From positions 1 through 46,214 of the forward strand of contig JAUWIN010000007.1 of assembly GCA_030605345.1 (NCBI GenBank): a stretch of 46,214 nt of DNA. The letters are read 5' to 3'. Origin of the DNA: Candidatus Brocadiia bacterium (GTDB taxonomy: Bacteria > Planctomycetota > PUPC01). The stretch's first letter is position 1. Each line of letters starts with the position of its first letter. This document shows positions 1 through 46,214 of this stretch, one piece after another. The position numbers were made by a program, and so were the translations under genes. The notes beneath the pieces were generated by a model, which searched no databases, was not told the origin of the DNA, and worked only from the letters and a program-made list of their open reading frames with translations.

Positions 1-449
1 CCAGGCCGAAAGTCTCCCTGTATCCCTTTACCACGCTCGTCCCCAACCTCGGCATCGTCGAACTTGACGACTACACCCGGCTGGTGCTCGCGGACATGCC
101 CGGCCTCATCGACGGCGCCCCCCGGGGCAAGGGCCTGGGAGACGAATTCCTGCGCCATATTGAACGCACCCGCGCCGTAGTGCACCTGGTGGACGTCTCT
201 CAGGAAGCGGAGACAGCCCCGGCTGAGGCATACGACACCGTTCAGGAGGAGATTCGCCTGTTCAGCACCGCCCTGCTTGACCGGCCCGCGTTGGTCGCGG
301 CGAATAAAGTCGATATACCGGGCGCGGAGGACGGGGCAAAACGACTGGAGGAGCATCTCGGCTACGAGGTCCTGCGCATTTCGGCGCTGACTGGGACCGG
401 TGTTCCGGAGCTTCTCTGGAAAATCAAGGCTATGCTTCCTACTGGCTGA
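1..449 (+). CDS. obg: GTPase Obg/CgtA, C-terminal part (5' end outside window)
   Basis: The reading frame is open from base 3 to the TGA at 447-449. The visible part is the G domain of Obg, a ribosome-associated GTPase of late 50S assembly and stress control. The FTT switch region (YPFTTLVPNLG) comes first, then the G3 motif DMPGLIDGA with the Obg-typical GLGDEFLRHIERT. These are followed by G4 (ANKVD) and G5 (ISALTG). The glycine-rich Obg fold and the P-loop lie upstream of base 1. The protein ends about 20 residues after G5, so there is no OCT domain, as in many short Obg proteins. The family assignment is secure. The length and the gene upstream cannot be seen. Confidence 0.96.
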   Translation, partial: RPKVSLYPFTTLVPNLGIVELDDYTRLVLADMPGLIDGAPRGKGLGDEFLRHIERTRAVVHLVDVSQEAETAPAEAYDTVQEEIRLFSTALLDRPALVAANKVDIPGAEDGAKRLEEHLGYEVLRISALTGTGVPELLWKIKAMLPTG

Positions 450-538
450 GAAGCGGAGCGCCGAACTACGCTCGCGGCGCCCGGAGCCGCCGATCCATCT
501 CCGTTCCCCAGCATGATAGCGACAACCGGGGTTTTTGC

Positions 539-566
539 TTGACCGAGGGGCGATGAGTTATATGAT
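539..566 (+). promoter_or_regulatory. sigma70-type promoter for the aldo/keto reductase
   Basis: TTGACC (539-544), a 16-nt spacer and TATGAT (561-566) form a good housekeeping promoter. It predicts a start near 573 and an untranslated leader of about 88 nt before the ATG at 661. It lies in the 211-bp gap after obg, which otherwise holds nothing recognisable. Confidence 0.6.
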
Positions 567-660
567 TCTGCCATAAGACCTGTTGGCAGAACTGTGTCGC
601 GTGATTGTCTCCGCCACAGCAGCCATAGCGGCAACAACCACCAGTCGGAAGGATTTACCA

Positions 661-1647
661 ATGAAGAAGCGTGTGTTGGGTCGAACCGGATTAGAGGTAA
701 GCGAGTTGTCGCTGGGAGCCGCGCACATCACCAGTGGAAAAGCCGGACTCGATGGCGCCACCCCCATCGTGCGACGAGCGCTTGAACTCGACATGAACCT
801 CGCCGATACCTCGGCGGACTACGGCCCCCGCGAAGAGGCCCTGGGCAAAGCACTCCACGAGATCGGACAGCCCTGCATAGTGTCCACCAAACTCGGCCCC
901 AGGGGCCCGGGATTCGACCCGAAAGACAAGGACAGCCTGCGCCGGAACGTCGAGCGAAGCCTTGAACTGCTGCACCGCGACGTAATCGACATCCTGATGA
1001 TACACGAACCCGACCGCCCCGGCCAAATCGACTGGTACGACGACGGTATTGCTTTCCGCGGCCCTGTAACGGAGCTCCTGCGCGAACTCAAGGACGAGGG
1101 CATCATCAGATTCACCGGCCTGGGCGGCACAACCGCATACGAGCTTGCGCGAATCATGGCCACCGGCGAATATGACGTAGTCCTCACCGCATTCAACTAC
1201 AGCCTTCTGTGGCGGGAGGCCGAAATAGCTATCCTCCCGGAGGCGAAAAAAAGAAACATGGGCCTGCTGCTCGCCTCGCCCACTCAGCAGGGATGGCTGG
1301 CGGTGCGCCACGATGACGAACTGGAGAACGGAGCATTGTGGCTGAGCCCTCCGCGGCGGCAACAGTTCAAGGCACTGTATCGGTTCGTCGATCAGATCGG
1401 CATCGAACTGCCTCTGCTGTGCTTGCGATGGGCGCTCAGCATCCCGGGCGTCTCGTGCGTCCTTACCGGGCCGAAGAATGTGGCTGAATTAGAGCAGAAC
1501 GCCACAGCCGTGGACGACGGCCCGCTGCCGGACGACGTGATGGATCGGTTGGACCAGATTGCCGCGATGGTTCCTTTTCGACCTTTCGAGGAACCATTCG
1601 GGCATCAATGGGGAGCGGACACCTACTGGGGGCCGGGAGCCGCCTGA
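661..1647 (+). CDS. aldo/keto reductase
   Basis: A 328-aa NAD(P)H-dependent carbonyl oxidoreductase of the AKR superfamily, expected in the cytoplasm. The ATG at 661 was chosen because AAGGA lies just upstream (about 650) and the protein then starts with the family's opening strand (MKKRVLGRTGLEVSELSLG). The catalytic tetrad is visible: Asp49 and Tyr54 in DTSADYG, Lys77 in VSTKLG, His115 in LMIHEPD. A longer in-frame extension to 583 looks non-coding. The C-terminal half carries the usual PGVSCVLTGPKN cofactor-binding segment. It is related to the plant galactose-dehydrogenase-like and bacterial YajO-like groups, but the substrate cannot be read from sequence. It has its own promoter and is not coupled to its neighbours. 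Confidence 0.93.
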   Translation: MKKRVLGRTGLEVSELSLGAAHITSGKAGLDGATPIVRRALELDMNLADTSADYGPREEALGKALHEIGQPCIVSTKLGPRGPGFDPKDKDSLRRNVERSLELLHRDVIDILMIHEPDRPGQIDWYDDGIAFRGPVTELLRELKDEGIIRFTGLGGTTAYELARIMATGEYDVVLTAFNYSLLWREAEIAILPEAKKRNMGLLLASPTQQGWLAVRHDDELENGALWLSPPRRQQFKALYRFVDQIGIELPLLCLRWALSIPGVSCVLTGPKNVAELEQNATAVDDGPLPDDVMDRLDQIAAMVPFRPFEEPFGHQWGADTYWGPGAA

Positions 1648-1716
1648 TGAGCACCGGGGAGACATCGTATTTGACGTAGCACTTCCGGCGTTGGCGCCGC
1701 GCGATTGACTCCTTGC

Positions 1717-1745
1717 TTGCCGTGGAAACACCTCGCCGATACAAT
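1717..1745 (+). promoter_or_regulatory. probable sigma70-type promoter for the PP-loop gene and nadA
   Basis: TTGCCG (1717-1722), a 17-nt spacer and TACAAT (1740-1745) lie 34 bp before the GTG start at 1780. The -10 matches 5 of 6 consensus bases and the -35 matches 4 of 6. Confidence 0.45.
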
Positions 1746-1779
1746 CAAGTTGATTGGTATCGCCTGGTAGGAGTTCGGC

Positions 1780-2784
1780 GTGACGAAAACGGTGGCACTT
1801 TTCTCCGGCGGACTGGATAGCCAACTTGCGGTCAAACTGATGCTGCAACAAGGCGTGGATGTCGAGTGCCTCACATTGCACTCGGTTTTCCACCAGCACA
1901 CCCCCGACGAACCAGACAGACATCCTGCCGTGGCGGCTGCCAAGCGGCTCGGCGTGCCGCTCAAAACGCTTGATATAAATGGCGAAATGCTAGAGATAAT
2001 CAAACATCCGCGGCACGGCCGGGGCAAGAACATGAACCCTTGCATCGATTGCCGCATCCTTATGCTGAAGGAGGCCTGCGAGCTGATGCGCGAAACATCC
2101 GCCGACTTCATCGTGACCGGCGAGGTGCTGGGGCAGCGGCCGATGTCGCAGCGGGCCGAAGCGATGTGCCAAACTGATCGCGAGGCGGGCCTTGAGGGTT
2201 GCGTCCTGCGGCCATTGTCCGCAAAACTGCTGGAACCAACTATCCCGGAAAAACAGGGGCTGGTGGACCGCGAAAAATTATACGCCATCAAGGGCCGATC
2301 CCGCAGGGAACAGATGGCCCTGGCTGAGGCGCTGGGCGTGACGGACTATCCCACGCCCGCCGGCGGATGCCTGTTGACAGACCCTGGCTTTTCACACCGG
2401 CTCCGCGAATTGCTCGAGCACGGCGAGCCTCAGATAAACGATATTCAACTCCTCCGCCTGGGCCGACACTTTCGACTCGACGACGACACCAAGGCAGTGG
2501 TCGGGCGCAACGAGCAAGAGAACACAGAGATCGAGCAACTCGCCCAGCTGGGCGACCTGCTGATGGACGCCGCCGCATTTATGGGGCCGACGACGCTACT
2601 GCGGGGGAACGCGTCCGACCCGAACGTCGCAGTCGCTGCAAGGCTGACCGTGAAATACGGCAAGGCGAAAAGCGAACCATCCGCCGTCGTCATCGTGCGG
2701 AAAGCCGGAACCGACCACTCGTTCAGCGTGACCGCAACCCCCGCAGAGGATGACGAAACGGCAAAACTGATGATAACGAGATAA
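1780..2784 (+). CDS. PP-loop ATPase, tRNA-thiolation type (MnmA/ThiI-like)
   Basis: A 334-aa protein. The PP-loop SGGLDS (residues 9-14) marks the N-type ATP pyrophosphatase fold that adenylates a tRNA uridine before sulfur transfer. Cys88 and Cys91 (NPCIDC) and Cys197 in the GGCLLTD segment are the kind of cysteines used for sulfur relay or Fe-S binding. The C-terminal part (about 210-334) has no catalytic motif that I recognise and may bind RNA. The start is GTG with GGTAGGAG at 1766-1773. The gene ends 4 bp before nadA, so the two are probably co-transcribed. Both processes (thiolation and quinolinate synthesis) draw on cysteine sulfur or Fe-S supply, but a functional link is inference. 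The exact modified base is not determined. Confidence 0.8.
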   Translation: MTKTVALFSGGLDSQLAVKLMLQQGVDVECLTLHSVFHQHTPDEPDRHPAVAAAKRLGVPLKTLDINGEMLEIIKHPRHGRGKNMNPCIDCRILMLKEACELMRETSADFIVTGEVLGQRPMSQRAEAMCQTDREAGLEGCVLRPLSAKLLEPTIPEKQGLVDREKLYAIKGRSRREQMALAEALGVTDYPTPAGGCLLTDPGFSHRLRELLEHGEPQINDIQLLRLGRHFRLDDDTKAVVGRNEQENTEIEQLAQLGDLLMDAAAFMGPTTLLRGNASDPNVAVAARLTVKYGKAKSEPSAVVIVRKAGTDHSFSVTATPAEDDETAKLMITR

Positions 2785-2788
2785 CAAA

Positions 2789-3697
2789 ATGCCGAACCAA
2801 CTCCTGAAGCGCCTTGCCGCGCTGAAGCGCCAGCGCAACGCCGTCATCCTGGGCCACAACTATCAGCGCCCCGAGGTGCAGGACGCATCGGACTACACCG
2901 GCGACTCCCTGGGGCTTTCGAGGCGCGCGGCGGAAACAGATGCCGACGTGATTCTGTTTTGCGGTGTGCGCTTCATGGCCGAAACCGCCGCCGTCATCTG
3001 CCCGGACAAAACAGTGCTCATCCCAGACCCCAACGCCGGCTGCCCGATGGCGAACATGGCGACACCCCGCGAACTGGAAAAGGCAAAAGCCGAGCATCCC
3101 GATGCCGCCGTCGTCTGCTACGTCAACAGCAGCGCGGAAATCAAGGCAATGAGCGACGTCTGCTGCACCTCTGCAAACGCGGTCAGCGTGGTCAAATCAA
3201 TACCAGAAGACCGCGAGGTGCTCTTCATTCCCGACCGCTCTCTCGGCTCGTGGGTCGCTAAACAGCTCGGACGCGAATTGATCCTCTGGCCGGGCTACTG
3301 CCCCACTCACCATCGGATTCTGACGAAACACGTGGACGCCGCGCGCCGGGCTCACCCCAACGCCGAGGTCGTGGTGCATCCCGAATGTCTGGACGACGTC
3401 GCCGCAGGGGCCGACCACGTGGGAAGCACGTCCGGTATGCTCCGGTATTGCAGGGAGTCGAAAGCCGACCAGTTCATCATCGGCACAGAGACCGGAATGC
3501 TGCACCCGCTGCGGAAGGAAAATCCGGATAAAGAGTTCTTCCCCGCTGCGGAACTTGCCGATTGCCCGGACATGAAGCTCACCACTATCGAGAAGATGGT
3601 GTGGTCGCTGGAGGACTTGAGCTACCGCGTCGAGGTCCCACCGGAAACCGCCAAACTCGCCCGCAGCGCTATCGACCGGATGCTGCACACAAGATAA
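2789..3697 (+). CDS. nadA: quinolinate synthase NadA
   Basis: A 302-aa 4Fe-4S enzyme that condenses iminoaspartate with dihydroxyacetone phosphate to quinolinate, the second step of de novo NAD synthesis in the cytoplasm. The three cluster cysteines are at 85 (NAGCPM), 171 (GYCPTHH) and 259 (ADCPDMK), close to the spacing known for the short form of the family. GHNYQRPEVQD, GVRFMAETA, PDRSLG, HPEC and STSGM are classic NadA signatures. Length is normal. It follows the PP-loop gene by 4 bp. nadB and nadC are not in the window. Confidence 0.98.
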   Translation: MPNQLLKRLAALKRQRNAVILGHNYQRPEVQDASDYTGDSLGLSRRAAETDADVILFCGVRFMAETAAVICPDKTVLIPDPNAGCPMANMATPRELEKAKAEHPDAAVVCYVNSSAEIKAMSDVCCTSANAVSVVKSIPEDREVLFIPDRSLGSWVAKQLGRELILWPGYCPTHHRILTKHVDAARRAHPNAEVVVHPECLDDVAAGADHVGSTSGMLRYCRESKADQFIIGTETGMLHPLRKENPDKEFFPAAELADCPDMKLTTIEKMVWSLEDLSYRVEVPPETAKLARSAIDRMLHTR

Positions 3698-3744
3698 CTC
3701 CTCTTCCGCTGCAACGGCTCCAAACTATCGCGGTGAGAAGCTCA

Positions 3745-4950
3745 TCAACCCCCGGAGGCCCGGAACGCGGCGTACATCGCGGTGATGTTTTCGGGCCGGA
3801 CGTCGGGCTGAATGTTGTGCACCTGCGTGAAGACGAACCCGCCGCCCGGGGCGAGGTGGTCGATGCGGCGCCTGACCTCGTCCGCGACCTGGCGGGGCGT
3901 TCCCATCGGCAGAATACGCTGGGTGTCGCATCCGCCGCCCCAGAACGTGATGTCGCGGCCGAACTCCCGCTTCAGCGTCCGGGTATCCATCTCGGCTGCC
4001 GAGACCTGGACCGGATTGAGCGCGTCCACACCAGCTTCAATAAGTTGCGGGATGAACCGCGCGACCGAGCCGCAGGAATGGAACAGCACGAAAACGTCAC
4101 TCCTGCTCTTGATGAACTGGAAGAGGCGCTTCTGATGCGGCCACAGCATCTCATTGTAGCAGTCGGGCGAGAGCATCGGGCCGTTCTGCGTGCCGAGGTC
4201 GTCGTTCACCAGGACGACCTGCACGTATTCGCCGACGCGGTCGAGGTAGGCCTCGGCACGTCGGAGATACGCCTCCGTCAGCCTGCCGAGCAGCGCGTGC
4301 GCCAGCGGCTTGCCGGCGATGAGGTCGGTCATGAAGTTCTCGTAGCCGCGGAGTGTCTGGCCCGCAGCGAGGAGATGCAGTTGCAGGTTCGCCACAATCG
4401 TCAGGTCGGTCTGCTCGAATAGAGTTTTCGCGCGCTTGGCAATTGTGTCGAGCGATTCGTCGGCGTACGAGGGCCAGTCGAACGACTCGATCTCGTCGGC
4501 AAAGGCATCGAGCTCGGACGGACTGCGCACGTCGGCGAGCGGAGCAAAGACCGGCTCGAAGTAGTATCCCCCTGCCGGCATTCTGGCAACCACGACGCCG
4601 CGGTCGTTTCGCACAACGTAGTCGCCGCTCGTTTCCTTCTCAGGGTTCCACTTCGCCGGGATCTGGCACGGTGAGCCGTCTGGCAGAGCGAAAGGCTTCC
4701 ACTCGACCGGTTCGAGAAGGAGGGGGATGGTGTCCGGCCGCACGACCTCCCGAAGGTCATCTTCGATCTTGACGACCTGCTGATAGACGTCGAACACTTG
4801 CGTCTTGCCCTGCCGGAGGCCGAGGTGTTTTCGCAGGTTGTTGTATGCGATGGCGGTAATGCCGGAGGATTCGGTGCCGCCGAGGTCGAGCGGCAGCCGG
4901 TCGGGCTCTTCGCGCCGCAGCGCGGTGGTCACTCTTTCACGTGGGCTCAT
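3745..4950 (-). CDS. uroporphyrinogen decarboxylase-family protein (MtaA/MtbA-like)
   Basis: A 401-aa protein of the UroD superfamily. It starts with the usual SPRERVTTALRREEPDR segment. It carries the zinc-ligand pair His291-x-Cys293 (HSCGSV) and a third cysteine, Cys341 (GGGCDTQ), as in MtaA-type corrinoid or CoM methyltransferases and unlike genuine haem-pathway UroD. The C-terminal VHNIQPDVRPENI segment is typical. Many Planctomycetota, Lentisphaerae and Hydrogenedentes encode dozens of such paralogs beside sulfatases and sugar enzymes, and their reactions are mostly unknown. Here it begins 26 bp after the sulfatase stop and is the last gene of the GH4-sulfatase-UroD run. Methyl transfer, demethylation or another zinc chemistry are all possible. 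Confidence 0.85.
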   Translation of the reverse strand: MSPRERVTTALRREEPDRLPLDLGGTESSGITAIAYNNLRKHLGLRQGKTQVFDVYQQVVKIEDDLREVVRPDTIPLLLEPVEWKPFALPDGSPCQIPAKWNPEKETSGDYVVRNDRGVVVARMPAGGYYFEPVFAPLADVRSPSELDAFADEIESFDWPSYADESLDTIAKRAKTLFEQTDLTIVANLQLHLLAAGQTLRGYENFMTDLIAGKPLAHALLGRLTEAYLRRAEAYLDRVGEYVQVVLVNDDLGTQNGPMLSPDCYNEMLWPHQKRLFQFIKSRSDVFVLFHSCGSVARFIPQLIEAGVDALNPVQVSAAEMDTRTLKREFGRDITFWGGGCDTQRILPMGTPRQVADEVRRRIDHLAPGGGFVFTQVHNIQPDVRPENITAMYAAFRASGG

Positions 4951-4976
4951 GCTGCTTGTGTGTTACCGGTTTCCTG

Positions 4977-6572
4977 CTACTTTCTCCTCCGGCGGCGTCT
5001 CCACGCTTCGAGGATTTTTTGGCGCGGAATGACGCCGCAACGGCTTGCCCAGGCCTCGTATGCGGCGGTCATCGCTTGCACCCGTTCCGGCTGCTCGGCC
5101 GTGAGGTCGTTTATTTCCGTGCGGTCGGCCTCCATGTCGTAGAGTTCCCAGTCGCCGGGGAAGTTGCGGACGAGTTTCCACTTGGCGTCGCGGACGGCGG
5201 CGTTCCCTTCATGCTCCCAGTAGAGCAGCCCGTGGTGGATTGGCTTGTTGTCGAAGCCGGGCACCAAGCTCGTCCCTTCGCATGGCAGGATATCGTGGCC
5301 CTTGTAGTTCACCGGGTATTTCGCTCCCGTGACATCGAGAACGGTCGCCATGATGTCGGTCAACTGGCTGGGCTCATGGCGGAGCTCGCCGCGGGCGCTG
5401 ATGCCCTTGGGCCACCGGACGATGAACGGGGTGGCGACGCCGCCCTCGTGGGCCCAGTGCTTGTAGAGCCGGAAGGGAGTGTTCGACAGGTTCGCCCAGG
5501 CGACGCCGTAGCTCTGGTAGGTGTCTTCGCCGCCGGGCATGACATCCGGGTTGTTGCCGTAGCGCACGGTGCGGCCGTCGCGCGTCTTGGTGCGTCCACA
5601 AAGTCCGTTCACGTACGGGTCGGGCCGGTTGGCCATGCCCTCGGAGCAGCCGCCGTTGTCGGCGAGGAAAATGAAGAGGGTGTTGTCGAGCTGTCCGTTT
5701 GCCTTGAGCGTGTCGATGATGCGGCCGATGCCCCGGTCCATGCGGTCGATCTGCGCTGCATAGACCTCCATGCGGCGTGCCTGCCACTCTTTGTGTTTGG
5801 TTTCGGTCCACGGTTTCACTTCTGGGTCGCGCTTGGTGAGCTTCCACGATGGGTCGATGATGCCCATGTCGATCATCCGGTCGAGCCGCTGCTCACGGAG
5901 CTTGTCCCAACCGGCATCGAACCGGCCCCTATACTTCCCAATATCTTCATCTTCTTCGAGCGCGTGCAGGGGCCAGTGGGGTGCTGTGTAGGCAACGTAC
6001 ATGAAGAAAGGCTGCTCGCCGTTTTCGGCGGCGTGTTCGTTGGCGAACTTCACGGCGTTGTCGCTGATGGCGTCGGTGTAATAAAAGTCATCGACGCGTG
6101 CTTCGTGCTCGATATTTTCGTTGCCGCGCGTCAGCGTGTTCGGGTCGAAATAGCTGCCGGCGCCGCCGATTGTACCGTAGTATTTCTGGAAGCCGCGCTG
6201 GCGGGGCCAGTTGTCCGACGAATCGACCCAGTCGTGAGCGACGTGCCACTTGCCGCTCATATATGTGGCGTATCCGGACTCTGAGAGCACTTCGGCAATA
6301 GTGACACACCGCCTGTTGAGATTGCCGGGATAGCCGTCGGGGCGGCCATCGTCGGTGAGGATGCCGACGCCGGTTTGATGTGGGTGCAAGCCGGTGAGGA
6401 GCGACGCACGAGACGGGCTGCAGCGTGCGGTGTTGAAGAACTGCGTGAATCGTATGCCGCCTTTGGCCTGTTCGTCGAGGTTCGGCGTTTGCACCTCGCC
6501 GCCGTAGCAGCCGATGTCGGAGTAGCCCATGTCGTCGTTGAGGATTAGGAGGACGTTTGGCTTCGCGCTCAT
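4977..6572 (-). CDS. arylsulfatase-type sulfatase (formylglycine-dependent, Cys-type)
   Basis: A 531-aa type I sulfatase of the alkaline phosphatase superfamily. It hydrolyses sulfate esters, for instance on glycans. The formylglycine site is CSPSR (Cys51-Arg55) followed by ASLLTG. Asp13 and Asp14 (LILNDDMGYSD) are metal ligands, and FLADNGG gives the later Asp-Asn pair. The ATG at 6572 has AAGGAGAG seven bases upstream and no signal peptide, so the enzyme as called would stay in the cytoplasm. That is unusual, since many sulfatases are exported. It would need a formylglycine-generating or anSME enzyme, which is absent here. It sits between the GH4 glycosidase (108 bp) and the UroD-family gene (26 bp). 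Confidence 0.95.
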   Translation of the reverse strand: MSAKPNVLLILNDDMGYSDIGCYGGEVQTPNLDEQAKGGIRFTQFFNTARCSPSRASLLTGLHPHQTGVGILTDDGRPDGYPGNLNRRCVTIAEVLSESGYATYMSGKWHVAHDWVDSSDNWPRQRGFQKYYGTIGGAGSYFDPNTLTRGNENIEHEARVDDFYYTDAISDNAVKFANEHAAENGEQPFFMYVAYTAPHWPLHALEEDEDIGKYRGRFDAGWDKLREQRLDRMIDMGIIDPSWKLTKRDPEVKPWTETKHKEWQARRMEVYAAQIDRMDRGIGRIIDTLKANGQLDNTLFIFLADNGGCSEGMANRPDPYVNGLCGRTKTRDGRTVRYGNNPDVMPGGEDTYQSYGVAWANLSNTPFRLYKHWAHEGGVATPFIVRWPKGISARGELRHEPSQLTDIMATVLDVTGAKYPVNYKGHDILPCEGTSLVPGFDNKPIHHGLLYWEHEGNAAVRDAKWKLVRNFPGDWELYDMEADRTEINDLTAEQPERVQAMTAAYEAWASRCGVIPRQKILEAWRRRRRRK

Positions 6573-6679
6573 GCTACTCTCTCCTTCGCGTTATACGGCG
6601 TGGCGGTTCGACGCGCAGACGTACGGGCTGTTACGCCGGGCACCTTTTCGACCCTAATCCGGGCATTTATCAGTAATTT

Positions 6680-8047
6680 TTATGCGAACCACTCGTCGGG
6701 CAGTGCGGGGCGTTCGGCATCCAACAGATCAGCAATGATGGCATCGGCGTCAGGGATGCTGTTGACGATGGGGTCGAGGCACATTGCCCGCCGCAGGAGT
6801 GTTCTGTCGCGGTTCACGATGGCCTCGACTGTGAGTTCGTGGGTTTCGAGCACTTGTTGCTCAAGGGCGCGGATGCCTTTGGGGAATGAGCCAACCGGGA
6901 GTGGACGCGGACCGTCCATATCGACGTTGCTGAGGAGTTCGAAGAAGGCGTCGTCGTCCATGTTTTCCACGGCACCGCGGTTGGGCTGGTTGATGTAGAA
7001 CTGTTTGCCGAGCCCGCCCCCCATAGATTCAATGATGTCGGTGGCGTGGTCTGGGCCATATTTGCTCACGAATTGTGATGGTGGGAGTTCGCCAGAGATA
7101 TACCCCTCGACTTCCTTCCACATCGCATCGTGGATTTTCTGCCGGGCGGGTGCGTCGAATGTAGATAGTGCGGGGAGTTTGCTATCGCTGGTATTGTGGC
7201 CTTGCCAATACGGCACGTATTCCTTGGTATGGGCCATTGTGTCGGGATAAGCACCATATAAATCCCATAATTCCAGGCAGTAGGTGCTGTTGAAACGGCC
7301 TTTGGAACTACCCTCGTCCTTTTCCTTGGCCGCTGCCGCTTCGAGGTCCTTGCGAACAATGGGGAGCAGGTCCTTGCCGTCATACTTCAGCGAGAGGACC
7401 CATGTGAAATGGTTGATGCCGGCGACACGCATGTCGAGCTTGTCCATCATTTCCGGCGTGACGGATTCCGCGTCGGGAGCGATGCCTGCCTGGACAAGAT
7501 AGCTGTGTTTCATCTGTGGCATGTGATGGCCGTCGCAAAGGGCGAATGACTTGAGATCAGAGGCGTGTCGCATCAACCCGATTCCGTTCACCGTTGTGGG
7601 GTTGATGTAGTTGATGACCCAGGCGTTGGGGCATAGTTCCCTTACGTCGTCGGCGACCTTAAGGATGACCGGCAGTTCGCGCATCGCCCGGAAGATGCCG
7701 CCCGGGCCGATGGTATCGCCGGAGCCCATCAGCGTGCCGTATTTTTTGGATATGTCGCAGTCGATTCCGCGATACTTCACGCCGTCGTTAGCGAAGCTGA
7801 GCACGATGAAGTCAGCGCCGGGAAGGACATCCCTCCGCTCCGACGAGCCCTCAAGTGTCAGCGGCGAATCGAGATGATCGATCATCAACCTGCCGAGGCC
7901 CATCATCTTGTCGAGTCGTTCTTTATCGACGTCCACATACGCGAGAGTCCCGTGCCGGAGCACGTCCGAGTCGAGCATCTGCCACAGCGCCTGTCTTCCG
8001 AAAAAAAGGCTTCCCGCACCGATTACGACGACTTTGGGGCTTCTCAT
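6680..8047 (-). CDS. glycoside hydrolase family 4 (alpha-galactosidase/glucuronidase type)
   Basis: A 455-aa GH4 enzyme. These hydrolases use NAD+ and a divalent metal to cleave glycosidic bonds by an oxidation-elimination-addition-reduction route. Visible are the N-terminal dinucleotide site (VVVIGAGSLFFG), the GDTIGPGGIFRAMRELP segment, NYINPT, and the presumed metal-binding Cys and His in ALCDGHH and GINHFTW. The sequence resembles the MelA/LplD side of the family more than the 6-phospho-glycosidases, but the substrate is not certain. It is the first gene of the minus-strand run with the sulfatase and UroD-family gene. That suggests intracellular breakdown of a sulfated or modified oligosaccharide. 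Confidence 0.88.
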   Translation of the reverse strand: MRSPKVVVIGAGSLFFGRQALWQMLDSDVLRHGTLAYVDVDKERLDKMMGLGRLMIDHLDSPLTLEGSSERRDVLPGADFIVLSFANDGVKYRGIDCDISKKYGTLMGSGDTIGPGGIFRAMRELPVILKVADDVRELCPNAWVINYINPTTVNGIGLMRHASDLKSFALCDGHHMPQMKHSYLVQAGIAPDAESVTPEMMDKLDMRVAGINHFTWVLSLKYDGKDLLPIVRKDLEAAAAKEKDEGSSKGRFNSTYCLELWDLYGAYPDTMAHTKEYVPYWQGHNTSDSKLPALSTFDAPARQKIHDAMWKEVEGYISGELPPSQFVSKYGPDHATDIIESMGGGLGKQFYINQPNRGAVENMDDDAFFELLSNVDMDGPRPLPVGSFPKGIRALEQQVLETHELTVEAIVNRDRTLLRRAMCLDPIVNSIPDADAIIADLLDAERPALPDEWFA

Positions 8048-8109
8048 CGTCTCTCCTCTACAATTGCGACTGATGTCAGCAGTAAACCAACCCTCACATT
8101 GTAGCCCGT

Positions 8110-8138
8110 ATTCTGGCGCAGGACGGCAGATGTGTCAA
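8110..8138 (-). promoter_or_regulatory. probable promoter for the GH4-sulfatase-UroD operon
   Basis: On the minus strand TTGACA (8133-8138), a 17-nt spacer and CAGAAT (8110-8115) give a perfect -35 and a weak -10. It lies about 63 bp before the GH4 start and is divergent from the cold-shock promoter 35 bp away. Confidence 0.4.
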
Positions 8139-8172
8139 GCAGCGGCGCGGCGAAAAAAATGCCAAGAAATCC

Positions 8173-8201
8173 TTGACAAGCCGCTGCGGAGGGTGCAAAA
8201 T
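8173..8201 (+). promoter_or_regulatory. sigma70-type promoter of the cold-shock gene
   Basis: TTGACA (8173-8178), a 17-nt spacer and CAAAAT (8196-8201). The predicted start is near 8208, leaving a leader of about 157 nt before the ATG at 8365. Such long leaders are typical of cold-inducible csp genes. Confidence 0.6.
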
Positions 8202-8218
8202 AGCAGGAGTAATAAGGG

Positions 8219-8355
8219 CCGGCGGGCTTTTGTGGAAGTGTTTCCTCTCCCGCCGGAAAGGTCCGGGTGGCAGCCGGGCGTGTTTGCAAGGTTGATCAGG
8301 CAGTATCATTTGCCTGCGTACCTTTTGCGAATCCGACGTGCCAATTTGCAAAAGG
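8219..8355 (+). promoter_or_regulatory. structured 5' leader of the cold-shock gene with a Shine-Dalgarno-masking hairpin
   Basis: Two strong inverted repeats are visible. The first is 8219-8226 with 8249-8256, an 8-bp GC stem with a nested GGAA/TTCC pair in its loop. The second is 8321-8328 (CCTTTTGC) with 8348-8355 (GCAAAAGG), a perfect 8-bp stem with a 19-nt loop. Its 3' arm contains most of the AAAGGAG ribosome-binding site at 8351-8357. When formed it would block initiation at 8365, which resembles an RNA thermosensor. The pairing is seen in the sequence; the temperature response is inferred. Confidence 0.55.
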
Positions 8356-8364
8356 AGCCGTGTT

Positions 8365-8571
8365 ATGGCTACTGGCAAGGTAAAGTGGTTTAATGACAGC
8401 AAGGGGTATGGATGCATCACCGTCGACGACGGCAGTGGTGACGTGTTCGTCCATCACAACGACATTCTGGGCGAGGGCTTCAAGACGCTCGCCGAGGAAG
8501 AAGCTGTGGAGTTTGAGGTCGTGACGGCCGACAAAGGCCCCAGGGCGACCAACGTCAAGAAACTCGGCTGA
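8365..8571 (+). CDS. cold-shock protein (CspA family)
   Basis: A 68-aa single cold-shock domain. These OB-fold proteins bind single-stranded RNA and DNA and melt RNA structure. The opening [13 protein letters not shown] and the RNP2-like VFVHH are clear, and RNP1 reads KGYGCI instead of the common KGFGFI. The ATG at 8365 has AAAGGAG at 8351-8357. It is monocistronic: its own promoter, a long leader and a strong terminator 30 bp after the stop. Confidence 0.97.
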
Positions 8572-8601
8572 TTCGCGTCAGCACAGAAAGTAACAGGAAT
8601 A

Positions 8602-8630
8602 GCGCCGTCCATCGGGCGGCGCTTTTTTTT
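8602..8630 (+). terminator. rho-independent terminator of the cold-shock gene
   Basis: A 9-bp GC-rich stem (8602-8610 with 8614-8622, one T-G wobble) with a 3-nt loop, followed by eight Ts (8623-8630). It is the clearest intrinsic terminator in the window. Confidence 0.92.
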
Positions 8631-8675
8631 CACCCGTCCTATCATGCTTCGGCATAGGTCGGCACTACTTCCATC

Positions 8676-9602
8676 CTATCCTCCGACGCCGCTCGTTCCC
8701 GCAATCAGGGGTTTGATGCTCGTCTCGGCGGCAGCGTCTGTGTCACCCAGCTCGACATCCTTGAATACATCCCACCGTTCGATGTGGTCTGCTGACTCGC
8801 CCGGGTCGATGCGATCCATCTTGCCGAGTGTCTCAATCTCCACAAATGAACCAGCAGTGTAGGTCTCGCAGTTGCAGCCGCAGTCGGGATAAACCGCGTG
8901 CTCCAGGAATGGGAACCGCTTCACGAACAGCATATTGTTGCGGAAGTAGCCGGCCCCGCCTTGCTTGTTTGTGAGCCCGAGCTTCTGCGGCTGGGTCTGT
9001 GCGGGGTCCACGTTGAGCCGGACGTATTTGCTGCCGAACCTCCAACGCCGGTCGCTGAGGTCGGTGTAGTGCCACAGTACCATTGCGCGCGCCGGCTGCA
9101 GATAATCGTCGTGCGAGATGTACGGCTCCTGCGGCAGGACAACGGTGCCGCCACCTGAGCCGTTCATTATGGTGATTGCCCATGGCGCAAACTCGACCGG
9201 CCATAGGTTCCGGTTCGTGATCCGGTGCTCGATGGTCAGTCGCGTGCCGGCGTGGTCGAGCGTTACCGTCATCTCCTTCTGCAGGCCTGTTTCTTTTTCG
9301 ACCGGCTGGATCAGGTGCGCAGAATTGTCGTCCACGCCTTCGAAGTCAACCGGGTCATTGTCAGGCACATAGGTTCTAGGCATCGCTTCCGGTGCGTGCC
9401 ACAGGCGGTGGCCGCCCCAGTGCTTCCACTGGCCCAGTTCGGTTACCACCTTATCACCCGGAATTTCGGCCAGCATGTTTTCGCCGCCCGCGAACCCGTA
9501 ACGAATTACCCGCGGACCGACGTCGGTGGTGACGATTGCTTCCACCGTTCCGTTGGATAGTTTGTAACAGTTTGGCTGACTCAAATATGCCACTTTTTCC
9601 AC
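8676..9602 (-). CDS. galactose-mutarotase-like beta-sandwich protein (DUF4380-like)
   Basis: A 308-aa protein that opens with NCYKLSNGTVEAIVTTDVGPRVIRYGF. This is the pattern of the aldose-1-epimerase-like beta-supersandwich proteins annotated as DUF4380, which are common in Planctomycetota and related phyla. GHRLWHAPE (about residues 64-72), EHRITNRNLWPV and the late AVYPDCGCNCETYTAG are recognisable blocks. No signal peptide is evident. The start is GTG with a strong purine-rich RBS (GGAGAGGAG). A carbohydrate-binding or epimerase role is likely from the fold, but no catalytic residue can be named with confidence. It is convergent with the cold-shock gene and divergent from the Gfo/Idh operon. 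Confidence 0.65.
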   Translation of the reverse strand: MEKVAYLSQPNCYKLSNGTVEAIVTTDVGPRVIRYGFAGGENMLAEIPGDKVVTELGQWKHWGGHRLWHAPEAMPRTYVPDNDPVDFEGVDDNSAHLIQPVEKETGLQKEMTVTLDHAGTRLTIEHRITNRNLWPVEFAPWAITIMNGSGGGTVVLPQEPYISHDDYLQPARAMVLWHYTDLSDRRWRFGSKYVRLNVDPAQTQPQKLGLTNKQGGAGYFRNNMLFVKRFPFLEHAVYPDCGCNCETYTAGSFVEIETLGKMDRIDPGESADHIERWDVFKDVELGDTDAAAETSIKPLIAGTSGVGG

Positions 9603-9949
9603 GGTCTCCTCTCCTCATTTACCGGTCGTTCGGACGCTGAATCTACTCCATCTGATCGATGTTCGCAAGGAGGGTCTCGGTTGCATTGCAAGATGAGCGA
9701 AAAAACGCGGCCAAAGGGGAAGGGGCGCTGGCAGCCGGGCCGCCTTCTTTCCGGCGTGGTGCACGTTCCTGGTCCGTCAACTCCAGAAGCGCTTGAAAAC
9801 CGTTCGAGAATGCGGACAATAAGAACCCGATTGAAGTATCATACGGAAGACATAGCTTTCTGGAGCGGCAGGGTCAAGATAAACTGGAACGCGTGTTCGC
9901 GCTCCCCGCGCTTGGGTGGTAACTGGCAAAACATGCAAAAGGAGTAATC
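9603..9949. other. 347-bp divergent intergenic region
   Basis: It separates the minus-strand mutarotase-like gene from the plus-strand oxidoreductase operon. A possible minus-strand promoter (TTGCGA, 17-nt spacer, TAGATT) lies about 9630-9670. A small plus-strand frame at 9681-9947 is listed separately. No repeat or RNA gene was seen. Confidence 0.4.
9681..9947 (+). CDS. doubtful small ORF upstream of the oxidoreductase
   Basis: An 88-aa frame starting with TTG. It has a near-perfect Shine-Dalgarno AAGGAGG at 9667-9673, and its TAA (9945-9947) overlaps the ribosome-binding site of the next gene. The translation is rich in Arg, Lys, Pro and Gly, and matches no family I know. The good RBS argues for translation, possibly as a leader coupled to the downstream gene. 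The odd composition argues against a folded protein. An ATG start at 9693 is equally possible. Confidence 0.22.
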   Translation: MHCKMSEKTRPKGKGRWQPGRLLSGVVHVPGPSTPEALENRSRMRTIRTRLKYHTEDIAFWSGRVKINWNACSRSPRLGGNWQNMQKE

Positions 9950-11035
9950 GTGTCCGAAACAGGCGAGATCAAACTGGGTATAGTTGGCTGCGGAGGGATT
10001 TCTCATTCCCACGCCCGCGGCGCCAAAAATTGCAGACTTGGTGTTCGGTTCGTCGCTTGCTGTGATGTCCAACCGGACACCGCCAGAGAGTGGGCCAGCA
10101 AGTACGGGTGCCAGCACTGGTACACGGACTACGAAGAGATGATCGGTGCGGAAGACCTCGACGCCGTTGTCTTGGCGACGTGGCCGAACCAGCACCGCGA
10201 ACAAATCGAAAAATGCCTCGCCGCCGGCGCAAAGCACATCCTCTGCGAGAAAGCCCTCACCGTTACCGGTCCTGAGGCGCTGGACGTGTGGCGAATGGTG
10301 AAGCAGGCGGGAGCGTTGCTCGTCGAAGCCTTCACATACCGCCATCACCCCCGCATGTGCGCTCTGGATGAACTGCTCAGGACGCGGGGCTTCGGCCCGG
10401 TCGAGAGCATCCATGCCGCCTTCAGCGGGTTCGACTCGGAGGAAGCAGACCCGAACGACGCCACCCGCAACTGGCGGCAGAGGGCCGAGTGCAGCGGCGG
10501 CATACCGTGGGACTTTGCCTGTTACCCGGTCAACGCCTGCGGCTGGCTCGCCGCGTCGCTGCCGGCGCGGGCCTATTGCGTCGGCCGCCACAGCCCTAAG
10601 TACCGCACCATCAATCGCATGCACGGCATCATCCAATACGCCAGCGGCTGTGTCGGACTGATTGAAAGCGACAAGCAGTCCGAGCGGCAGGACCTGGACA
10701 TTACGCTCGCCGACGCAATGATAGACCTCCCGAACGGATGCTGGGACCAGCCGCCGGACAGCGAATACCTTATCGAGATTCGCCGGGACACCCGGAAAGA
10801 CGACAAGGAAATCGTCCGCTCCGAACCTGGCGACCGCTTCGCACTCCAGCTCGAGCACTTCGCGGACGTGCTCGCCGGCAAACGCGACCCCGTCCTGCCA
10901 CTCTACCAGTCCGTCGTTAATATGTTCGCGCTGGATGCGCTGGTGACCAGCCTGGAAGAGCAGCGTCTTGTCGAAATCGCTATTCCTGACGAGATTGTCA
11001 AGGCCTTCGAAAAAGATAAAGGAGGAAAGTCATGA
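9950..11035 (+). CDS. Gfo/Idh/MocA-family NAD(P)-dependent oxidoreductase
   Basis: A 361-aa two-domain enzyme that oxidises or reduces sugars, inositols or their derivatives. The Rossmann motif GIVGCGGISHSHA lies at the N terminus. The usual EKP lysine motif is present as CEKALTVT, with Ala for Pro, so the key lysine is kept. The substrate domain follows, with the conserved GGIPWDFACYPVNACGWL segment (normally G-G-x-L-x-D-x-G-x-H). There the usual catalytic His region is altered, and that is worth noting. The start is GTG with AAAAGGAG at 9937-9944. Its end overlaps the next gene by 4 bp (ATGA), which indicates translational coupling. Confidence 0.92.
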   Translation: MSETGEIKLGIVGCGGISHSHARGAKNCRLGVRFVACCDVQPDTAREWASKYGCQHWYTDYEEMIGAEDLDAVVLATWPNQHREQIEKCLAAGAKHILCEKALTVTGPEALDVWRMVKQAGALLVEAFTYRHHPRMCALDELLRTRGFGPVESIHAAFSGFDSEEADPNDATRNWRQRAECSGGIPWDFACYPVNACGWLAASLPARAYCVGRHSPKYRTINRMHGIIQYASGCVGLIESDKQSERQDLDITLADAMIDLPNGCWDQPPDSEYLIEIRRDTRKDDKEIVRSEPGDRFALQLEHFADVLAGKRDPVLPLYQSVVNMFALDALVTSLEEQRLVEIAIPDEIVKAFEKDKGGKS

Positions 11036-11895
11036 GACTCGGCGGATTCTTCGGCGCACAGTCCATCGACGACCTGGACGAACTTTGTGAGCAACTGGAC
11101 ATCTACGGGTTATCAGCCATCAGCGCACCAGGTGGGTTCGAGGAAACCATGAACCCCGAGGCGTGCGCCGCATTCGGCGAAAAGGCGCGCAGCCTCGGCA
11201 TGGTCGTCGGCGAGGCAGGAATGTGGGTCAACGTGATGACGCCCGACAAAGAAGAGCAAACCCGAAGAATTGAAAATGCCCGGACCATGCTCAAGAAGGC
11301 CGAGGCCATGGGCTGCCACTGCGTGGTGACCCTTGTGGGCACCAAGGACCCCTCCGACGCCGGGCTGGCACCGCACCCATACATGTATACCGAAGAATGC
11401 AAGGAGGAATTCCGCGAAGTCGTCCTCCGAATCCTCGACGGTCTGGAACTGAAGACCACCAGATACGTCATCGAGCCATGGCACAACCCCTTCTTCTACC
11501 AGCCCGAGGATATCCGCGCCTTTATCGACAGCGTCGGCCCCCCCGCTTTCGGTCTGCACCTGGACCAGATGAACATGGTCAACCAGGAACATTTCTACAA
11601 CACCACCGACCTGATAAACAAGACCTTCGACCTGCTGGCCGACAAGGTGGCGAGCGTTCACCTGAAGGACATCCGCTGTGATTTCGGCCACATGTTTCTA
11701 AAGTGGGACGAAGTAAACATCGGCGACGGGGTGATGGACTACGACACGTATCTTCGCCGCCTGGCGCAATTGCCGCAGGACGTCACCTGTTTCTGCGAGC
11801 ACATGTCTGAGGAACGCGACTATGCTCTGAACTTCGCCCGCCTCCACCGGCTGGCACAGAAAGCTGGCGTCCGGTTCCTGCGGCGAAACGAGTAA
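11032..11895 (+). CDS. sugar phosphate isomerase/epimerase (xylose isomerase-like TIM barrel)
   Basis: A 287-aa AP-endonuclease-2/xylose-isomerase-like TIM barrel. The likely metal ligands are the Glu in VIEPWHN, the Asp in HLDQMN, the His in VHLKD and the Glu in FCEHM. These are the E-D-H-E set of this superfamily. AGGAGG (GAGGAAAG) lies before the ATG within the preceding gene, and the two genes overlap by 4 bp. The pair Gfo/Idh plus TIM barrel is a common module for sugar or inositol interconversion. The substrate is unknown and no transporter is nearby. Confidence 0.9.
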   Translation: MRLGGFFGAQSIDDLDELCEQLDIYGLSAISAPGGFEETMNPEACAAFGEKARSLGMVVGEAGMWVNVMTPDKEEQTRRIENARTMLKKAEAMGCHCVVTLVGTKDPSDAGLAPHPYMYTEECKEEFREVVLRILDGLELKTTRYVIEPWHNPFFYQPEDIRAFIDSVGPPAFGLHLDQMNMVNQEHFYNTTDLINKTFDLLADKVASVHLKDIRCDFGHMFLKWDEVNIGDGVMDYDTYLRRLAQLPQDVTCFCEHMSEERDYALNFARLHRLAQKAGVRFLRRNE

Positions 11896-11919
11896 CACCT
11901 GTCCAATAACGAGAGAGAT

Positions 11920-12570
11920 ATGCGGAAACTGACAGTTAAGCTTCTCAAGACGGGAGCTCAGATGTTCGGCAAGGCCGAGACGGCACATCACGAACACAGT
12001 CTTTACGGAGTGACCGACGGGAAGGCGGTGGGCACCTATTTTGAGCATAAGTTTCGGCGATACCTACACACGAAATACGAGTTTGTCGAGGGATCATCAG
12101 CCAAGGGCATTGATTTCCCAGAACTGGGAGTTGATATGAAGGTGACCAGCATCAAACAGCCGCAGTCTTCGTGTCCCTTCAAAACAGCCAGACAGAAAGT
12201 GTATGGGCTTGGATACTCCTTACTCGTGTTTGTCTATGAGAAGACCGACATCGCGCGCAAGAGAACCGGGAACCTGAAGGTTCTGCACACCATTTTCGTG
12301 GACACTATCCGTACCGGTGATTTCCAGACCACTTCTGGATTACGACGGATCATCGAGAATTCCGGGAACACGGACGACGTGATTGCCTTTCTGCACGAGA
12401 GGTCTCTTCCGGTGGATGACATTCAAGCCCAAAGCCTGGCTGAGGAAGTCGTCGCCACACCGCCGGAACTCGGCTATCTTACGATATCCAATGCCCTTCA
12501 ATGGCGGCTGCAATACAGCCGAGTTATCGAACAAGCCGGGAAAGTCGAAGGCGTGCAGCGGATTGTTTGA
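11920..12570 (+). CDS. type II restriction endonuclease (PD-(D/E)xK fold)
   Basis: A 216-aa protein. The motif GIDFPELGVDMKVTS gives Asp65 and Asp72-x-Lys74, a compact PD-(D/E)xK metal site. Glu42 in the preceding helix (GTYFEHKF) may be the extra acid often seen before this motif. The family is recognised by this pattern and by its position: the gene ends 5 bp before an N6-adenine methylase, so they form a restriction-modification pair. The endonuclease gene comes first, with no separate controller gene, so protection of the host DNA must be arranged some other way. The recognition site cannot be predicted. It begins 25 bp after the TIM-barrel gene. Confidence 0.75.
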   Translation: MRKLTVKLLKTGAQMFGKAETAHHEHSLYGVTDGKAVGTYFEHKFRRYLHTKYEFVEGSSAKGIDFPELGVDMKVTSIKQPQSSCPFKTARQKVYGLGYSLLVFVYEKTDIARKRTGNLKVLHTIFVDTIRTGDFQTTSGLRRIIENSGNTDDVIAFLHERSLPVDDIQAQSLAEEVVATPPELGYLTISNALQWRLQYSRVIEQAGKVEGVQRIV

Positions 12571-12575
12571 GACAA

Positions 12576-14156
12576 ATGCCGAAGACAGAACAACAAGCGA
12601 CGTTTGGTGACTTTCAAACTCCCCTCGCTCTTGCCCGCCGAGTCGCGACCCTCGTCGAGCGCGAGGAGTCTGATATCCGGACAGTAGTTGAGCCCACCTG
12701 CGGGGTGGGGAGTTTTCTTCAAGCGATAGCAGAGCTTCTCGGCGAGGAACCGGAATACTGGGGATTCGACGTCAACCCTGAATATGTCAAAGCATCCCGT
12801 GCAGTGCTGGACGGATTTCGTTCTATCGCCGGACATGTCGAGCAGAGGGATTTCTACGCCACCGACTGGAAAGAGTTCCTGTCGCAACAGGCGGTTCCCC
12901 TATTAGTTATTGGCAATCCGCCATGGATAACCAATGCCGCCATGGGTGCCATTGGCGGACGGAATCTGCCGGAGAAGTCGAATTTCCAGAGGCACGGCGG
13001 CTTTGCCGCGAAGACCGGCAAGGCGAACTTCGACATTTCAGAGTGGATGCTGATCAAGCTGCTCGAAGCGCTTCAGGGGACGCGAGCAACCGTTGCCATG
13101 CTTTGCAAGACTGCAGCAGCACGCAAAGTCCTTCGCCATGCTTGGCTCAATGGTCTGGACGCAGGACCATCCTCCTTGCACCTCATCGATGCAACCGCCG
13201 AGTTCGGCGTTTCAGTTGATGCCTGTCTCCTTTACACACACACCGGAATGGGCGGTGCCGAATCCACTGCAACGGTCTACCCGAATCTTTCCTTTGACGG
13301 ACCTTTGCAGACCTTCGGTCTGTTCGCGGGAGAACTGGTGTCAGACATAGACGCATACCGTGCTTTGCGAGGTCTCGATGGGCTCGAATATCGCAAGTGG
13401 CGGTCAGGAGTCAAACACGACGCCGCCAAGATCATGGAATTCACGAAGGATAACGGTGTGTTCATCAACGGCCTTGGGGAGAAATACGAACTGGAAGACG
13501 ACTGCGTATACCCTTTGCTAAAATCATCTGATCTGGCAAACGGCAGACTGCGCCCAAACCGGTACGTCCTTCTCACGCAGCGGAGGGTTACGGATAGCAC
13601 AGACGGGCTTCAGGAGACCGCGCCTAAGACATGGCGCTACCTACTCGACCACGCGGCTCAGCTTGACAGGAGAGGCAGTTCGATCTACGCGAAACGCGCA
13701 AGGTTTTCTGTCTTTGGCATTGGAGACTACACATTCACCCCTGCGAAGGTTGCCATTTCCGGGCTCTACAAGAGCCTGCAGTTCCAAGCGGTGGGCACCT
13801 CGGGCGGAAAACCAATCGTCGTGGACGACACATGTTACTTCATTCCATGTGAATCCAAAGCAGAGGCGGAGTTCTTCGCGGACCTCCTGAATTCCGAGAC
13901 CGCTCAGCGGTTCATTTCGGCTATCGTTTTCACTGACGCGAAAAGACCCGTTACGATTGACGTGTTGAGGCGTGTCGACCTAAAGAAACTTGCCGAGCAC
14001 CTTGGAAGAGAGGCGACGGCAACCGAATACCTTGCATCTCCGTCGCTTGAGTCAAGCCCTCAACGCCTTCTGGTATTTGAGGAAAAGGAAGAATATCGAA
14101 CAAAGAAATCCACCGCACCCCGTAAGGCGCGCGGACGCGGCCCACGGGTCCGGTGA
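12576..14156 (+). CDS. N6-adenine DNA methyltransferase (gamma class, type II)
   Basis: A 526-aa methylase that transfers a methyl group from S-adenosylmethionine to adenine N6. The motif order is X (GDFQTP, 11-16), I (EPTCGVGSF, 39-47), then IV (NPPW, 114-117), followed by a long C-terminal target-recognition region. This is the gamma class, as in TaqI or Eco57I methylases. The ATG at 12576 lies 5 bp after the endonuclease stop; an in-frame extension upstream would overlap that gene. The last 30 residues are basic (KARGRGPRVR). It protects the sites cut by the neighbouring endonuclease. Confidence 0.9.
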   Translation: MPKTEQQATFGDFQTPLALARRVATLVEREESDIRTVVEPTCGVGSFLQAIAELLGEEPEYWGFDVNPEYVKASRAVLDGFRSIAGHVEQRDFYATDWKEFLSQQAVPLLVIGNPPWITNAAMGAIGGRNLPEKSNFQRHGGFAAKTGKANFDISEWMLIKLLEALQGTRATVAMLCKTAAARKVLRHAWLNGLDAGPSSLHLIDATAEFGVSVDACLLYTHTGMGGAESTATVYPNLSFDGPLQTFGLFAGELVSDIDAYRALRGLDGLEYRKWRSGVKHDAAKIMEFTKDNGVFINGLGEKYELEDDCVYPLLKSSDLANGRLRPNRYVLLTQRRVTDSTDGLQETAPKTWRYLLDHAAQLDRRGSSIYAKRARFSVFGIGDYTFTPAKVAISGLYKSLQFQAVGTSGGKPIVVDDTCYFIPCESKAEAEFFADLLNSETAQRFISAIVFTDAKRPVTIDVLRRVDLKKLAEHLGREATATEYLASPSLESSPQRLLVFEEKEEYRTKKSTAPRKARGRGPRVR

Positions 14157-14441
14157 TTTCAGTCGTTAGCGATTTTGGAAGGCAGATGGTCGGGGCGACT
14201 GGCGGTCGCTGAAACGGGTCTCCACCCAATTTATCGACGCGCTGCTCCACGGGTGGTGTCCGGGAAGGGAAAACTTGCTTGTCCTAAAACTTAGGCTTAC
14301 AAGCTGTTCTGCCATTTTGGCAGCCCCATTAGCAATGTGAACATCAATAGTTAGCCGGGTCTGCCGGTCGTTCATGTCAATGTCCCCGGGGACATTCGCG
14401 GGGACATCGCCGCTTGGAGATAATAGGCGCGGATTTTTTTG
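14157..14441. other. intergenic region after the first restriction system
   Basis: No gene is supported here. It holds two modest hairpins, one of about 28 nt near 14276-14303 (GCTTGT...ACAAGC) and CTGCCA-TTT-TGGCAG just after it. Neither has a T-run. The palindrome cluster at 14380-14407 is listed separately. Confidence 0.4.
14380..14407. repeat. palindrome cluster (ATGTCCCC / GGGGACAT)
   Basis: A perfect 16-bp palindrome, ATGTCCCCGGGGACAT (14380-14395), is followed after 4 bases by another GGGGACAT (14400-14407). Three copies of the 8-mer thus lie within 28 bp, one inverted. It resembles a REP-like or small mobile-element end, or a regulator site. It sits between the restriction system and rpsU. 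Confidence 0.5.
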
Positions 14442-14469
14442 TTGACAACTGTGTCGAACAGCCTATTAT
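14442..14469 (+). promoter_or_regulatory. sigma70-type promoter of rpsU
   Basis: TTGACA (14442-14447), a 16-nt spacer and TATTAT (14464-14469) form a near-consensus promoter. It predicts transcription from about 14476 and a 90-nt leader before the GTG at 14566. Confidence 0.7.
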
Positions 14470-14492
14470 GAAGAAAAAGGGTTCCAAAGTAT

Positions 14493-14523
14493 TGCTCCTG
14501 CTAGCGTTGGCGGGAGCATTTTT
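14493..14523 (+). terminator. hairpin plus T-run in the rpsU leader (possible attenuator)
   Basis: A 10-bp stem pairs 14493-14502 with 14509-14518 (core GCTCC/GGAGC, two wobbles), with a 6-nt loop. TTTTT follows at 14519-14523. It lies between the rpsU promoter and start codon, so read-through would decide S21 expression. Autoregulation or attenuation is inferred. Confidence 0.45.
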
Positions 14524-14565
14524 GCCTTCAGTTCTCTTGAGGACGTAGATTGGAGTTGATGCTTT

Positions 14566-14769
14566 GTGGTAAGGGTTTCCGTTGCGAAGGACGAACCGCT
14601 GGAAAAGGCGCTCAAGCGGCTCAAGAAGATTTGTGACAACGAGGGCATGCTGGGCAGGATCAAGCATGCGGCGTATTATGAGAAGCCGAGCGACCATCGT
14701 CGCAAGGCGCAGAAGAAACGCCTGAAGAACATCAAGCAGGCGGAGCGGGCCAGGGGGCTTCAGCGCTAA
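14566..14769 (+). CDS. rpsU: 30S ribosomal protein bS21
   Basis: A 67-aa basic protein. The order matches bS21: an initial beta-type VRVSVAKDEPLEKALKRL, a linker, then the family hallmark YYEKPSDHRRK and a long Lys/Arg-rich helix. It binds the 30S platform near the anti-Shine-Dalgarno end of 16S rRNA and affects start-site selection. The start is GTG with GGAG at 14552-14555. The C-terminal tail (KNIKQAERARGLQR) is a little longer than in E. coli. It is monocistronic, with its own promoter and a structured leader. Confidence 0.88.
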   Translation: MVRVSVAKDEPLEKALKRLKKICDNEGMLGRIKHAAYYEKPSDHRRKAQKKRLKNIKQAERARGLQR

Positions 14770-14809
14770 TAATGCCTGCAAGTCGGCTGCTGTTCCAAGC
14801 GCAACCCGC

Positions 14810-15241
14810 TCAAGTCGTCCACAGTGGCAGCTCGGTTTCCGTGTCGAACCCACGGGCAAACTCGGGCCCGTCAAGAGCCTGAACAAGAAACTCGCACGCA
14901 AAGACGATAGTCCCCGGCGCAAGATGTCCGCCGTAGGCGTTGCCGTGCTCATCGGCCAGGGTAGCATGGGGGTGGAGCATCGGGACGCCGTCCTTTAAGG
15001 AGACGTTACCAACGAGGCTGGTGAGCTCGAGGTGCCTGTCCAGCTCGAGGAACCGGTATTCGTGCGTCTCCTGGTCGTAGTAGGCCAGCCGGGCTTTCTG
15101 CACCGCACCAATGGCGTGGACCCATCCCAGCGTGACGTGGTTGTCCACGCATACAGAGGTCAGTTCCTCCACCAGGTCCGCTCCGTGCTTCAACCGCCCC
15201 ATCAGACATTTTGCAGGCTGAACTTCCTTGACTGCGGCCAT
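14810..15241 (-). CDS. PPC (DUF296/PCC) domain protein
   Basis: A 143-aa protein made of one PPC domain, the trimeric alpha/beta fold also found in plant AT-hook proteins. The characteristic segments are the N-terminal LMGRLKHGADLVEEL, the central TLGWVHAIGAVQKARLAYYD and the late HPHATLADEHGNAYGGHLAPG, whose His residues resemble a metal site. Bacterial members are often annotated as DNA-binding, but there is no AT-hook here. The true role is unknown. The RBS (AAGGAGG) before the ATG at 15241 is strong. It is divergent from the LPP20 operon. Confidence 0.85.
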   Translation of the reverse strand: MAAVKEVQPAKCLMGRLKHGADLVEELTSVCVDNHVTLGWVHAIGAVQKARLAYYDQETHEYRFLELDRHLELTSLVGNVSLKDGVPMLHPHATLADEHGNAYGGHLAPGTIVFACEFLVQALDGPEFARGFDTETELPLWTT

Positions 15242-15405
15242 TCCTAACCTCCTTCCTTGATATGCTTCGACCGTCTGGTATTACTGACCGCATTCTATTG
15301 ACGCTCGCGAGGCAGCGCAAGACCACGGCGGCGACCTCCCACCGGCGGATGTCCGGATGCTCACCCCCAGCAAAAACCCTTGCGCAGTTTCCTGCATCGG
15401 CGTAG

Positions 15406-15411
15406 TATAAT
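15406..15411 (+). promoter_or_regulatory. -10 element of the LPP20-repeat operon
   Basis: A perfect TATAAT lies 23 bp before the ATG at 15434, predicting a leader of about 16 nt. No good -35 is seen 16-18 bp upstream, so an activator or an alternative sigma factor may be needed. Confidence 0.45.
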
Positions 15412-15433
15412 TTTGAGATCAGAGTTCTCGGCT

Positions 15434-16660
15434 ATGGGATACAAACTGATGGGACGGATAATCGAATCGCTGCCGCTTCTGGCGATGGTGGGCCTGTTTG
15501 TGTTGGCGCCGCGTCAGGCGTCTGCGGAGGGACAGCCCCGCCCTAAGGCGGTGGCGGTAGCAGCCGCGCGGGCCGATGCGCTCCTGAACCTGACCAATAA
15601 GATTTACGACACTCAGTTAACCACGAACAAAACAGTGGCGGAGCTGGTGGCCGCAAACCAGCGGCTGCGCCACGCTGTGGAAACGGCGCTTAGAGGGGCC
15701 GGCCCGACCGCGAAACCGCAGTTCGACCCGTGCGGCGTGGTGCACGTCACAATCAGGCTCGAAACTTCGGACCTCCCCTCCCAGCTTCGCGCGAAAATAC
15801 ATAACCTGCCACGCACCATCTGTGCAGACGGGGTGGCTGGCGAGGTCGCCGCCCTTAAGGCACTCGGATTGCCGCCAGGGGATGTCACCGAACAGGTGAA
15901 AGCCTGGGTGGAGACGCACTTGAAGGCCGAGGGTGCGGCCAAGCTGGAGCATTCGTCAACACCGGAAAAGGCGAAGCAGAACGCCCGCCGCCAGGCGATG
16001 ACGAATGCATACACTGCCCTGGCGGAAAAAGTGCAGTCGCTTTCGCTCGACGACGGCGTCACAGTTGAAGCCTTCCTCTCACAACACAATGAGCTCCGCG
16101 CCAGGGTGAACGCGACGTTGACCAAGGCCAACCTCGTCAGAGAGAGCCTCGACCAAAACCGCACCACCTACAAGGTCGAAATCTCATTGCCCGCTAAAGC
16201 CCTGATGAAGCCCCTCAGCCTGGGACGATACCGGAACGGCGCCGGAGCCGTGCTAAGCCTGAAACAAATTGCAATCGCCCGCAACAACGCCAAGCGTGAC
16301 GCGCAGCGGAAACTCAAGAGCAGAATCTACGGCGTCCGGCTGCTGTCTGGCAGCACCGCAGGCGACCTAATCGAGAAAAGGGAAAAACTGAAGAGCGCCG
16401 TGAAAAAACTCTGCCGCCTGGCACGAATAGACCGAGTGGAGATTACGCAGGAGGGGCTGGTGAAGATGTATAGGAGCGTTTCAACCCGGGACCTTCCGGA
16501 CGAGGTCCGCCGGTTGCTGTCCTCGCGTGCGCCGTCACGTCTCAGCGTCATAGGCGGCGGGTTACCGGTAGAACCCAAAAACGCACACGCCGAGGCGAAG
16601 CCGGCGAAAAAGAACGAGGAGAAGAAAAAAGCCACCCCAAGTGAGGGTATTACCCCGTAG
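15434..16660 (+). CDS. secreted protein with three LPP20-like repeats
   Basis: A 408-aa exported protein. An N-terminal signal peptide (hydrophobic core SLPLLAMVGLFVLAP, cleavage likely after ASA at about residue 32) has no lipobox, so it is periplasmic or secreted. The mature part contains three copies of a pattern in which a helix of type A-K/R-x-x-A-R-x-x-A is followed by a beta-rich half. They run about 45-150, 185-290 and 300-390. This matches the LPP20/FlgT-N-like domain of genes downstream. The C terminus is a Lys-rich tail. The ATG at 15434 was chosen for the complete signal peptide; the Shine-Dalgarno is weak. It is the first of four such genes and its function is unknown. Confidence 0.7.
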   Translation: MGYKLMGRIIESLPLLAMVGLFVLAPRQASAEGQPRPKAVAVAAARADALLNLTNKIYDTQLTTNKTVAELVAANQRLRHAVETALRGAGPTAKPQFDPCGVVHVTIRLETSDLPSQLRAKIHNLPRTICADGVAGEVAALKALGLPPGDVTEQVKAWVETHLKAEGAAKLEHSSTPEKAKQNARRQAMTNAYTALAEKVQSLSLDDGVTVEAFLSQHNELRARVNATLTKANLVRESLDQNRTTYKVEISLPAKALMKPLSLGRYRNGAGAVLSLKQIAIARNNAKRDAQRKLKSRIYGVRLLSGSTAGDLIEKREKLKSAVKKLCRLARIDRVEITQEGLVKMYRSVSTRDLPDEVRRLLSSRAPSRLSVIGGGLPVEPKNAHAEAKPAKKNEEKKKATPSEGITP

Positions 16661-16712
16661 CCGCAGGAAGTTCCAGGACCAACTAAACTCTTACTACCGA
16701 GGGAGTGGACGA

Positions 16713-17513
16713 ATGACAAGGCTTCGACCGGCGGCGCTGGTGATCGCGCTTTCGCTGGCAGGTTGCGCCGGCAACGAAATTGTGACCGGCACAGGCGACG
16801 CGGCGCTCGATGCATACCTCCAAAAAGGAATGACCCGCGGCCAAGCCGTCAACATGGCCAAGCGCACCGCCACGGTGGTGGCACAAAGGGACCTCATCGA
16901 GCGGTACGCTGGGACCTTCCTCTCCACACAAACCCAGATAAAGAATTTCGTGGCGGAAACCGACAGGATCATCTCGACCTCCGGCGGCCTCATCAAGGGC
17001 GTGCGAGTTGTCCGCGTCGCACCCAGCCCAGACCAAACCATCTACCGAGCGGTCGTCGAGGCAAGGATGAAGGACCTCACAGAAACCCTCGGCAACAGGC
17101 CCGAGCCGGACGCCGCCCTCAGCCAAAACCTCGCGTGGCCGGATGAAATCGGCGGCGGGCCCGCTAAAACCCATAAGCCGCTGCGGCTTGACCCGAAAAT
17201 GAAAACCGTCAGCGCCACTGGGACAGGCCTGATCCCCGATGGGCTTGACCCCCGTGTGGCCAGGCTCCGCGCCAAACGCGCCGCCAAGATGGACGCGCTC
17301 CGAAACCTGGCCGAGAGAATCAGGGGAATCCGCCTGAGCTCCACCACAACCGTCGAGGACTATGTAGCCAAGAAGGACGTCATTCGGGCGAAAGTGGACG
17401 CCGTCATCAAGGGCGCCCGCGTGGTCAGCGAGGAAGAGAAGCCGGACGGCTCCTTCGAGGTGGAGGTGGCCGTTTCGGTTCCCGAAATCGGGGCCGCGCT
17501 GGGGCTCAAGTGA
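16713..17513 (+). CDS. lipoprotein with two LPP20-like domains
   Basis: A 266-aa lipoprotein. The signal ends in the lipobox LAGC (Cys about residue 18), so it is lipid-anchored. The first domain (about 20-130) has the helix AKRTATVVAQRDLIERYAG and the segment STQTQIKNFVAETDRIIS. The second (about 165-266) repeats the pattern with AKRAAKMDALRNLAERI. The first domain is clearly paralogous to the whole next gene, so the operon grew by duplication. GGGAG lies at 16701-16705 before the ATG. LPP20 was first described as a Helicobacter outer-membrane lipoprotein and its biochemical role is not established. Confidence 0.75.
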   Translation: MTRLRPAALVIALSLAGCAGNEIVTGTGDAALDAYLQKGMTRGQAVNMAKRTATVVAQRDLIERYAGTFLSTQTQIKNFVAETDRIISTSGGLIKGVRVVRVAPSPDQTIYRAVVEARMKDLTETLGNRPEPDAALSQNLAWPDEIGGGPAKTHKPLRLDPKMKTVSATGTGLIPDGLDPRVARLRAKRAAKMDALRNLAERIRGIRLSSTTTVEDYVAKKDVIRAKVDAVIKGARVVSEEEKPDGSFEVEVAVSVPEIGAALGLK

Positions 17514-17550
17514 ACGCTGCGCCTTCTTCTGACGTGAAAGGGATCGAGCA

Positions 17551-17943
17551 ATGAGAAAGGTTATCGCATTGACGGTGTTCCTGGCGCTGTCCGTCGCCGG
17601 CTGCGCCAGCCGGGAAGTCGTGACCGCTACGGGCACTGCCGTCTTGGACGCCTACAGAGACACAGGTCTGTCGTTTGCCCAGAAGGTGCTTATGGCCAAG
17701 CGGGCGGCCTTGGTGGACGCACAAAGGAACCTGCTCGAGGAGTATGCCGGAACTTTCCTATCTACACAAACCGAGATCAGGAACTTCGTCGCGCAGAACG
17801 ACCACATCATCAGCAAGAGCGCCGGCCTGATCAAGGGGGTTCACCGGGTATCCGAGCAGTTCACCCCCGACCAGACGGCGGTCACCGTCCGTGTCCAGGC
17901 GCTCAAATCAGACATCGAAGCGGCTTTGGAACAACAGTGGTGA
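17551..17943 (+). CDS. LPP20-family lipoprotein, single domain
   Basis: A 130-aa lipoprotein with lipobox VAGC (Cys about residue 18) and one LPP20 domain. AKRAALVDAQRNLLEEYAG is followed by STQTEIRNFVAQNDHIIS and the strand pair around AGLIKGV. It is about half identical by eye to the first domain of the preceding protein. It starts 37 bp after that gene and ends 4 bp before the next, so it is surely in the same transcript. It probably acts as a periplasmic subunit with its paralogs. Confidence 0.82.
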   Translation: MRKVIALTVFLALSVAGCASREVVTATGTAVLDAYRDTGLSFAQKVLMAKRAALVDAQRNLLEEYAGTFLSTQTEIRNFVAQNDHIISKSAGLIKGVHRVSEQFTPDQTAVTVRVQALKSDIEAALEQQW

Positions 17944-17947
17944 CCTC

Positions 17948-19141
17948 ATGCGGAAGCCGGTGATACTGGCCATTGTGGCCGCGGCGTTTGCAGCGGCCCC
18001 TGGGTGTGCTTCGGGTCCTCCGGCGCCACCACCGCCGTGGCTAACCCCCGACAGAATATCTCCGAAGCCTGTGGAAGCGGGGTCTGAACAGCTCCAAGCC
18101 GCCGATGCCGGTTCTGGGGAAACGCAAACCGTCGAGGCAGAGGGGGAGGGCGTCACTGCGGAAGCCGCGAAGAAGGACGCACTTCGCAACGCGGTTGAAC
18201 GCGGAGCGGGTATCGTCGTCCGAAACCAAAGCCTCGTGGTTGACTGGCACCTCGCCCGCGACATTGTGCTGACCGAGACGCGCGGCTCCATCGTGAAATT
18301 CGACCTCCTCAGCTTGCAAAGAACCCGCGGGGTGTTCAGGGCAAAGGTGCGTGCAACGGTCTGCACAAAAATGATTGCGAAAGACCTTTCCATACTGCAC
18401 TACCTGAGCAACCACGCCCGGATCGCATGCGTGGTTGCGGACTTCGCGGGCGGGGCAGCCGCTGAGACGGCCCTCGCACGCTCGGGCCTCCAAAACGCGC
18501 TACTCGACAAAAAATTTAATCTGGTTGACCGCTCGCAGGTCGAGGCAATCAACGCACGCGAGCGGCTCGACAGCTTCGACCACCCCGCCGTCGCCCGTGA
18601 ACTGGGCCGGCGGTGGGGCTGCGATATATTGATTACCGGCAAGGCCTGTGCCAACTTCGCCAAGGTCGAACAGGTGTATGGAGTGAAGCAGTTCTTCTAC
18701 ACCGCCAGCATCGAGGCGAGGGCGGTGCTCGTAAGCACGGGGAAGGTCATTGCGTCCGAGAACGTGACCGTCCGCCGCGGCGGGCGCAGCAGGGCCAGCG
18801 CACAGAAACTCGCCATCTCCGGCGCCGGCAGCCAAATCGCAAGCCCCCTTATAAAGAAGATTGTTCTTCACCTCCGTAAGTCGAGCCTCGACCAACAGTC
18901 AATCCAAATCCTAATCATGGATGTGACCTTCGAACGCCTGATGCGACTCGAAGGGCAGCTGAAAAAGGTCAACGGGATGGAGAGGGTCGTGCAGCGCTCA
19001 TATCAGCATGGCGCCGCAACACTGGACTGCACGTTCAAGGGAGACTCGCGCACCCTGGCGGTGGTCCTGGGGAAAATCGAGGAGCCGCGGCTGGAAATCC
19101 TCGGCGTGGAGCGCAACCGCATCGAAGTCAAAGTCAAGTGA
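17948..19141 (+). CDS. lipoprotein with FlgT/LPP20-like and CsgG-like domains
   Basis: A 397-aa protein with signal and lipobox APGC (Cys about residue 19), then a Pro-rich linker. Residues about 55-140 (EGEGVTAEAAKKDALRNAVE) resemble the FlgT-N/LPP20 fold. Residues about 155-300 (VVADFAGG, LVDRSQVEAINARE, GCDILITGKA, VRRGGRS) follow the pattern of CsgG-like/FlgT-M domains, which assemble into outer-membrane or periplasmic rings. A small C-terminal domain (about 305-397) ends in alternating strands. A ring- or pore-forming role at the outer membrane is inferred from the CsgG likeness, and its substrate may be one of the upstream proteins. No flagellar or curli genes are nearby. Confidence 0.65.
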   Translation: MRKPVILAIVAAAFAAAPGCASGPPAPPPPWLTPDRISPKPVEAGSEQLQAADAGSGETQTVEAEGEGVTAEAAKKDALRNAVERGAGIVVRNQSLVVDWHLARDIVLTETRGSIVKFDLLSLQRTRGVFRAKVRATVCTKMIAKDLSILHYLSNHARIACVVADFAGGAAAETALARSGLQNALLDKKFNLVDRSQVEAINARERLDSFDHPAVARELGRRWGCDILITGKACANFAKVEQVYGVKQFFYTASIEARAVLVSTGKVIASENVTVRRGGRSRASAQKLAISGAGSQIASPLIKKIVLHLRKSSLDQQSIQILIMDVTFERLMRLEGQLKKVNGMERVVQRSYQHGAATLDCTFKGDSRTLAVVLGKIEEPRLEILGVERNRIEVKVK

Positions 19142-19225
19142 CCGGCGGCGTGTGAACTTCATTGTAGTCCGCATAATCGTTGAACCCACCGCCTGAGCCC
19201 CGGGGCACGGGGCGTCCGGGGGCGG

Positions 19226-20572
19226 CTACGCCGACCGACTGGCGACGCTGAGCCCCTCAATGACCGCGTGGGGCATTCGGCCAGCGTGGTCCAGGTCGGA
19301 ACTCAACTCAACGTTCTCCGCGAAGAGGTCATACAGGTTGCCAGCAATCATCGTGTCCTTGATACGGCCGGTGATTTCGCCGTTATGAATGCGGTAGCCC
19401 AAGCCCACGTTGCAGGAGAAGTCGCCGTTGATGATGTTGCCCTGCCCGTAGCCGATTAGGGCTTTGATGTAGATGCCATCATCGATGTCGGCGAGCAGCT
19501 CGCTGCTCGGACGAACGCCGGGGGTGACCAGCAGCCAATAGGGGTAGCAGCCGCTGTTGCCGGTTGGCTCGGCACCAGCGAGACCGGCGGTGTCGAGATC
19601 ATACAGGAAGCGACGCAGGACGCCGTTCTCGAACAGCGTCTGCTTCCGTGTTGGTATGCCGTCGGAGTCGATCTCACACGCGCCGCTGGCGTAATCGACG
19701 TGCGGGTGGTCCACAATTGTTATCGATTTTGCGAGAACTTGTTCTCCCAACCGACCAGCAAGAGGTGAATCACCCTTTGCGACGTTCCGCCCGTTGATGC
19801 CTGCCATGAAAGGCATGAGAAAGGCCGGCAGTTGCTCTGGCGGGATGTAGGCCTTCACCTTTCCTGTCGGCGGCTCGACGGTCTTTTCGGCGTTGCGCAG
19901 GTCAACGAGGACACGCCCGGCGATAACGGATGGGGCGTAGAACTCGTTCAGGTCACACCACCCCCGCCCGTATCCGGCAAACAGGATATCGGTGCCTTTA
20001 GTGCGCTGGACGTGCGAGGACAGCGACCAGGCGGTCCGGCTGGCCTGGTGGCAGACGCCACCGGTTGTGACCGTGATGTCCTCGGACTCGTTTCGGCTTC
20101 CTGTGGCGGAGATGAACAGGTCGGGGTCGTATTCCCTGAGTGCCTCTACCATCTGCCCGCAGCTTTCTATCATCCTCTCGCGCGCAAGGCCCAGCGTGCG
20201 TTCGGAATGGGTCTTGACCGGTGTGAGCGCGCCCGGCGGCGGGTAGGCATTGAAGTGGGCTGTGCTTCCTACCTTTGCGAGCACTATGGCGCGGTCTATC
20301 ATTTCGTCCAGCTTTTCTATTCGATTGCCGGAGGAAGTGCCACAGCGGCCGTCGACCAGCACTTCGACGTTGTAACTGAGCGATTCGCTGGAGCCGGTCT
20401 CCTTGAGGCGGCCGCGTTCGAAACTGCAGTGTGTGCTCTCGGAGTGCCCAAGGGAGAGTTTGGCCGCCGACGCCCCTGCGCTGTTCGCCCTTTCAACTCC
20501 TTGCCGGAGGCGCGATTCGCTATTTTCGATCATCGGTTTGCGCACGGTTCCCTCGTTTCTACCCGCCTCCAA
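19226..20572 (-). CDS. pmbA: TldD/PmbA-family protein, PmbA (TldE) subunit type
   Basis: A 448-aa member of the TldD/PmbA family that lacks the HExxxH zinc motif and is therefore the PmbA/TldE-type partner. In E. coli TldD and TldE form a heterodimeric metalloprotease that trims unfolded peptides, including the microcin B17 leader and CcdA. Typical blocks include RLKETGSSESLSYNVEVLVDG near the N terminus and the late GNIINGDFSCNVGLGYRI. The start at 20572 overlaps tldD by 14 bp; a Met 13 codons in (20533) is the alternative and would leave no overlap. It is co-transcribed downstream of tldD. Confidence 0.9.
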   Translation of the reverse strand: MEAGRNEGTVRKPMIENSESRLRQGVERANSAGASAAKLSLGHSESTHCSFERGRLKETGSSESLSYNVEVLVDGRCGTSSGNRIEKLDEMIDRAIVLAKVGSTAHFNAYPPPGALTPVKTHSERTLGLARERMIESCGQMVEALREYDPDLFISATGSRNESEDITVTTGGVCHQASRTAWSLSSHVQRTKGTDILFAGYGRGWCDLNEFYAPSVIAGRVLVDLRNAEKTVEPPTGKVKAYIPPEQLPAFLMPFMAGINGRNVAKGDSPLAGRLGEQVLAKSITIVDHPHVDYASGACEIDSDGIPTRKQTLFENGVLRRFLYDLDTAGLAGAEPTGNSGCYPYWLLVTPGVRPSSELLADIDDGIYIKALIGYGQGNIINGDFSCNVGLGYRIHNGEITGRIKDTMIAGNLYDLFAENVELSSDLDHAGRMPHAVIEGLSVASRSA

Positions 20573-21932
20573 TTACAACGTCGCGGATCCGTAAATGCGG
20601 CGACCCTACGCTCACAGGCAGGGGAGACTGTCCGCCCTTCCCGCACCCGCCCCCGCGCTTGGAAATGACCAGGTCGTTCCCAATCCCGTCGATTGACTTC
20701 AGAGTCTGGAACACGTTGCCCGTCAGCGTCACGTCGCGGAGCAGTTCTCCTCTTTGGCCGTTCTCGATGCGATACCCATAGCCGGCAGAAAAGGTGAACA
20801 TCTCCAGCGCCGTCTGGCCGCCGAATGCGTCGCACGCATAGACCCCGCGGTCCACGCCTGCAAACAACTCACCCACGGGGATGTCGCCGTTTGTGACGTA
20901 GGTGTTGGTCATGCGGCAGATGGGCGGCACGCTGCGGCCAATTGCCCGCGCATTCCCAGTTGGCTTCGCGCCCATCTTCGCCGCCGTCTCAAGCGAATGC
21001 AGGTGCCCCGCGAGGGCGCCTCCCCGAATGAGATAAGTCTCTCCGGTCGGCGTTCCTTCGTCGTCAAACGCACCAGTGCCGGTGTAATTCCCCAGCGAGC
21101 CGTCATCGATGACGTTCAGCCCGGCCACCCCGACCTCACGGCCCAGGCACATCAGTTCCCGCATTTGCGCGTTCTCGTACACCAGATCCGCTTCACTCAG
21201 ATGCCCGAACGCCTCGTGCACAAAAACCCCCGCGAGCTCGGGGTCCAGTATCACGGAATACGTTCCTCCCTCGCACTTCGGCGCCCTCAGCAGGGCGTCG
21301 GCGCGCTCGGCCGTTTCCCGCACTTTGTCCTCCATCCCCAGCACCGCGTCGTAAGTGGTAGTCGATGAGATGCCGTCGTACGCCCGCTGCACCAGTGCGC
21401 CATCACGTGCCACCGCCATGAACCTGCACGTTACCCTCGGGCGCTGTTCCATAAAGTAGTTGCCCCGGGTTGAAGCGAAGTACACTGTGCGGAAGCTGTC
21501 GCCGTATCCGACAGAAGAGGACTCAATAGAGGGTGCCGCGCCGAGAATGATGTCGTTATAGGCCTTCAGTAGCGCGAGTTTGTCGTCCAGGCTGACACCG
21601 CGGAAATCATGTTCCAAGGTCACCGGCTTCTCGGCGTCAACAGGCTCCACCTCGGCCAGTTCGGTTTTTTCTTCACCAACCAGTTTGGCGCAGGCGCAGG
21701 CTTCCTTGACCTGCTCACCGAGCTGGGCGAGTGAATCAAACGTCACCATGCCCCACCCGCCGCGGGTGCAGGCGCGAACAATCCCGCCACGGACCGACGA
21801 TGTCCCCGCGGTCTCGACCTCCCGCCCACGATATGCAATGACGGAGGAATCCTCAGTTTCCACGCGGATTTCCGCGTAATCGGCGGTGCTCTTTTGTAAT
21901 GCTTTTAACAAGCGGGCTTTCATGTGTGCCAC
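20559..21932 (-). CDS. tldD: metalloprotease TldD
   Basis: A 457-aa catalytic subunit of the TldD/TldE peptidase. The zinc motif HEAFGH lies at 239-244. The late cysteine in the GGGCGKGGQS segment (about 430) matches the third zinc ligand position of TldD. The conserved VYENAQMRELMCLGREV, DDGSLGNYTGTGAFDDEG and FSAGYGYRIENG blocks are present. The start may be 21932 or the second Met at 21923. It is the first gene of a two-gene operon from the promoter at 21995-22023. No obvious peptide substrate gene is adjacent. Confidence 0.96.
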   Translation of the reverse strand: MAHMKARLLKALQKSTADYAEIRVETEDSSVIAYRGREVETAGTSSVRGGIVRACTRGGWGMVTFDSLAQLGEQVKEACACAKLVGEEKTELAEVEPVDAEKPVTLEHDFRGVSLDDKLALLKAYNDIILGAAPSIESSSVGYGDSFRTVYFASTRGNYFMEQRPRVTCRFMAVARDGALVQRAYDGISSTTTYDAVLGMEDKVRETAERADALLRAPKCEGGTYSVILDPELAGVFVHEAFGHLSEADLVYENAQMRELMCLGREVGVAGLNVIDDGSLGNYTGTGAFDDEGTPTGETYLIRGGALAGHLHSLETAAKMGAKPTGNARAIGRSVPPICRMTNTYVTNGDIPVGELFAGVDRGVYACDAFGGQTALEMFTFSAGYGYRIENGQRGELLRDVTLTGNVFQTLKSIDGIGNDLVISKRGGGCGKGGQSPLPVSVGSPHLRIRDVVIGGG

Positions 21933-21994
21933 CTACAACTGAATTATTTCGCCGCCGACAAACGCATACCCGAAAGGCCGAACAAGCCGCCGAA

Positions 21995-22023
21995 TACTAA
22001 CGTGCACGATCCCCAATGTCAAC
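21995..22023 (-). promoter_or_regulatory. sigma70-type promoter of tldD-pmbA
   Basis: On the minus strand TTGACA (22018-22023), a 17-nt spacer and TAGTAT (21995-22000) give a leader of about 55 nt before tldD. This is one of the best promoters in the window. Confidence 0.65.
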
Positions 22024-22128
22024 GTCCTGCATGATTTCAATTTTTTGCTCTGAGTCTTGCCTGCTGATGAAAGGTGACTGAAGAATGGTAACGTGTGACG
22101 GCGCAATGTTTTTTTGATGCGACTTTCC

Positions 22129-22134
22129 TATAAT
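22129..22134 (+). promoter_or_regulatory. possible -10 element for the HPP gene
   Basis: A consensus TATAAT lies 86 bp before the ATG at 22221. No convincing -35 stands at the right distance. The preceding stretch is AT-rich with a run of seven Ts. Confidence 0.35.
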
Positions 22135-22220
22135 GCCGCATATCGTGCGGAGGAAAGAATAATTAGTTCGGGCTTGTTTGCGCTGCCCGGCCTGTTTTGC
22201 GTCGTGGAGGGCCCACACGT

Positions 22221-22706
22221 ATGAGGAAGACGATTTCGGACATGGTCATAGAGTTTCGTCTGCACTGGAAGAACTACATCTTGCAAAGCGTGCTGGCCTC
22301 GCTCACGCTGCTGATTGCTCTGTGGATGTTGAGGGCGAGGAGCCTGGTGATTGTGGCTTCGATCGGCTCAACCGCGTTCATTGTGTTCGCCATGCCCGGA
22401 TACTTCACTGCGAGGCCGCGGAATGTGATTGGTGGACAGGTTGTGGGGCTGTTGTGCGGGGCGCTTGGCAGCCTGTTCGCAGGCCCTTCTTCTGATTACG
22501 TCATCATCGCCTCTGCCGCGGCGGTCGGCCTGTCGATTTTTGTGATGGTCCTCACCGACACCGAACATCCGCCGGCGTCCGGAACAGCGCTTGGGATAGC
22601 GATGTCGGGGTGCTCGTGGGACGTGGCTCTTGCCGTGGTGGGCAGCGCCGTCCTGCTGTCCGTCGCTCATCGCCTGCTCAGACCTTACTTGAGAGACCTG
22701 GCGTGA
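22221..22706 (+). CDS. HPP-family integral membrane protein
   Basis: A 161-aa membrane protein with four predicted transmembrane segments and the signature HPPASGTALG in the second half, which defines the HPP family. An N-terminal cytoplasmic stretch precedes the first helix (ILQSVLASLTLLIALWML). Plant and cyanobacterial HPP proteins have been linked to nitrite transport; no such link is shown here. GGAGG at 22206-22210 fits the ATG at 22221 better than the upstream in-frame start. There is no CBS domain, so this is the short form. It is convergent with the helicase gene. Confidence 0.88.
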   Translation: MRKTISDMVIEFRLHWKNYILQSVLASLTLLIALWMLRARSLVIVASIGSTAFIVFAMPGYFTARPRNVIGGQVVGLLCGALGSLFAGPSSDYVIIASAAAVGLSIFVMVLTDTEHPPASGTALGIAMSGCSWDVALAVVGSAVLLSVAHRLLRPYLRDLA

Positions 22707-22783
22707 GCCGCGGGAATTTCGTCCTCGCTTGCCTCGCCGTGCAGGAAAGCTGCTCTTGTGGTTCGGGTATCAAGAAAGGCGTG

Positions 22784-24910
22784 TCACCCGACCTGTACGA
22801 GATTGGCGAACTTCAGCATCAGGTGCCGCTTCCGCCCGCGGAAATCAACCACCACCGTGGCCTTTGCTCCGCTGCCAGACACCGAAACGACCCTGCCAGT
22901 GCCGAAGACCGGATGCCGTACCCGGTCGTTGACGCTCAGCCTGTCGGGCTCGTCTCCTGTCACCTCTTCGTCATATTCGATCACGCGTTTTACGGACTGA
23001 CTCTCATGCTGTTTTGCTTCCGCGGGTATCTCAGCGATGAACCTGGACTGGTTGGCGGTGTCGCACTGGCCGAACGTAAACCGCTCCGCCGCCCAATGGA
23101 GGAAGAGCTTCTTCTTCGCCCTGGTCATTCCGACGTAGCACAGCCGGCGTTCCTCCTCCACCTGTGACTTCGAGCCGAGTGCGTTTATATGCGGCAGCAG
23201 GCCCTCCTGCACACCGACGATGAACACCACCGGGAACTCGAGCCCCTTCGCCGAATGCAGCGTCATCAGCAGCACCCGCCCCTCGTCGCTGGTCATTGCG
23301 TCACTGTCGGAGACCAGCGTGACCCGCTCCAGAAACTCCTCCAGTCCGGCCTCAGGATAATCCAGGTCAAACTGCGCTGCCGCGTTGACCAGCTCCTCCA
23401 CGTTTTCGGCGCGTGCTGCGTCTTCCTCGGCCGCCGATTGCTTCAATATCTCGAGGTACCCTGTCTCCGCCAGCACGGCACGCACAACTTCAACCACCGG
23501 CGAGCGCGCCGTCCCGCGGAGCCTCCCCATCAGTGCTGCGAAGTCCTTCAGCTTCCTCGCCGCACCTTTCGACAGAGCGGGTATGTCGTCCGCCGCACCC
23601 AACGCTTCGTCGAACGTCAGGCGCTCCGCCGCGGCATGTGCCTGCAGCCGCTCGACAGTGCGCGGTCCGATCCCGCGCCGGGGCTCATTGATAATCCGCA
23701 GCAGGCTGACTGCGTCGGACGGGTTCACAATGGCTTTGAGGTAGGCCACCACGTCCTTCACTTCTTTCCGGTTGTAAAACTCGACTGCGTCGAGGATAAG
23801 ATATGGCATGCCGGCGTCGCGCAGCGAATCTTCTACCACACGGGATTGGGCGTGGGTTCGGTAGAAGACGGCCATGTCAGCGTAGTTGAAGCCGTCGGCG
23901 CGGCTGGATTTAATGCCCGCCACGACGGCGTCGGCCTCATCCACGTCCGTTGCGGATTCGATGACCTGCACCGGTGTGCCCTTGTCGTTGCGGGTCCACA
24001 GGCCCCGTTCGATCCGCTCCTTGTTTATCTCGATTACGCCGGAGGCCGCGAGCAGGATGGTTTTCGTCGACCGGAAGTTTTCCTCCAGTTTTACCAGCCG
24101 GGCGTCTGAATAATCCTTCTTGAAATCGAGGATGTTTTTTATGTCGGCACCTCGCCAGCCATAGATAGACTGGTCCGGGTCACCGGTGGCACAGAGGTTG
24201 CCGTGCCCCGCAGCGAGCCACCGCGCGATAACGTATTGCGGATGGTTGGTGTCCTGATACTCGTCAATCAGCACGTGGCTGAAGCGTCCCTGCCAGTATG
24301 TGCGGAAACTGTCGTTCTCCTCCATCAGTTGAGCGGCGCACAGGAGCAGGTCGTCGAAATCCAGGGCGCTGTTCGCCCGGCACATGCGTTGGTAAAGGTC
24401 ATAGACCCGGGCGGTCTGCTTTTCCCGAGGGCTGGACGCCCGTTCCGCATACTGCGCCGGGGTGAGCATATTGTTCTTGGCCCGGCTTATGGCGCCCAAA
24501 AATGAGTTGGGCTTCATCCGGCTGCCGGCCAGGCCGAGTTCGCTCAGCACTGCCTTGATGCAAGCCAGCGAGTCGGCGCGGTCGTAGATGCTGAACGGAT
24601 ACTCGAAGCCGAGCAAATCGGGAAACTGGCGAAGCATTCGCGCGCACATCGAGTGAAACGTCGATATCCACGCGCCACGGGTGCCGGTGAGCTCGGCCAC
24701 CCGCCGTTTCATCTCGTCCGCAGCCTTGTTGGTAAAAGTGATGGCCAGGATGCGATACGGCGGCACCCCGCTGGCCGCCAGATATGCTACCCGCCGCGTG
24801 ATGACTCGTGTCTTCCCGCTGCCGGCGCCGGCGACCCCCAGCAGCGGGCCGTCCCCGTGGGTAACAGCCTCCGCCTGACTTTGCGTCAGGCCTTCCAGAA
24901 CTTCCTTCAT
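22784..24910 (-). CDS. pcrA: UvrD/PcrA-type DNA helicase
   Basis: A 708-aa superfamily 1A 3'-5' helicase for repair, recombination and replication restart. The Q-motif LTQSQAEAV, Walker A GAGSGKT (28-34), motif Ia ITFTNKAADEM, Walker B DEYQDTN, motif III GDPDQSIYGWRGA, motif IV NFRST and the VLLMTLHSAKGLEFPVVF block are all intact. The C-terminal FGTGRVV...FANLV segment is the PcrA-type tail that contacts RNA polymerase. The start follows the stop of the minus-strand TIM-barrel gene by 21 bp, so it may be read with that operon. PcrA is preferred over UvrD from this tail and the length, but the two are close. Confidence 0.94.
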   Translation of the reverse strand: MKEVLEGLTQSQAEAVTHGDGPLLGVAGAGSGKTRVITRRVAYLAASGVPPYRILAITFTNKAADEMKRRVAELTGTRGAWISTFHSMCARMLRQFPDLLGFEYPFSIYDRADSLACIKAVLSELGLAGSRMKPNSFLGAISRAKNNMLTPAQYAERASSPREKQTARVYDLYQRMCRANSALDFDDLLLCAAQLMEENDSFRTYWQGRFSHVLIDEYQDTNHPQYVIARWLAAGHGNLCATGDPDQSIYGWRGADIKNILDFKKDYSDARLVKLEENFRSTKTILLAASGVIEINKERIERGLWTRNDKGTPVQVIESATDVDEADAVVAGIKSSRADGFNYADMAVFYRTHAQSRVVEDSLRDAGMPYLILDAVEFYNRKEVKDVVAYLKAIVNPSDAVSLLRIINEPRRGIGPRTVERLQAHAAAERLTFDEALGAADDIPALSKGAARKLKDFAALMGRLRGTARSPVVEVVRAVLAETGYLEILKQSAAEEDAARAENVEELVNAAAQFDLDYPEAGLEEFLERVTLVSDSDAMTSDEGRVLLMTLHSAKGLEFPVVFIVGVQEGLLPHINALGSKSQVEEERRLCYVGMTRAKKKLFLHWAAERFTFGQCDTANQSRFIAEIPAEAKQHESQSVKRVIEYDEEVTGDEPDRLSVNDRVRHPVFGTGRVVSVSGSGAKATVVVDFRGRKRHLMLKFANLVQVG

Positions 24911-24931
24911 CGCGTCGCTCGAAGATGGGCG

Positions 24932-25759
24932 TCAACGCCGGATGTTGGTGAACGCCTCGGTTTGCGCTTTGATGGCGCGTTCGGTCGGCAGGCGCTCCAT
25001 CGAGCTAGCGCCGTAGAAGCCATCGACATCTTTGCAGTTCTTCAGGATGAAGGCGGCGTCGTCCGGCTCGGAGATGGGCCCACCGTGGCAGAGGACGATG
25101 ATGTCGTCGCGCACCTTTCGCGCGGCCCCGACGATGGCGTCGATTTCGCCGATGCACTCATCGAGTGTCTTGGCGGTTTTGGCGCCGATCGACCCCGAGG
25201 TCGTCAGGCCCATGTGAGCGACCAGAATATCCGCCCCGGCCTCGGCCATCGCCGCCGCCTGGGCCGTGTCGAAGACGTACGGCGTAGTGAGCAGGTCCAT
25301 CTCGTGGGCCAGGCGAATCATTTCGACCTCCTTGCCGTAGCCCATGTTCGTCTCTTCCAGATTGGCCCGGAAGACACCGTCGATGAGGCCGACGGTGGGG
25401 AAGTTCTGCACGCCGGCGAAGCCGACGGCTTTGACCTCGCCGAGGAACTTATCCATCAGCCGCATCGGGTCGGTGCCGCATACGCCGGCCAGCACGGGCG
25501 TTTTTTTGACGACAGGCAGGACTTCGTTGGCCATCTCGAGCACGATGGCGTTGGCGTCGCCGTAGGGCATCAGCCCCGCCAGCGAGCCGTGCCCGGCCAT
25601 GCGAAATCGGCCGGAGTTGTAGATGACGATAAGGTCGATGCCGCCGGCCTCTTCCCACTTGGCGCTGATGCCGGTGCCGGCGCCGCCGCCCACGATGTGC
25701 TTACCACTCTTGATTTTCTGGCGAAATCGCTTCAGGATGCTGCTTCTCGCCTCGGCCAT
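24932..25759 (-). CDS. PEP_hydrolase-type TIM-barrel protein (C-terminal half of Tm-1)
   Basis: A 275-aa TIM barrel of the phosphoenolpyruvate-hydrolase/signal-transduction family. It is homologous to the C-terminal half of the plant Tm-1 protein and to fungal relatives. Typical are the opening [21 protein letters not shown], then [17 protein letters not shown] and [38 protein letters not shown] and the late [11 protein letters not shown] follow. The ATG at 25759 has a full AAAGGAGGG upstream; a longer frame overlaps the previous gene and is rejected. The name PEP hydrolase comes from weak similarity, and the true reaction is unknown. It follows the UPF0261 gene by 20 bp. Confidence 0.9.
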
Positions 25760-25779
25760 TTCCGCCCTCCTTTCGCTAC

Positions 25780-27000
25780 TTATGCCGTCGCTTTCAGATG
25801 CGCCAACAACGTTTCGCTGCAGCGCTTGGCGAACGCTTCGTCGTTCACGTCGCAGTCCATCTCGATGACGGGAATATCGTCTCGCAGGTTCTTCTTCAGC
25901 GCGTCGAACAGCGCCCGGTTGGCTTCGGGCAGGTGGAACGGCTTGCCCTCGAGGTCGATCATGCTGACACCCTTCAGTGGAATCAGGACGGTGACCGGAG
26001 CGGTGCTCATGTTGAGTTTTCCAGCGACAATTTTGCCGAGCCGCTTGCACTCATCCACGGTCGTGCGCATCAGCGTGACGTTCGGGTTGTGCTGATAGAA
26101 CGTGCGCCCCTGGAACTTGTCAGGAATAGTTTCAGGCGCCCAGAAGTTGACCATGTCCAGACAGCCGGGCGTGACGATGGCCGGGATGCCGTTCCTGGCG
26201 GCTGCCTCCAGACGGGTCGGGCCGGCTGAGAACCCACCGCCCACCAGCTCATCCGCCCATTCCGTGGTGGTGATGTCGAGTACCCCGTTAATCCGGCCTG
26301 CGTCGATGAGACTCTCCATCGTTTTGCCGCCGGTGCCGGTAGCGTGGAAGACGAGGACTTCGTACCCCGCCGCCTCGACTATCTTTTTGGCCTTTTCCAC
26401 GCATGGCGTGGTGTTGCCGAACATGGTGGCCGCGACAAGCGGCTTGTCCTCGCCGGCCGGGACGATGGTCTCGACCATACCGCAGATGGCGCCAGCTGCC
26501 CTCGCGAACACCTCCCGGCTGATTTGGTTGACCCCTGCGACGTCCACGATGGACGCGATCATCACGATGTCCTGCACGCCGACGTAGCCGGAGACGTCGC
26601 CGCCGGCAGTGGTCGAGACCATTACCTTGGGCACGCCGAGCGGCAGGGCCCGCATCGCGGTACAGGCGACGGAGGTGCCGCCGGTGCCGCCCATGGCGAG
26701 GACACCGTCGAACTTGCCCTCGGCGTGGAGTTTTGGCAGGAGCGCCGCGGCCCCCTTGCTCATCGCCGCGACGGCCTTCCCGCGATCCTTGTCGGCCGCG
26801 AGCTTCCGAAGATCGGCGCCGCCGGCACTGGCGACCTCTTCATTGGAAATGTCCGGTTTCAAAGGAGGTCGCCCTAGAACGCCGACGTCGATGAGCAGCG
26901 TTTTGTGGCCGCGGGATTCGATACAATCCTTGACGAACGCGTATTCGGCGCCTTTCGTGTCAAGCGCCCCGAGCAGTGCGATGATGTTCGGCACGGCCAA
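25780..27000 (-). CDS. Tm-1-like ATP-binding protein (UPF0261)
   Basis: A 406-aa UPF0261 protein, the N-terminal half of plant Tm-1, which inhibits tobamovirus replication and binds ATP. Features are [20 protein letters not shown] at the N terminus, the glycine loop [11 protein letters not shown] (about 103-113), [15 protein letters not shown] and the [15 protein letters not shown] block. In bacteria and fungi the same pair of domains often occurs as neighbouring genes or one fused protein, as here. It lies between the dehydrogenase and the PEP_hydrolase-like gene, with short gaps. A metabolic role is likely but undefined. Confidence 0.92.
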
Positions 27001-27009
27001 TTCTCCTTC

Positions 27010-27978
27010 CTACTGCCAATCGAACACGGTCCCGAAGAGCTGGTTGGGCTCGTCGCGGAGCGTGTCGTAGATTTCCTTAGCCTTGTCGGGCTTGGCGACA
27101 TCCTGGATAATGGGCTGGATGCGGATGACGCCGTCGCCCAGGAGCCGCGCGACCTGGGCAATGTCGCTCTTGTCGAAGTGGCCGGCGTGGAGGATAGTCA
27201 CCTCGCTGCCTTGGCCGCTGTTGAAGTTGTAGGCCACCTGGCTGCGGCCGGCAATCATCACGACTTTGCCGCGGTGCTTGATGAGCCCACCCCCCCAGCC
27301 GGTGCCGATGACGTAGCCGAGCACGTCGGCGCCGCTGTCTTCGAAGACGATATCGAAGGGTCCGGCCTCTCGAATGGGGCCTTGCCAGGTTGCCTCGCCG
27401 CCGACCGGAATTGTCTGATGCGCGCCACACTGGCGCGCCACGCTCAGGCGCCGTTCGTCTAGGTCCACTACCGTCACGTTCGCCCCGGCGGCCCTCGCCG
27501 TCTGGGCGGTGAACTGTCCGATCGGCCCGGCGCCGATGACGAGGGCGCGGTCGCCTAACTTCGTCTCGGCACGCCGGACGTCGTGCATGGCCACGGACGC
27601 CACGCCGAACAGGGCGGCGTGCTGGAGGTCAATTGTCTCTGGCAGCTTGATGAGCAGGCCATCTTCGTGGACGAGAACGAATTCTGCATGGTCGGCGCTC
27701 ATGAAGAGCACATCGCCGACGGCCAGGTGCTCCACGTCCGAACCGACCTCGACCACGCGGCCCACGTTCTGATAGCCATAGCCAGCCGGCAGGGCGTCGT
27801 CCGGCATCGCGTAGTTGCCGCGGAGGAGGTTGTTGCGCTCAGTCCCATTGGTCACACCGCTGAAAACTGTCCGAGTCTTGACGTGCTTTCCTTCCGCGTC
27901 ACCTGGCTCGGGCCAGTCGGTCACAAGGATCTTCTGGCGCCGTCCGTCCGGGGTGAGCTGCGTCACGAGCGCCCGCAT
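27010..27978 (-). CDS. medium-chain dehydrogenase/reductase (zinc-type alcohol dehydrogenase-like)
   Basis: A 322-aa MDR-family oxidoreductase. The nucleotide-binding motif VIGAGPIGQFTAQTA lies in the middle and a strand ending VVDLDERR binds the adenosine ribose. The N-terminal catalytic domain carries SGVTNGTERNNLLRGNY where zinc ADHs have Cys-Gly-(S/T)-D. No GHE motif or structural-zinc cysteine quartet is visible. A zinc-independent or differently liganded enzyme is therefore likely. It is first in the minus-strand run with UPF0261 and the PEP_hydrolase-like gene (gaps 9 and 20 bp). That suggests one catabolic pathway for a polyol, sugar acid or similar substrate. Confidence 0.85.
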   Translation of the reverse strand: MRALVTQLTPDGRRQKILVTDWPEPGDAEGKHVKTRTVFSGVTNGTERNNLLRGNYAMPDDALPAGYGYQNVGRVVEVGSDVEHLAVGDVLFMSADHAEFVLVHEDGLLIKLPETIDLQHAALFGVASVAMHDVRRAETKLGDRALVIGAGPIGQFTAQTARAAGANVTVVDLDERRLSVARQCGAHQTIPVGGEATWQGPIREAGPFDIVFEDSGADVLGYVIGTGWGGGLIKHRGKVVMIAGRSQVAYNFNSGQGSEVTILHAGHFDKSDIAQVARLLGDGVIRIQPIIQDVAKPDKAKEIYDTLRDEPNQLFGTVFDWQ

Positions 27979-28007
27979 ACTTGTCCCCTGTATGGGTTAC
28001 CGGGCGG

Positions 28008-28036
28008 ATTTTACATCGCCCCCGACGTCAAGTCAA
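28008..28036 (-). promoter_or_regulatory. sigma70-type promoter of the dehydrogenase operon
   Basis: On the minus strand TTGACT (28031-28036), a 17-nt spacer and TAAAAT (28008-28013) lie about 30 bp before the dehydrogenase start. It may drive four genes down to the helicase. Confidence 0.6.
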
Positions 28037-28125
28037 CATCGTGACAAAACCGTCCCAAATTTACTTGACATTCGCTAACCCCACAGGTGAGCTTATGCAA
28101 GGCTTTTGCAAAGGAGACTTTTTGT

Positions 28126-29271
28126 ATGAACGTCGATGGTCAGAGCTTGGAGGGGCCAAGGGGCGTGCGGCGGGACGAGCTCTCGAAAGCAATGCAGTTG
28201 GTCAACCACGTGTTCGCAAGCGGCGACGAAGAAGATATGTACCTGCGCTTTCCTGTACTGTTCGCCGACGAGAACCTGGAGAATTGCCGGGTACTGTTTG
28301 ACCGCGGCCGGCCGGGGTCTCACGCAGCGTACATTGTGCGGGACGCGGTTGTCGGCGGGCCGACGCTGTCCCTGGCGCTGCTGGGCTCGGTGTGCACACA
28401 CGAGGACTATCGTGAACACCGCCTTGCCAGCACGGTCCTCGATGACTGCGAGAGGAGGATGCGGTCGCAGGGCGTGGACGCGGTCATTATCTCCGGCGCC
28501 CTGGGCTTGTATCTGCGACGAGGGGCGCGGACGGTCAGCGAACAGTATCGATTCACCATCACCAGCATGGCCGCAGCGGCTTTTACAGACGCTTCGCTGG
28601 AGATAAGGCCGGGAAGCACAGAGGATGCCGCAGTGATGGCGGCGCTGTACGACTCAGAACCGGTGCGGTTTGTTCGCTCAAGAACAGACTGGGAGAAGCT
28701 GCTGGGTAAGGAGCGCCACGCGAGTTGTCCTTCGCGTCCGCATATAGGATATGTGAGGCGGAAGCCGGTTGCATACGTGGTTGCCGAAAATCGGGAGGAG
28801 TGTCAAACGCCGGCTTCTCACGTTGATGAGTGGGCTGGCGATACGGCTGACCTCATGAAAACAGTTGCCGCCGTATCACGGCTACCGGGCCGAGACCCCA
28901 TTGAGATGGCGGTGGACCGCGAGGCCGATGCAGCACTCGTCCGAACGCTGACTGAGGCGGGGATCGCCCGCGCCCCTGCAGATTTCGGCCGGACGGTCAA
29001 GGTGCTGAGGCCGGCGGCGATGTTTGACAAACTTCGGCCTTACCTCACGCTGCCGGCGCGCGATATTAAGGTGGCCGAAGTTGGCGAGGGCGCCAAACTC
29101 GGGCTTGACGGCGATGTGCTTACACTGGCTGTCGAAGAACTTTCTCGCGCGTTCTTCGGTGACCCTGAAGGCGTGCTGACCGACAAGTTCGAGGCCGCCG
29201 GCAAGGTCGGCCGGGCCATGCGGCAAAATTTCCCAGCACCCCTGCCTCGCTACGGCTACAACTTTACCTAG
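28126..29271 (+). CDS. GNAT-family N-acetyltransferase (Eis-like layout)
   Basis: A 381-aa protein. The N-terminal part (about 15-150) is a GNAT domain. The acetyl-CoA loop is SVCTHEDYREHRLASTVL (88-105), with R-E-H-R-L-A in place of the usual Q/R-x-x-G-x-A, followed by a GALGLYLRRGARTV beta5-turn. The rest (about 160-381) looks like a second degenerate GNAT plus a sterol-carrier-like tail, as in Eis proteins, but this is only a length and layout argument. The ATG at 28126 has AAAGGAG at 28110-28116. The substrate (amine, sugar or peptide) is unknown. It is divergent from the dehydrogenase operon. Confidence 0.8.
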   Translation: MNVDGQSLEGPRGVRRDELSKAMQLVNHVFASGDEEDMYLRFPVLFADENLENCRVLFDRGRPGSHAAYIVRDAVVGGPTLSLALLGSVCTHEDYREHRLASTVLDDCERRMRSQGVDAVIISGALGLYLRRGARTVSEQYRFTITSMAAAAFTDASLEIRPGSTEDAAVMAALYDSEPVRFVRSRTDWEKLLGKERHASCPSRPHIGYVRRKPVAYVVAENREECQTPASHVDEWAGDTADLMKTVAAVSRLPGRDPIEMAVDREADAALVRTLTEAGIARAPADFGRTVKVLRPAAMFDKLRPYLTLPARDIKVAEVGEGAKLGLDGDVLTLAVEELSRAFFGDPEGVLTDKFEAAGKVGRAMRQNFPAPLPRYGYNFT

Positions 29272-29458
29272 CGGGACGACGCCGGTCTAGCCGTGCTCCC
29301 GCCGCCACAGGCGCGACGACGGCCGCGGGGTCTGTCATGGCGTGGATGACTACACCGGCTTCGCAGACGACCGGCCCGCGCCGGCCGAACGTTTTCTCCC
29401 ACGCGGCCCGATGGGGCGGCTCGCTGTCAACGAGCATGCCGTCGTCGTCGAAGAGCAC
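29264..29458 (-). pseudogene. remnant of a HAD-superfamily hydrolase gene
   Basis: The 64-codon frame starts with VLFDDDGMLVDSEPPHRAAW. This is the first motif of subfamily IA HAD phosphatases (normally F-D-x-D-G-x-L-x-D-S-E) with the neighbouring PHRAAWEKTFGRRG. After about 30 residues the similarity stops. A stop codon follows at 29264, with no cap domain or motifs II-IV. It lies directly downstream of pilT and overlaps the GNAT stop by 8 bp. It is best read as a truncated relic. Confidence 0.55.
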
Positions 29459-29515
29459 GGCGTTCAGCAGACGCGGATTCGTGAGTCTTCGGGCGGGGCG
29501 TACTGCGGCCCTTGC

Positions 29516-30625
29516 CTACTCGATGTCCAGCCCCTGGAAGAGAGACTCAAGTGCGTTTGGATTTGGCGCATTTGCAAGGGCTTCCTGTTTTGTCACCAGT
29601 TGTTTCTGGACGAGTTCGTAAAGGCAGCGGGTGAAGCTAATCATCCCCTCGTGGCGGCTTTTTTTGATGATGTCGTGCAGTTTTTCGTCTTCGCCGTCGG
29701 CGATGTGTTTTTGAATCGGTGGATTGCACAACATGATTTCATAGGCGGGCACCTGAGAGCGGTTCTTCTTGGCGCAACGCAGGAGCTTCTGGCAGATGGC
29801 GGCGCGAAGATTGAACACCAGGCTCTTGCGCATCTGCGCCTGCTTATCGCCGGGGAACAGGTCGGTGAGCCGCCCGATGACCTGCGGCGCGGAGCCGGTG
29901 TGGAGCGTCCCGAAGACCAGGTGGCCGGTCTCGGCGGCGGCCAGCCCTGTTGCGACGGTTTCGGCGTCGCGCATCTCGCCCATTAGGATGATGTCGGGGT
30001 CCTGACGGAGGGCATATTTCAGGGCGTTGTCGAACGAGTCGGAATCGATCCCAATTTCGCGCTGGCTGACGATGGCCTTGTCATCCTTAAAGATGTACTC
30101 AATCGGGTCTTCGATGGTGAGGATATGGCATTTACGGGTGTGATTGATGTGGTTGATCATCGCGGCGAGGGTGGTTGACTTTCCGCTGCCGGTTGCGCCG
30201 GCAACGATAATCAGGCCGGATTCGGCCTTGGAGATTTTCTTCAGCGTTTCCCCCGGCAGGAGGAGCTCCTCGAACGTTGGGATACTATCGCTCACATAGC
30301 GCGCGGCGATGCTCAACACGCCCCGCTGATAAAACACGTTGACCCGAACCCGCGACTGCTTGGGCGTCGAATGAGCCAGGTCCACACTGCCGGTTGCCTC
30401 GAGCTGTTCCCGCTGTTTCTGGTTCAGCAGCGCGTAGGAAAACTCCTCCGCTTGTTCAGCGGTGACTGGTGGCATGTCGAGCGCACGAAGTGTGCCCCCG
30501 ATGCGCAGCGTGATGGGGGACCCAACCTTCATGTGGAGGTCCGAGGCATCCAACTGCGGCATGGTGTCGAGGTACGTATCTATTCCGGCCTGATCGGCGG
30601 ACTGCCCGTCAGCCACAGGGTCCAT
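29516..30625 (-). CDS. pilT: PilT-type type IV pilus retraction ATPase
   Basis: A 369-aa hexameric ATPase of the PilT/PilU family. It powers disassembly of type IV pili at the inner membrane. An N-terminal PAS-like domain (about 15-110) is followed by Walker A GATGSGKS (143-150), the Asp box LTIEDPIEYIF (169-179), Walker B (DPDIILMGEMRD, 209-220) and the His box GTLHT (239-243). The C-terminal tail is of PilU/PilT size. No other type IVa pilus gene is adjacent; the Tad cluster starts 4.3 kb away. The upstream end overlaps an HcyBio-like remnant, which suggests gene insertion here. Confidence 0.94.
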   Translation of the reverse strand: MDPVADGQSADQAGIDTYLDTMPQLDASDLHMKVGSPITLRIGGTLRALDMPPVTAEQAEEFSYALLNQKQREQLEATGSVDLAHSTPKQSRVRVNVFYQRGVLSIAARYVSDSIPTFEELLLPGETLKKISKAESGLIIVAGATGSGKSTTLAAMINHINHTRKCHILTIEDPIEYIFKDDKAIVSQREIGIDSDSFDNALKYALRQDPDIILMGEMRDAETVATGLAAAETGHLVFGTLHTGSAPQVIGRLTDLFPGDKQAQMRKSLVFNLRAAICQKLLRCAKKNRSQVPAYEIMLCNPPIQKHIADGEDEKLHDIIKKSRHEGMISFTRCLYELVQKQLVTKQEALANAPNPNALESLFQGLDIE

Positions 30626-30869
30626 GCTCAGTCTCCAGCAGTACCGTATATTGACAACGGAGAATTATATCGCAGCGTCGCCCGCCTTTCAAGCAGCTCA
30701 ACAACAGCCCGAACGTCCCCGTAGTGACTATGTCTATTTCTTCCGCCGCCTTTTTCACACCTTTTTCTTCGACCAGGTCTATGATTTCGCCTGCGGTCAC
30801 AACCACCGCAGGAGCTTCTTGTATCCTCTTGTTAATCTCACGTATCGGCTTGGACACGGCGCACGTCAA
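30609..30869 (-). pseudogene. 5' remnant of an HcyBio/DUF39 (homocysteine biosynthesis) gene
   Basis: Codons 7-54 (30708-30851) read KPIREINKRI, AVVVTAGEIIDLVEEKGVKK and EIDIVTTGTFG in order. This is the start of the DUF39 proteins that make homocysteine from aspartate semialdehyde in anaerobes. Full-length members are near 400 aa and continue with a Cys-containing segment. Here similarity ends at GTFG and a stop follows 32 codons later, inside the pilT promoter region. The rest of the gene is absent. It is a truncated relic, probably cut by the event that placed pilT next to it. Confidence 0.65.
30664..30692 (-). promoter_or_regulatory. sigma70-type promoter of pilT
   Basis: On the minus strand TTGAAA (30687-30692), a 17-nt spacer and a perfect TATAAT (30664-30669). 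The predicted leader is about 32 nt. It lies within the unconserved tail of the HcyBio remnant. Confidence 0.65.
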
Positions 30870-31019
30870 TGATTAATCCTGGCACAGGCAAGCAGCGCAG
30901 AGCACTGGTAGATGGGAGATCGGCTTTCGGAGTTGGCCCTCGTGGGCCTGGGCACGCCCCATGACGAACACGTCTTTCCTCCGGCCCCGCCGGACACTCC
31001 AGAAGCATCTAAGAAAATG

Positions 31020-31049
31020 GTTGACTATTTCGGTCAACACGCCTATGCT
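31020..31049 (+). promoter_or_regulatory. promoter with operator-like palindrome for the HTH-methylase
   Basis: TTGACT (31021-31026), a 17-nt spacer and TATGCT (31044-31049) form the promoter. GTTGAC-N7-GTCAAC (31020-31038) is a perfect 6-bp inverted repeat covering the -35. It is a good candidate operator for the HTH domain encoded just downstream, which would give negative autoregulation. Confidence 0.6.
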
Positions 31050-31101
31050 ACCTTGCATGAAGCGTACGAAGACCACGACCAGTACCGAGGAAAACTTCGG
31101 C

Positions 31102-32394
31102 ATGGTCCAGTTTGGGCAACACCTGAGGGCAGCCCGCCTCGCGTGCGGGTTGACCCAAGCCGATGTGGCGAAGAGACTTCGGGTTTCCAAGGGGTACATT
31201 TCCCGCCTTGAGGGTGGCAAGGCTCGGCCAGCCGAGTCGACGGTCCGGCGTCTTGCCGAACTCTGCGCGACGGATCCTAGCCCGCTCCTGATCCTGGCAA
31301 GTCACCTGCCGCGAGACGTTCGAGAAATCCTTTGGCAGCAGCCAACCGAAGCTCCAGCGGTCTTGCGTGAAACCTTTGGGCATAACGACTACGAGCAGAA
31401 TGAGCGCACTCACCTCGCAATTGCTGTCGCTGAGCCCCAGGCGATCTACCAGCCAAGCAAAGCCTCCTATGAGCTTTTCCAGGGGGATTGCTTCGAGTGG
31501 ATGGAGCACCGGCAACCCGACAGTATCCACGCCATCGTCACCGACCCGCCTTACGGCTTGAAGGAATACACCGCTAAAGAGAAAGCCAAGCTCCGGCGCG
31601 GACGCGGCGGTGTTTGGCGAATGCCCCCTGACATCGGCGGGTGCGTCCGCCGACCACTGCCAAGGTTCACTGTTCTCAACAACGACGAAAAGCAACAACT
31701 CACAAAATTCTTTCGGCAGTGGGGCGCGTGCGCTTTTCGGGTGCTGGTTCCCGGTGGGCACGTCTTCATGGCTACGAACCCACTTCTTTCGCAGCTGGTC
31801 TACATGGCCCTCATTGAAAGCGGTTTTGAGAAGCGTGGTGAGATCATCCGCCTGGTTCAAACTCTCCGGGGTGGAGACCGCCCCAAGAACGCGCACGACG
31901 AGTTCAAAGGCGTTACTGTCATGCCCCGATCTTGCTGGGAACCATGGGGGCTCTTCCGAAAACCCTGCGAGGGTCGCGTTCAGGACAACCTGCGCAAGTG
32001 GAAGACCGGCGGGCTCCGTCGGGTTAGCTCGGAACAACCCTTCTGCGATGTAATCCGAAGCTCTCCCACACGTTCTCTTGAACGCGACATCGCTCCGCAT
32101 CCCTCCCTCAAACCGCAGGGCTTTATGCGCCAGATTGTGCGCGCTGCCTTGCCTCTTGGAGAGGGCGTGGTGCTTGACCCCTTCATGGGTGGTGGTTCGA
32201 CTATCGCCGCAGCGTACGCCGTAGGCTACGTGAGCATTGGAATCGAAAGCGACCTAGAGTTCTTCAGCATCGCAAGAACGGCGATCCCGAAGCTGACAGC
32301 TCTGGTTCCAAATGGGGAATCCAAGGACCGTTCGTCCCGCCCTTTGCAGAACGCTACTAGAAGTGCCCAACCCAGCCTGTTTGGCCGGACGTAG
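31102..32394 (+). CDS. HTH-DNA methyltransferase fusion (type II, beta-class amino-methylase)
   Basis: A 430-aa fusion. Residues 4-55 are a Cro/C1-type helix-turn-helix (QHLRAARLACGLTQADVAKR, then SRLEGGKARP). Residues 123-400 are an amino-methyltransferase with motif IV TDPPYG (147-152) before motif I DPFMGGGST (359-367), the beta-class order. HPSLKPQ (333-339) is motif X. N6-adenine is favoured by DPPY, N4-cytosine is possible. ATG 31102 has GAGGAAA at 31087-31093; ATG 31057 would be nearly leaderless from the upstream promoter. The HTH probably represses its own promoter and takes the role of a separate C-protein. It is convergent with the endonuclease gene, with 23 bp between stops. Confidence 0.9.
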   Translation: MVQFGQHLRAARLACGLTQADVAKRLRVSKGYISRLEGGKARPAESTVRRLAELCATDPSPLLILASHLPRDVREILWQQPTEAPAVLRETFGHNDYEQNERTHLAIAVAEPQAIYQPSKASYELFQGDCFEWMEHRQPDSIHAIVTDPPYGLKEYTAKEKAKLRRGRGGVWRMPPDIGGCVRRPLPRFTVLNNDEKQQLTKFFRQWGACAFRVLVPGGHVFMATNPLLSQLVYMALIESGFEKRGEIIRLVQTLRGGDRPKNAHDEFKGVTVMPRSCWEPWGLFRKPCEGRVQDNLRKWKTGGLRRVSSEQPFCDVIRSSPTRSLERDIAPHPSLKPQGFMRQIVRAALPLGEGVVLDPFMGGGSTIAAAYAVGYVSIGIESDLEFFSIARTAIPKLTALVPNGESKDRSSRPLQNATRSAQPSLFGRT

Positions 32395-32417
32395 TATCAG
32401 AAGACCATCTTTCAAGC

Positions 32418-33059
32418 TCACGGCTCTGCTAGAATGTCTCGGTGCAGGCCGATCCCGACACCGGGGAGCCGATAGAGAAAGTTGCGCCGAAGTTTCTCGA
32501 CACCAGACGCTGTTATGGACGCTGTAGGTGTCCTGCGTGAAGTGCCCTTGCGACCTGAGAACGACCAATCCGAGCGATCAAGTTTGGCACAGAGAATCTC
32601 AAGAAACGTCAGCGGTACAGATTCACCCTTGTCCTGCTCGCCAATCGCATAGCGAAACACAATCAGCCAGCAGTCTTCCGGGTTGTGTCCCTGCCAACCG
32701 CCACGTTGAATCGACGACTTGACTTCGATTCCCTCGTGGCCGTTCAAAACCAGATTCGATGAGGAATGGCCCCGTGGGAGAAGGTCGGGATGTCCTCCCA
32801 CCTTCATGTTTGCCTCCAGTGACGCAGAAGCGCTGGCGATATTCTTCACGAGAAACTCGGAGATGATGCCGGACAATGAATTGCCCAGCAACAATTGCTC
32901 CAGCGGACGGAAACCACCCCCCTCGAGGAAGTCATTCAACCCGTGAAAAAGCCGGTACGTTTCAGCCACCGCCTTCTCCACTTCGTTCACCCTGAGCTCG
33001 TATGGGAGGATGACACGGGGGCTCACATACCGAGGATCAAGCTTGGTTGGTCGCGTCAA
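32418..33059 (-). CDS. type II restriction endonuclease (PD-(D/E)xK)
   Basis: A 213-aa protein with the catalytic arrangement Pro91-Asp92 (GGHPDLLP) and Glu112-Val-Lys114 (GIEVKSS), 20 residues apart as usual for this fold. An upstream helix has Glu68. The WLIVFRY strand after the lysine is also typical. The start is TTG with AGAAGGAG 6-7 bases upstream. It lies tail-to-tail with the HTH-methylase, and together they form a complete type II system. The family has no name I can assign and the target is unknown. An inverted repeat of 12-bp arms lies 70 bp upstream. Confidence 0.78.
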   Translation of the reverse strand: MTRPTKLDPRYVSPRVILPYELRVNEVEKAVAETYRLFHGLNDFLEGGGFRPLEQLLLGNSLSGIISEFLVKNIASASASLEANMKVGGHPDLLPRGHSSSNLVLNGHEGIEVKSSIQRGGWQGHNPEDCWLIVFRYAIGEQDKGESVPLTFLEILCAKLDRSDWSFSGRKGTSRRTPTASITASGVEKLRRNFLYRLPGVGIGLHRDILAEP

Positions 33060-33363
33060 ACTGGCTCCTTCTCAGTCTGGTCGGCTAATTCGTGCTTATG
33101 CCGATCCGCATAGCACTCGCAAACCTACCCACGGTTCAAACCGCCAGTTGCCCCCCAAAAAGTTTGAACCGTGCTACCCAATCCGTATCGTCGTAGACGC
33201 GCTCCTCAAAAGTGTGAAACGTCGCCAAACGACGCGGTTTTCCGGCCAAAAACGGCAATCGTTTGCCTCGCACGGCAGTTCTAAGGGATACGTCATCGTA
33301 ACCTCTTACCACCGAAAGATAAGCCGCTCGACTTTCTCGCCGAACGGCCTTCTTGAAGAAAAA
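33060..33363. other. intergenic region between the endonuclease and tRNA-Pro
   Basis: It holds the long inverted repeat at 33130-33173. A degenerate copy of its right arm (AAAAGTGTGAAACGT) follows near 33209. The palindrome TTCTTGAAGAA lies at 33350-33360. No gene is supported. Confidence 0.45.
33130..33173. repeat. 12-bp inverted repeat upstream of the endonuclease gene
   Basis: CACGGTTCAAAC (33130-33141) and GTTTGAACCGTG (33162-33173) are perfect inverses separated by 20 bp. There is no T-run on either side, so it is not an intrinsic terminator. It could be an operator pair, a structured 5' leader of the endonuclease message, or the end of a mobile element. Confidence 0.6.
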
Positions 33364-33438
33364 TCGGGGCGACTGGATTTGAACCAGCGACCTCAGCGTC
33401 CCGAACGCTGCGCTCTTGCCAAACTGAGCTACGCCCCG
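33364..33438 (-). tRNA. tRNA-Pro (anticodon CGG)
   Basis: A 75-nt cloverleaf. The acceptor stem is CGGGGCG (33432-33438) with CGCCCCG (33365-33371), starting C1 paired to G72 as in bacterial tRNA-Pro, with discriminator A at 33364. The D-arm is GCTC/GAGC. The anticodon arm is CAGCG-TTCGGGA-CGCTG with anticodon CGG. The T-arm has TTCAAAT. CCA is not encoded. A run of Ts follows its 3' end. Confidence 0.95.
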
Positions 33439-33498
33439 CCGCCGAACGCGACCGGCCGCCGAAGACGCCCCGCCAAGACGCAGGCAGGCCGGCCCCGG

Positions 33499-33591
33499 TC
33501 AGCGCTTCTTCTTGTGACGGTTAGCCTTGCGACGCTTGTCACGCTTGTGTTTCGCGATTCTGCTCTTACGGCGCTTCCTACCGCACGGCAA
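33499..33591 (-). CDS. mini basic protein, AURKAIP1/COX24-domain (mS38/bS22-like)
   Basis: A 30-aa protein starting with TTG; an in-frame TAG lies 6 codons upstream, so no longer start is possible. TAGGAG stands 9 bases before the TTG. About 60% of residues are Lys, Arg or His, in the pattern GRKRRKSRIAKHKRDKRR then NRHKKKR. This is the motif of the bacterial AURKAIP1/COX24-domain proteins, homologous to mitochondrial mS38. A relative is known as ribosomal protein bS22 in mycobacteria. It likely sits near the decoding-site rRNA of the small subunit. It is easily missed by gene callers. It lies 13 bp after the 59-aa ORF and 60 bp before tRNA-Pro on the same strand. Confidence 0.85.
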   Translation of the reverse strand: MPCGRKRRKSRIAKHKRDKRRKANRHKKKR

Positions 33592-33603
33592 GGTTAGCTG
33601 CTC

Positions 33604-33783
33604 CTACCCATCCCCATTACTTTGCTGCCTCATCCTCACACACGGGCCAGCAAGTTCGCGGGCGTCAAACATAGGTGCATCATAATCTTCCCGCAGAGCA
33701 TACTCCATTCGGCGGCGGGGTTCAAGTATCAATTTCCGGTGCCGTTCCCGAATCAGTTGGATACGTGCTTGCTTAGACTCCAT
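33604..33783 (-). CDS. small hypothetical protein (59 aa)
   Basis: The ATG at 33783 opens a 59-aa frame rich in Arg and Glu (SKQARIQLIRERHRKLILEP is the helical N-terminal part). It has no family I recognise. A strong promoter lies 55 bp upstream and AGGGA lies about 9 bases before the ATG. The next gene (mS38-like) starts 12 bp after its stop. A conserved role with ribosome or RNA is possible from the charge and the operon partner, but unproven. Confidence 0.5.
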   Translation of the reverse strand: MESKQARIQLIRERHRKLILEPRRRMEYALREDYDAPMFDARELAGPCVRMRQQSNGDG

Positions 33784-33836
33784 GTGCGTTGTCCCTAACG
33801 GTTTGGTTTGCTCTCCATTTGGCGCGAAAGACCGAG

Positions 33837-33864
33837 ATTTTATCGCCCATCTCCGCACTGTCAA
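33837..33864 (-). promoter_or_regulatory. sigma70-type promoter of the small-protein operon
   Basis: On the minus strand TTGACA (33859-33864), a 16-nt spacer and TAAAAT (33837-33842). It serves the 59-aa ORF and mS38-like gene, and perhaps tRNA-Pro by read-through. Confidence 0.7.
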
Positions 33865-33966
33865 TCTTTTTCGGCGCTTTTTTTTGAGACCGGCTCTGGC
33901 CAATCCGTTATCCAGGCCTGGCTGGGGGCGTTGCACACTCAGGGCCGGCGGCTTACAATCAGGCTT

Positions 33967-34809
33967 ATGAGCCGATACTGGTTGACAGCGGAGACAGCGG
34001 AAAAGTTGCTGGGTTCCATGAGTGAGGGTGCGAGTGTGTTTGATTGCTCACTCGACCTCGGTCTGTCGCGGCAGCAGGTACAACTCACCCCGCAGGGGTT
34101 GCATCTAGCTGGGCGAGGGAAGGGGACCGCCGCCGAACTTCGTGAGGTCGCCGCCGCGGGCAGGACCGTATTCCTGTTTGAGGTGGGCCGGATGGCGCCG
34201 GTCCAAATTTCGGGCGACTACTTCTATAAACTGGTGCCGACCGACGAGGCGCCGACAATCGAGATCAGCGGCATCCAGATGCACCGGACGACCGGGACAA
34301 GGCCCTTCCAAAACGCTCGGGCGTCTGCGCTGACCGTCGTTCGCAAGGGCGTGAGTGTGCTCGATACGTGCGGCGGGCTGGGCTATACGGCGATTGCGGC
34401 GGCGCGACTGGGTGCGGCCCAAGTGGTCTCCGTCGAGGTTGACCCTAATGTGCTTGCTATCGCCCGACAGAATCCGTGGTCGGCGGACTACTTCACAAAC
34501 CCAGCCATAACAGTGGTGGAAGCGGACAGCGCCGAGTTTCTCGCAGGCCAGCCGGACGGCAGGTTCGACCGTGTGATCCACGACCCGCCGCGGTTTTCGC
34601 GAGGAGGGGAGCTTTACGGCGGGGAGTTCTACCGCCAGCTGGCGCGGCTCCTCGGCCGAGGCGGGCGGCTTTTTCACTATACCGGCAAGCCGTATTCGCG
34701 CCGGCACGGAGACTCATTTGTTCGAGGAGTGACAGAACGGCTGCGAGCAGCGGGGTTCAGCGTCAGGCGAGCCGAACATCTCCAGGGGCTCGTGGCCCGG
34801 CTGGCGTAG
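33967..34809 (+). CDS. class I SAM-dependent methyltransferase, archaeal type (COG2521-like)
   Basis: A 280-aa protein. The SAM-binding motif I is VLDTCGGLGYTA (131-142) and the acidic strand end VEVDP (156-160). Motif IV is HDPPRFS (205-211), typical of amino- or RNA-methylases. The N-terminal 120 residues form an extra domain, and the segment around RTTGTRPFQNARASA resembles COG2521 proteins, described mainly from archaea. The substrate is probably RNA or protein. The start at 33967 has only a weak RBS. It is divergent from the small-protein operon. Confidence 0.75.
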   Translation: MSRYWLTAETAEKLLGSMSEGASVFDCSLDLGLSRQQVQLTPQGLHLAGRGKGTAAELREVAAAGRTVFLFEVGRMAPVQISGDYFYKLVPTDEAPTIEISGIQMHRTTGTRPFQNARASALTVVRKGVSVLDTCGGLGYTAIAAARLGAAQVVSVEVDPNVLAIARQNPWSADYFTNPAITVVEADSAEFLAGQPDGRFDRVIHDPPRFSRGGELYGGEFYRQLARLLGRGGRLFHYTGKPYSRRHGDSFVRGVTERLRAAGFSVRRAEHLQGLVARLA

Positions 34810-34867
34810 CCAAAAGGAGCACGGATACATTTTACAATTTCAAACATATTTCGTGCGTCATTTGGTG

Positions 34868-34873
34868 TATAAT
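34868..34873 (+). promoter_or_regulatory. -10 element before the Flp pilin gene
   Basis: A perfect TATAAT lies 8 bp before the ATG at 34882, so transcription would begin at or next to the start codon. No good -35 is seen. Either the message is leaderless or an upstream promoter also reads through. Confidence 0.4.
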
Positions 34874-34881
34874 TAGAACAG

Positions 34882-35064
34882 ATGAAACGAATAGATAAAG
34901 AAGGTGAGCGGCAGTTGGGGCAGGAAGGACAGACGCTGGTTGAATATGCCTTGCTCACCGCGTTATGCGTCCTAGTTCTGATGGGTGCAACGGTTGCCGT
35001 TCTGGACGCGGCTGCCAGTTTTTATATTGATGTGACGCGGCTGATATGTTTGCCGCTTCCGTAG
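34882..35064 (+). CDS. flp: Flp/Fap-type pilin
   Basis: A 60-aa type IVb pilin. The charged leader ends QEG, cleavage is expected after Gly16, and the mature protein begins QTLVEYALLTAL with Glu at position +5. A hydrophobic helix follows. A TTG at codon 12 would leave too short a leader, so the ATG is kept. It is the likely structural subunit of a Tad pilus and heads the cluster. Confidence 0.9.
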   Translation: MKRIDKEGERQLGQEGQTLVEYALLTALCVLVLMGATVAVLDAAASFYIDVTRLICLPLP

Positions 35065-35110
35065 AAACCGCCGTGACCGACGGCGGCAGGCAGTTCAGGA
35101 CAAGGATGAG

Positions 35111-35362
35111 ATGGAAATGTTAGGAATGTTTGGAAGTTTGCTGTGGCGGAAGAAGAAGACGTTGGGACAGACGGTGGCTGAGTACGCGTTGATTGTGGCA
35201 CTGGTGGCCATCGCCAGCATTGGCATTCTGAAACTGTTCGGGAATCACCTTCGCGACCTTTACCACGTAATGACGCAGCGACTCGCGGGTAAGGAAGATG
35301 CAACCCAGACGGACAAGTTCGACGAGAGCGAAGTTGAGCACGGCCTGGGCGACGCGCTATAA
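35111..35362 (+). CDS. second Flp-type pilin
   Basis: An 83-aa pilin-like protein. The leader ends KTLG, then mature QTVAEYALIVALVAIASIG with Glu +5. The C-terminal extension (about 40 residues, acidic) is longer than in classic Flp and may be surface exposed or lie at the tip. It starts 46 bp after the first pilin with AAGGATGAG before the ATG. It may be a second major pilin or a minor one. Confidence 0.85.
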   Translation: MEMLGMFGSLLWRKKKTLGQTVAEYALIVALVAIASIGILKLFGNHLRDLYHVMTQRLAGKEDATQTDKFDESEVEHGLGDAL

Positions 35363-35398
35363 GGGCGCTGTTGGGCCCAAACCAGAGGACCTGGCCTT

Positions 35399-35977
35399 AT
35401 GAGTCCCACGGACGCTATCGCTTTCGCCTGCGATTGCGTCCTCCTTGCGCTGCTCGGTGTGGCGCTGTACACCGACCTGACGCGTGGCAAAGTGTACAAT
35501 TGGTGCACGGTCCCGGCGATTTTGCTTGGGCTGTTGATGCGGTACGTGGCGGGCGCACTCGAAACGGCGCAGGGGAACGTGCTCGCAGACGCCTTAGGCC
35601 GGCCGCTGATTGACGGGCTTTTGGGCTTGGCACTGGCGCTGGGCATCTTTGGTTTTGCATATCTGTTTCACATGCTGGGCGGCGGTGACGTGAAGTTGAT
35701 GTGTGCGGTTGGCGCTCTGATGGGCTGGCGGTTCTTCTTCAATGCGGCGGTGTTCACCGCCTGCGCCGGAGCGCTCATCGCCGTTGGAGTGTTGATATGG
35801 CGTGGAAGGCTTGTGGAAGGACTCAAGAGCAGCCTCCTGGCATTGTTTGCGCCTGCGAAATTCCGAAAGCGCCGCAGCTCCTTACCGGCTGAGGCGCCGG
35901 AACTGATGACCATTCCGTACACTGCGGCCATTGTGATCGGGACGGTTGCGGCGTGGGTTTTGAACACGGCGTTTTGA
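35399..35977 (+). CDS. cpaA: prepilin peptidase (A24 family, TadV/CpaA)
   Basis: A 192-aa membrane aspartic peptidase that cleaves the leader of Flp prepilins at the inner membrane. The two catalytic Asp are Asp26 (YTDLTRGKVYNW) and Asp97 in the GGGD motif (94-97). About six transmembrane segments are visible. It lacks the N-terminal methylase domain of PilD, as usual for TadV. It sits directly after the two pilin genes. Confidence 0.93.
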   Translation: MSPTDAIAFACDCVLLALLGVALYTDLTRGKVYNWCTVPAILLGLLMRYVAGALETAQGNVLADALGRPLIDGLLGLALALGIFGFAYLFHMLGGGDVKLMCAVGALMGWRFFFNAAVFTACAGALIAVGVLIWRGRLVEGLKSSLLALFAPAKFRKRRSSLPAEAPELMTIPYTAAIVIGTVAAWVLNTAF

Positions 35978-36023
35978 GGCGGAGGCGGGCGGCCGCCTCT
36001 CCTGGCAGTTGACGAGGTGACCT

Positions 36024-36590
36024 GTGAGGATTGGACGGCAAAAAGGACAGGCCATCGCCGAGTTTGCGATTGTCCTTCCTCTGCTGTTGATGCTCGGGCT
36101 GGGGATCGTACAGATTTCGCTGATGTTCGTCGCCAAGTCAGTGGTGGAGTATGCGGCTTTTGCTGCGGCACGCGCCGAGGTCGTCGGCGAGAGCCCGGAG
36201 CGTGCCGCTGAAATGGTTTGCAGCACCATAGCCGGACCATCATACACACAGGGGACAGGCGAACCAATCACAGTGCCCGGCTGGGGCGTCCTGCCCAGGT
36301 CTGAATCGTCCTCCGTCAAGACCAGTGTCGAGGTCCTGGATGCGTCCGGCGACGGCAATGGCGAGGTGACGGTGGAGGTGACGCATCTCTACGAACTGGT
36401 CGTCCCGGTGGTGAGCCTGATTTTCAGGCCGGTCTCGGAGCCGGCCCAGCCGGGCCAGGTGCCCGAGGGGCTTTTCGTCAGTGCCAACAACGCGCCCCAC
36501 ATGGTATTGAAGAGCCGATACACCCGACCGGTGCCCTGGGAAAAGGAAATAGAAGGGGTCCGGGGTCATCCGGTGATACCGGACCTGTGA
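36024..36590 (+). CDS. TadE-like pseudopilin
   Basis: A 188-aa protein with a short charged N terminus (RIGRQKGQAIAEFAIVLPLLLML), matching the TadE pattern G-Q-x-x-x-E-F-A with one membrane helix. The rest is periplasmic and beta-rich. The start is GTG at 36024. TadE-type proteins are cleaved pseudopilins needed for pilus assembly. It ends in a GTGA overlap with an alternative start of the next gene. Confidence 0.82.
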   Translation: MRIGRQKGQAIAEFAIVLPLLLMLGLGIVQISLMFVAKSVVEYAAFAAARAEVVGESPERAAEMVCSTIAGPSYTQGTGEPITVPGWGVLPRSESSSVKTSVEVLDASGDGNGEVTVEVTHLYELVVPVVSLIFRPVSEPAQPGQVPEGLFVSANNAPHMVLKSRYTRPVPWEKEIEGVRGHPVIPDL

Positions 36591-36643
36591 CGCGGGAAGC
36601 GCGGACCGGTGTCCGGATTTCGGGGCGACAGCGGAGCATCGCG

Positions 36644-38911
36644 ATGAGACTGACGCGTGATACAAATGGCCAGACGATGGTGTTCGGCGCCATCTCGCTG
36701 TTTATACTCGTGAGTTTTACCGCGATGGTGTTCAACGTCGGCCAGGTGGTTTCGCACCGCGTCGAGGTGCAGAACGCTGCCGACGCCGCCGCGCGCAGCG
36801 GCGCTCTCACCGAAGCCAACCTCGTCTCAACAGTCGCTTTTCTCAACGATGGCATGGCCTACATCTATTACAACATGATGCGCTACGCGACCAACGTCAC
36901 CGTGTTCGGCGTGCTCGCCGAGCTGAAGGAGACCGGCCCGCCGTATCCCAGCGACGGTCTTGTCGGGGTGTCAAATCCCGTGGCCCGATACAACTGGGCA
37001 TTCAGCCAGGCGGACACTTGGATACCGCGCTGCAAGACTTGGCTCAATGTGATCAGCCGGATCGAACGCGCCATCGCACTCAGCGGCGACTTGTTGGTCA
37101 AGCGCGAGATACGGCGCAGCGCTGTGGCGAATGCTGCCCACGACGTCGGTGGGGCAGAGAAGGGCATAGAGGCCGTCGCACTGTTCCCAGACTTCGACCT
37201 CCTTCCGCATGGCGGCGGATACCTGCGGCTCGACATCGACCAGATCGACCCGGACAATGGCTGGCACATTGTCTCAAACACAGGCTACATGATCGAAATC
37301 CGCCGCCTCGGTGACTACCACTGGCTGATAACAAGTACAGGCGGCGTGCAGATCGAAATCCGCCGGCTCGGACCGAACCACTACGTCCTCACCACGTCAA
37401 ACCAAGCGCTGGAAATCGAACGGCCCTCCAGTGACCACGTAATCATCAAGGTGACCGGGCCGAACCCGATGCACATCAATTGCCGGTATCTCGACGGGAT
37501 CGGCTGGGCGGTCAACGCCGTTTCGCCCGACGTGAAGGTCAACTACGTCCCGTTCCGTGACGGCGGATTCCGCATCACCTGTGTCCCCGGCGGCTCGATG
37601 GCCGTGCGCCGCGGGCCCGACGGCAGGCTCCAGCAGTGGAACGGATACAGCTGGGTCCCCATACCGGGCGACCGGGACGAGATTACCATCGGCGACAAGA
37701 CCATTCCCGTCCAACGCTCGAATACCGTCGCCCTCCCAGGCAACGCGTTGCTGGACCTGCCTAACACCGTCCGCCTCGGGCCAGTTACATACCACATACC
37801 GGACAGAGTTGAGATCGGGAACACAGGTATCCAGCTCCGCCGCGACAGCGTCCGCATCACCGCCAGGGTATGGCTCGCAACATTTGTTATCGACGACATG
37901 GGCGAACTGCCATATCTGGAGGTTAACGGCCTGACCACTAGGGACGCCGACGACTGCTGGCGAGTCATCAGCGAACGCGGCACCCGCCACCGCCTCCAGT
38001 GGCCGGACCCGAGGGATAACTTCTGGATCTACGAATATGCCTCCAACGCCTCATACCTGTTTGGCGACGGCATGCGCCGCCTGGCACATCACGCTATCCA
38101 GGACAACGACCCCTACGTTCAGACGCATGCCGGCTTGGAGCCAGCATGGACAGAATGGTTCAACCCGGTGACCGGGAATCTTGTCACGCCTGACGCATAC
38201 CACCAGTCCCGTCGTTCCTGGGACCCGGACCTCACAAACTACGTCGACGCCAACGGCAATGAGTACGTGCGGAAGTTCGCCACCGACATGTTCCACCGCA
38301 ACAACAGGAAATACGTAAGTGTCGATCTCAACGCTGTGCCGAGACCGCTGCGTCTGACCGACGACTTCCTCAAGTTCGGCATCAATGTCGCCGTCTGGCG
38401 CGACAAAGATACAGCTATGCTCGAAGGCGGCCGGAAAGGTGTGCTGCGGTTCAACCTGTTCGAGAACCCGCCCTGGGGCTACTTTGCCGTGGCGAGCGCC
38501 CGGTGCGCGTTCCTGGACAATACGGCTTATACGCCGCAGTGGCGCACCACGTTCGACACCAGCGCCGAAATCAGTTCCTGGGTCGAGCACAGTTACCAGA
38601 ACCTCTACGAGCCAGTGTGGACGGCGATGCTGGTCTCCACCGCCGACGCGGTCAGAAGCGAACACATCGACGCCATCGCGCCGGACACCGGCGCGAACTT
38701 CCTGTGGCGCGGCCTCGCCGGAGGACACCACACTTGGGTATGGCACAGCCGCGGCGGAGCGCGCTGGCATGACCCCGATCCGCCGGAAGAATTCATACAG
38801 TTCAGGAGACCGCGTGACGACGTCGCCGCGAAGTTCAGGAACATGCGAAACCGGCAGGGAGCGCGGTTCGATTATACCTCGCCCGACCTGCCAGAGGCCA
38901 TAGACCACTAA
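36644..38911 (+). CDS. large TadG-like protein with internal beta repeats
   Basis: A 755-aa protein. The N terminus (DTNGQTMVFGAISLFILVSF) has the Tad/TadG helix, followed by HRVEVQNAADAAARSGAL, the hallmark of TadG-like proteins. No von Willebrand A domain is seen. Residues about 194-293 contain tandem repeats of about 20 aa (IEIRRLG, then IEIRRLG, then LEIERPS), and a further beta-rich region follows to about 430. The ATG at 36644 with GGAG at 36632-36635 is preferred; GTG 36587 overlaps the previous stop. It is probably a surface or pilus-associated structural protein. The long C-terminal part matches no family I know. Confidence 0.75.
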   Translation: MRLTRDTNGQTMVFGAISLFILVSFTAMVFNVGQVVSHRVEVQNAADAAARSGALTEANLVSTVAFLNDGMAYIYYNMMRYATNVTVFGVLAELKETGPPYPSDGLVGVSNPVARYNWAFSQADTWIPRCKTWLNVISRIERAIALSGDLLVKREIRRSAVANAAHDVGGAEKGIEAVALFPDFDLLPHGGGYLRLDIDQIDPDNGWHIVSNTGYMIEIRRLGDYHWLITSTGGVQIEIRRLGPNHYVLTTSNQALEIERPSSDHVIIKVTGPNPMHINCRYLDGIGWAVNAVSPDVKVNYVPFRDGGFRITCVPGGSMAVRRGPDGRLQQWNGYSWVPIPGDRDEITIGDKTIPVQRSNTVALPGNALLDLPNTVRLGPVTYHIPDRVEIGNTGIQLRRDSVRITARVWLATFVIDDMGELPYLEVNGLTTRDADDCWRVISERGTRHRLQWPDPRDNFWIYEYASNASYLFGDGMRRLAHHAIQDNDPYVQTHAGLEPAWTEWFNPVTGNLVTPDAYHQSRRSWDPDLTNYVDANGNEYVRKFATDMFHRNNRKYVSVDLNAVPRPLRLTDDFLKFGINVAVWRDKDTAMLEGGRKGVLRFNLFENPPWGYFAVASARCAFLDNTAYTPQWRTTFDTSAEISSWVEHSYQNLYEPVWTAMLVSTADAVRSEHIDAIAPDTGANFLWRGLAGGHHTWVWHSRGGARWHDPDPPEEFIQFRRPRDDVAAKFRNMRNRQGARFDYTSPDLPEAIDH

Positions 38912-38922
38912 AGGGGCCGATT

Positions 38923-39714
38923 ATGTGTCCTCATCGAAGCTCTCACCTCGACCTGGCGGTTGCGAGCCAGACGCACCATGTCCGGGCCAGTGCGGCGGTC
39001 GAACTCATCATCATGCTGCCAGTGTTTCTGCTCATATTGTTCGCCATGCTGTATGTGGGAGAACTCTCCCTGTATAAGGGGCGCACACACTTCGGCGGGC
39101 AATACGCAATGGACGCCGCCGGCGACCAGAGCGAGCAGGGCCCGGTCAGAGGAACCGTTACTGACAAGCTCTATCCCAGCCCGGTTGGCGAACTTACCGT
39201 CGCCGAATCACCGCCGGAACCAGCCGACATCCCAGAGGATGGCGAACTGAGCACGGTCTTCGACGAAATGTGCGAGGTGGTCTATTCGACTGTTGCGACC
39301 GGGCGATACGTCCTCTCCGGTGGCCGCCTCCGGTTCGTCGTCAGCACCTACCAGAGCCAGAGACTCTCGAGGGATGGTCAATACGTCGTCGCTCACGGGC
39401 TCCGCGATTACCCCGTGCCGGAATTGTGCACCGACCTGCTTCAGGGCTGGGAGAAGCGCAACCGAGTTGATCTGACCTATTCTTACCATCCGGATTACAT
39501 TGACATCGGTCGGTGGGCGCTGGAGCCGGTGGAGCTCTCCACACGGTTCCAGGCGGCCATCCGCGCCGACAAAAAGCGCGAGGTGACCGACCCGCCGCGC
39601 GGGGCGAACCACCAAATCGACACCGTCACCGCCGACCCCCGGATGACCAATTGCGGCCAACTGCCGCACTACCCCAGCTTCTTCGGCGACGCGAGGTTCT
39701 GGAAACCTGACTGA
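38923..39714 (+). CDS. TadE-like protein with longer periplasmic domain
   Basis: A 263-aa protein. The hydrophobic segment AAVELIIMLPVFLLILFAML with Glu after the cleavage-like position is TadE/pilin-like, preceded by a longer than usual leader (about 25 residues). The rest is extracytoplasmic with several cysteines. It follows the TadG-like gene by 11 bp. Confidence 0.7.
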   Translation: MCPHRSSHLDLAVASQTHHVRASAAVELIIMLPVFLLILFAMLYVGELSLYKGRTHFGGQYAMDAAGDQSEQGPVRGTVTDKLYPSPVGELTVAESPPEPADIPEDGELSTVFDEMCEVVYSTVATGRYVLSGGRLRFVVSTYQSQRLSRDGQYVVAHGLRDYPVPELCTDLLQGWEKRNRVDLTYSYHPDYIDIGRWALEPVELSTRFQAAIRADKKREVTDPPRGANHQIDTVTADPRMTNCGQLPHYPSFFGDARFWKPD

Positions 39715-39732
39715 GGGCAGAGAGGCAACGCG

Positions 39733-40566
39733 ATGAATAAACGCGGCTCCGGCGTCTTCTGGCGAGTGCTTCTAATCCTTGCTGTTTCGGCCGTCATTGT
39801 CGGGCTGGCGGCATATCAGGGCAGGGCAATTGTGGGGAACTCTCGTCCGCAGTATCACGTCCGTTCCGGCCCGGCGGTCTTGGAGCCTGTGGAAGGCTCG
39901 GAGTTTGTCCGCTCCTACCCCGTGGTATTCAACGGTTTGGAAACAACGTTCGGACACTACACCTCACGGCTCAGCCCGGATGAAGTTGTTCGCAAGTACC
40001 GGCAGAAATTATCTGAGCGTAACGAAGTAAGCCGTCGGCGCGCGGACGTGCCGGGGCTTTGTTCGGACGCGGCCGGTTGTTCCGTTCTTTCTTATGCAAC
40101 CGAAGACGGGAGCATCATGGGCATCGTCGCATTCGCCGGGCGCGAATCCGGCGGTTCAGAATACTTCGTCGGGCGGATGCCAGCAGCGCGTTCGCCGCAG
40201 GAACCGGACGGCGACTGTCCCGGGCGCCAGCCGACGGGCGTGCCCAAGCCCAGGCATTCCACCCGCACCATGTGCATCGAGAACCTCGGTGGCCTACCCT
40301 CGGTGATGGCCTTCTACGAGGGGTGGGGCCGCCCGAGCGGAATCGTCGAAGACCTGCGCCACGATATGGCCGAAAACCGCTGGAAGGAGCGCCGCGAGTC
40401 GAGCAAGACCCTCACGGCGAATTACGAAGGTAACTCCTTGCTTTCGTTTTGCCGCCGCCGCGAGCAGTGCATCGTCGGGGTTGACCAGGAGCGCAAAACA
40501 GGTAAGATAGTGATTATGATATTTTGGGCAGAGCGGCCTTGGCTCCCCGAGGAGACGGCGCTTTAG
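39733..40566 (+). CDS. unknown membrane-anchored protein of the Tad cluster
   Basis: A 277-aa protein with one N-terminal membrane anchor (FWRVLLILAVSAVIVGLAAY) and a periplasmic part with several cysteines (GLCSDAAGCSV, CRRREQC) that could form disulfides. I recognise no family. It starts 18 bp after the TadE-like gene and lies before CpaB. It is inferred to be an accessory pilus factor. Confidence 0.6.
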   Translation: MNKRGSGVFWRVLLILAVSAVIVGLAAYQGRAIVGNSRPQYHVRSGPAVLEPVEGSEFVRSYPVVFNGLETTFGHYTSRLSPDEVVRKYRQKLSERNEVSRRRADVPGLCSDAAGCSVLSYATEDGSIMGIVAFAGRESGGSEYFVGRMPAARSPQEPDGDCPGRQPTGVPKPRHSTRTMCIENLGGLPSVMAFYEGWGRPSGIVEDLRHDMAENRWKERRESSKTLTANYEGNSLLSFCRRREQCIVGVDQERKTGKIVIMIFWAERPWLPEETAL

Positions 40567-40605
40567 CGCCGGCCGCCGACCCTGGCCACGTTCAGGAGGA
40601 ATATC

Positions 40606-41406
40606 GTGAAATCAAAAGTAGCCTTGGCGGTCGCAATTGCTCTTGCTGTTCTCGCCGCCGTTGGCATCCGCGCCTTTCTGACCCGGGCGAAGCATGAGTT
40701 TCGCGGGGAGCAGAAGATGGTGCCGGTGCTTATCGCCGCGAAAAACATCACGAAGGGCAACCCGGTGTACAGTGACATGGTGACTAAGGACAATTTCGAC
40801 CAGCGCGTGGTCCAGGACGGACGCACTGTATTCCCCTCCCAGCTCGGCAAAATCGTGGGGAAGACAATCCTCAAAGATGTCCGCGCAGGCGAGCCAATCT
40901 TGTGGTCGTACTTTTCCACCAGGGCAGAGAAGAAAGACCCGGCACGCGGCCTTCCCCTGGGCTATCGCCAGATCACCATCCCGGTGGACAAGGTGACCGG
41001 CTGCGCCGGGCGGCTGTTGCCGGGGACGGTCGTGGACGTGCTGGCGACACTCCGCGTCCCCCGTGACGCCAGAGGGGCCGTCGAACCGGTGACCCAGATC
41101 GTGCTCACCAATATGCGCGTCGAAGCGCCGGACCTCCGCTCCCGCGAGGGGTACACCTTCCTCTCCGCAAGGGAACAGCGAGACTACGCCGCATACTCCA
41201 CCGTTACGCTCCGCGCACTCCCGCTCCAAGCCACGCTGCTCGCGTTCCTTGCCGACCAAGCAAAGATACACCTGGTCATACGCAGCCCTGATGACCCCAC
41301 GGGACAAGACCCCACGAAACTGGAAAAAGTCACGCTCGACCAGCTCGACGCCCTGATTGAGAAGGCGTCAAAAGCGAAACCGCTGGCCGCCGAGTCAGCA
41401 CCATAG
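40606..41406 (+). CDS. cpaB: Flp pilus assembly protein CpaB/RcpC
   Basis: A 266-aa CpaB protein. The N-terminal membrane helix is followed by a SAF domain (VPVLIAAKNITKGNPVYSDMV, LGKIVGKTILKDVRAGEPIL) and the RcpC-type second part (LPGTVVDVLATLRVP). It acts in the periplasm with the secretin. The start is GTG at 40606 with AGGAGG upstream. The secretin partner is not found in the window. Confidence 0.93.
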   Translation: MKSKVALAVAIALAVLAAVGIRAFLTRAKHEFRGEQKMVPVLIAAKNITKGNPVYSDMVTKDNFDQRVVQDGRTVFPSQLGKIVGKTILKDVRAGEPILWSYFSTRAEKKDPARGLPLGYRQITIPVDKVTGCAGRLLPGTVVDVLATLRVPRDARGAVEPVTQIVLTNMRVEAPDLRSREGYTFLSAREQRDYAAYSTVTLRALPLQATLLAFLADQAKIHLVIRSPDDPTGQDPTKLEKVTLDQLDALIEKASKAKPLAAESAP

Positions 41407-41432
41407 CCCGCAGCCGGTCAGGAGGCAAAGAC

Positions 41433-43115
41433 TTGGCCCATCTGCTCATAACTGACCGCCGGGACGGAAGCCAGCGCCAAGTGGTCGTTGACCGGGCCCG
41501 CTTTGTCATCGGAAAAAAGCCCTCCTGCCAGCTCACGCTGGACAGAACTAACATCTCGCGGGAACACTGCGAAATTGTCTCCACCGACGGCGGGTACCGC
41601 ATTCGGGACCTGAACAGCCGGAACGGCACCTTCATCAACAACAAGAAAATCGACGGCGAAGCCCCCATCGCCGACGGAGCTGTCATCCAGCTTGGCGACT
41701 TCACCCTCCTGTTCGGCATAGAGCCGGAGAGCCCGGAGGCCGGCGGCGGAGCCCAGCCGCAGGAGCCCGCTGTCCGCTCTCAGGAAGCGAAGCCGCCCGC
41801 GCCCGCTGCAGCCAAGCCTAAGGTGCCCGGAAGGCAAGAACAGCGCTGCACCCCGCCTGAGCTCAAGCGCAAGATCCACGACATGCTTATTTCAGACCTC
41901 GACCTTCGGCACGTCGACCTGAGCAAGGTTCCGTCTCGAGAAGTCCGCCGCCGCACCGAGAAAGTCATCGAAAACATCATCAACAAAGTCGCCGACGAGA
42001 TGCCGGTGTGGCTTTCCAACAAGGCCCTGGTCAAGGAGGTCGCAGACGAGGCTCTGGGGCTGGGGCCAATTGAAGCGCTCCTGGCGGACGAGGAAGTGGA
42101 CGAGATCATGGTCAACGGATGGAGTCGGGTGTATGTGGAGAAACACGGCAAGATCGAGCTGACCGACAAACGCTTCACCGACGACCGCCAGGTTATGGAG
42201 GTGATCCGTCGGATTCTGGCGCCCATCGGCCGACGGGTGGACGAGAGCAGCCCGATGGTGGATGCTCGCCTTTCCGACGGCTCGCGGGTCAACGCCATCA
42301 TTCCCCCGCTCTCGTTGAGTGGGCCGGTGGTGACCATTAGAAAGTTCGCCTCGAACCCCTTTACCATACGCGACCTCATCAACTTCGGCACGCTCACGCC
42401 GCAGGTGGCCGCGTATCTCAAACTGTGCGTGGAGAGCCGCCGGAACGTCGTCATATCTGGCGGCACCGGCTCCGGTAAAACCACCCTTCTCAACGTGCTC
42501 TCGGGATACGTCCCGCACGACGAGCGCATCGTCACCATAGAGGACACCGCGGAGCTCAAACTGCCGCAGGAACACGTCGTCTCACTCGAATCAAAGCCCC
42601 CCAACATCGAAAACAAAGGGGCCATTCCGATTCGTCAACTTGTAATCAACAGCCTCCGCATGCGACCCGACCGGATCGTCGTAGGCGAGTGCCGTGGCGC
42701 CGAGGCCCTGGACATGCTGCAAGCGATGAACACCGGTCACGACGGCTCCCTCACCACCATCCACGCCAACTCGCCCCGCGACTGCCTCTCGCGCCTGGAA
42801 ACGCTTGTCCTCATGGCGGGGATGGAGCTGCCGTCCCACGCCATACGCGGCCAGATCGCCTCAGCCATCAACATGATGGTCCAGATAGCAAGGCAAAGCG
42901 ACGGGAAGCGGAGGGTAACCTCGGTCACCGAAATCGCCGGAATGGAGCAGGATGTGATCACACTCCAGGAGGTATTCAAGTTCGAGCAGACCGGGGTGGG
43001 CCGACGAGGGGAAGTTATCGGCACCCACAAATCCACCGGCTCCATACCAACCTTCGTCCACGACTTCCGCAAGCGCGGCCACGAGATCGACATGAACATG
43101 TTCGCCCAGGCCTGA
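41433..43115 (+). CDS. cpaF: FHA-domain fused Tad pilus ATPase CpaF/TadA
   Basis: A 560-aa fusion. Residues 8-95 are a forkhead-associated domain ([30 protein letters not shown]), a phosphothreonine-binding fold. Residues 145-540 are the CpaF/TadA secretion ATPase with Walker A GGTGSGKT (343-350), [11 protein letters not shown], Walker [10 protein letters not shown] (414-422) and the TTIHANSP box. The linker is Pro/Ala-rich. The start is TTG with AGGAGG at 41420-41425. Tad ATPases normally lack the FHA part, so pilus assembly may be tied to Ser/Thr kinase signalling, though no kinase is encoded in the window. Confidence 0.95.
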
Positions 43116-43137
43116 CGAGAAGAGCGAGGAACTGCGG

Positions 43138-44001
43138 TTGTTGAAGGACATACTGGTCTCGCTGCCCATAATGCTGTCCGCGGGAGGAGCCGTCGCGCTG
43201 TTTGTGCTCCTCGGGTTCCAACTCTTCACCACCGGCTGGCAGAGTTACGAGGAAAAATACGTCAAGGGCGCCGGCCGGACGCTGGACACGATGTATCTGA
43301 CCATGCCGATCCAGCACCTGATATACCTGTCGTTCGCGTCGTGCGTCGTCATCGGTCTCTTGGTCGGCATGCTCTTCGGGAGCATCGCCTGGGGCGTGAT
43401 TCTGGGGATGCTGGGCTTTACGCTGCCCACTCTTGCCGTCCGCCTGCTCAAGAAGCGCCGCGACGCGAGGTTCCGCTTCCAACTGGTCGATGCCCTGACC
43501 AACGTCAGCAACTCGCTCCGCGCCGGCTTCAGCCTGCACCAGGCATTTGGCCTGGTCCAGCGCGAAATGCCCAATCCCATCAGCCAGGAGTTCAGGCTGG
43601 TCAACCAGGAGCTGCGGTTCGGGGTGAACATGGAAGACGCGCTCGGCAACCTGATGGGGCGGATGCCGAGCGAAGACCTGGAGCTGGTGGTTACCGCCAT
43701 CACCATCTCGCGCGACGTCGGCGGCAACCTGACCGAGGTGTTTGACAACATCGCAGAGACCATCCGCTCCCGCCACCGGCTGTACGGCAAGGTCCGGGCT
43801 CTTACTGCCCAGGGTAAGTTGCAGGCGGCGCTTATTTGTTCGTTGCCCGTGCTCCTTGCCATCGCCATCAACGCAATCAACCCCGCGCTGATGAAGCCGG
43901 TGTATACCACGGTGTACGGCTGGGGAATGATTGCGCTGATTGTGATATTGCAGGTCGTTGGCGTGCTCACCATCCTGAAGATAGTCAGCATCGACGTCTG
44001 A
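43138..44001 (+). CDS. tadB: Tad secretion system protein TadB
   Basis: A 287-aa integral membrane protein of the type II/IV secretion GspF-like family. Membrane segments lie at the N terminus, near 60-100 and at the C terminus, with a cytoplasmic domain between (RFRFQLVDALTNVSNSLRAG, FGVNMEDALGNLM, ISRDVGGNLTEVFDNIAETI). The start is TTG at 43138 with GAGGA at 43126-43130. It forms the inner-membrane platform with TadC. Confidence 0.93.
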   Translation: MLKDILVSLPIMLSAGGAVALFVLLGFQLFTTGWQSYEEKYVKGAGRTLDTMYLTMPIQHLIYLSFASCVVIGLLVGMLFGSIAWGVILGMLGFTLPTLAVRLLKKRRDARFRFQLVDALTNVSNSLRAGFSLHQAFGLVQREMPNPISQEFRLVNQELRFGVNMEDALGNLMGRMPSEDLELVVTAITISRDVGGNLTEVFDNIAETIRSRHRLYGKVRALTAQGKLQAALICSLPVLLAIAINAINPALMKPVYTTVYGWGMIALIVILQVVGVLTILKIVSIDV

Positions 44002-44015
44002 TAGTAGGGTTGGCC

Positions 44016-44957
44016 ATGGGCGAAGGATTCCTGTTGATAATCATCCTGTTTGCCGGCAGCGGAAGCGTGTTTCTGCTCGCGTGGTCGCTATACCATTTCA
44101 AGACCGAGATTGCCGATGCCACCCAAATTGATAAGAAGCGCCGCGAGAAAATCTCTTCGCCGTTGTTCCGCATGCTGATTGCACTCGCCCAACCGGTTGC
44201 GAGCTTCCTGCGGTATTACACCCTCCGGGCCGAACAGCGGTTCGAGAAGACCGGTCACAAACCGACGCTGCTCTCGCTCCGGGACAGGGCCGAGCGGAAC
44301 CTGGTCGCCGCAGGGACCCCGCACGGGGTCACCGCCGACGAGTACCTCGGATTGGTGCTGCTCTGCGGCCTGATAGGTCTGGGCATCGGCGGACTGGGGA
44401 CTGCTTCGTCGGGCTGGACTATCCTCCTGCCGGTCGGGCTCATCTGTGGGGGGCTGTGGCCCATTGTGTGGCTCCAGACACAAGCCAAAAAGCGGAAGAC
44501 CCTCATCTTCCGCTCCCTCCCGTTCGCGCTCGACCTGCTTACCCTCTCGGTGGAGGCCGGCCTGGATTTCACCTCCGCACTCGCCCGGATCCTGGAGAAG
44601 ACCCGCGGAACCCCCCTTGGCGAGGAGTTCGGCGAACTACTCCGCCAGATACAAATGGGCCAGCCCCGGTCCGACGCATTGCGGACGCTTGCCCGCCGGG
44701 TGGACCTCGAAGCGATGTCCAACGTGACCGGCGCCCTGATACAGGCGGACGAGCTTGGCGCCAGCATCGGCCCGATCCTTCGCATCCAGGCGGAGCAGAT
44801 GCGCGTTCAGCGTGAGCAGCTCGCCGAGAAGAAGGCCATGGAAGCACCGGTCAAAATTCTGCTCCCGCTGATTCTGTTCATCTTCCCCACAGTGTTCCTC
44901 ATCATCCTCGGGCCAGTGGCGCTGAAACTGCTGCAAGACTACGGAATGCTCCCATGA
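44016..44957 (+). CDS. tadC: Tad secretion system protein TadC
   Basis: A 313-aa membrane protein of the same GspF-like family. LPFALDLLTLSVEAGLDFTS, LRQIQMGQPRSDALRTLA, and ALIQADELGASIGPILRIQA with the C-terminal helices are typical of TadC. The ATG at 44016 lies 15 bp after the tadB stop. The Arg/Lys-rich loop and double membrane hairpin are normal. Confidence 0.92.
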   Translation: MGEGFLLIIILFAGSGSVFLLAWSLYHFKTEIADATQIDKKRREKISSPLFRMLIALAQPVASFLRYYTLRAEQRFEKTGHKPTLLSLRDRAERNLVAAGTPHGVTADEYLGLVLLCGLIGLGIGGLGTASSGWTILLPVGLICGGLWPIVWLQTQAKKRKTLIFRSLPFALDLLTLSVEAGLDFTSALARILEKTRGTPLGEEFGELLRQIQMGQPRSDALRTLARRVDLEAMSNVTGALIQADELGASIGPILRIQAEQMRVQREQLAEKKAMEAPVKILLPLILFIFPTVFLIILGPVALKLLQDYGMLP

Positions 44958-45007
44958 CCGGCCAGCAGTTCGGCGGCGCTGCGGAGACGTTGCTGCCGAC
45001 TATCGAC

Positions 45008-45036
45008 TTGTCTGGGCACAGATAGCGTGATAAAAT
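45008..45036 (+). promoter_or_regulatory. sigma70-type promoter before the FHA membrane protein
   Basis: TTGTCT (45008-45013), a 17-nt spacer and TAAAAT (45031-45036) in the 182-bp gap after tadC. The next gene may thus be expressed independently of the Tad operon. Confidence 0.55.
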
Positions 45037-45139
45037 TGAGAATAAGACCGAGACGAAGTCGGGATCTGGTCCCAGCGTCGGCCTGGGCATAGCTGAATGA
45101 CCGCCGGCGGCTGGACCTCTTTGCCGGAGATAGCGTCCA

Positions 45140-46214
45140 ATGACGATTGCGAAATTGAGAATCATCAACTCGAAGTTCAGCGGGAAGGAGTTCGTCCTGC
45201 CCGAACATCCCGCCGTCGTCGGCCGCAGCTCCGAAAGCGACATAGTCATCCCGCACCAATCCGTTTCCAGGCAGCACGTGCGCGCAGAGGTGAAAGGCAA
45301 GCATTGCATACTGACCGACCTGGGCAGCCACAATGGCATCGTGATTGGCGAAAAAACGCTGCGCCAGGCGAGGGTCCCGAGCGGGACCCGGTTCGAGTTG
45401 GGCGACGTGGCGATAGAGTTCATTCTCGACACCGCCGACGGGCCCGCTGCTCAGCCGCCGCCAGCTGGCCCTGCGGCAACCGAGGGAACTCAAGAATACG
45501 CCGTTGCGCCCTCCGGCGCTGCACCACCGAGCGCGCGGCCGGTGTCCGTTGACGAGGTGTTCGGTGCCGTCGGCCCCGAGGCCGAGGCTGGACCCGGCGA
45601 AGAGGAGAAGGCGGCAGTAACCGGAGCACGCAGCGCCCTGAAATACGTCGTCCTCATCGCCGCAATCATTGCCCTCGGCGCAGTAGCCTGGCACGTAGCG
45701 GGCAGCGAACCGATTGAGCCCAACATCAAGCCCATTATTGTCAAGGCCGGCGAGAAAAAGGTCATCGACCTGGGTATCGAAACGCGTGAGGCCGGCGGCA
45801 AACTGACCACCTACATCGACGGAAACGAATTCTACTACCAGGAGCCGCAGGACCGCGGAAACGAAAGTATCGCCATGGTTGAGGTGGACAAGGCAGGCTA
45901 CATGATCACAGTGGAGGGGATTGACCTGGGCGAAACTGACGTGCGGCTCGCCGGCCCCGGCGGTCAAAAGGCCATCATTCGGATTCTGGTGAGAGGCGAG
46001 GCTCCCCGTCCGGGAGCCAGAGAACAAATGGCGCCGGAAGAGCGCGTCGCCCGCGCAATACTCCTCATAGTGTCAGGGAAGTCGGCAAAACGGTCCGGCT
46101 ATGTCTATCGAGCAATGAAGAAATACACGGAGGCCATCGATTTGCTGGAGCCGGTGAGGACGCGTGAGGGCCTGGCCCTTCGCAGCGACGCCGACCGTCA
46201 GTATATGCAGGAAA
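45140..46214 (+). CDS. FHA-domain membrane protein (3' end outside window)
   Basis: The frame opens at ATG 45140, with GGAG at 45126-45129, and runs open to the window end (358 codons visible). Residues 27-95 are an FHA domain (GRSSESDIVIPHQSVSRQH, then LGSHNG). A Pro/Ala linker follows, then a transmembrane helix about 167-187 (YVVLIAAIIALGAVAW). An extracytoplasmic beta-rich domain comes after it, and a helical segment near the end (MKKYTEAIDLLEPV) resembles a TPR-like repeat. It may connect phosphothreonine signals in the cytoplasm to the envelope. Confidence 0.85.
   Translation, partial: MTIAKLRIINSKFSGKEFVLPEHPAVVGRSSESDIVIPHQSVSRQHVRAEVKGKHCILTDLGSHNGIVIGEKTLRQARVPSGTRFELGDVAIEFILDTADGPAAQPPPAGPAATEGTQEYAVAPSGAAPPSARPVSVDEVFGAVGPEAEAGPGEEEKAAVTGARSALKYVVLIAAIIALGAVAWHVAGSEPIEPNIKPIIVKAGEKKVIDLGIETREAGGKLTTYIDGNEFYYQEPQDRGNESIAMVEVDKAGYMITVEGIDLGETDVRLAGPGGQKAIIRILVRGEAPRPGAREQMAPEERVARAILLIVSGKSAKRSGYVYRAMKKYTEAIDLLEPVRTREGLALRSDADRQYMQE

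Follow-up and report, generated by a model that had tools for sequence, protein, structure and literature searches.

Outer-membrane disks and H-rings are viewed as additions to the flagellum, and their origin is uncertain. In Campylobacter, FlgP builds the basal disk, and in Vibrio it builds the H-ring jointly with FlgO and FlgT (PMC12222027, PMC6375700); in bacteria with Na+-driven polar flagella the three proteins are encoded by a FlgO/FlgP/FlgT gene set, e.g. SO_3257/3256/3258 (PMC6375700). As the criterion for ring formation, an insert that separates the SHS2 helix from the second strand has been put forward (PMC12222027). Campylobacter FlgQ resembles a repeat of two FlgP units (PMC12222027), and repetition of the domain is thus by itself nothing new. 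Here we describe an operon of four genes in a Candidatus Brocadiia bacterium (Planctomycetota) which, with a probability that we put at roughly 0.58, specifies a flagellum-independent, outer-membrane-associated ring or collar made from FlgP- and FlgT-like parts.

The operon is located in a window of 46,214 nucleotides (the whole stretch of DNA that was analysed; contig JAUWIN010000007.1 of assembly GCA_030605345.1), and its open frames are intact and separated by gaps of 52, 37 and 4 bases (Table 1). The promoter scan gave no match, and the terminator scan gave matches on the minus strand only (9 vs 5.1 expected). In keeping with the preliminary description, which had four exported proteins with three lipoproteins among them, a signal peptide was recognised in gene 1 and lipoboxes in genes 2, 3 and 4, all judged by eye from the sequence. 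It had also been stated that no flagellar or curli genes are adjacent; indeed, none were detected among the scanned neighbours in the window, and the search for the curli partners csgA, csgB, csgE and csgF among the window genes scanned was negative as well. A Tad/Flp pilus cluster is present ≈17 kb downstream of the operon (36587-46213).

Table 1. Coordinates in the window of the four genes and of their predicted domains
Feature	Position	Strand	Description
Gene 1	15434..16660	+	Exported, 408 aa; three LPP20 (FlgP-like) domains; signal peptide, no lipobox
Gene 1, LPP20 copy 1	15548..15787	+	HMM 46.8 bits
Gene 1, LPP20 copy 2	15974..16210	+	HMM 47.7 bits; Campylobacter FlgP chain 9hmf_C at 2.8e-4
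Gene 1, LPP20 copy 3	16277..16507	+	HMM 32.7 bits
Gene 2	16713..17513	+	Lipoprotein, 266 aa; two LPP20 domains; lipobox LAGC
Gene 2, LPP20 copy 1	16854..17090	+	53% identical to gene 3
Gene 2, LPP20 copy 2	17259..17489	+	HMM 88.5 bits; aligned to Vibrio FlgP across the insert region, one gap
Gene 3	17551..17943	+	Lipoprotein, 130 aa; one LPP20 domain; lipobox VAGC
Gene 4	17948..19141	+	FlgT-like lipoprotein, 397 aa; lipobox APGC
Gene 4, N-terminal LPP20/FlgT_N domain	18155..18355	+	HMM 26.4 bits; FlgT_N in 18/37 homologues
Gene 4, central CsgG/TolB-N/FlgT-M-like domain	18416..18889	+	Model and fold search
Gene 4, C-terminal beta-alpha-beta-beta-alpha-beta domain	18893..19135	+	Model; weak HMA-like matches in relatives; no FlgT_C

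An LPP20 domain HMM, for which the training set comprised proteins of other genomes only, was searched against the four products and gave three, two, one and one copies in genes 1, 2, 3 and 4, respectively, and no copy has an independent E-value worse than about 3e-10. The scores range between 26 and 88 bits, gene 4 having the lowest, and all are at least 26.4 bits vs a top score of 7.8 bits for 2000 shuffled sequences; hence, the domain counts given earlier were right. With Pfam and NCBIfam alone, genes 3 and 4 stayed under threshold: LPP20 (PF02169) was above the curated cut-off in gene 1 (3.9e-7) and gene 2 (5.2e-11), and FlgT_N was marginal in gene 3 (0.0033). Genes 2 and 3, which had been regarded as duplicates, show 53% identity across 126 residues (E ≈1e-40), and the gene 3 protein alone gave no relatives when searched against the genome contigs.

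FlgP was the only significant match in PDB sequence searches with genes 1-3, and a profile of the multi-LPP20 relatives matched FlgP chains with E-values down to 2.2e-16, this being the only family match under E 0.01. These matches bear on the idea that the four proteins represent a general outer-membrane scaffold or stress lipoprotein set (cf. Helicobacter Lpp20) that forms no ring and consists of small and partly redundant copies. LPP20/SHS2 folds are also present in the non-ring proteins dodecin and Lpp20 (PMC12222027), as such a set would have it; yet the chains matched in the PDB are those of the ring-forming FlgP, with no match to Lpp20 itself (5ok8), and we consider a scaffold of this type unlikely. 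Copy 2 of gene 2 aligns with Vibrio FlgP with a single gap across the region of the ring-forming insert, and this region is a hairpin in the gene 4 model (at low pLDDT) and helical in the poor model of gene 1; gene 2 copy 2 and the gene 4 model would be compatible with the published insert criterion. A common fold of all four proteins, named beforehand as a test, is seen by sequence profiles and not by structure prediction, which covered genes 1 and 4; for gene 1 the model had a pTM of only 0.35 and gave nothing at E < 0.001 in a fold search. Judged by the profile, the repeats of gene 1 are LPP20 domains, seemingly without the first strand.

For gene 4, a CsgG/FlgT-M-like domain had been proposed, and both fold matches and relatives back this assignment. 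The model, generated from a nine-sequence alignment, is of moderate quality (pLDDT 73.6, pTM 0.46), and its top fold matches are FlgT (8z5n_0, 9e-10; 3w1e, 9e-9) followed by GNA1162, CsgG, PelC and TolB. Of these, 3w1e is the FlgT crystal structure and 8z5n the Vibrio LPHT ring structure, whose chain 0 we read as FlgT because of its length and because it agrees with 3w1e. The alignments to both FlgT chains span the gene 4 chain with low TM-scores (0.24-0.36), which means that the domains of gene 4 fit FlgT better than their arrangement does. The FlgT_M-like middle domain is present by fold only: among 37 members of the gene 4 family there was no match to Pfam FlgT_M or FlgT_C, while FlgT_N was detected in 18 (best 3.6e-9) and CsgG in three (best 8e-4). 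In gene 4 itself Pfam CsgG is marginal (0.064) and FlgT_N is under the Pfam threshold, but the LPP20 HMM matches; a PDB sequence search with gene 4 alone gave chance matches only. The C-terminal domain is ferredoxin-like in the model, and we read the HMA matches in the homologues as reflecting this shared fold and not metal binding.

The CsgG channel has two transmembrane beta-hairpins per subunit. An export pore was among the suggestions in the preliminary description. In a pore of the CsgG type, gene 4 would be the outer-membrane channel and the LPP20 proteins periplasmic gates or cargo chaperones, and the CsgG-like central domain together with the lipobox, as well as matches of CsgG chains to the gene 4 model at 3e-6, speak in its favour. 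Still, we regard it as very improbable since FlgT is the better match and the central domain, ≈158 residues long, has no extra or transmembrane hairpins evident from the model or the domain length. Moreover, the pore-less GNA1162 and PelC outscore CsgG in target-normalised TM (0.54/0.57 vs ≈0.40), and no curli substrate or CsgE/F genes were found among the scanned genes of the window.

Searching genome contigs with the multi-LPP20 alignment gave 79 loci, and in Planctomycetota the cassette has the order CsgG-like lipoprotein (usually with C-terminal TPRs), multi-LPP20 protein and FlgT-like protein. Neighbours were counted at those of the 79 loci that fall within L036-L102 and have enough flank: a CsgG-like lipoprotein gene is present upstream of the multi-LPP20 gene in 38 of 58 loci and a FlgT-like gene downstream in 30 of 60, with all three families in a row in 11 loci only. 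No further neighbour families are widely shared beside the cassette (10 loci have a common unrelated upstream gene). A split layout like that in the window was found in two Syntrophales genomes (L097 and L099), where the order is LPP20 protein, two-domain LPP20 protein, one-domain lipoprotein and FlgT-like protein, and one planctomycete locus (L187) has a CsgG-TPR gene, a triple-LPP20 gene and two single-LPP20 lipoprotein genes in a row. The gene order, whose conservation had been proposed as a test, extends well beyond this genome. In the other sampled genus of the same family (G001), genes 1 and 2 have orthologues positioned side by side, with 32% identity over 385 aa and 34% over 151 residues, respectively, and no match to gene 4 was found, suggesting that gene 4 may be dispensable or was missed. 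The CsgG-like partner in the host genome is unlinked to the operon; one candidate is at C94:4240-5292 (full-length profile match 9.4e-26, CsgG 1.2e-5), and a second FlgO-like/CsgG-like candidate is present on contig C71.

Three LPP20 copies are most common in the long multi-LPP20 proteins (67 of 85). Copy number and layout differ between genomes, with up to six copies in one protein of 1471 aa, and this variation would suit the scaffold set referred to above; against it, the association of FlgT-like and CsgG-like proteins with LPP20 proteins is kept in many genera.

With FlgP and FlgT as the nearest known proteins, and with FlhA in 246 of 392 sampled genomes of the phylum (≈63%), the operon could be a disk/H-ring set left after loss of the flagellum, or could serve a flagellum that was missed in the draft. 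We find either version quite unlikely. FlgI, FlhA and flagellin were not found in the host genome, which is strong rather than absolute evidence because the draft (2.28 Mb, 141 contigs) is 92% complete, and FlhA was not found in either of the other two genomes sampled from the family. The intact frames, and a gene 1 orthologue in another FlhA-less genus, also argue against a relic, as does the finding that no flagellar gene families recur beside the cassette at the 79 loci. Within the phylum, flagella are no more frequent among cassette carriers: FlhA is present in eight of 20 multi-LPP20 carriers (Fisher p = 0.055) and in four of 13 genomes with a full-length gene 4 homologue (p = 0.02), the direction being depletion in both cases, and given that these tests ignore relatedness and that the "full-length" cut-off was picked after the list had been seen, we limit the claim to there being no positive association between the cassette and flagella.

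Taken together, a non-flagellar envelope complex of the ring type fits the nearest known structures (FlgP/FlgT), the conserved order and the absence of flagellar markers, in line with the envelope complex entertained in the preliminary description, and this suggests that the ring kit also has another job in the cell envelope. We envisage that the four products would be exported, with those of genes 2, 3 and 4 carrying lipid anchors that probably sit in the outer membrane's inner leaflet. In the periplasm, the FlgP-like LPP20 domains would line up next to one another to give a ring or disk beneath the outer membrane, in which the triple-domain gene 1 product might cover several ring positions and which the lipoproteins would tether to the membrane. 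The N-terminal domain of the gene 4 product would enter this ring and its CsgG/TolB-N-like domain form a second collar, while the unlinked CsgG-like lipoprotein encoded on C94 may take the role of FlgO. Such a ring could brace a non-flagellar envelope-spanning machine, or the outer membrane itself; the Tad/Flp cluster in the window and the four secretins in the host genome make a secretin-based machine a candidate partner. More tentatively, and with odds that we place well below even, the cassette might represent a non-flagellar outer-membrane ring machine distributed across Planctomycetota and present also in Syntrophales and other phyla, which may have been the source of the flagellar H-ring and basal disk and which here could serve as a collar, either for the Tad pilus or for a different secretin-based machine of this genome.

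The domain families as such are already known. Our literature search gave no paper that joins LPP20 with CsgG and, at the level of titles and abstracts, none on such a cassette for LPP20 in Planctomycetes or for FlgP in non-flagellated bacteria; many subscription papers were outside its reach and, therefore, we state only provisionally that the non-flagellar cassette appears to be undescribed in the searchable literature. The occurrence of the same three kinds of protein in genomes lacking a flagellum makes it testable that the rings began as, or double as, envelope scaffolds, and the cassette offers a function to seek for a family annotated merely as LPP20 lipoproteins.

Compared to the CsgG curli secretion channel, gene 4 shares the fold of its central domain but has no evident transmembrane hairpins or curli partners, and the match is weaker than that to FlgT. 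With Vibrio FlgT it has in common a FlgT_N/LPP20 N-terminus followed by a TolB-N/CsgG-like domain, whereas it differs in being lipidated, in its ferredoxin-like C-terminus, which replaces FlgT_C, and in the absence of sequence matches to FlgT_M and FlgT_C. Unlike FlgP, the LPP20 domains of the operon are repeated (three and two per protein) and spread over three genes, in a genome where no flagellum was found; like FlgP, they show LPP20 sequence homology that includes the region of the ring insert, and the products of genes 2 and 3 are lipoproteins. Finally, the CsgG-like member in the relatives has TPRs and matches CsgG and not FlgO, and in the host it is unlinked and no flagellar marker genes were found; what the cassette shares with the FlgO/FlgP/FlgT set is the adjacency of a CsgG-like lipoprotein, an LPP20 protein and a FlgT-like protein.

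Immediately past the LPP20 operon, on the opposite strand, lies a metallopeptidase gene pair. Elsewhere in the window we found genes for DNA modification and restriction, among them an overlapping pair whose restriction enzyme and methyltransferase gave PADLOC matches of 3e-101 and 2e-141, respectively, and a pilus cluster that runs to the contig end, where its FHA protein is located.

Coordinates of the window features and of LPP20 loci in other genomes
Feature	Source	Coordinates
TldD/TldE-type metallopeptidase pair	window	19226-21932
Type II restriction enzyme and methyltransferase	window	11920-14153
N4/N6 DNA methylase fused to helix-turn-helix domain	window	30961-32391
Tad/Flp pilus cluster (TadG-like, RcpC/CpaB, FHA-TadA ATPase, two T2SSF proteins, FHA protein)	window	36587-46213
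1471-residue protein with six LPP20 copies	L186, another Planctomycetota genome	3386-7801
LPP20/FlgT-like operon	L097, Syntrophales	153-3310
LPP20/FlgT-like operon	L099, Syntrophales	6453-9502

The loci matched in other genomes vary in LPP20 content and gene order, and six copies can be present in a single protein (L186). For the Sericytochromatia LPP20 proteins (L103-L108), identity in the best-matching segment reaches 55%; no FlgT-like gene was found among the neighbours of these LPP20 genes, and in one of the loci, L105, a gene with weak CsgG-TPR-like similarity lies upstream. In L061, L068, L075, L077, L085, L086 and L088 the multi-LPP20 gene is followed by a second, diverged LPP20 gene and then by the FlgT-like gene. 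The two Syntrophales operons have four genes each, in the same layout as the window operon.
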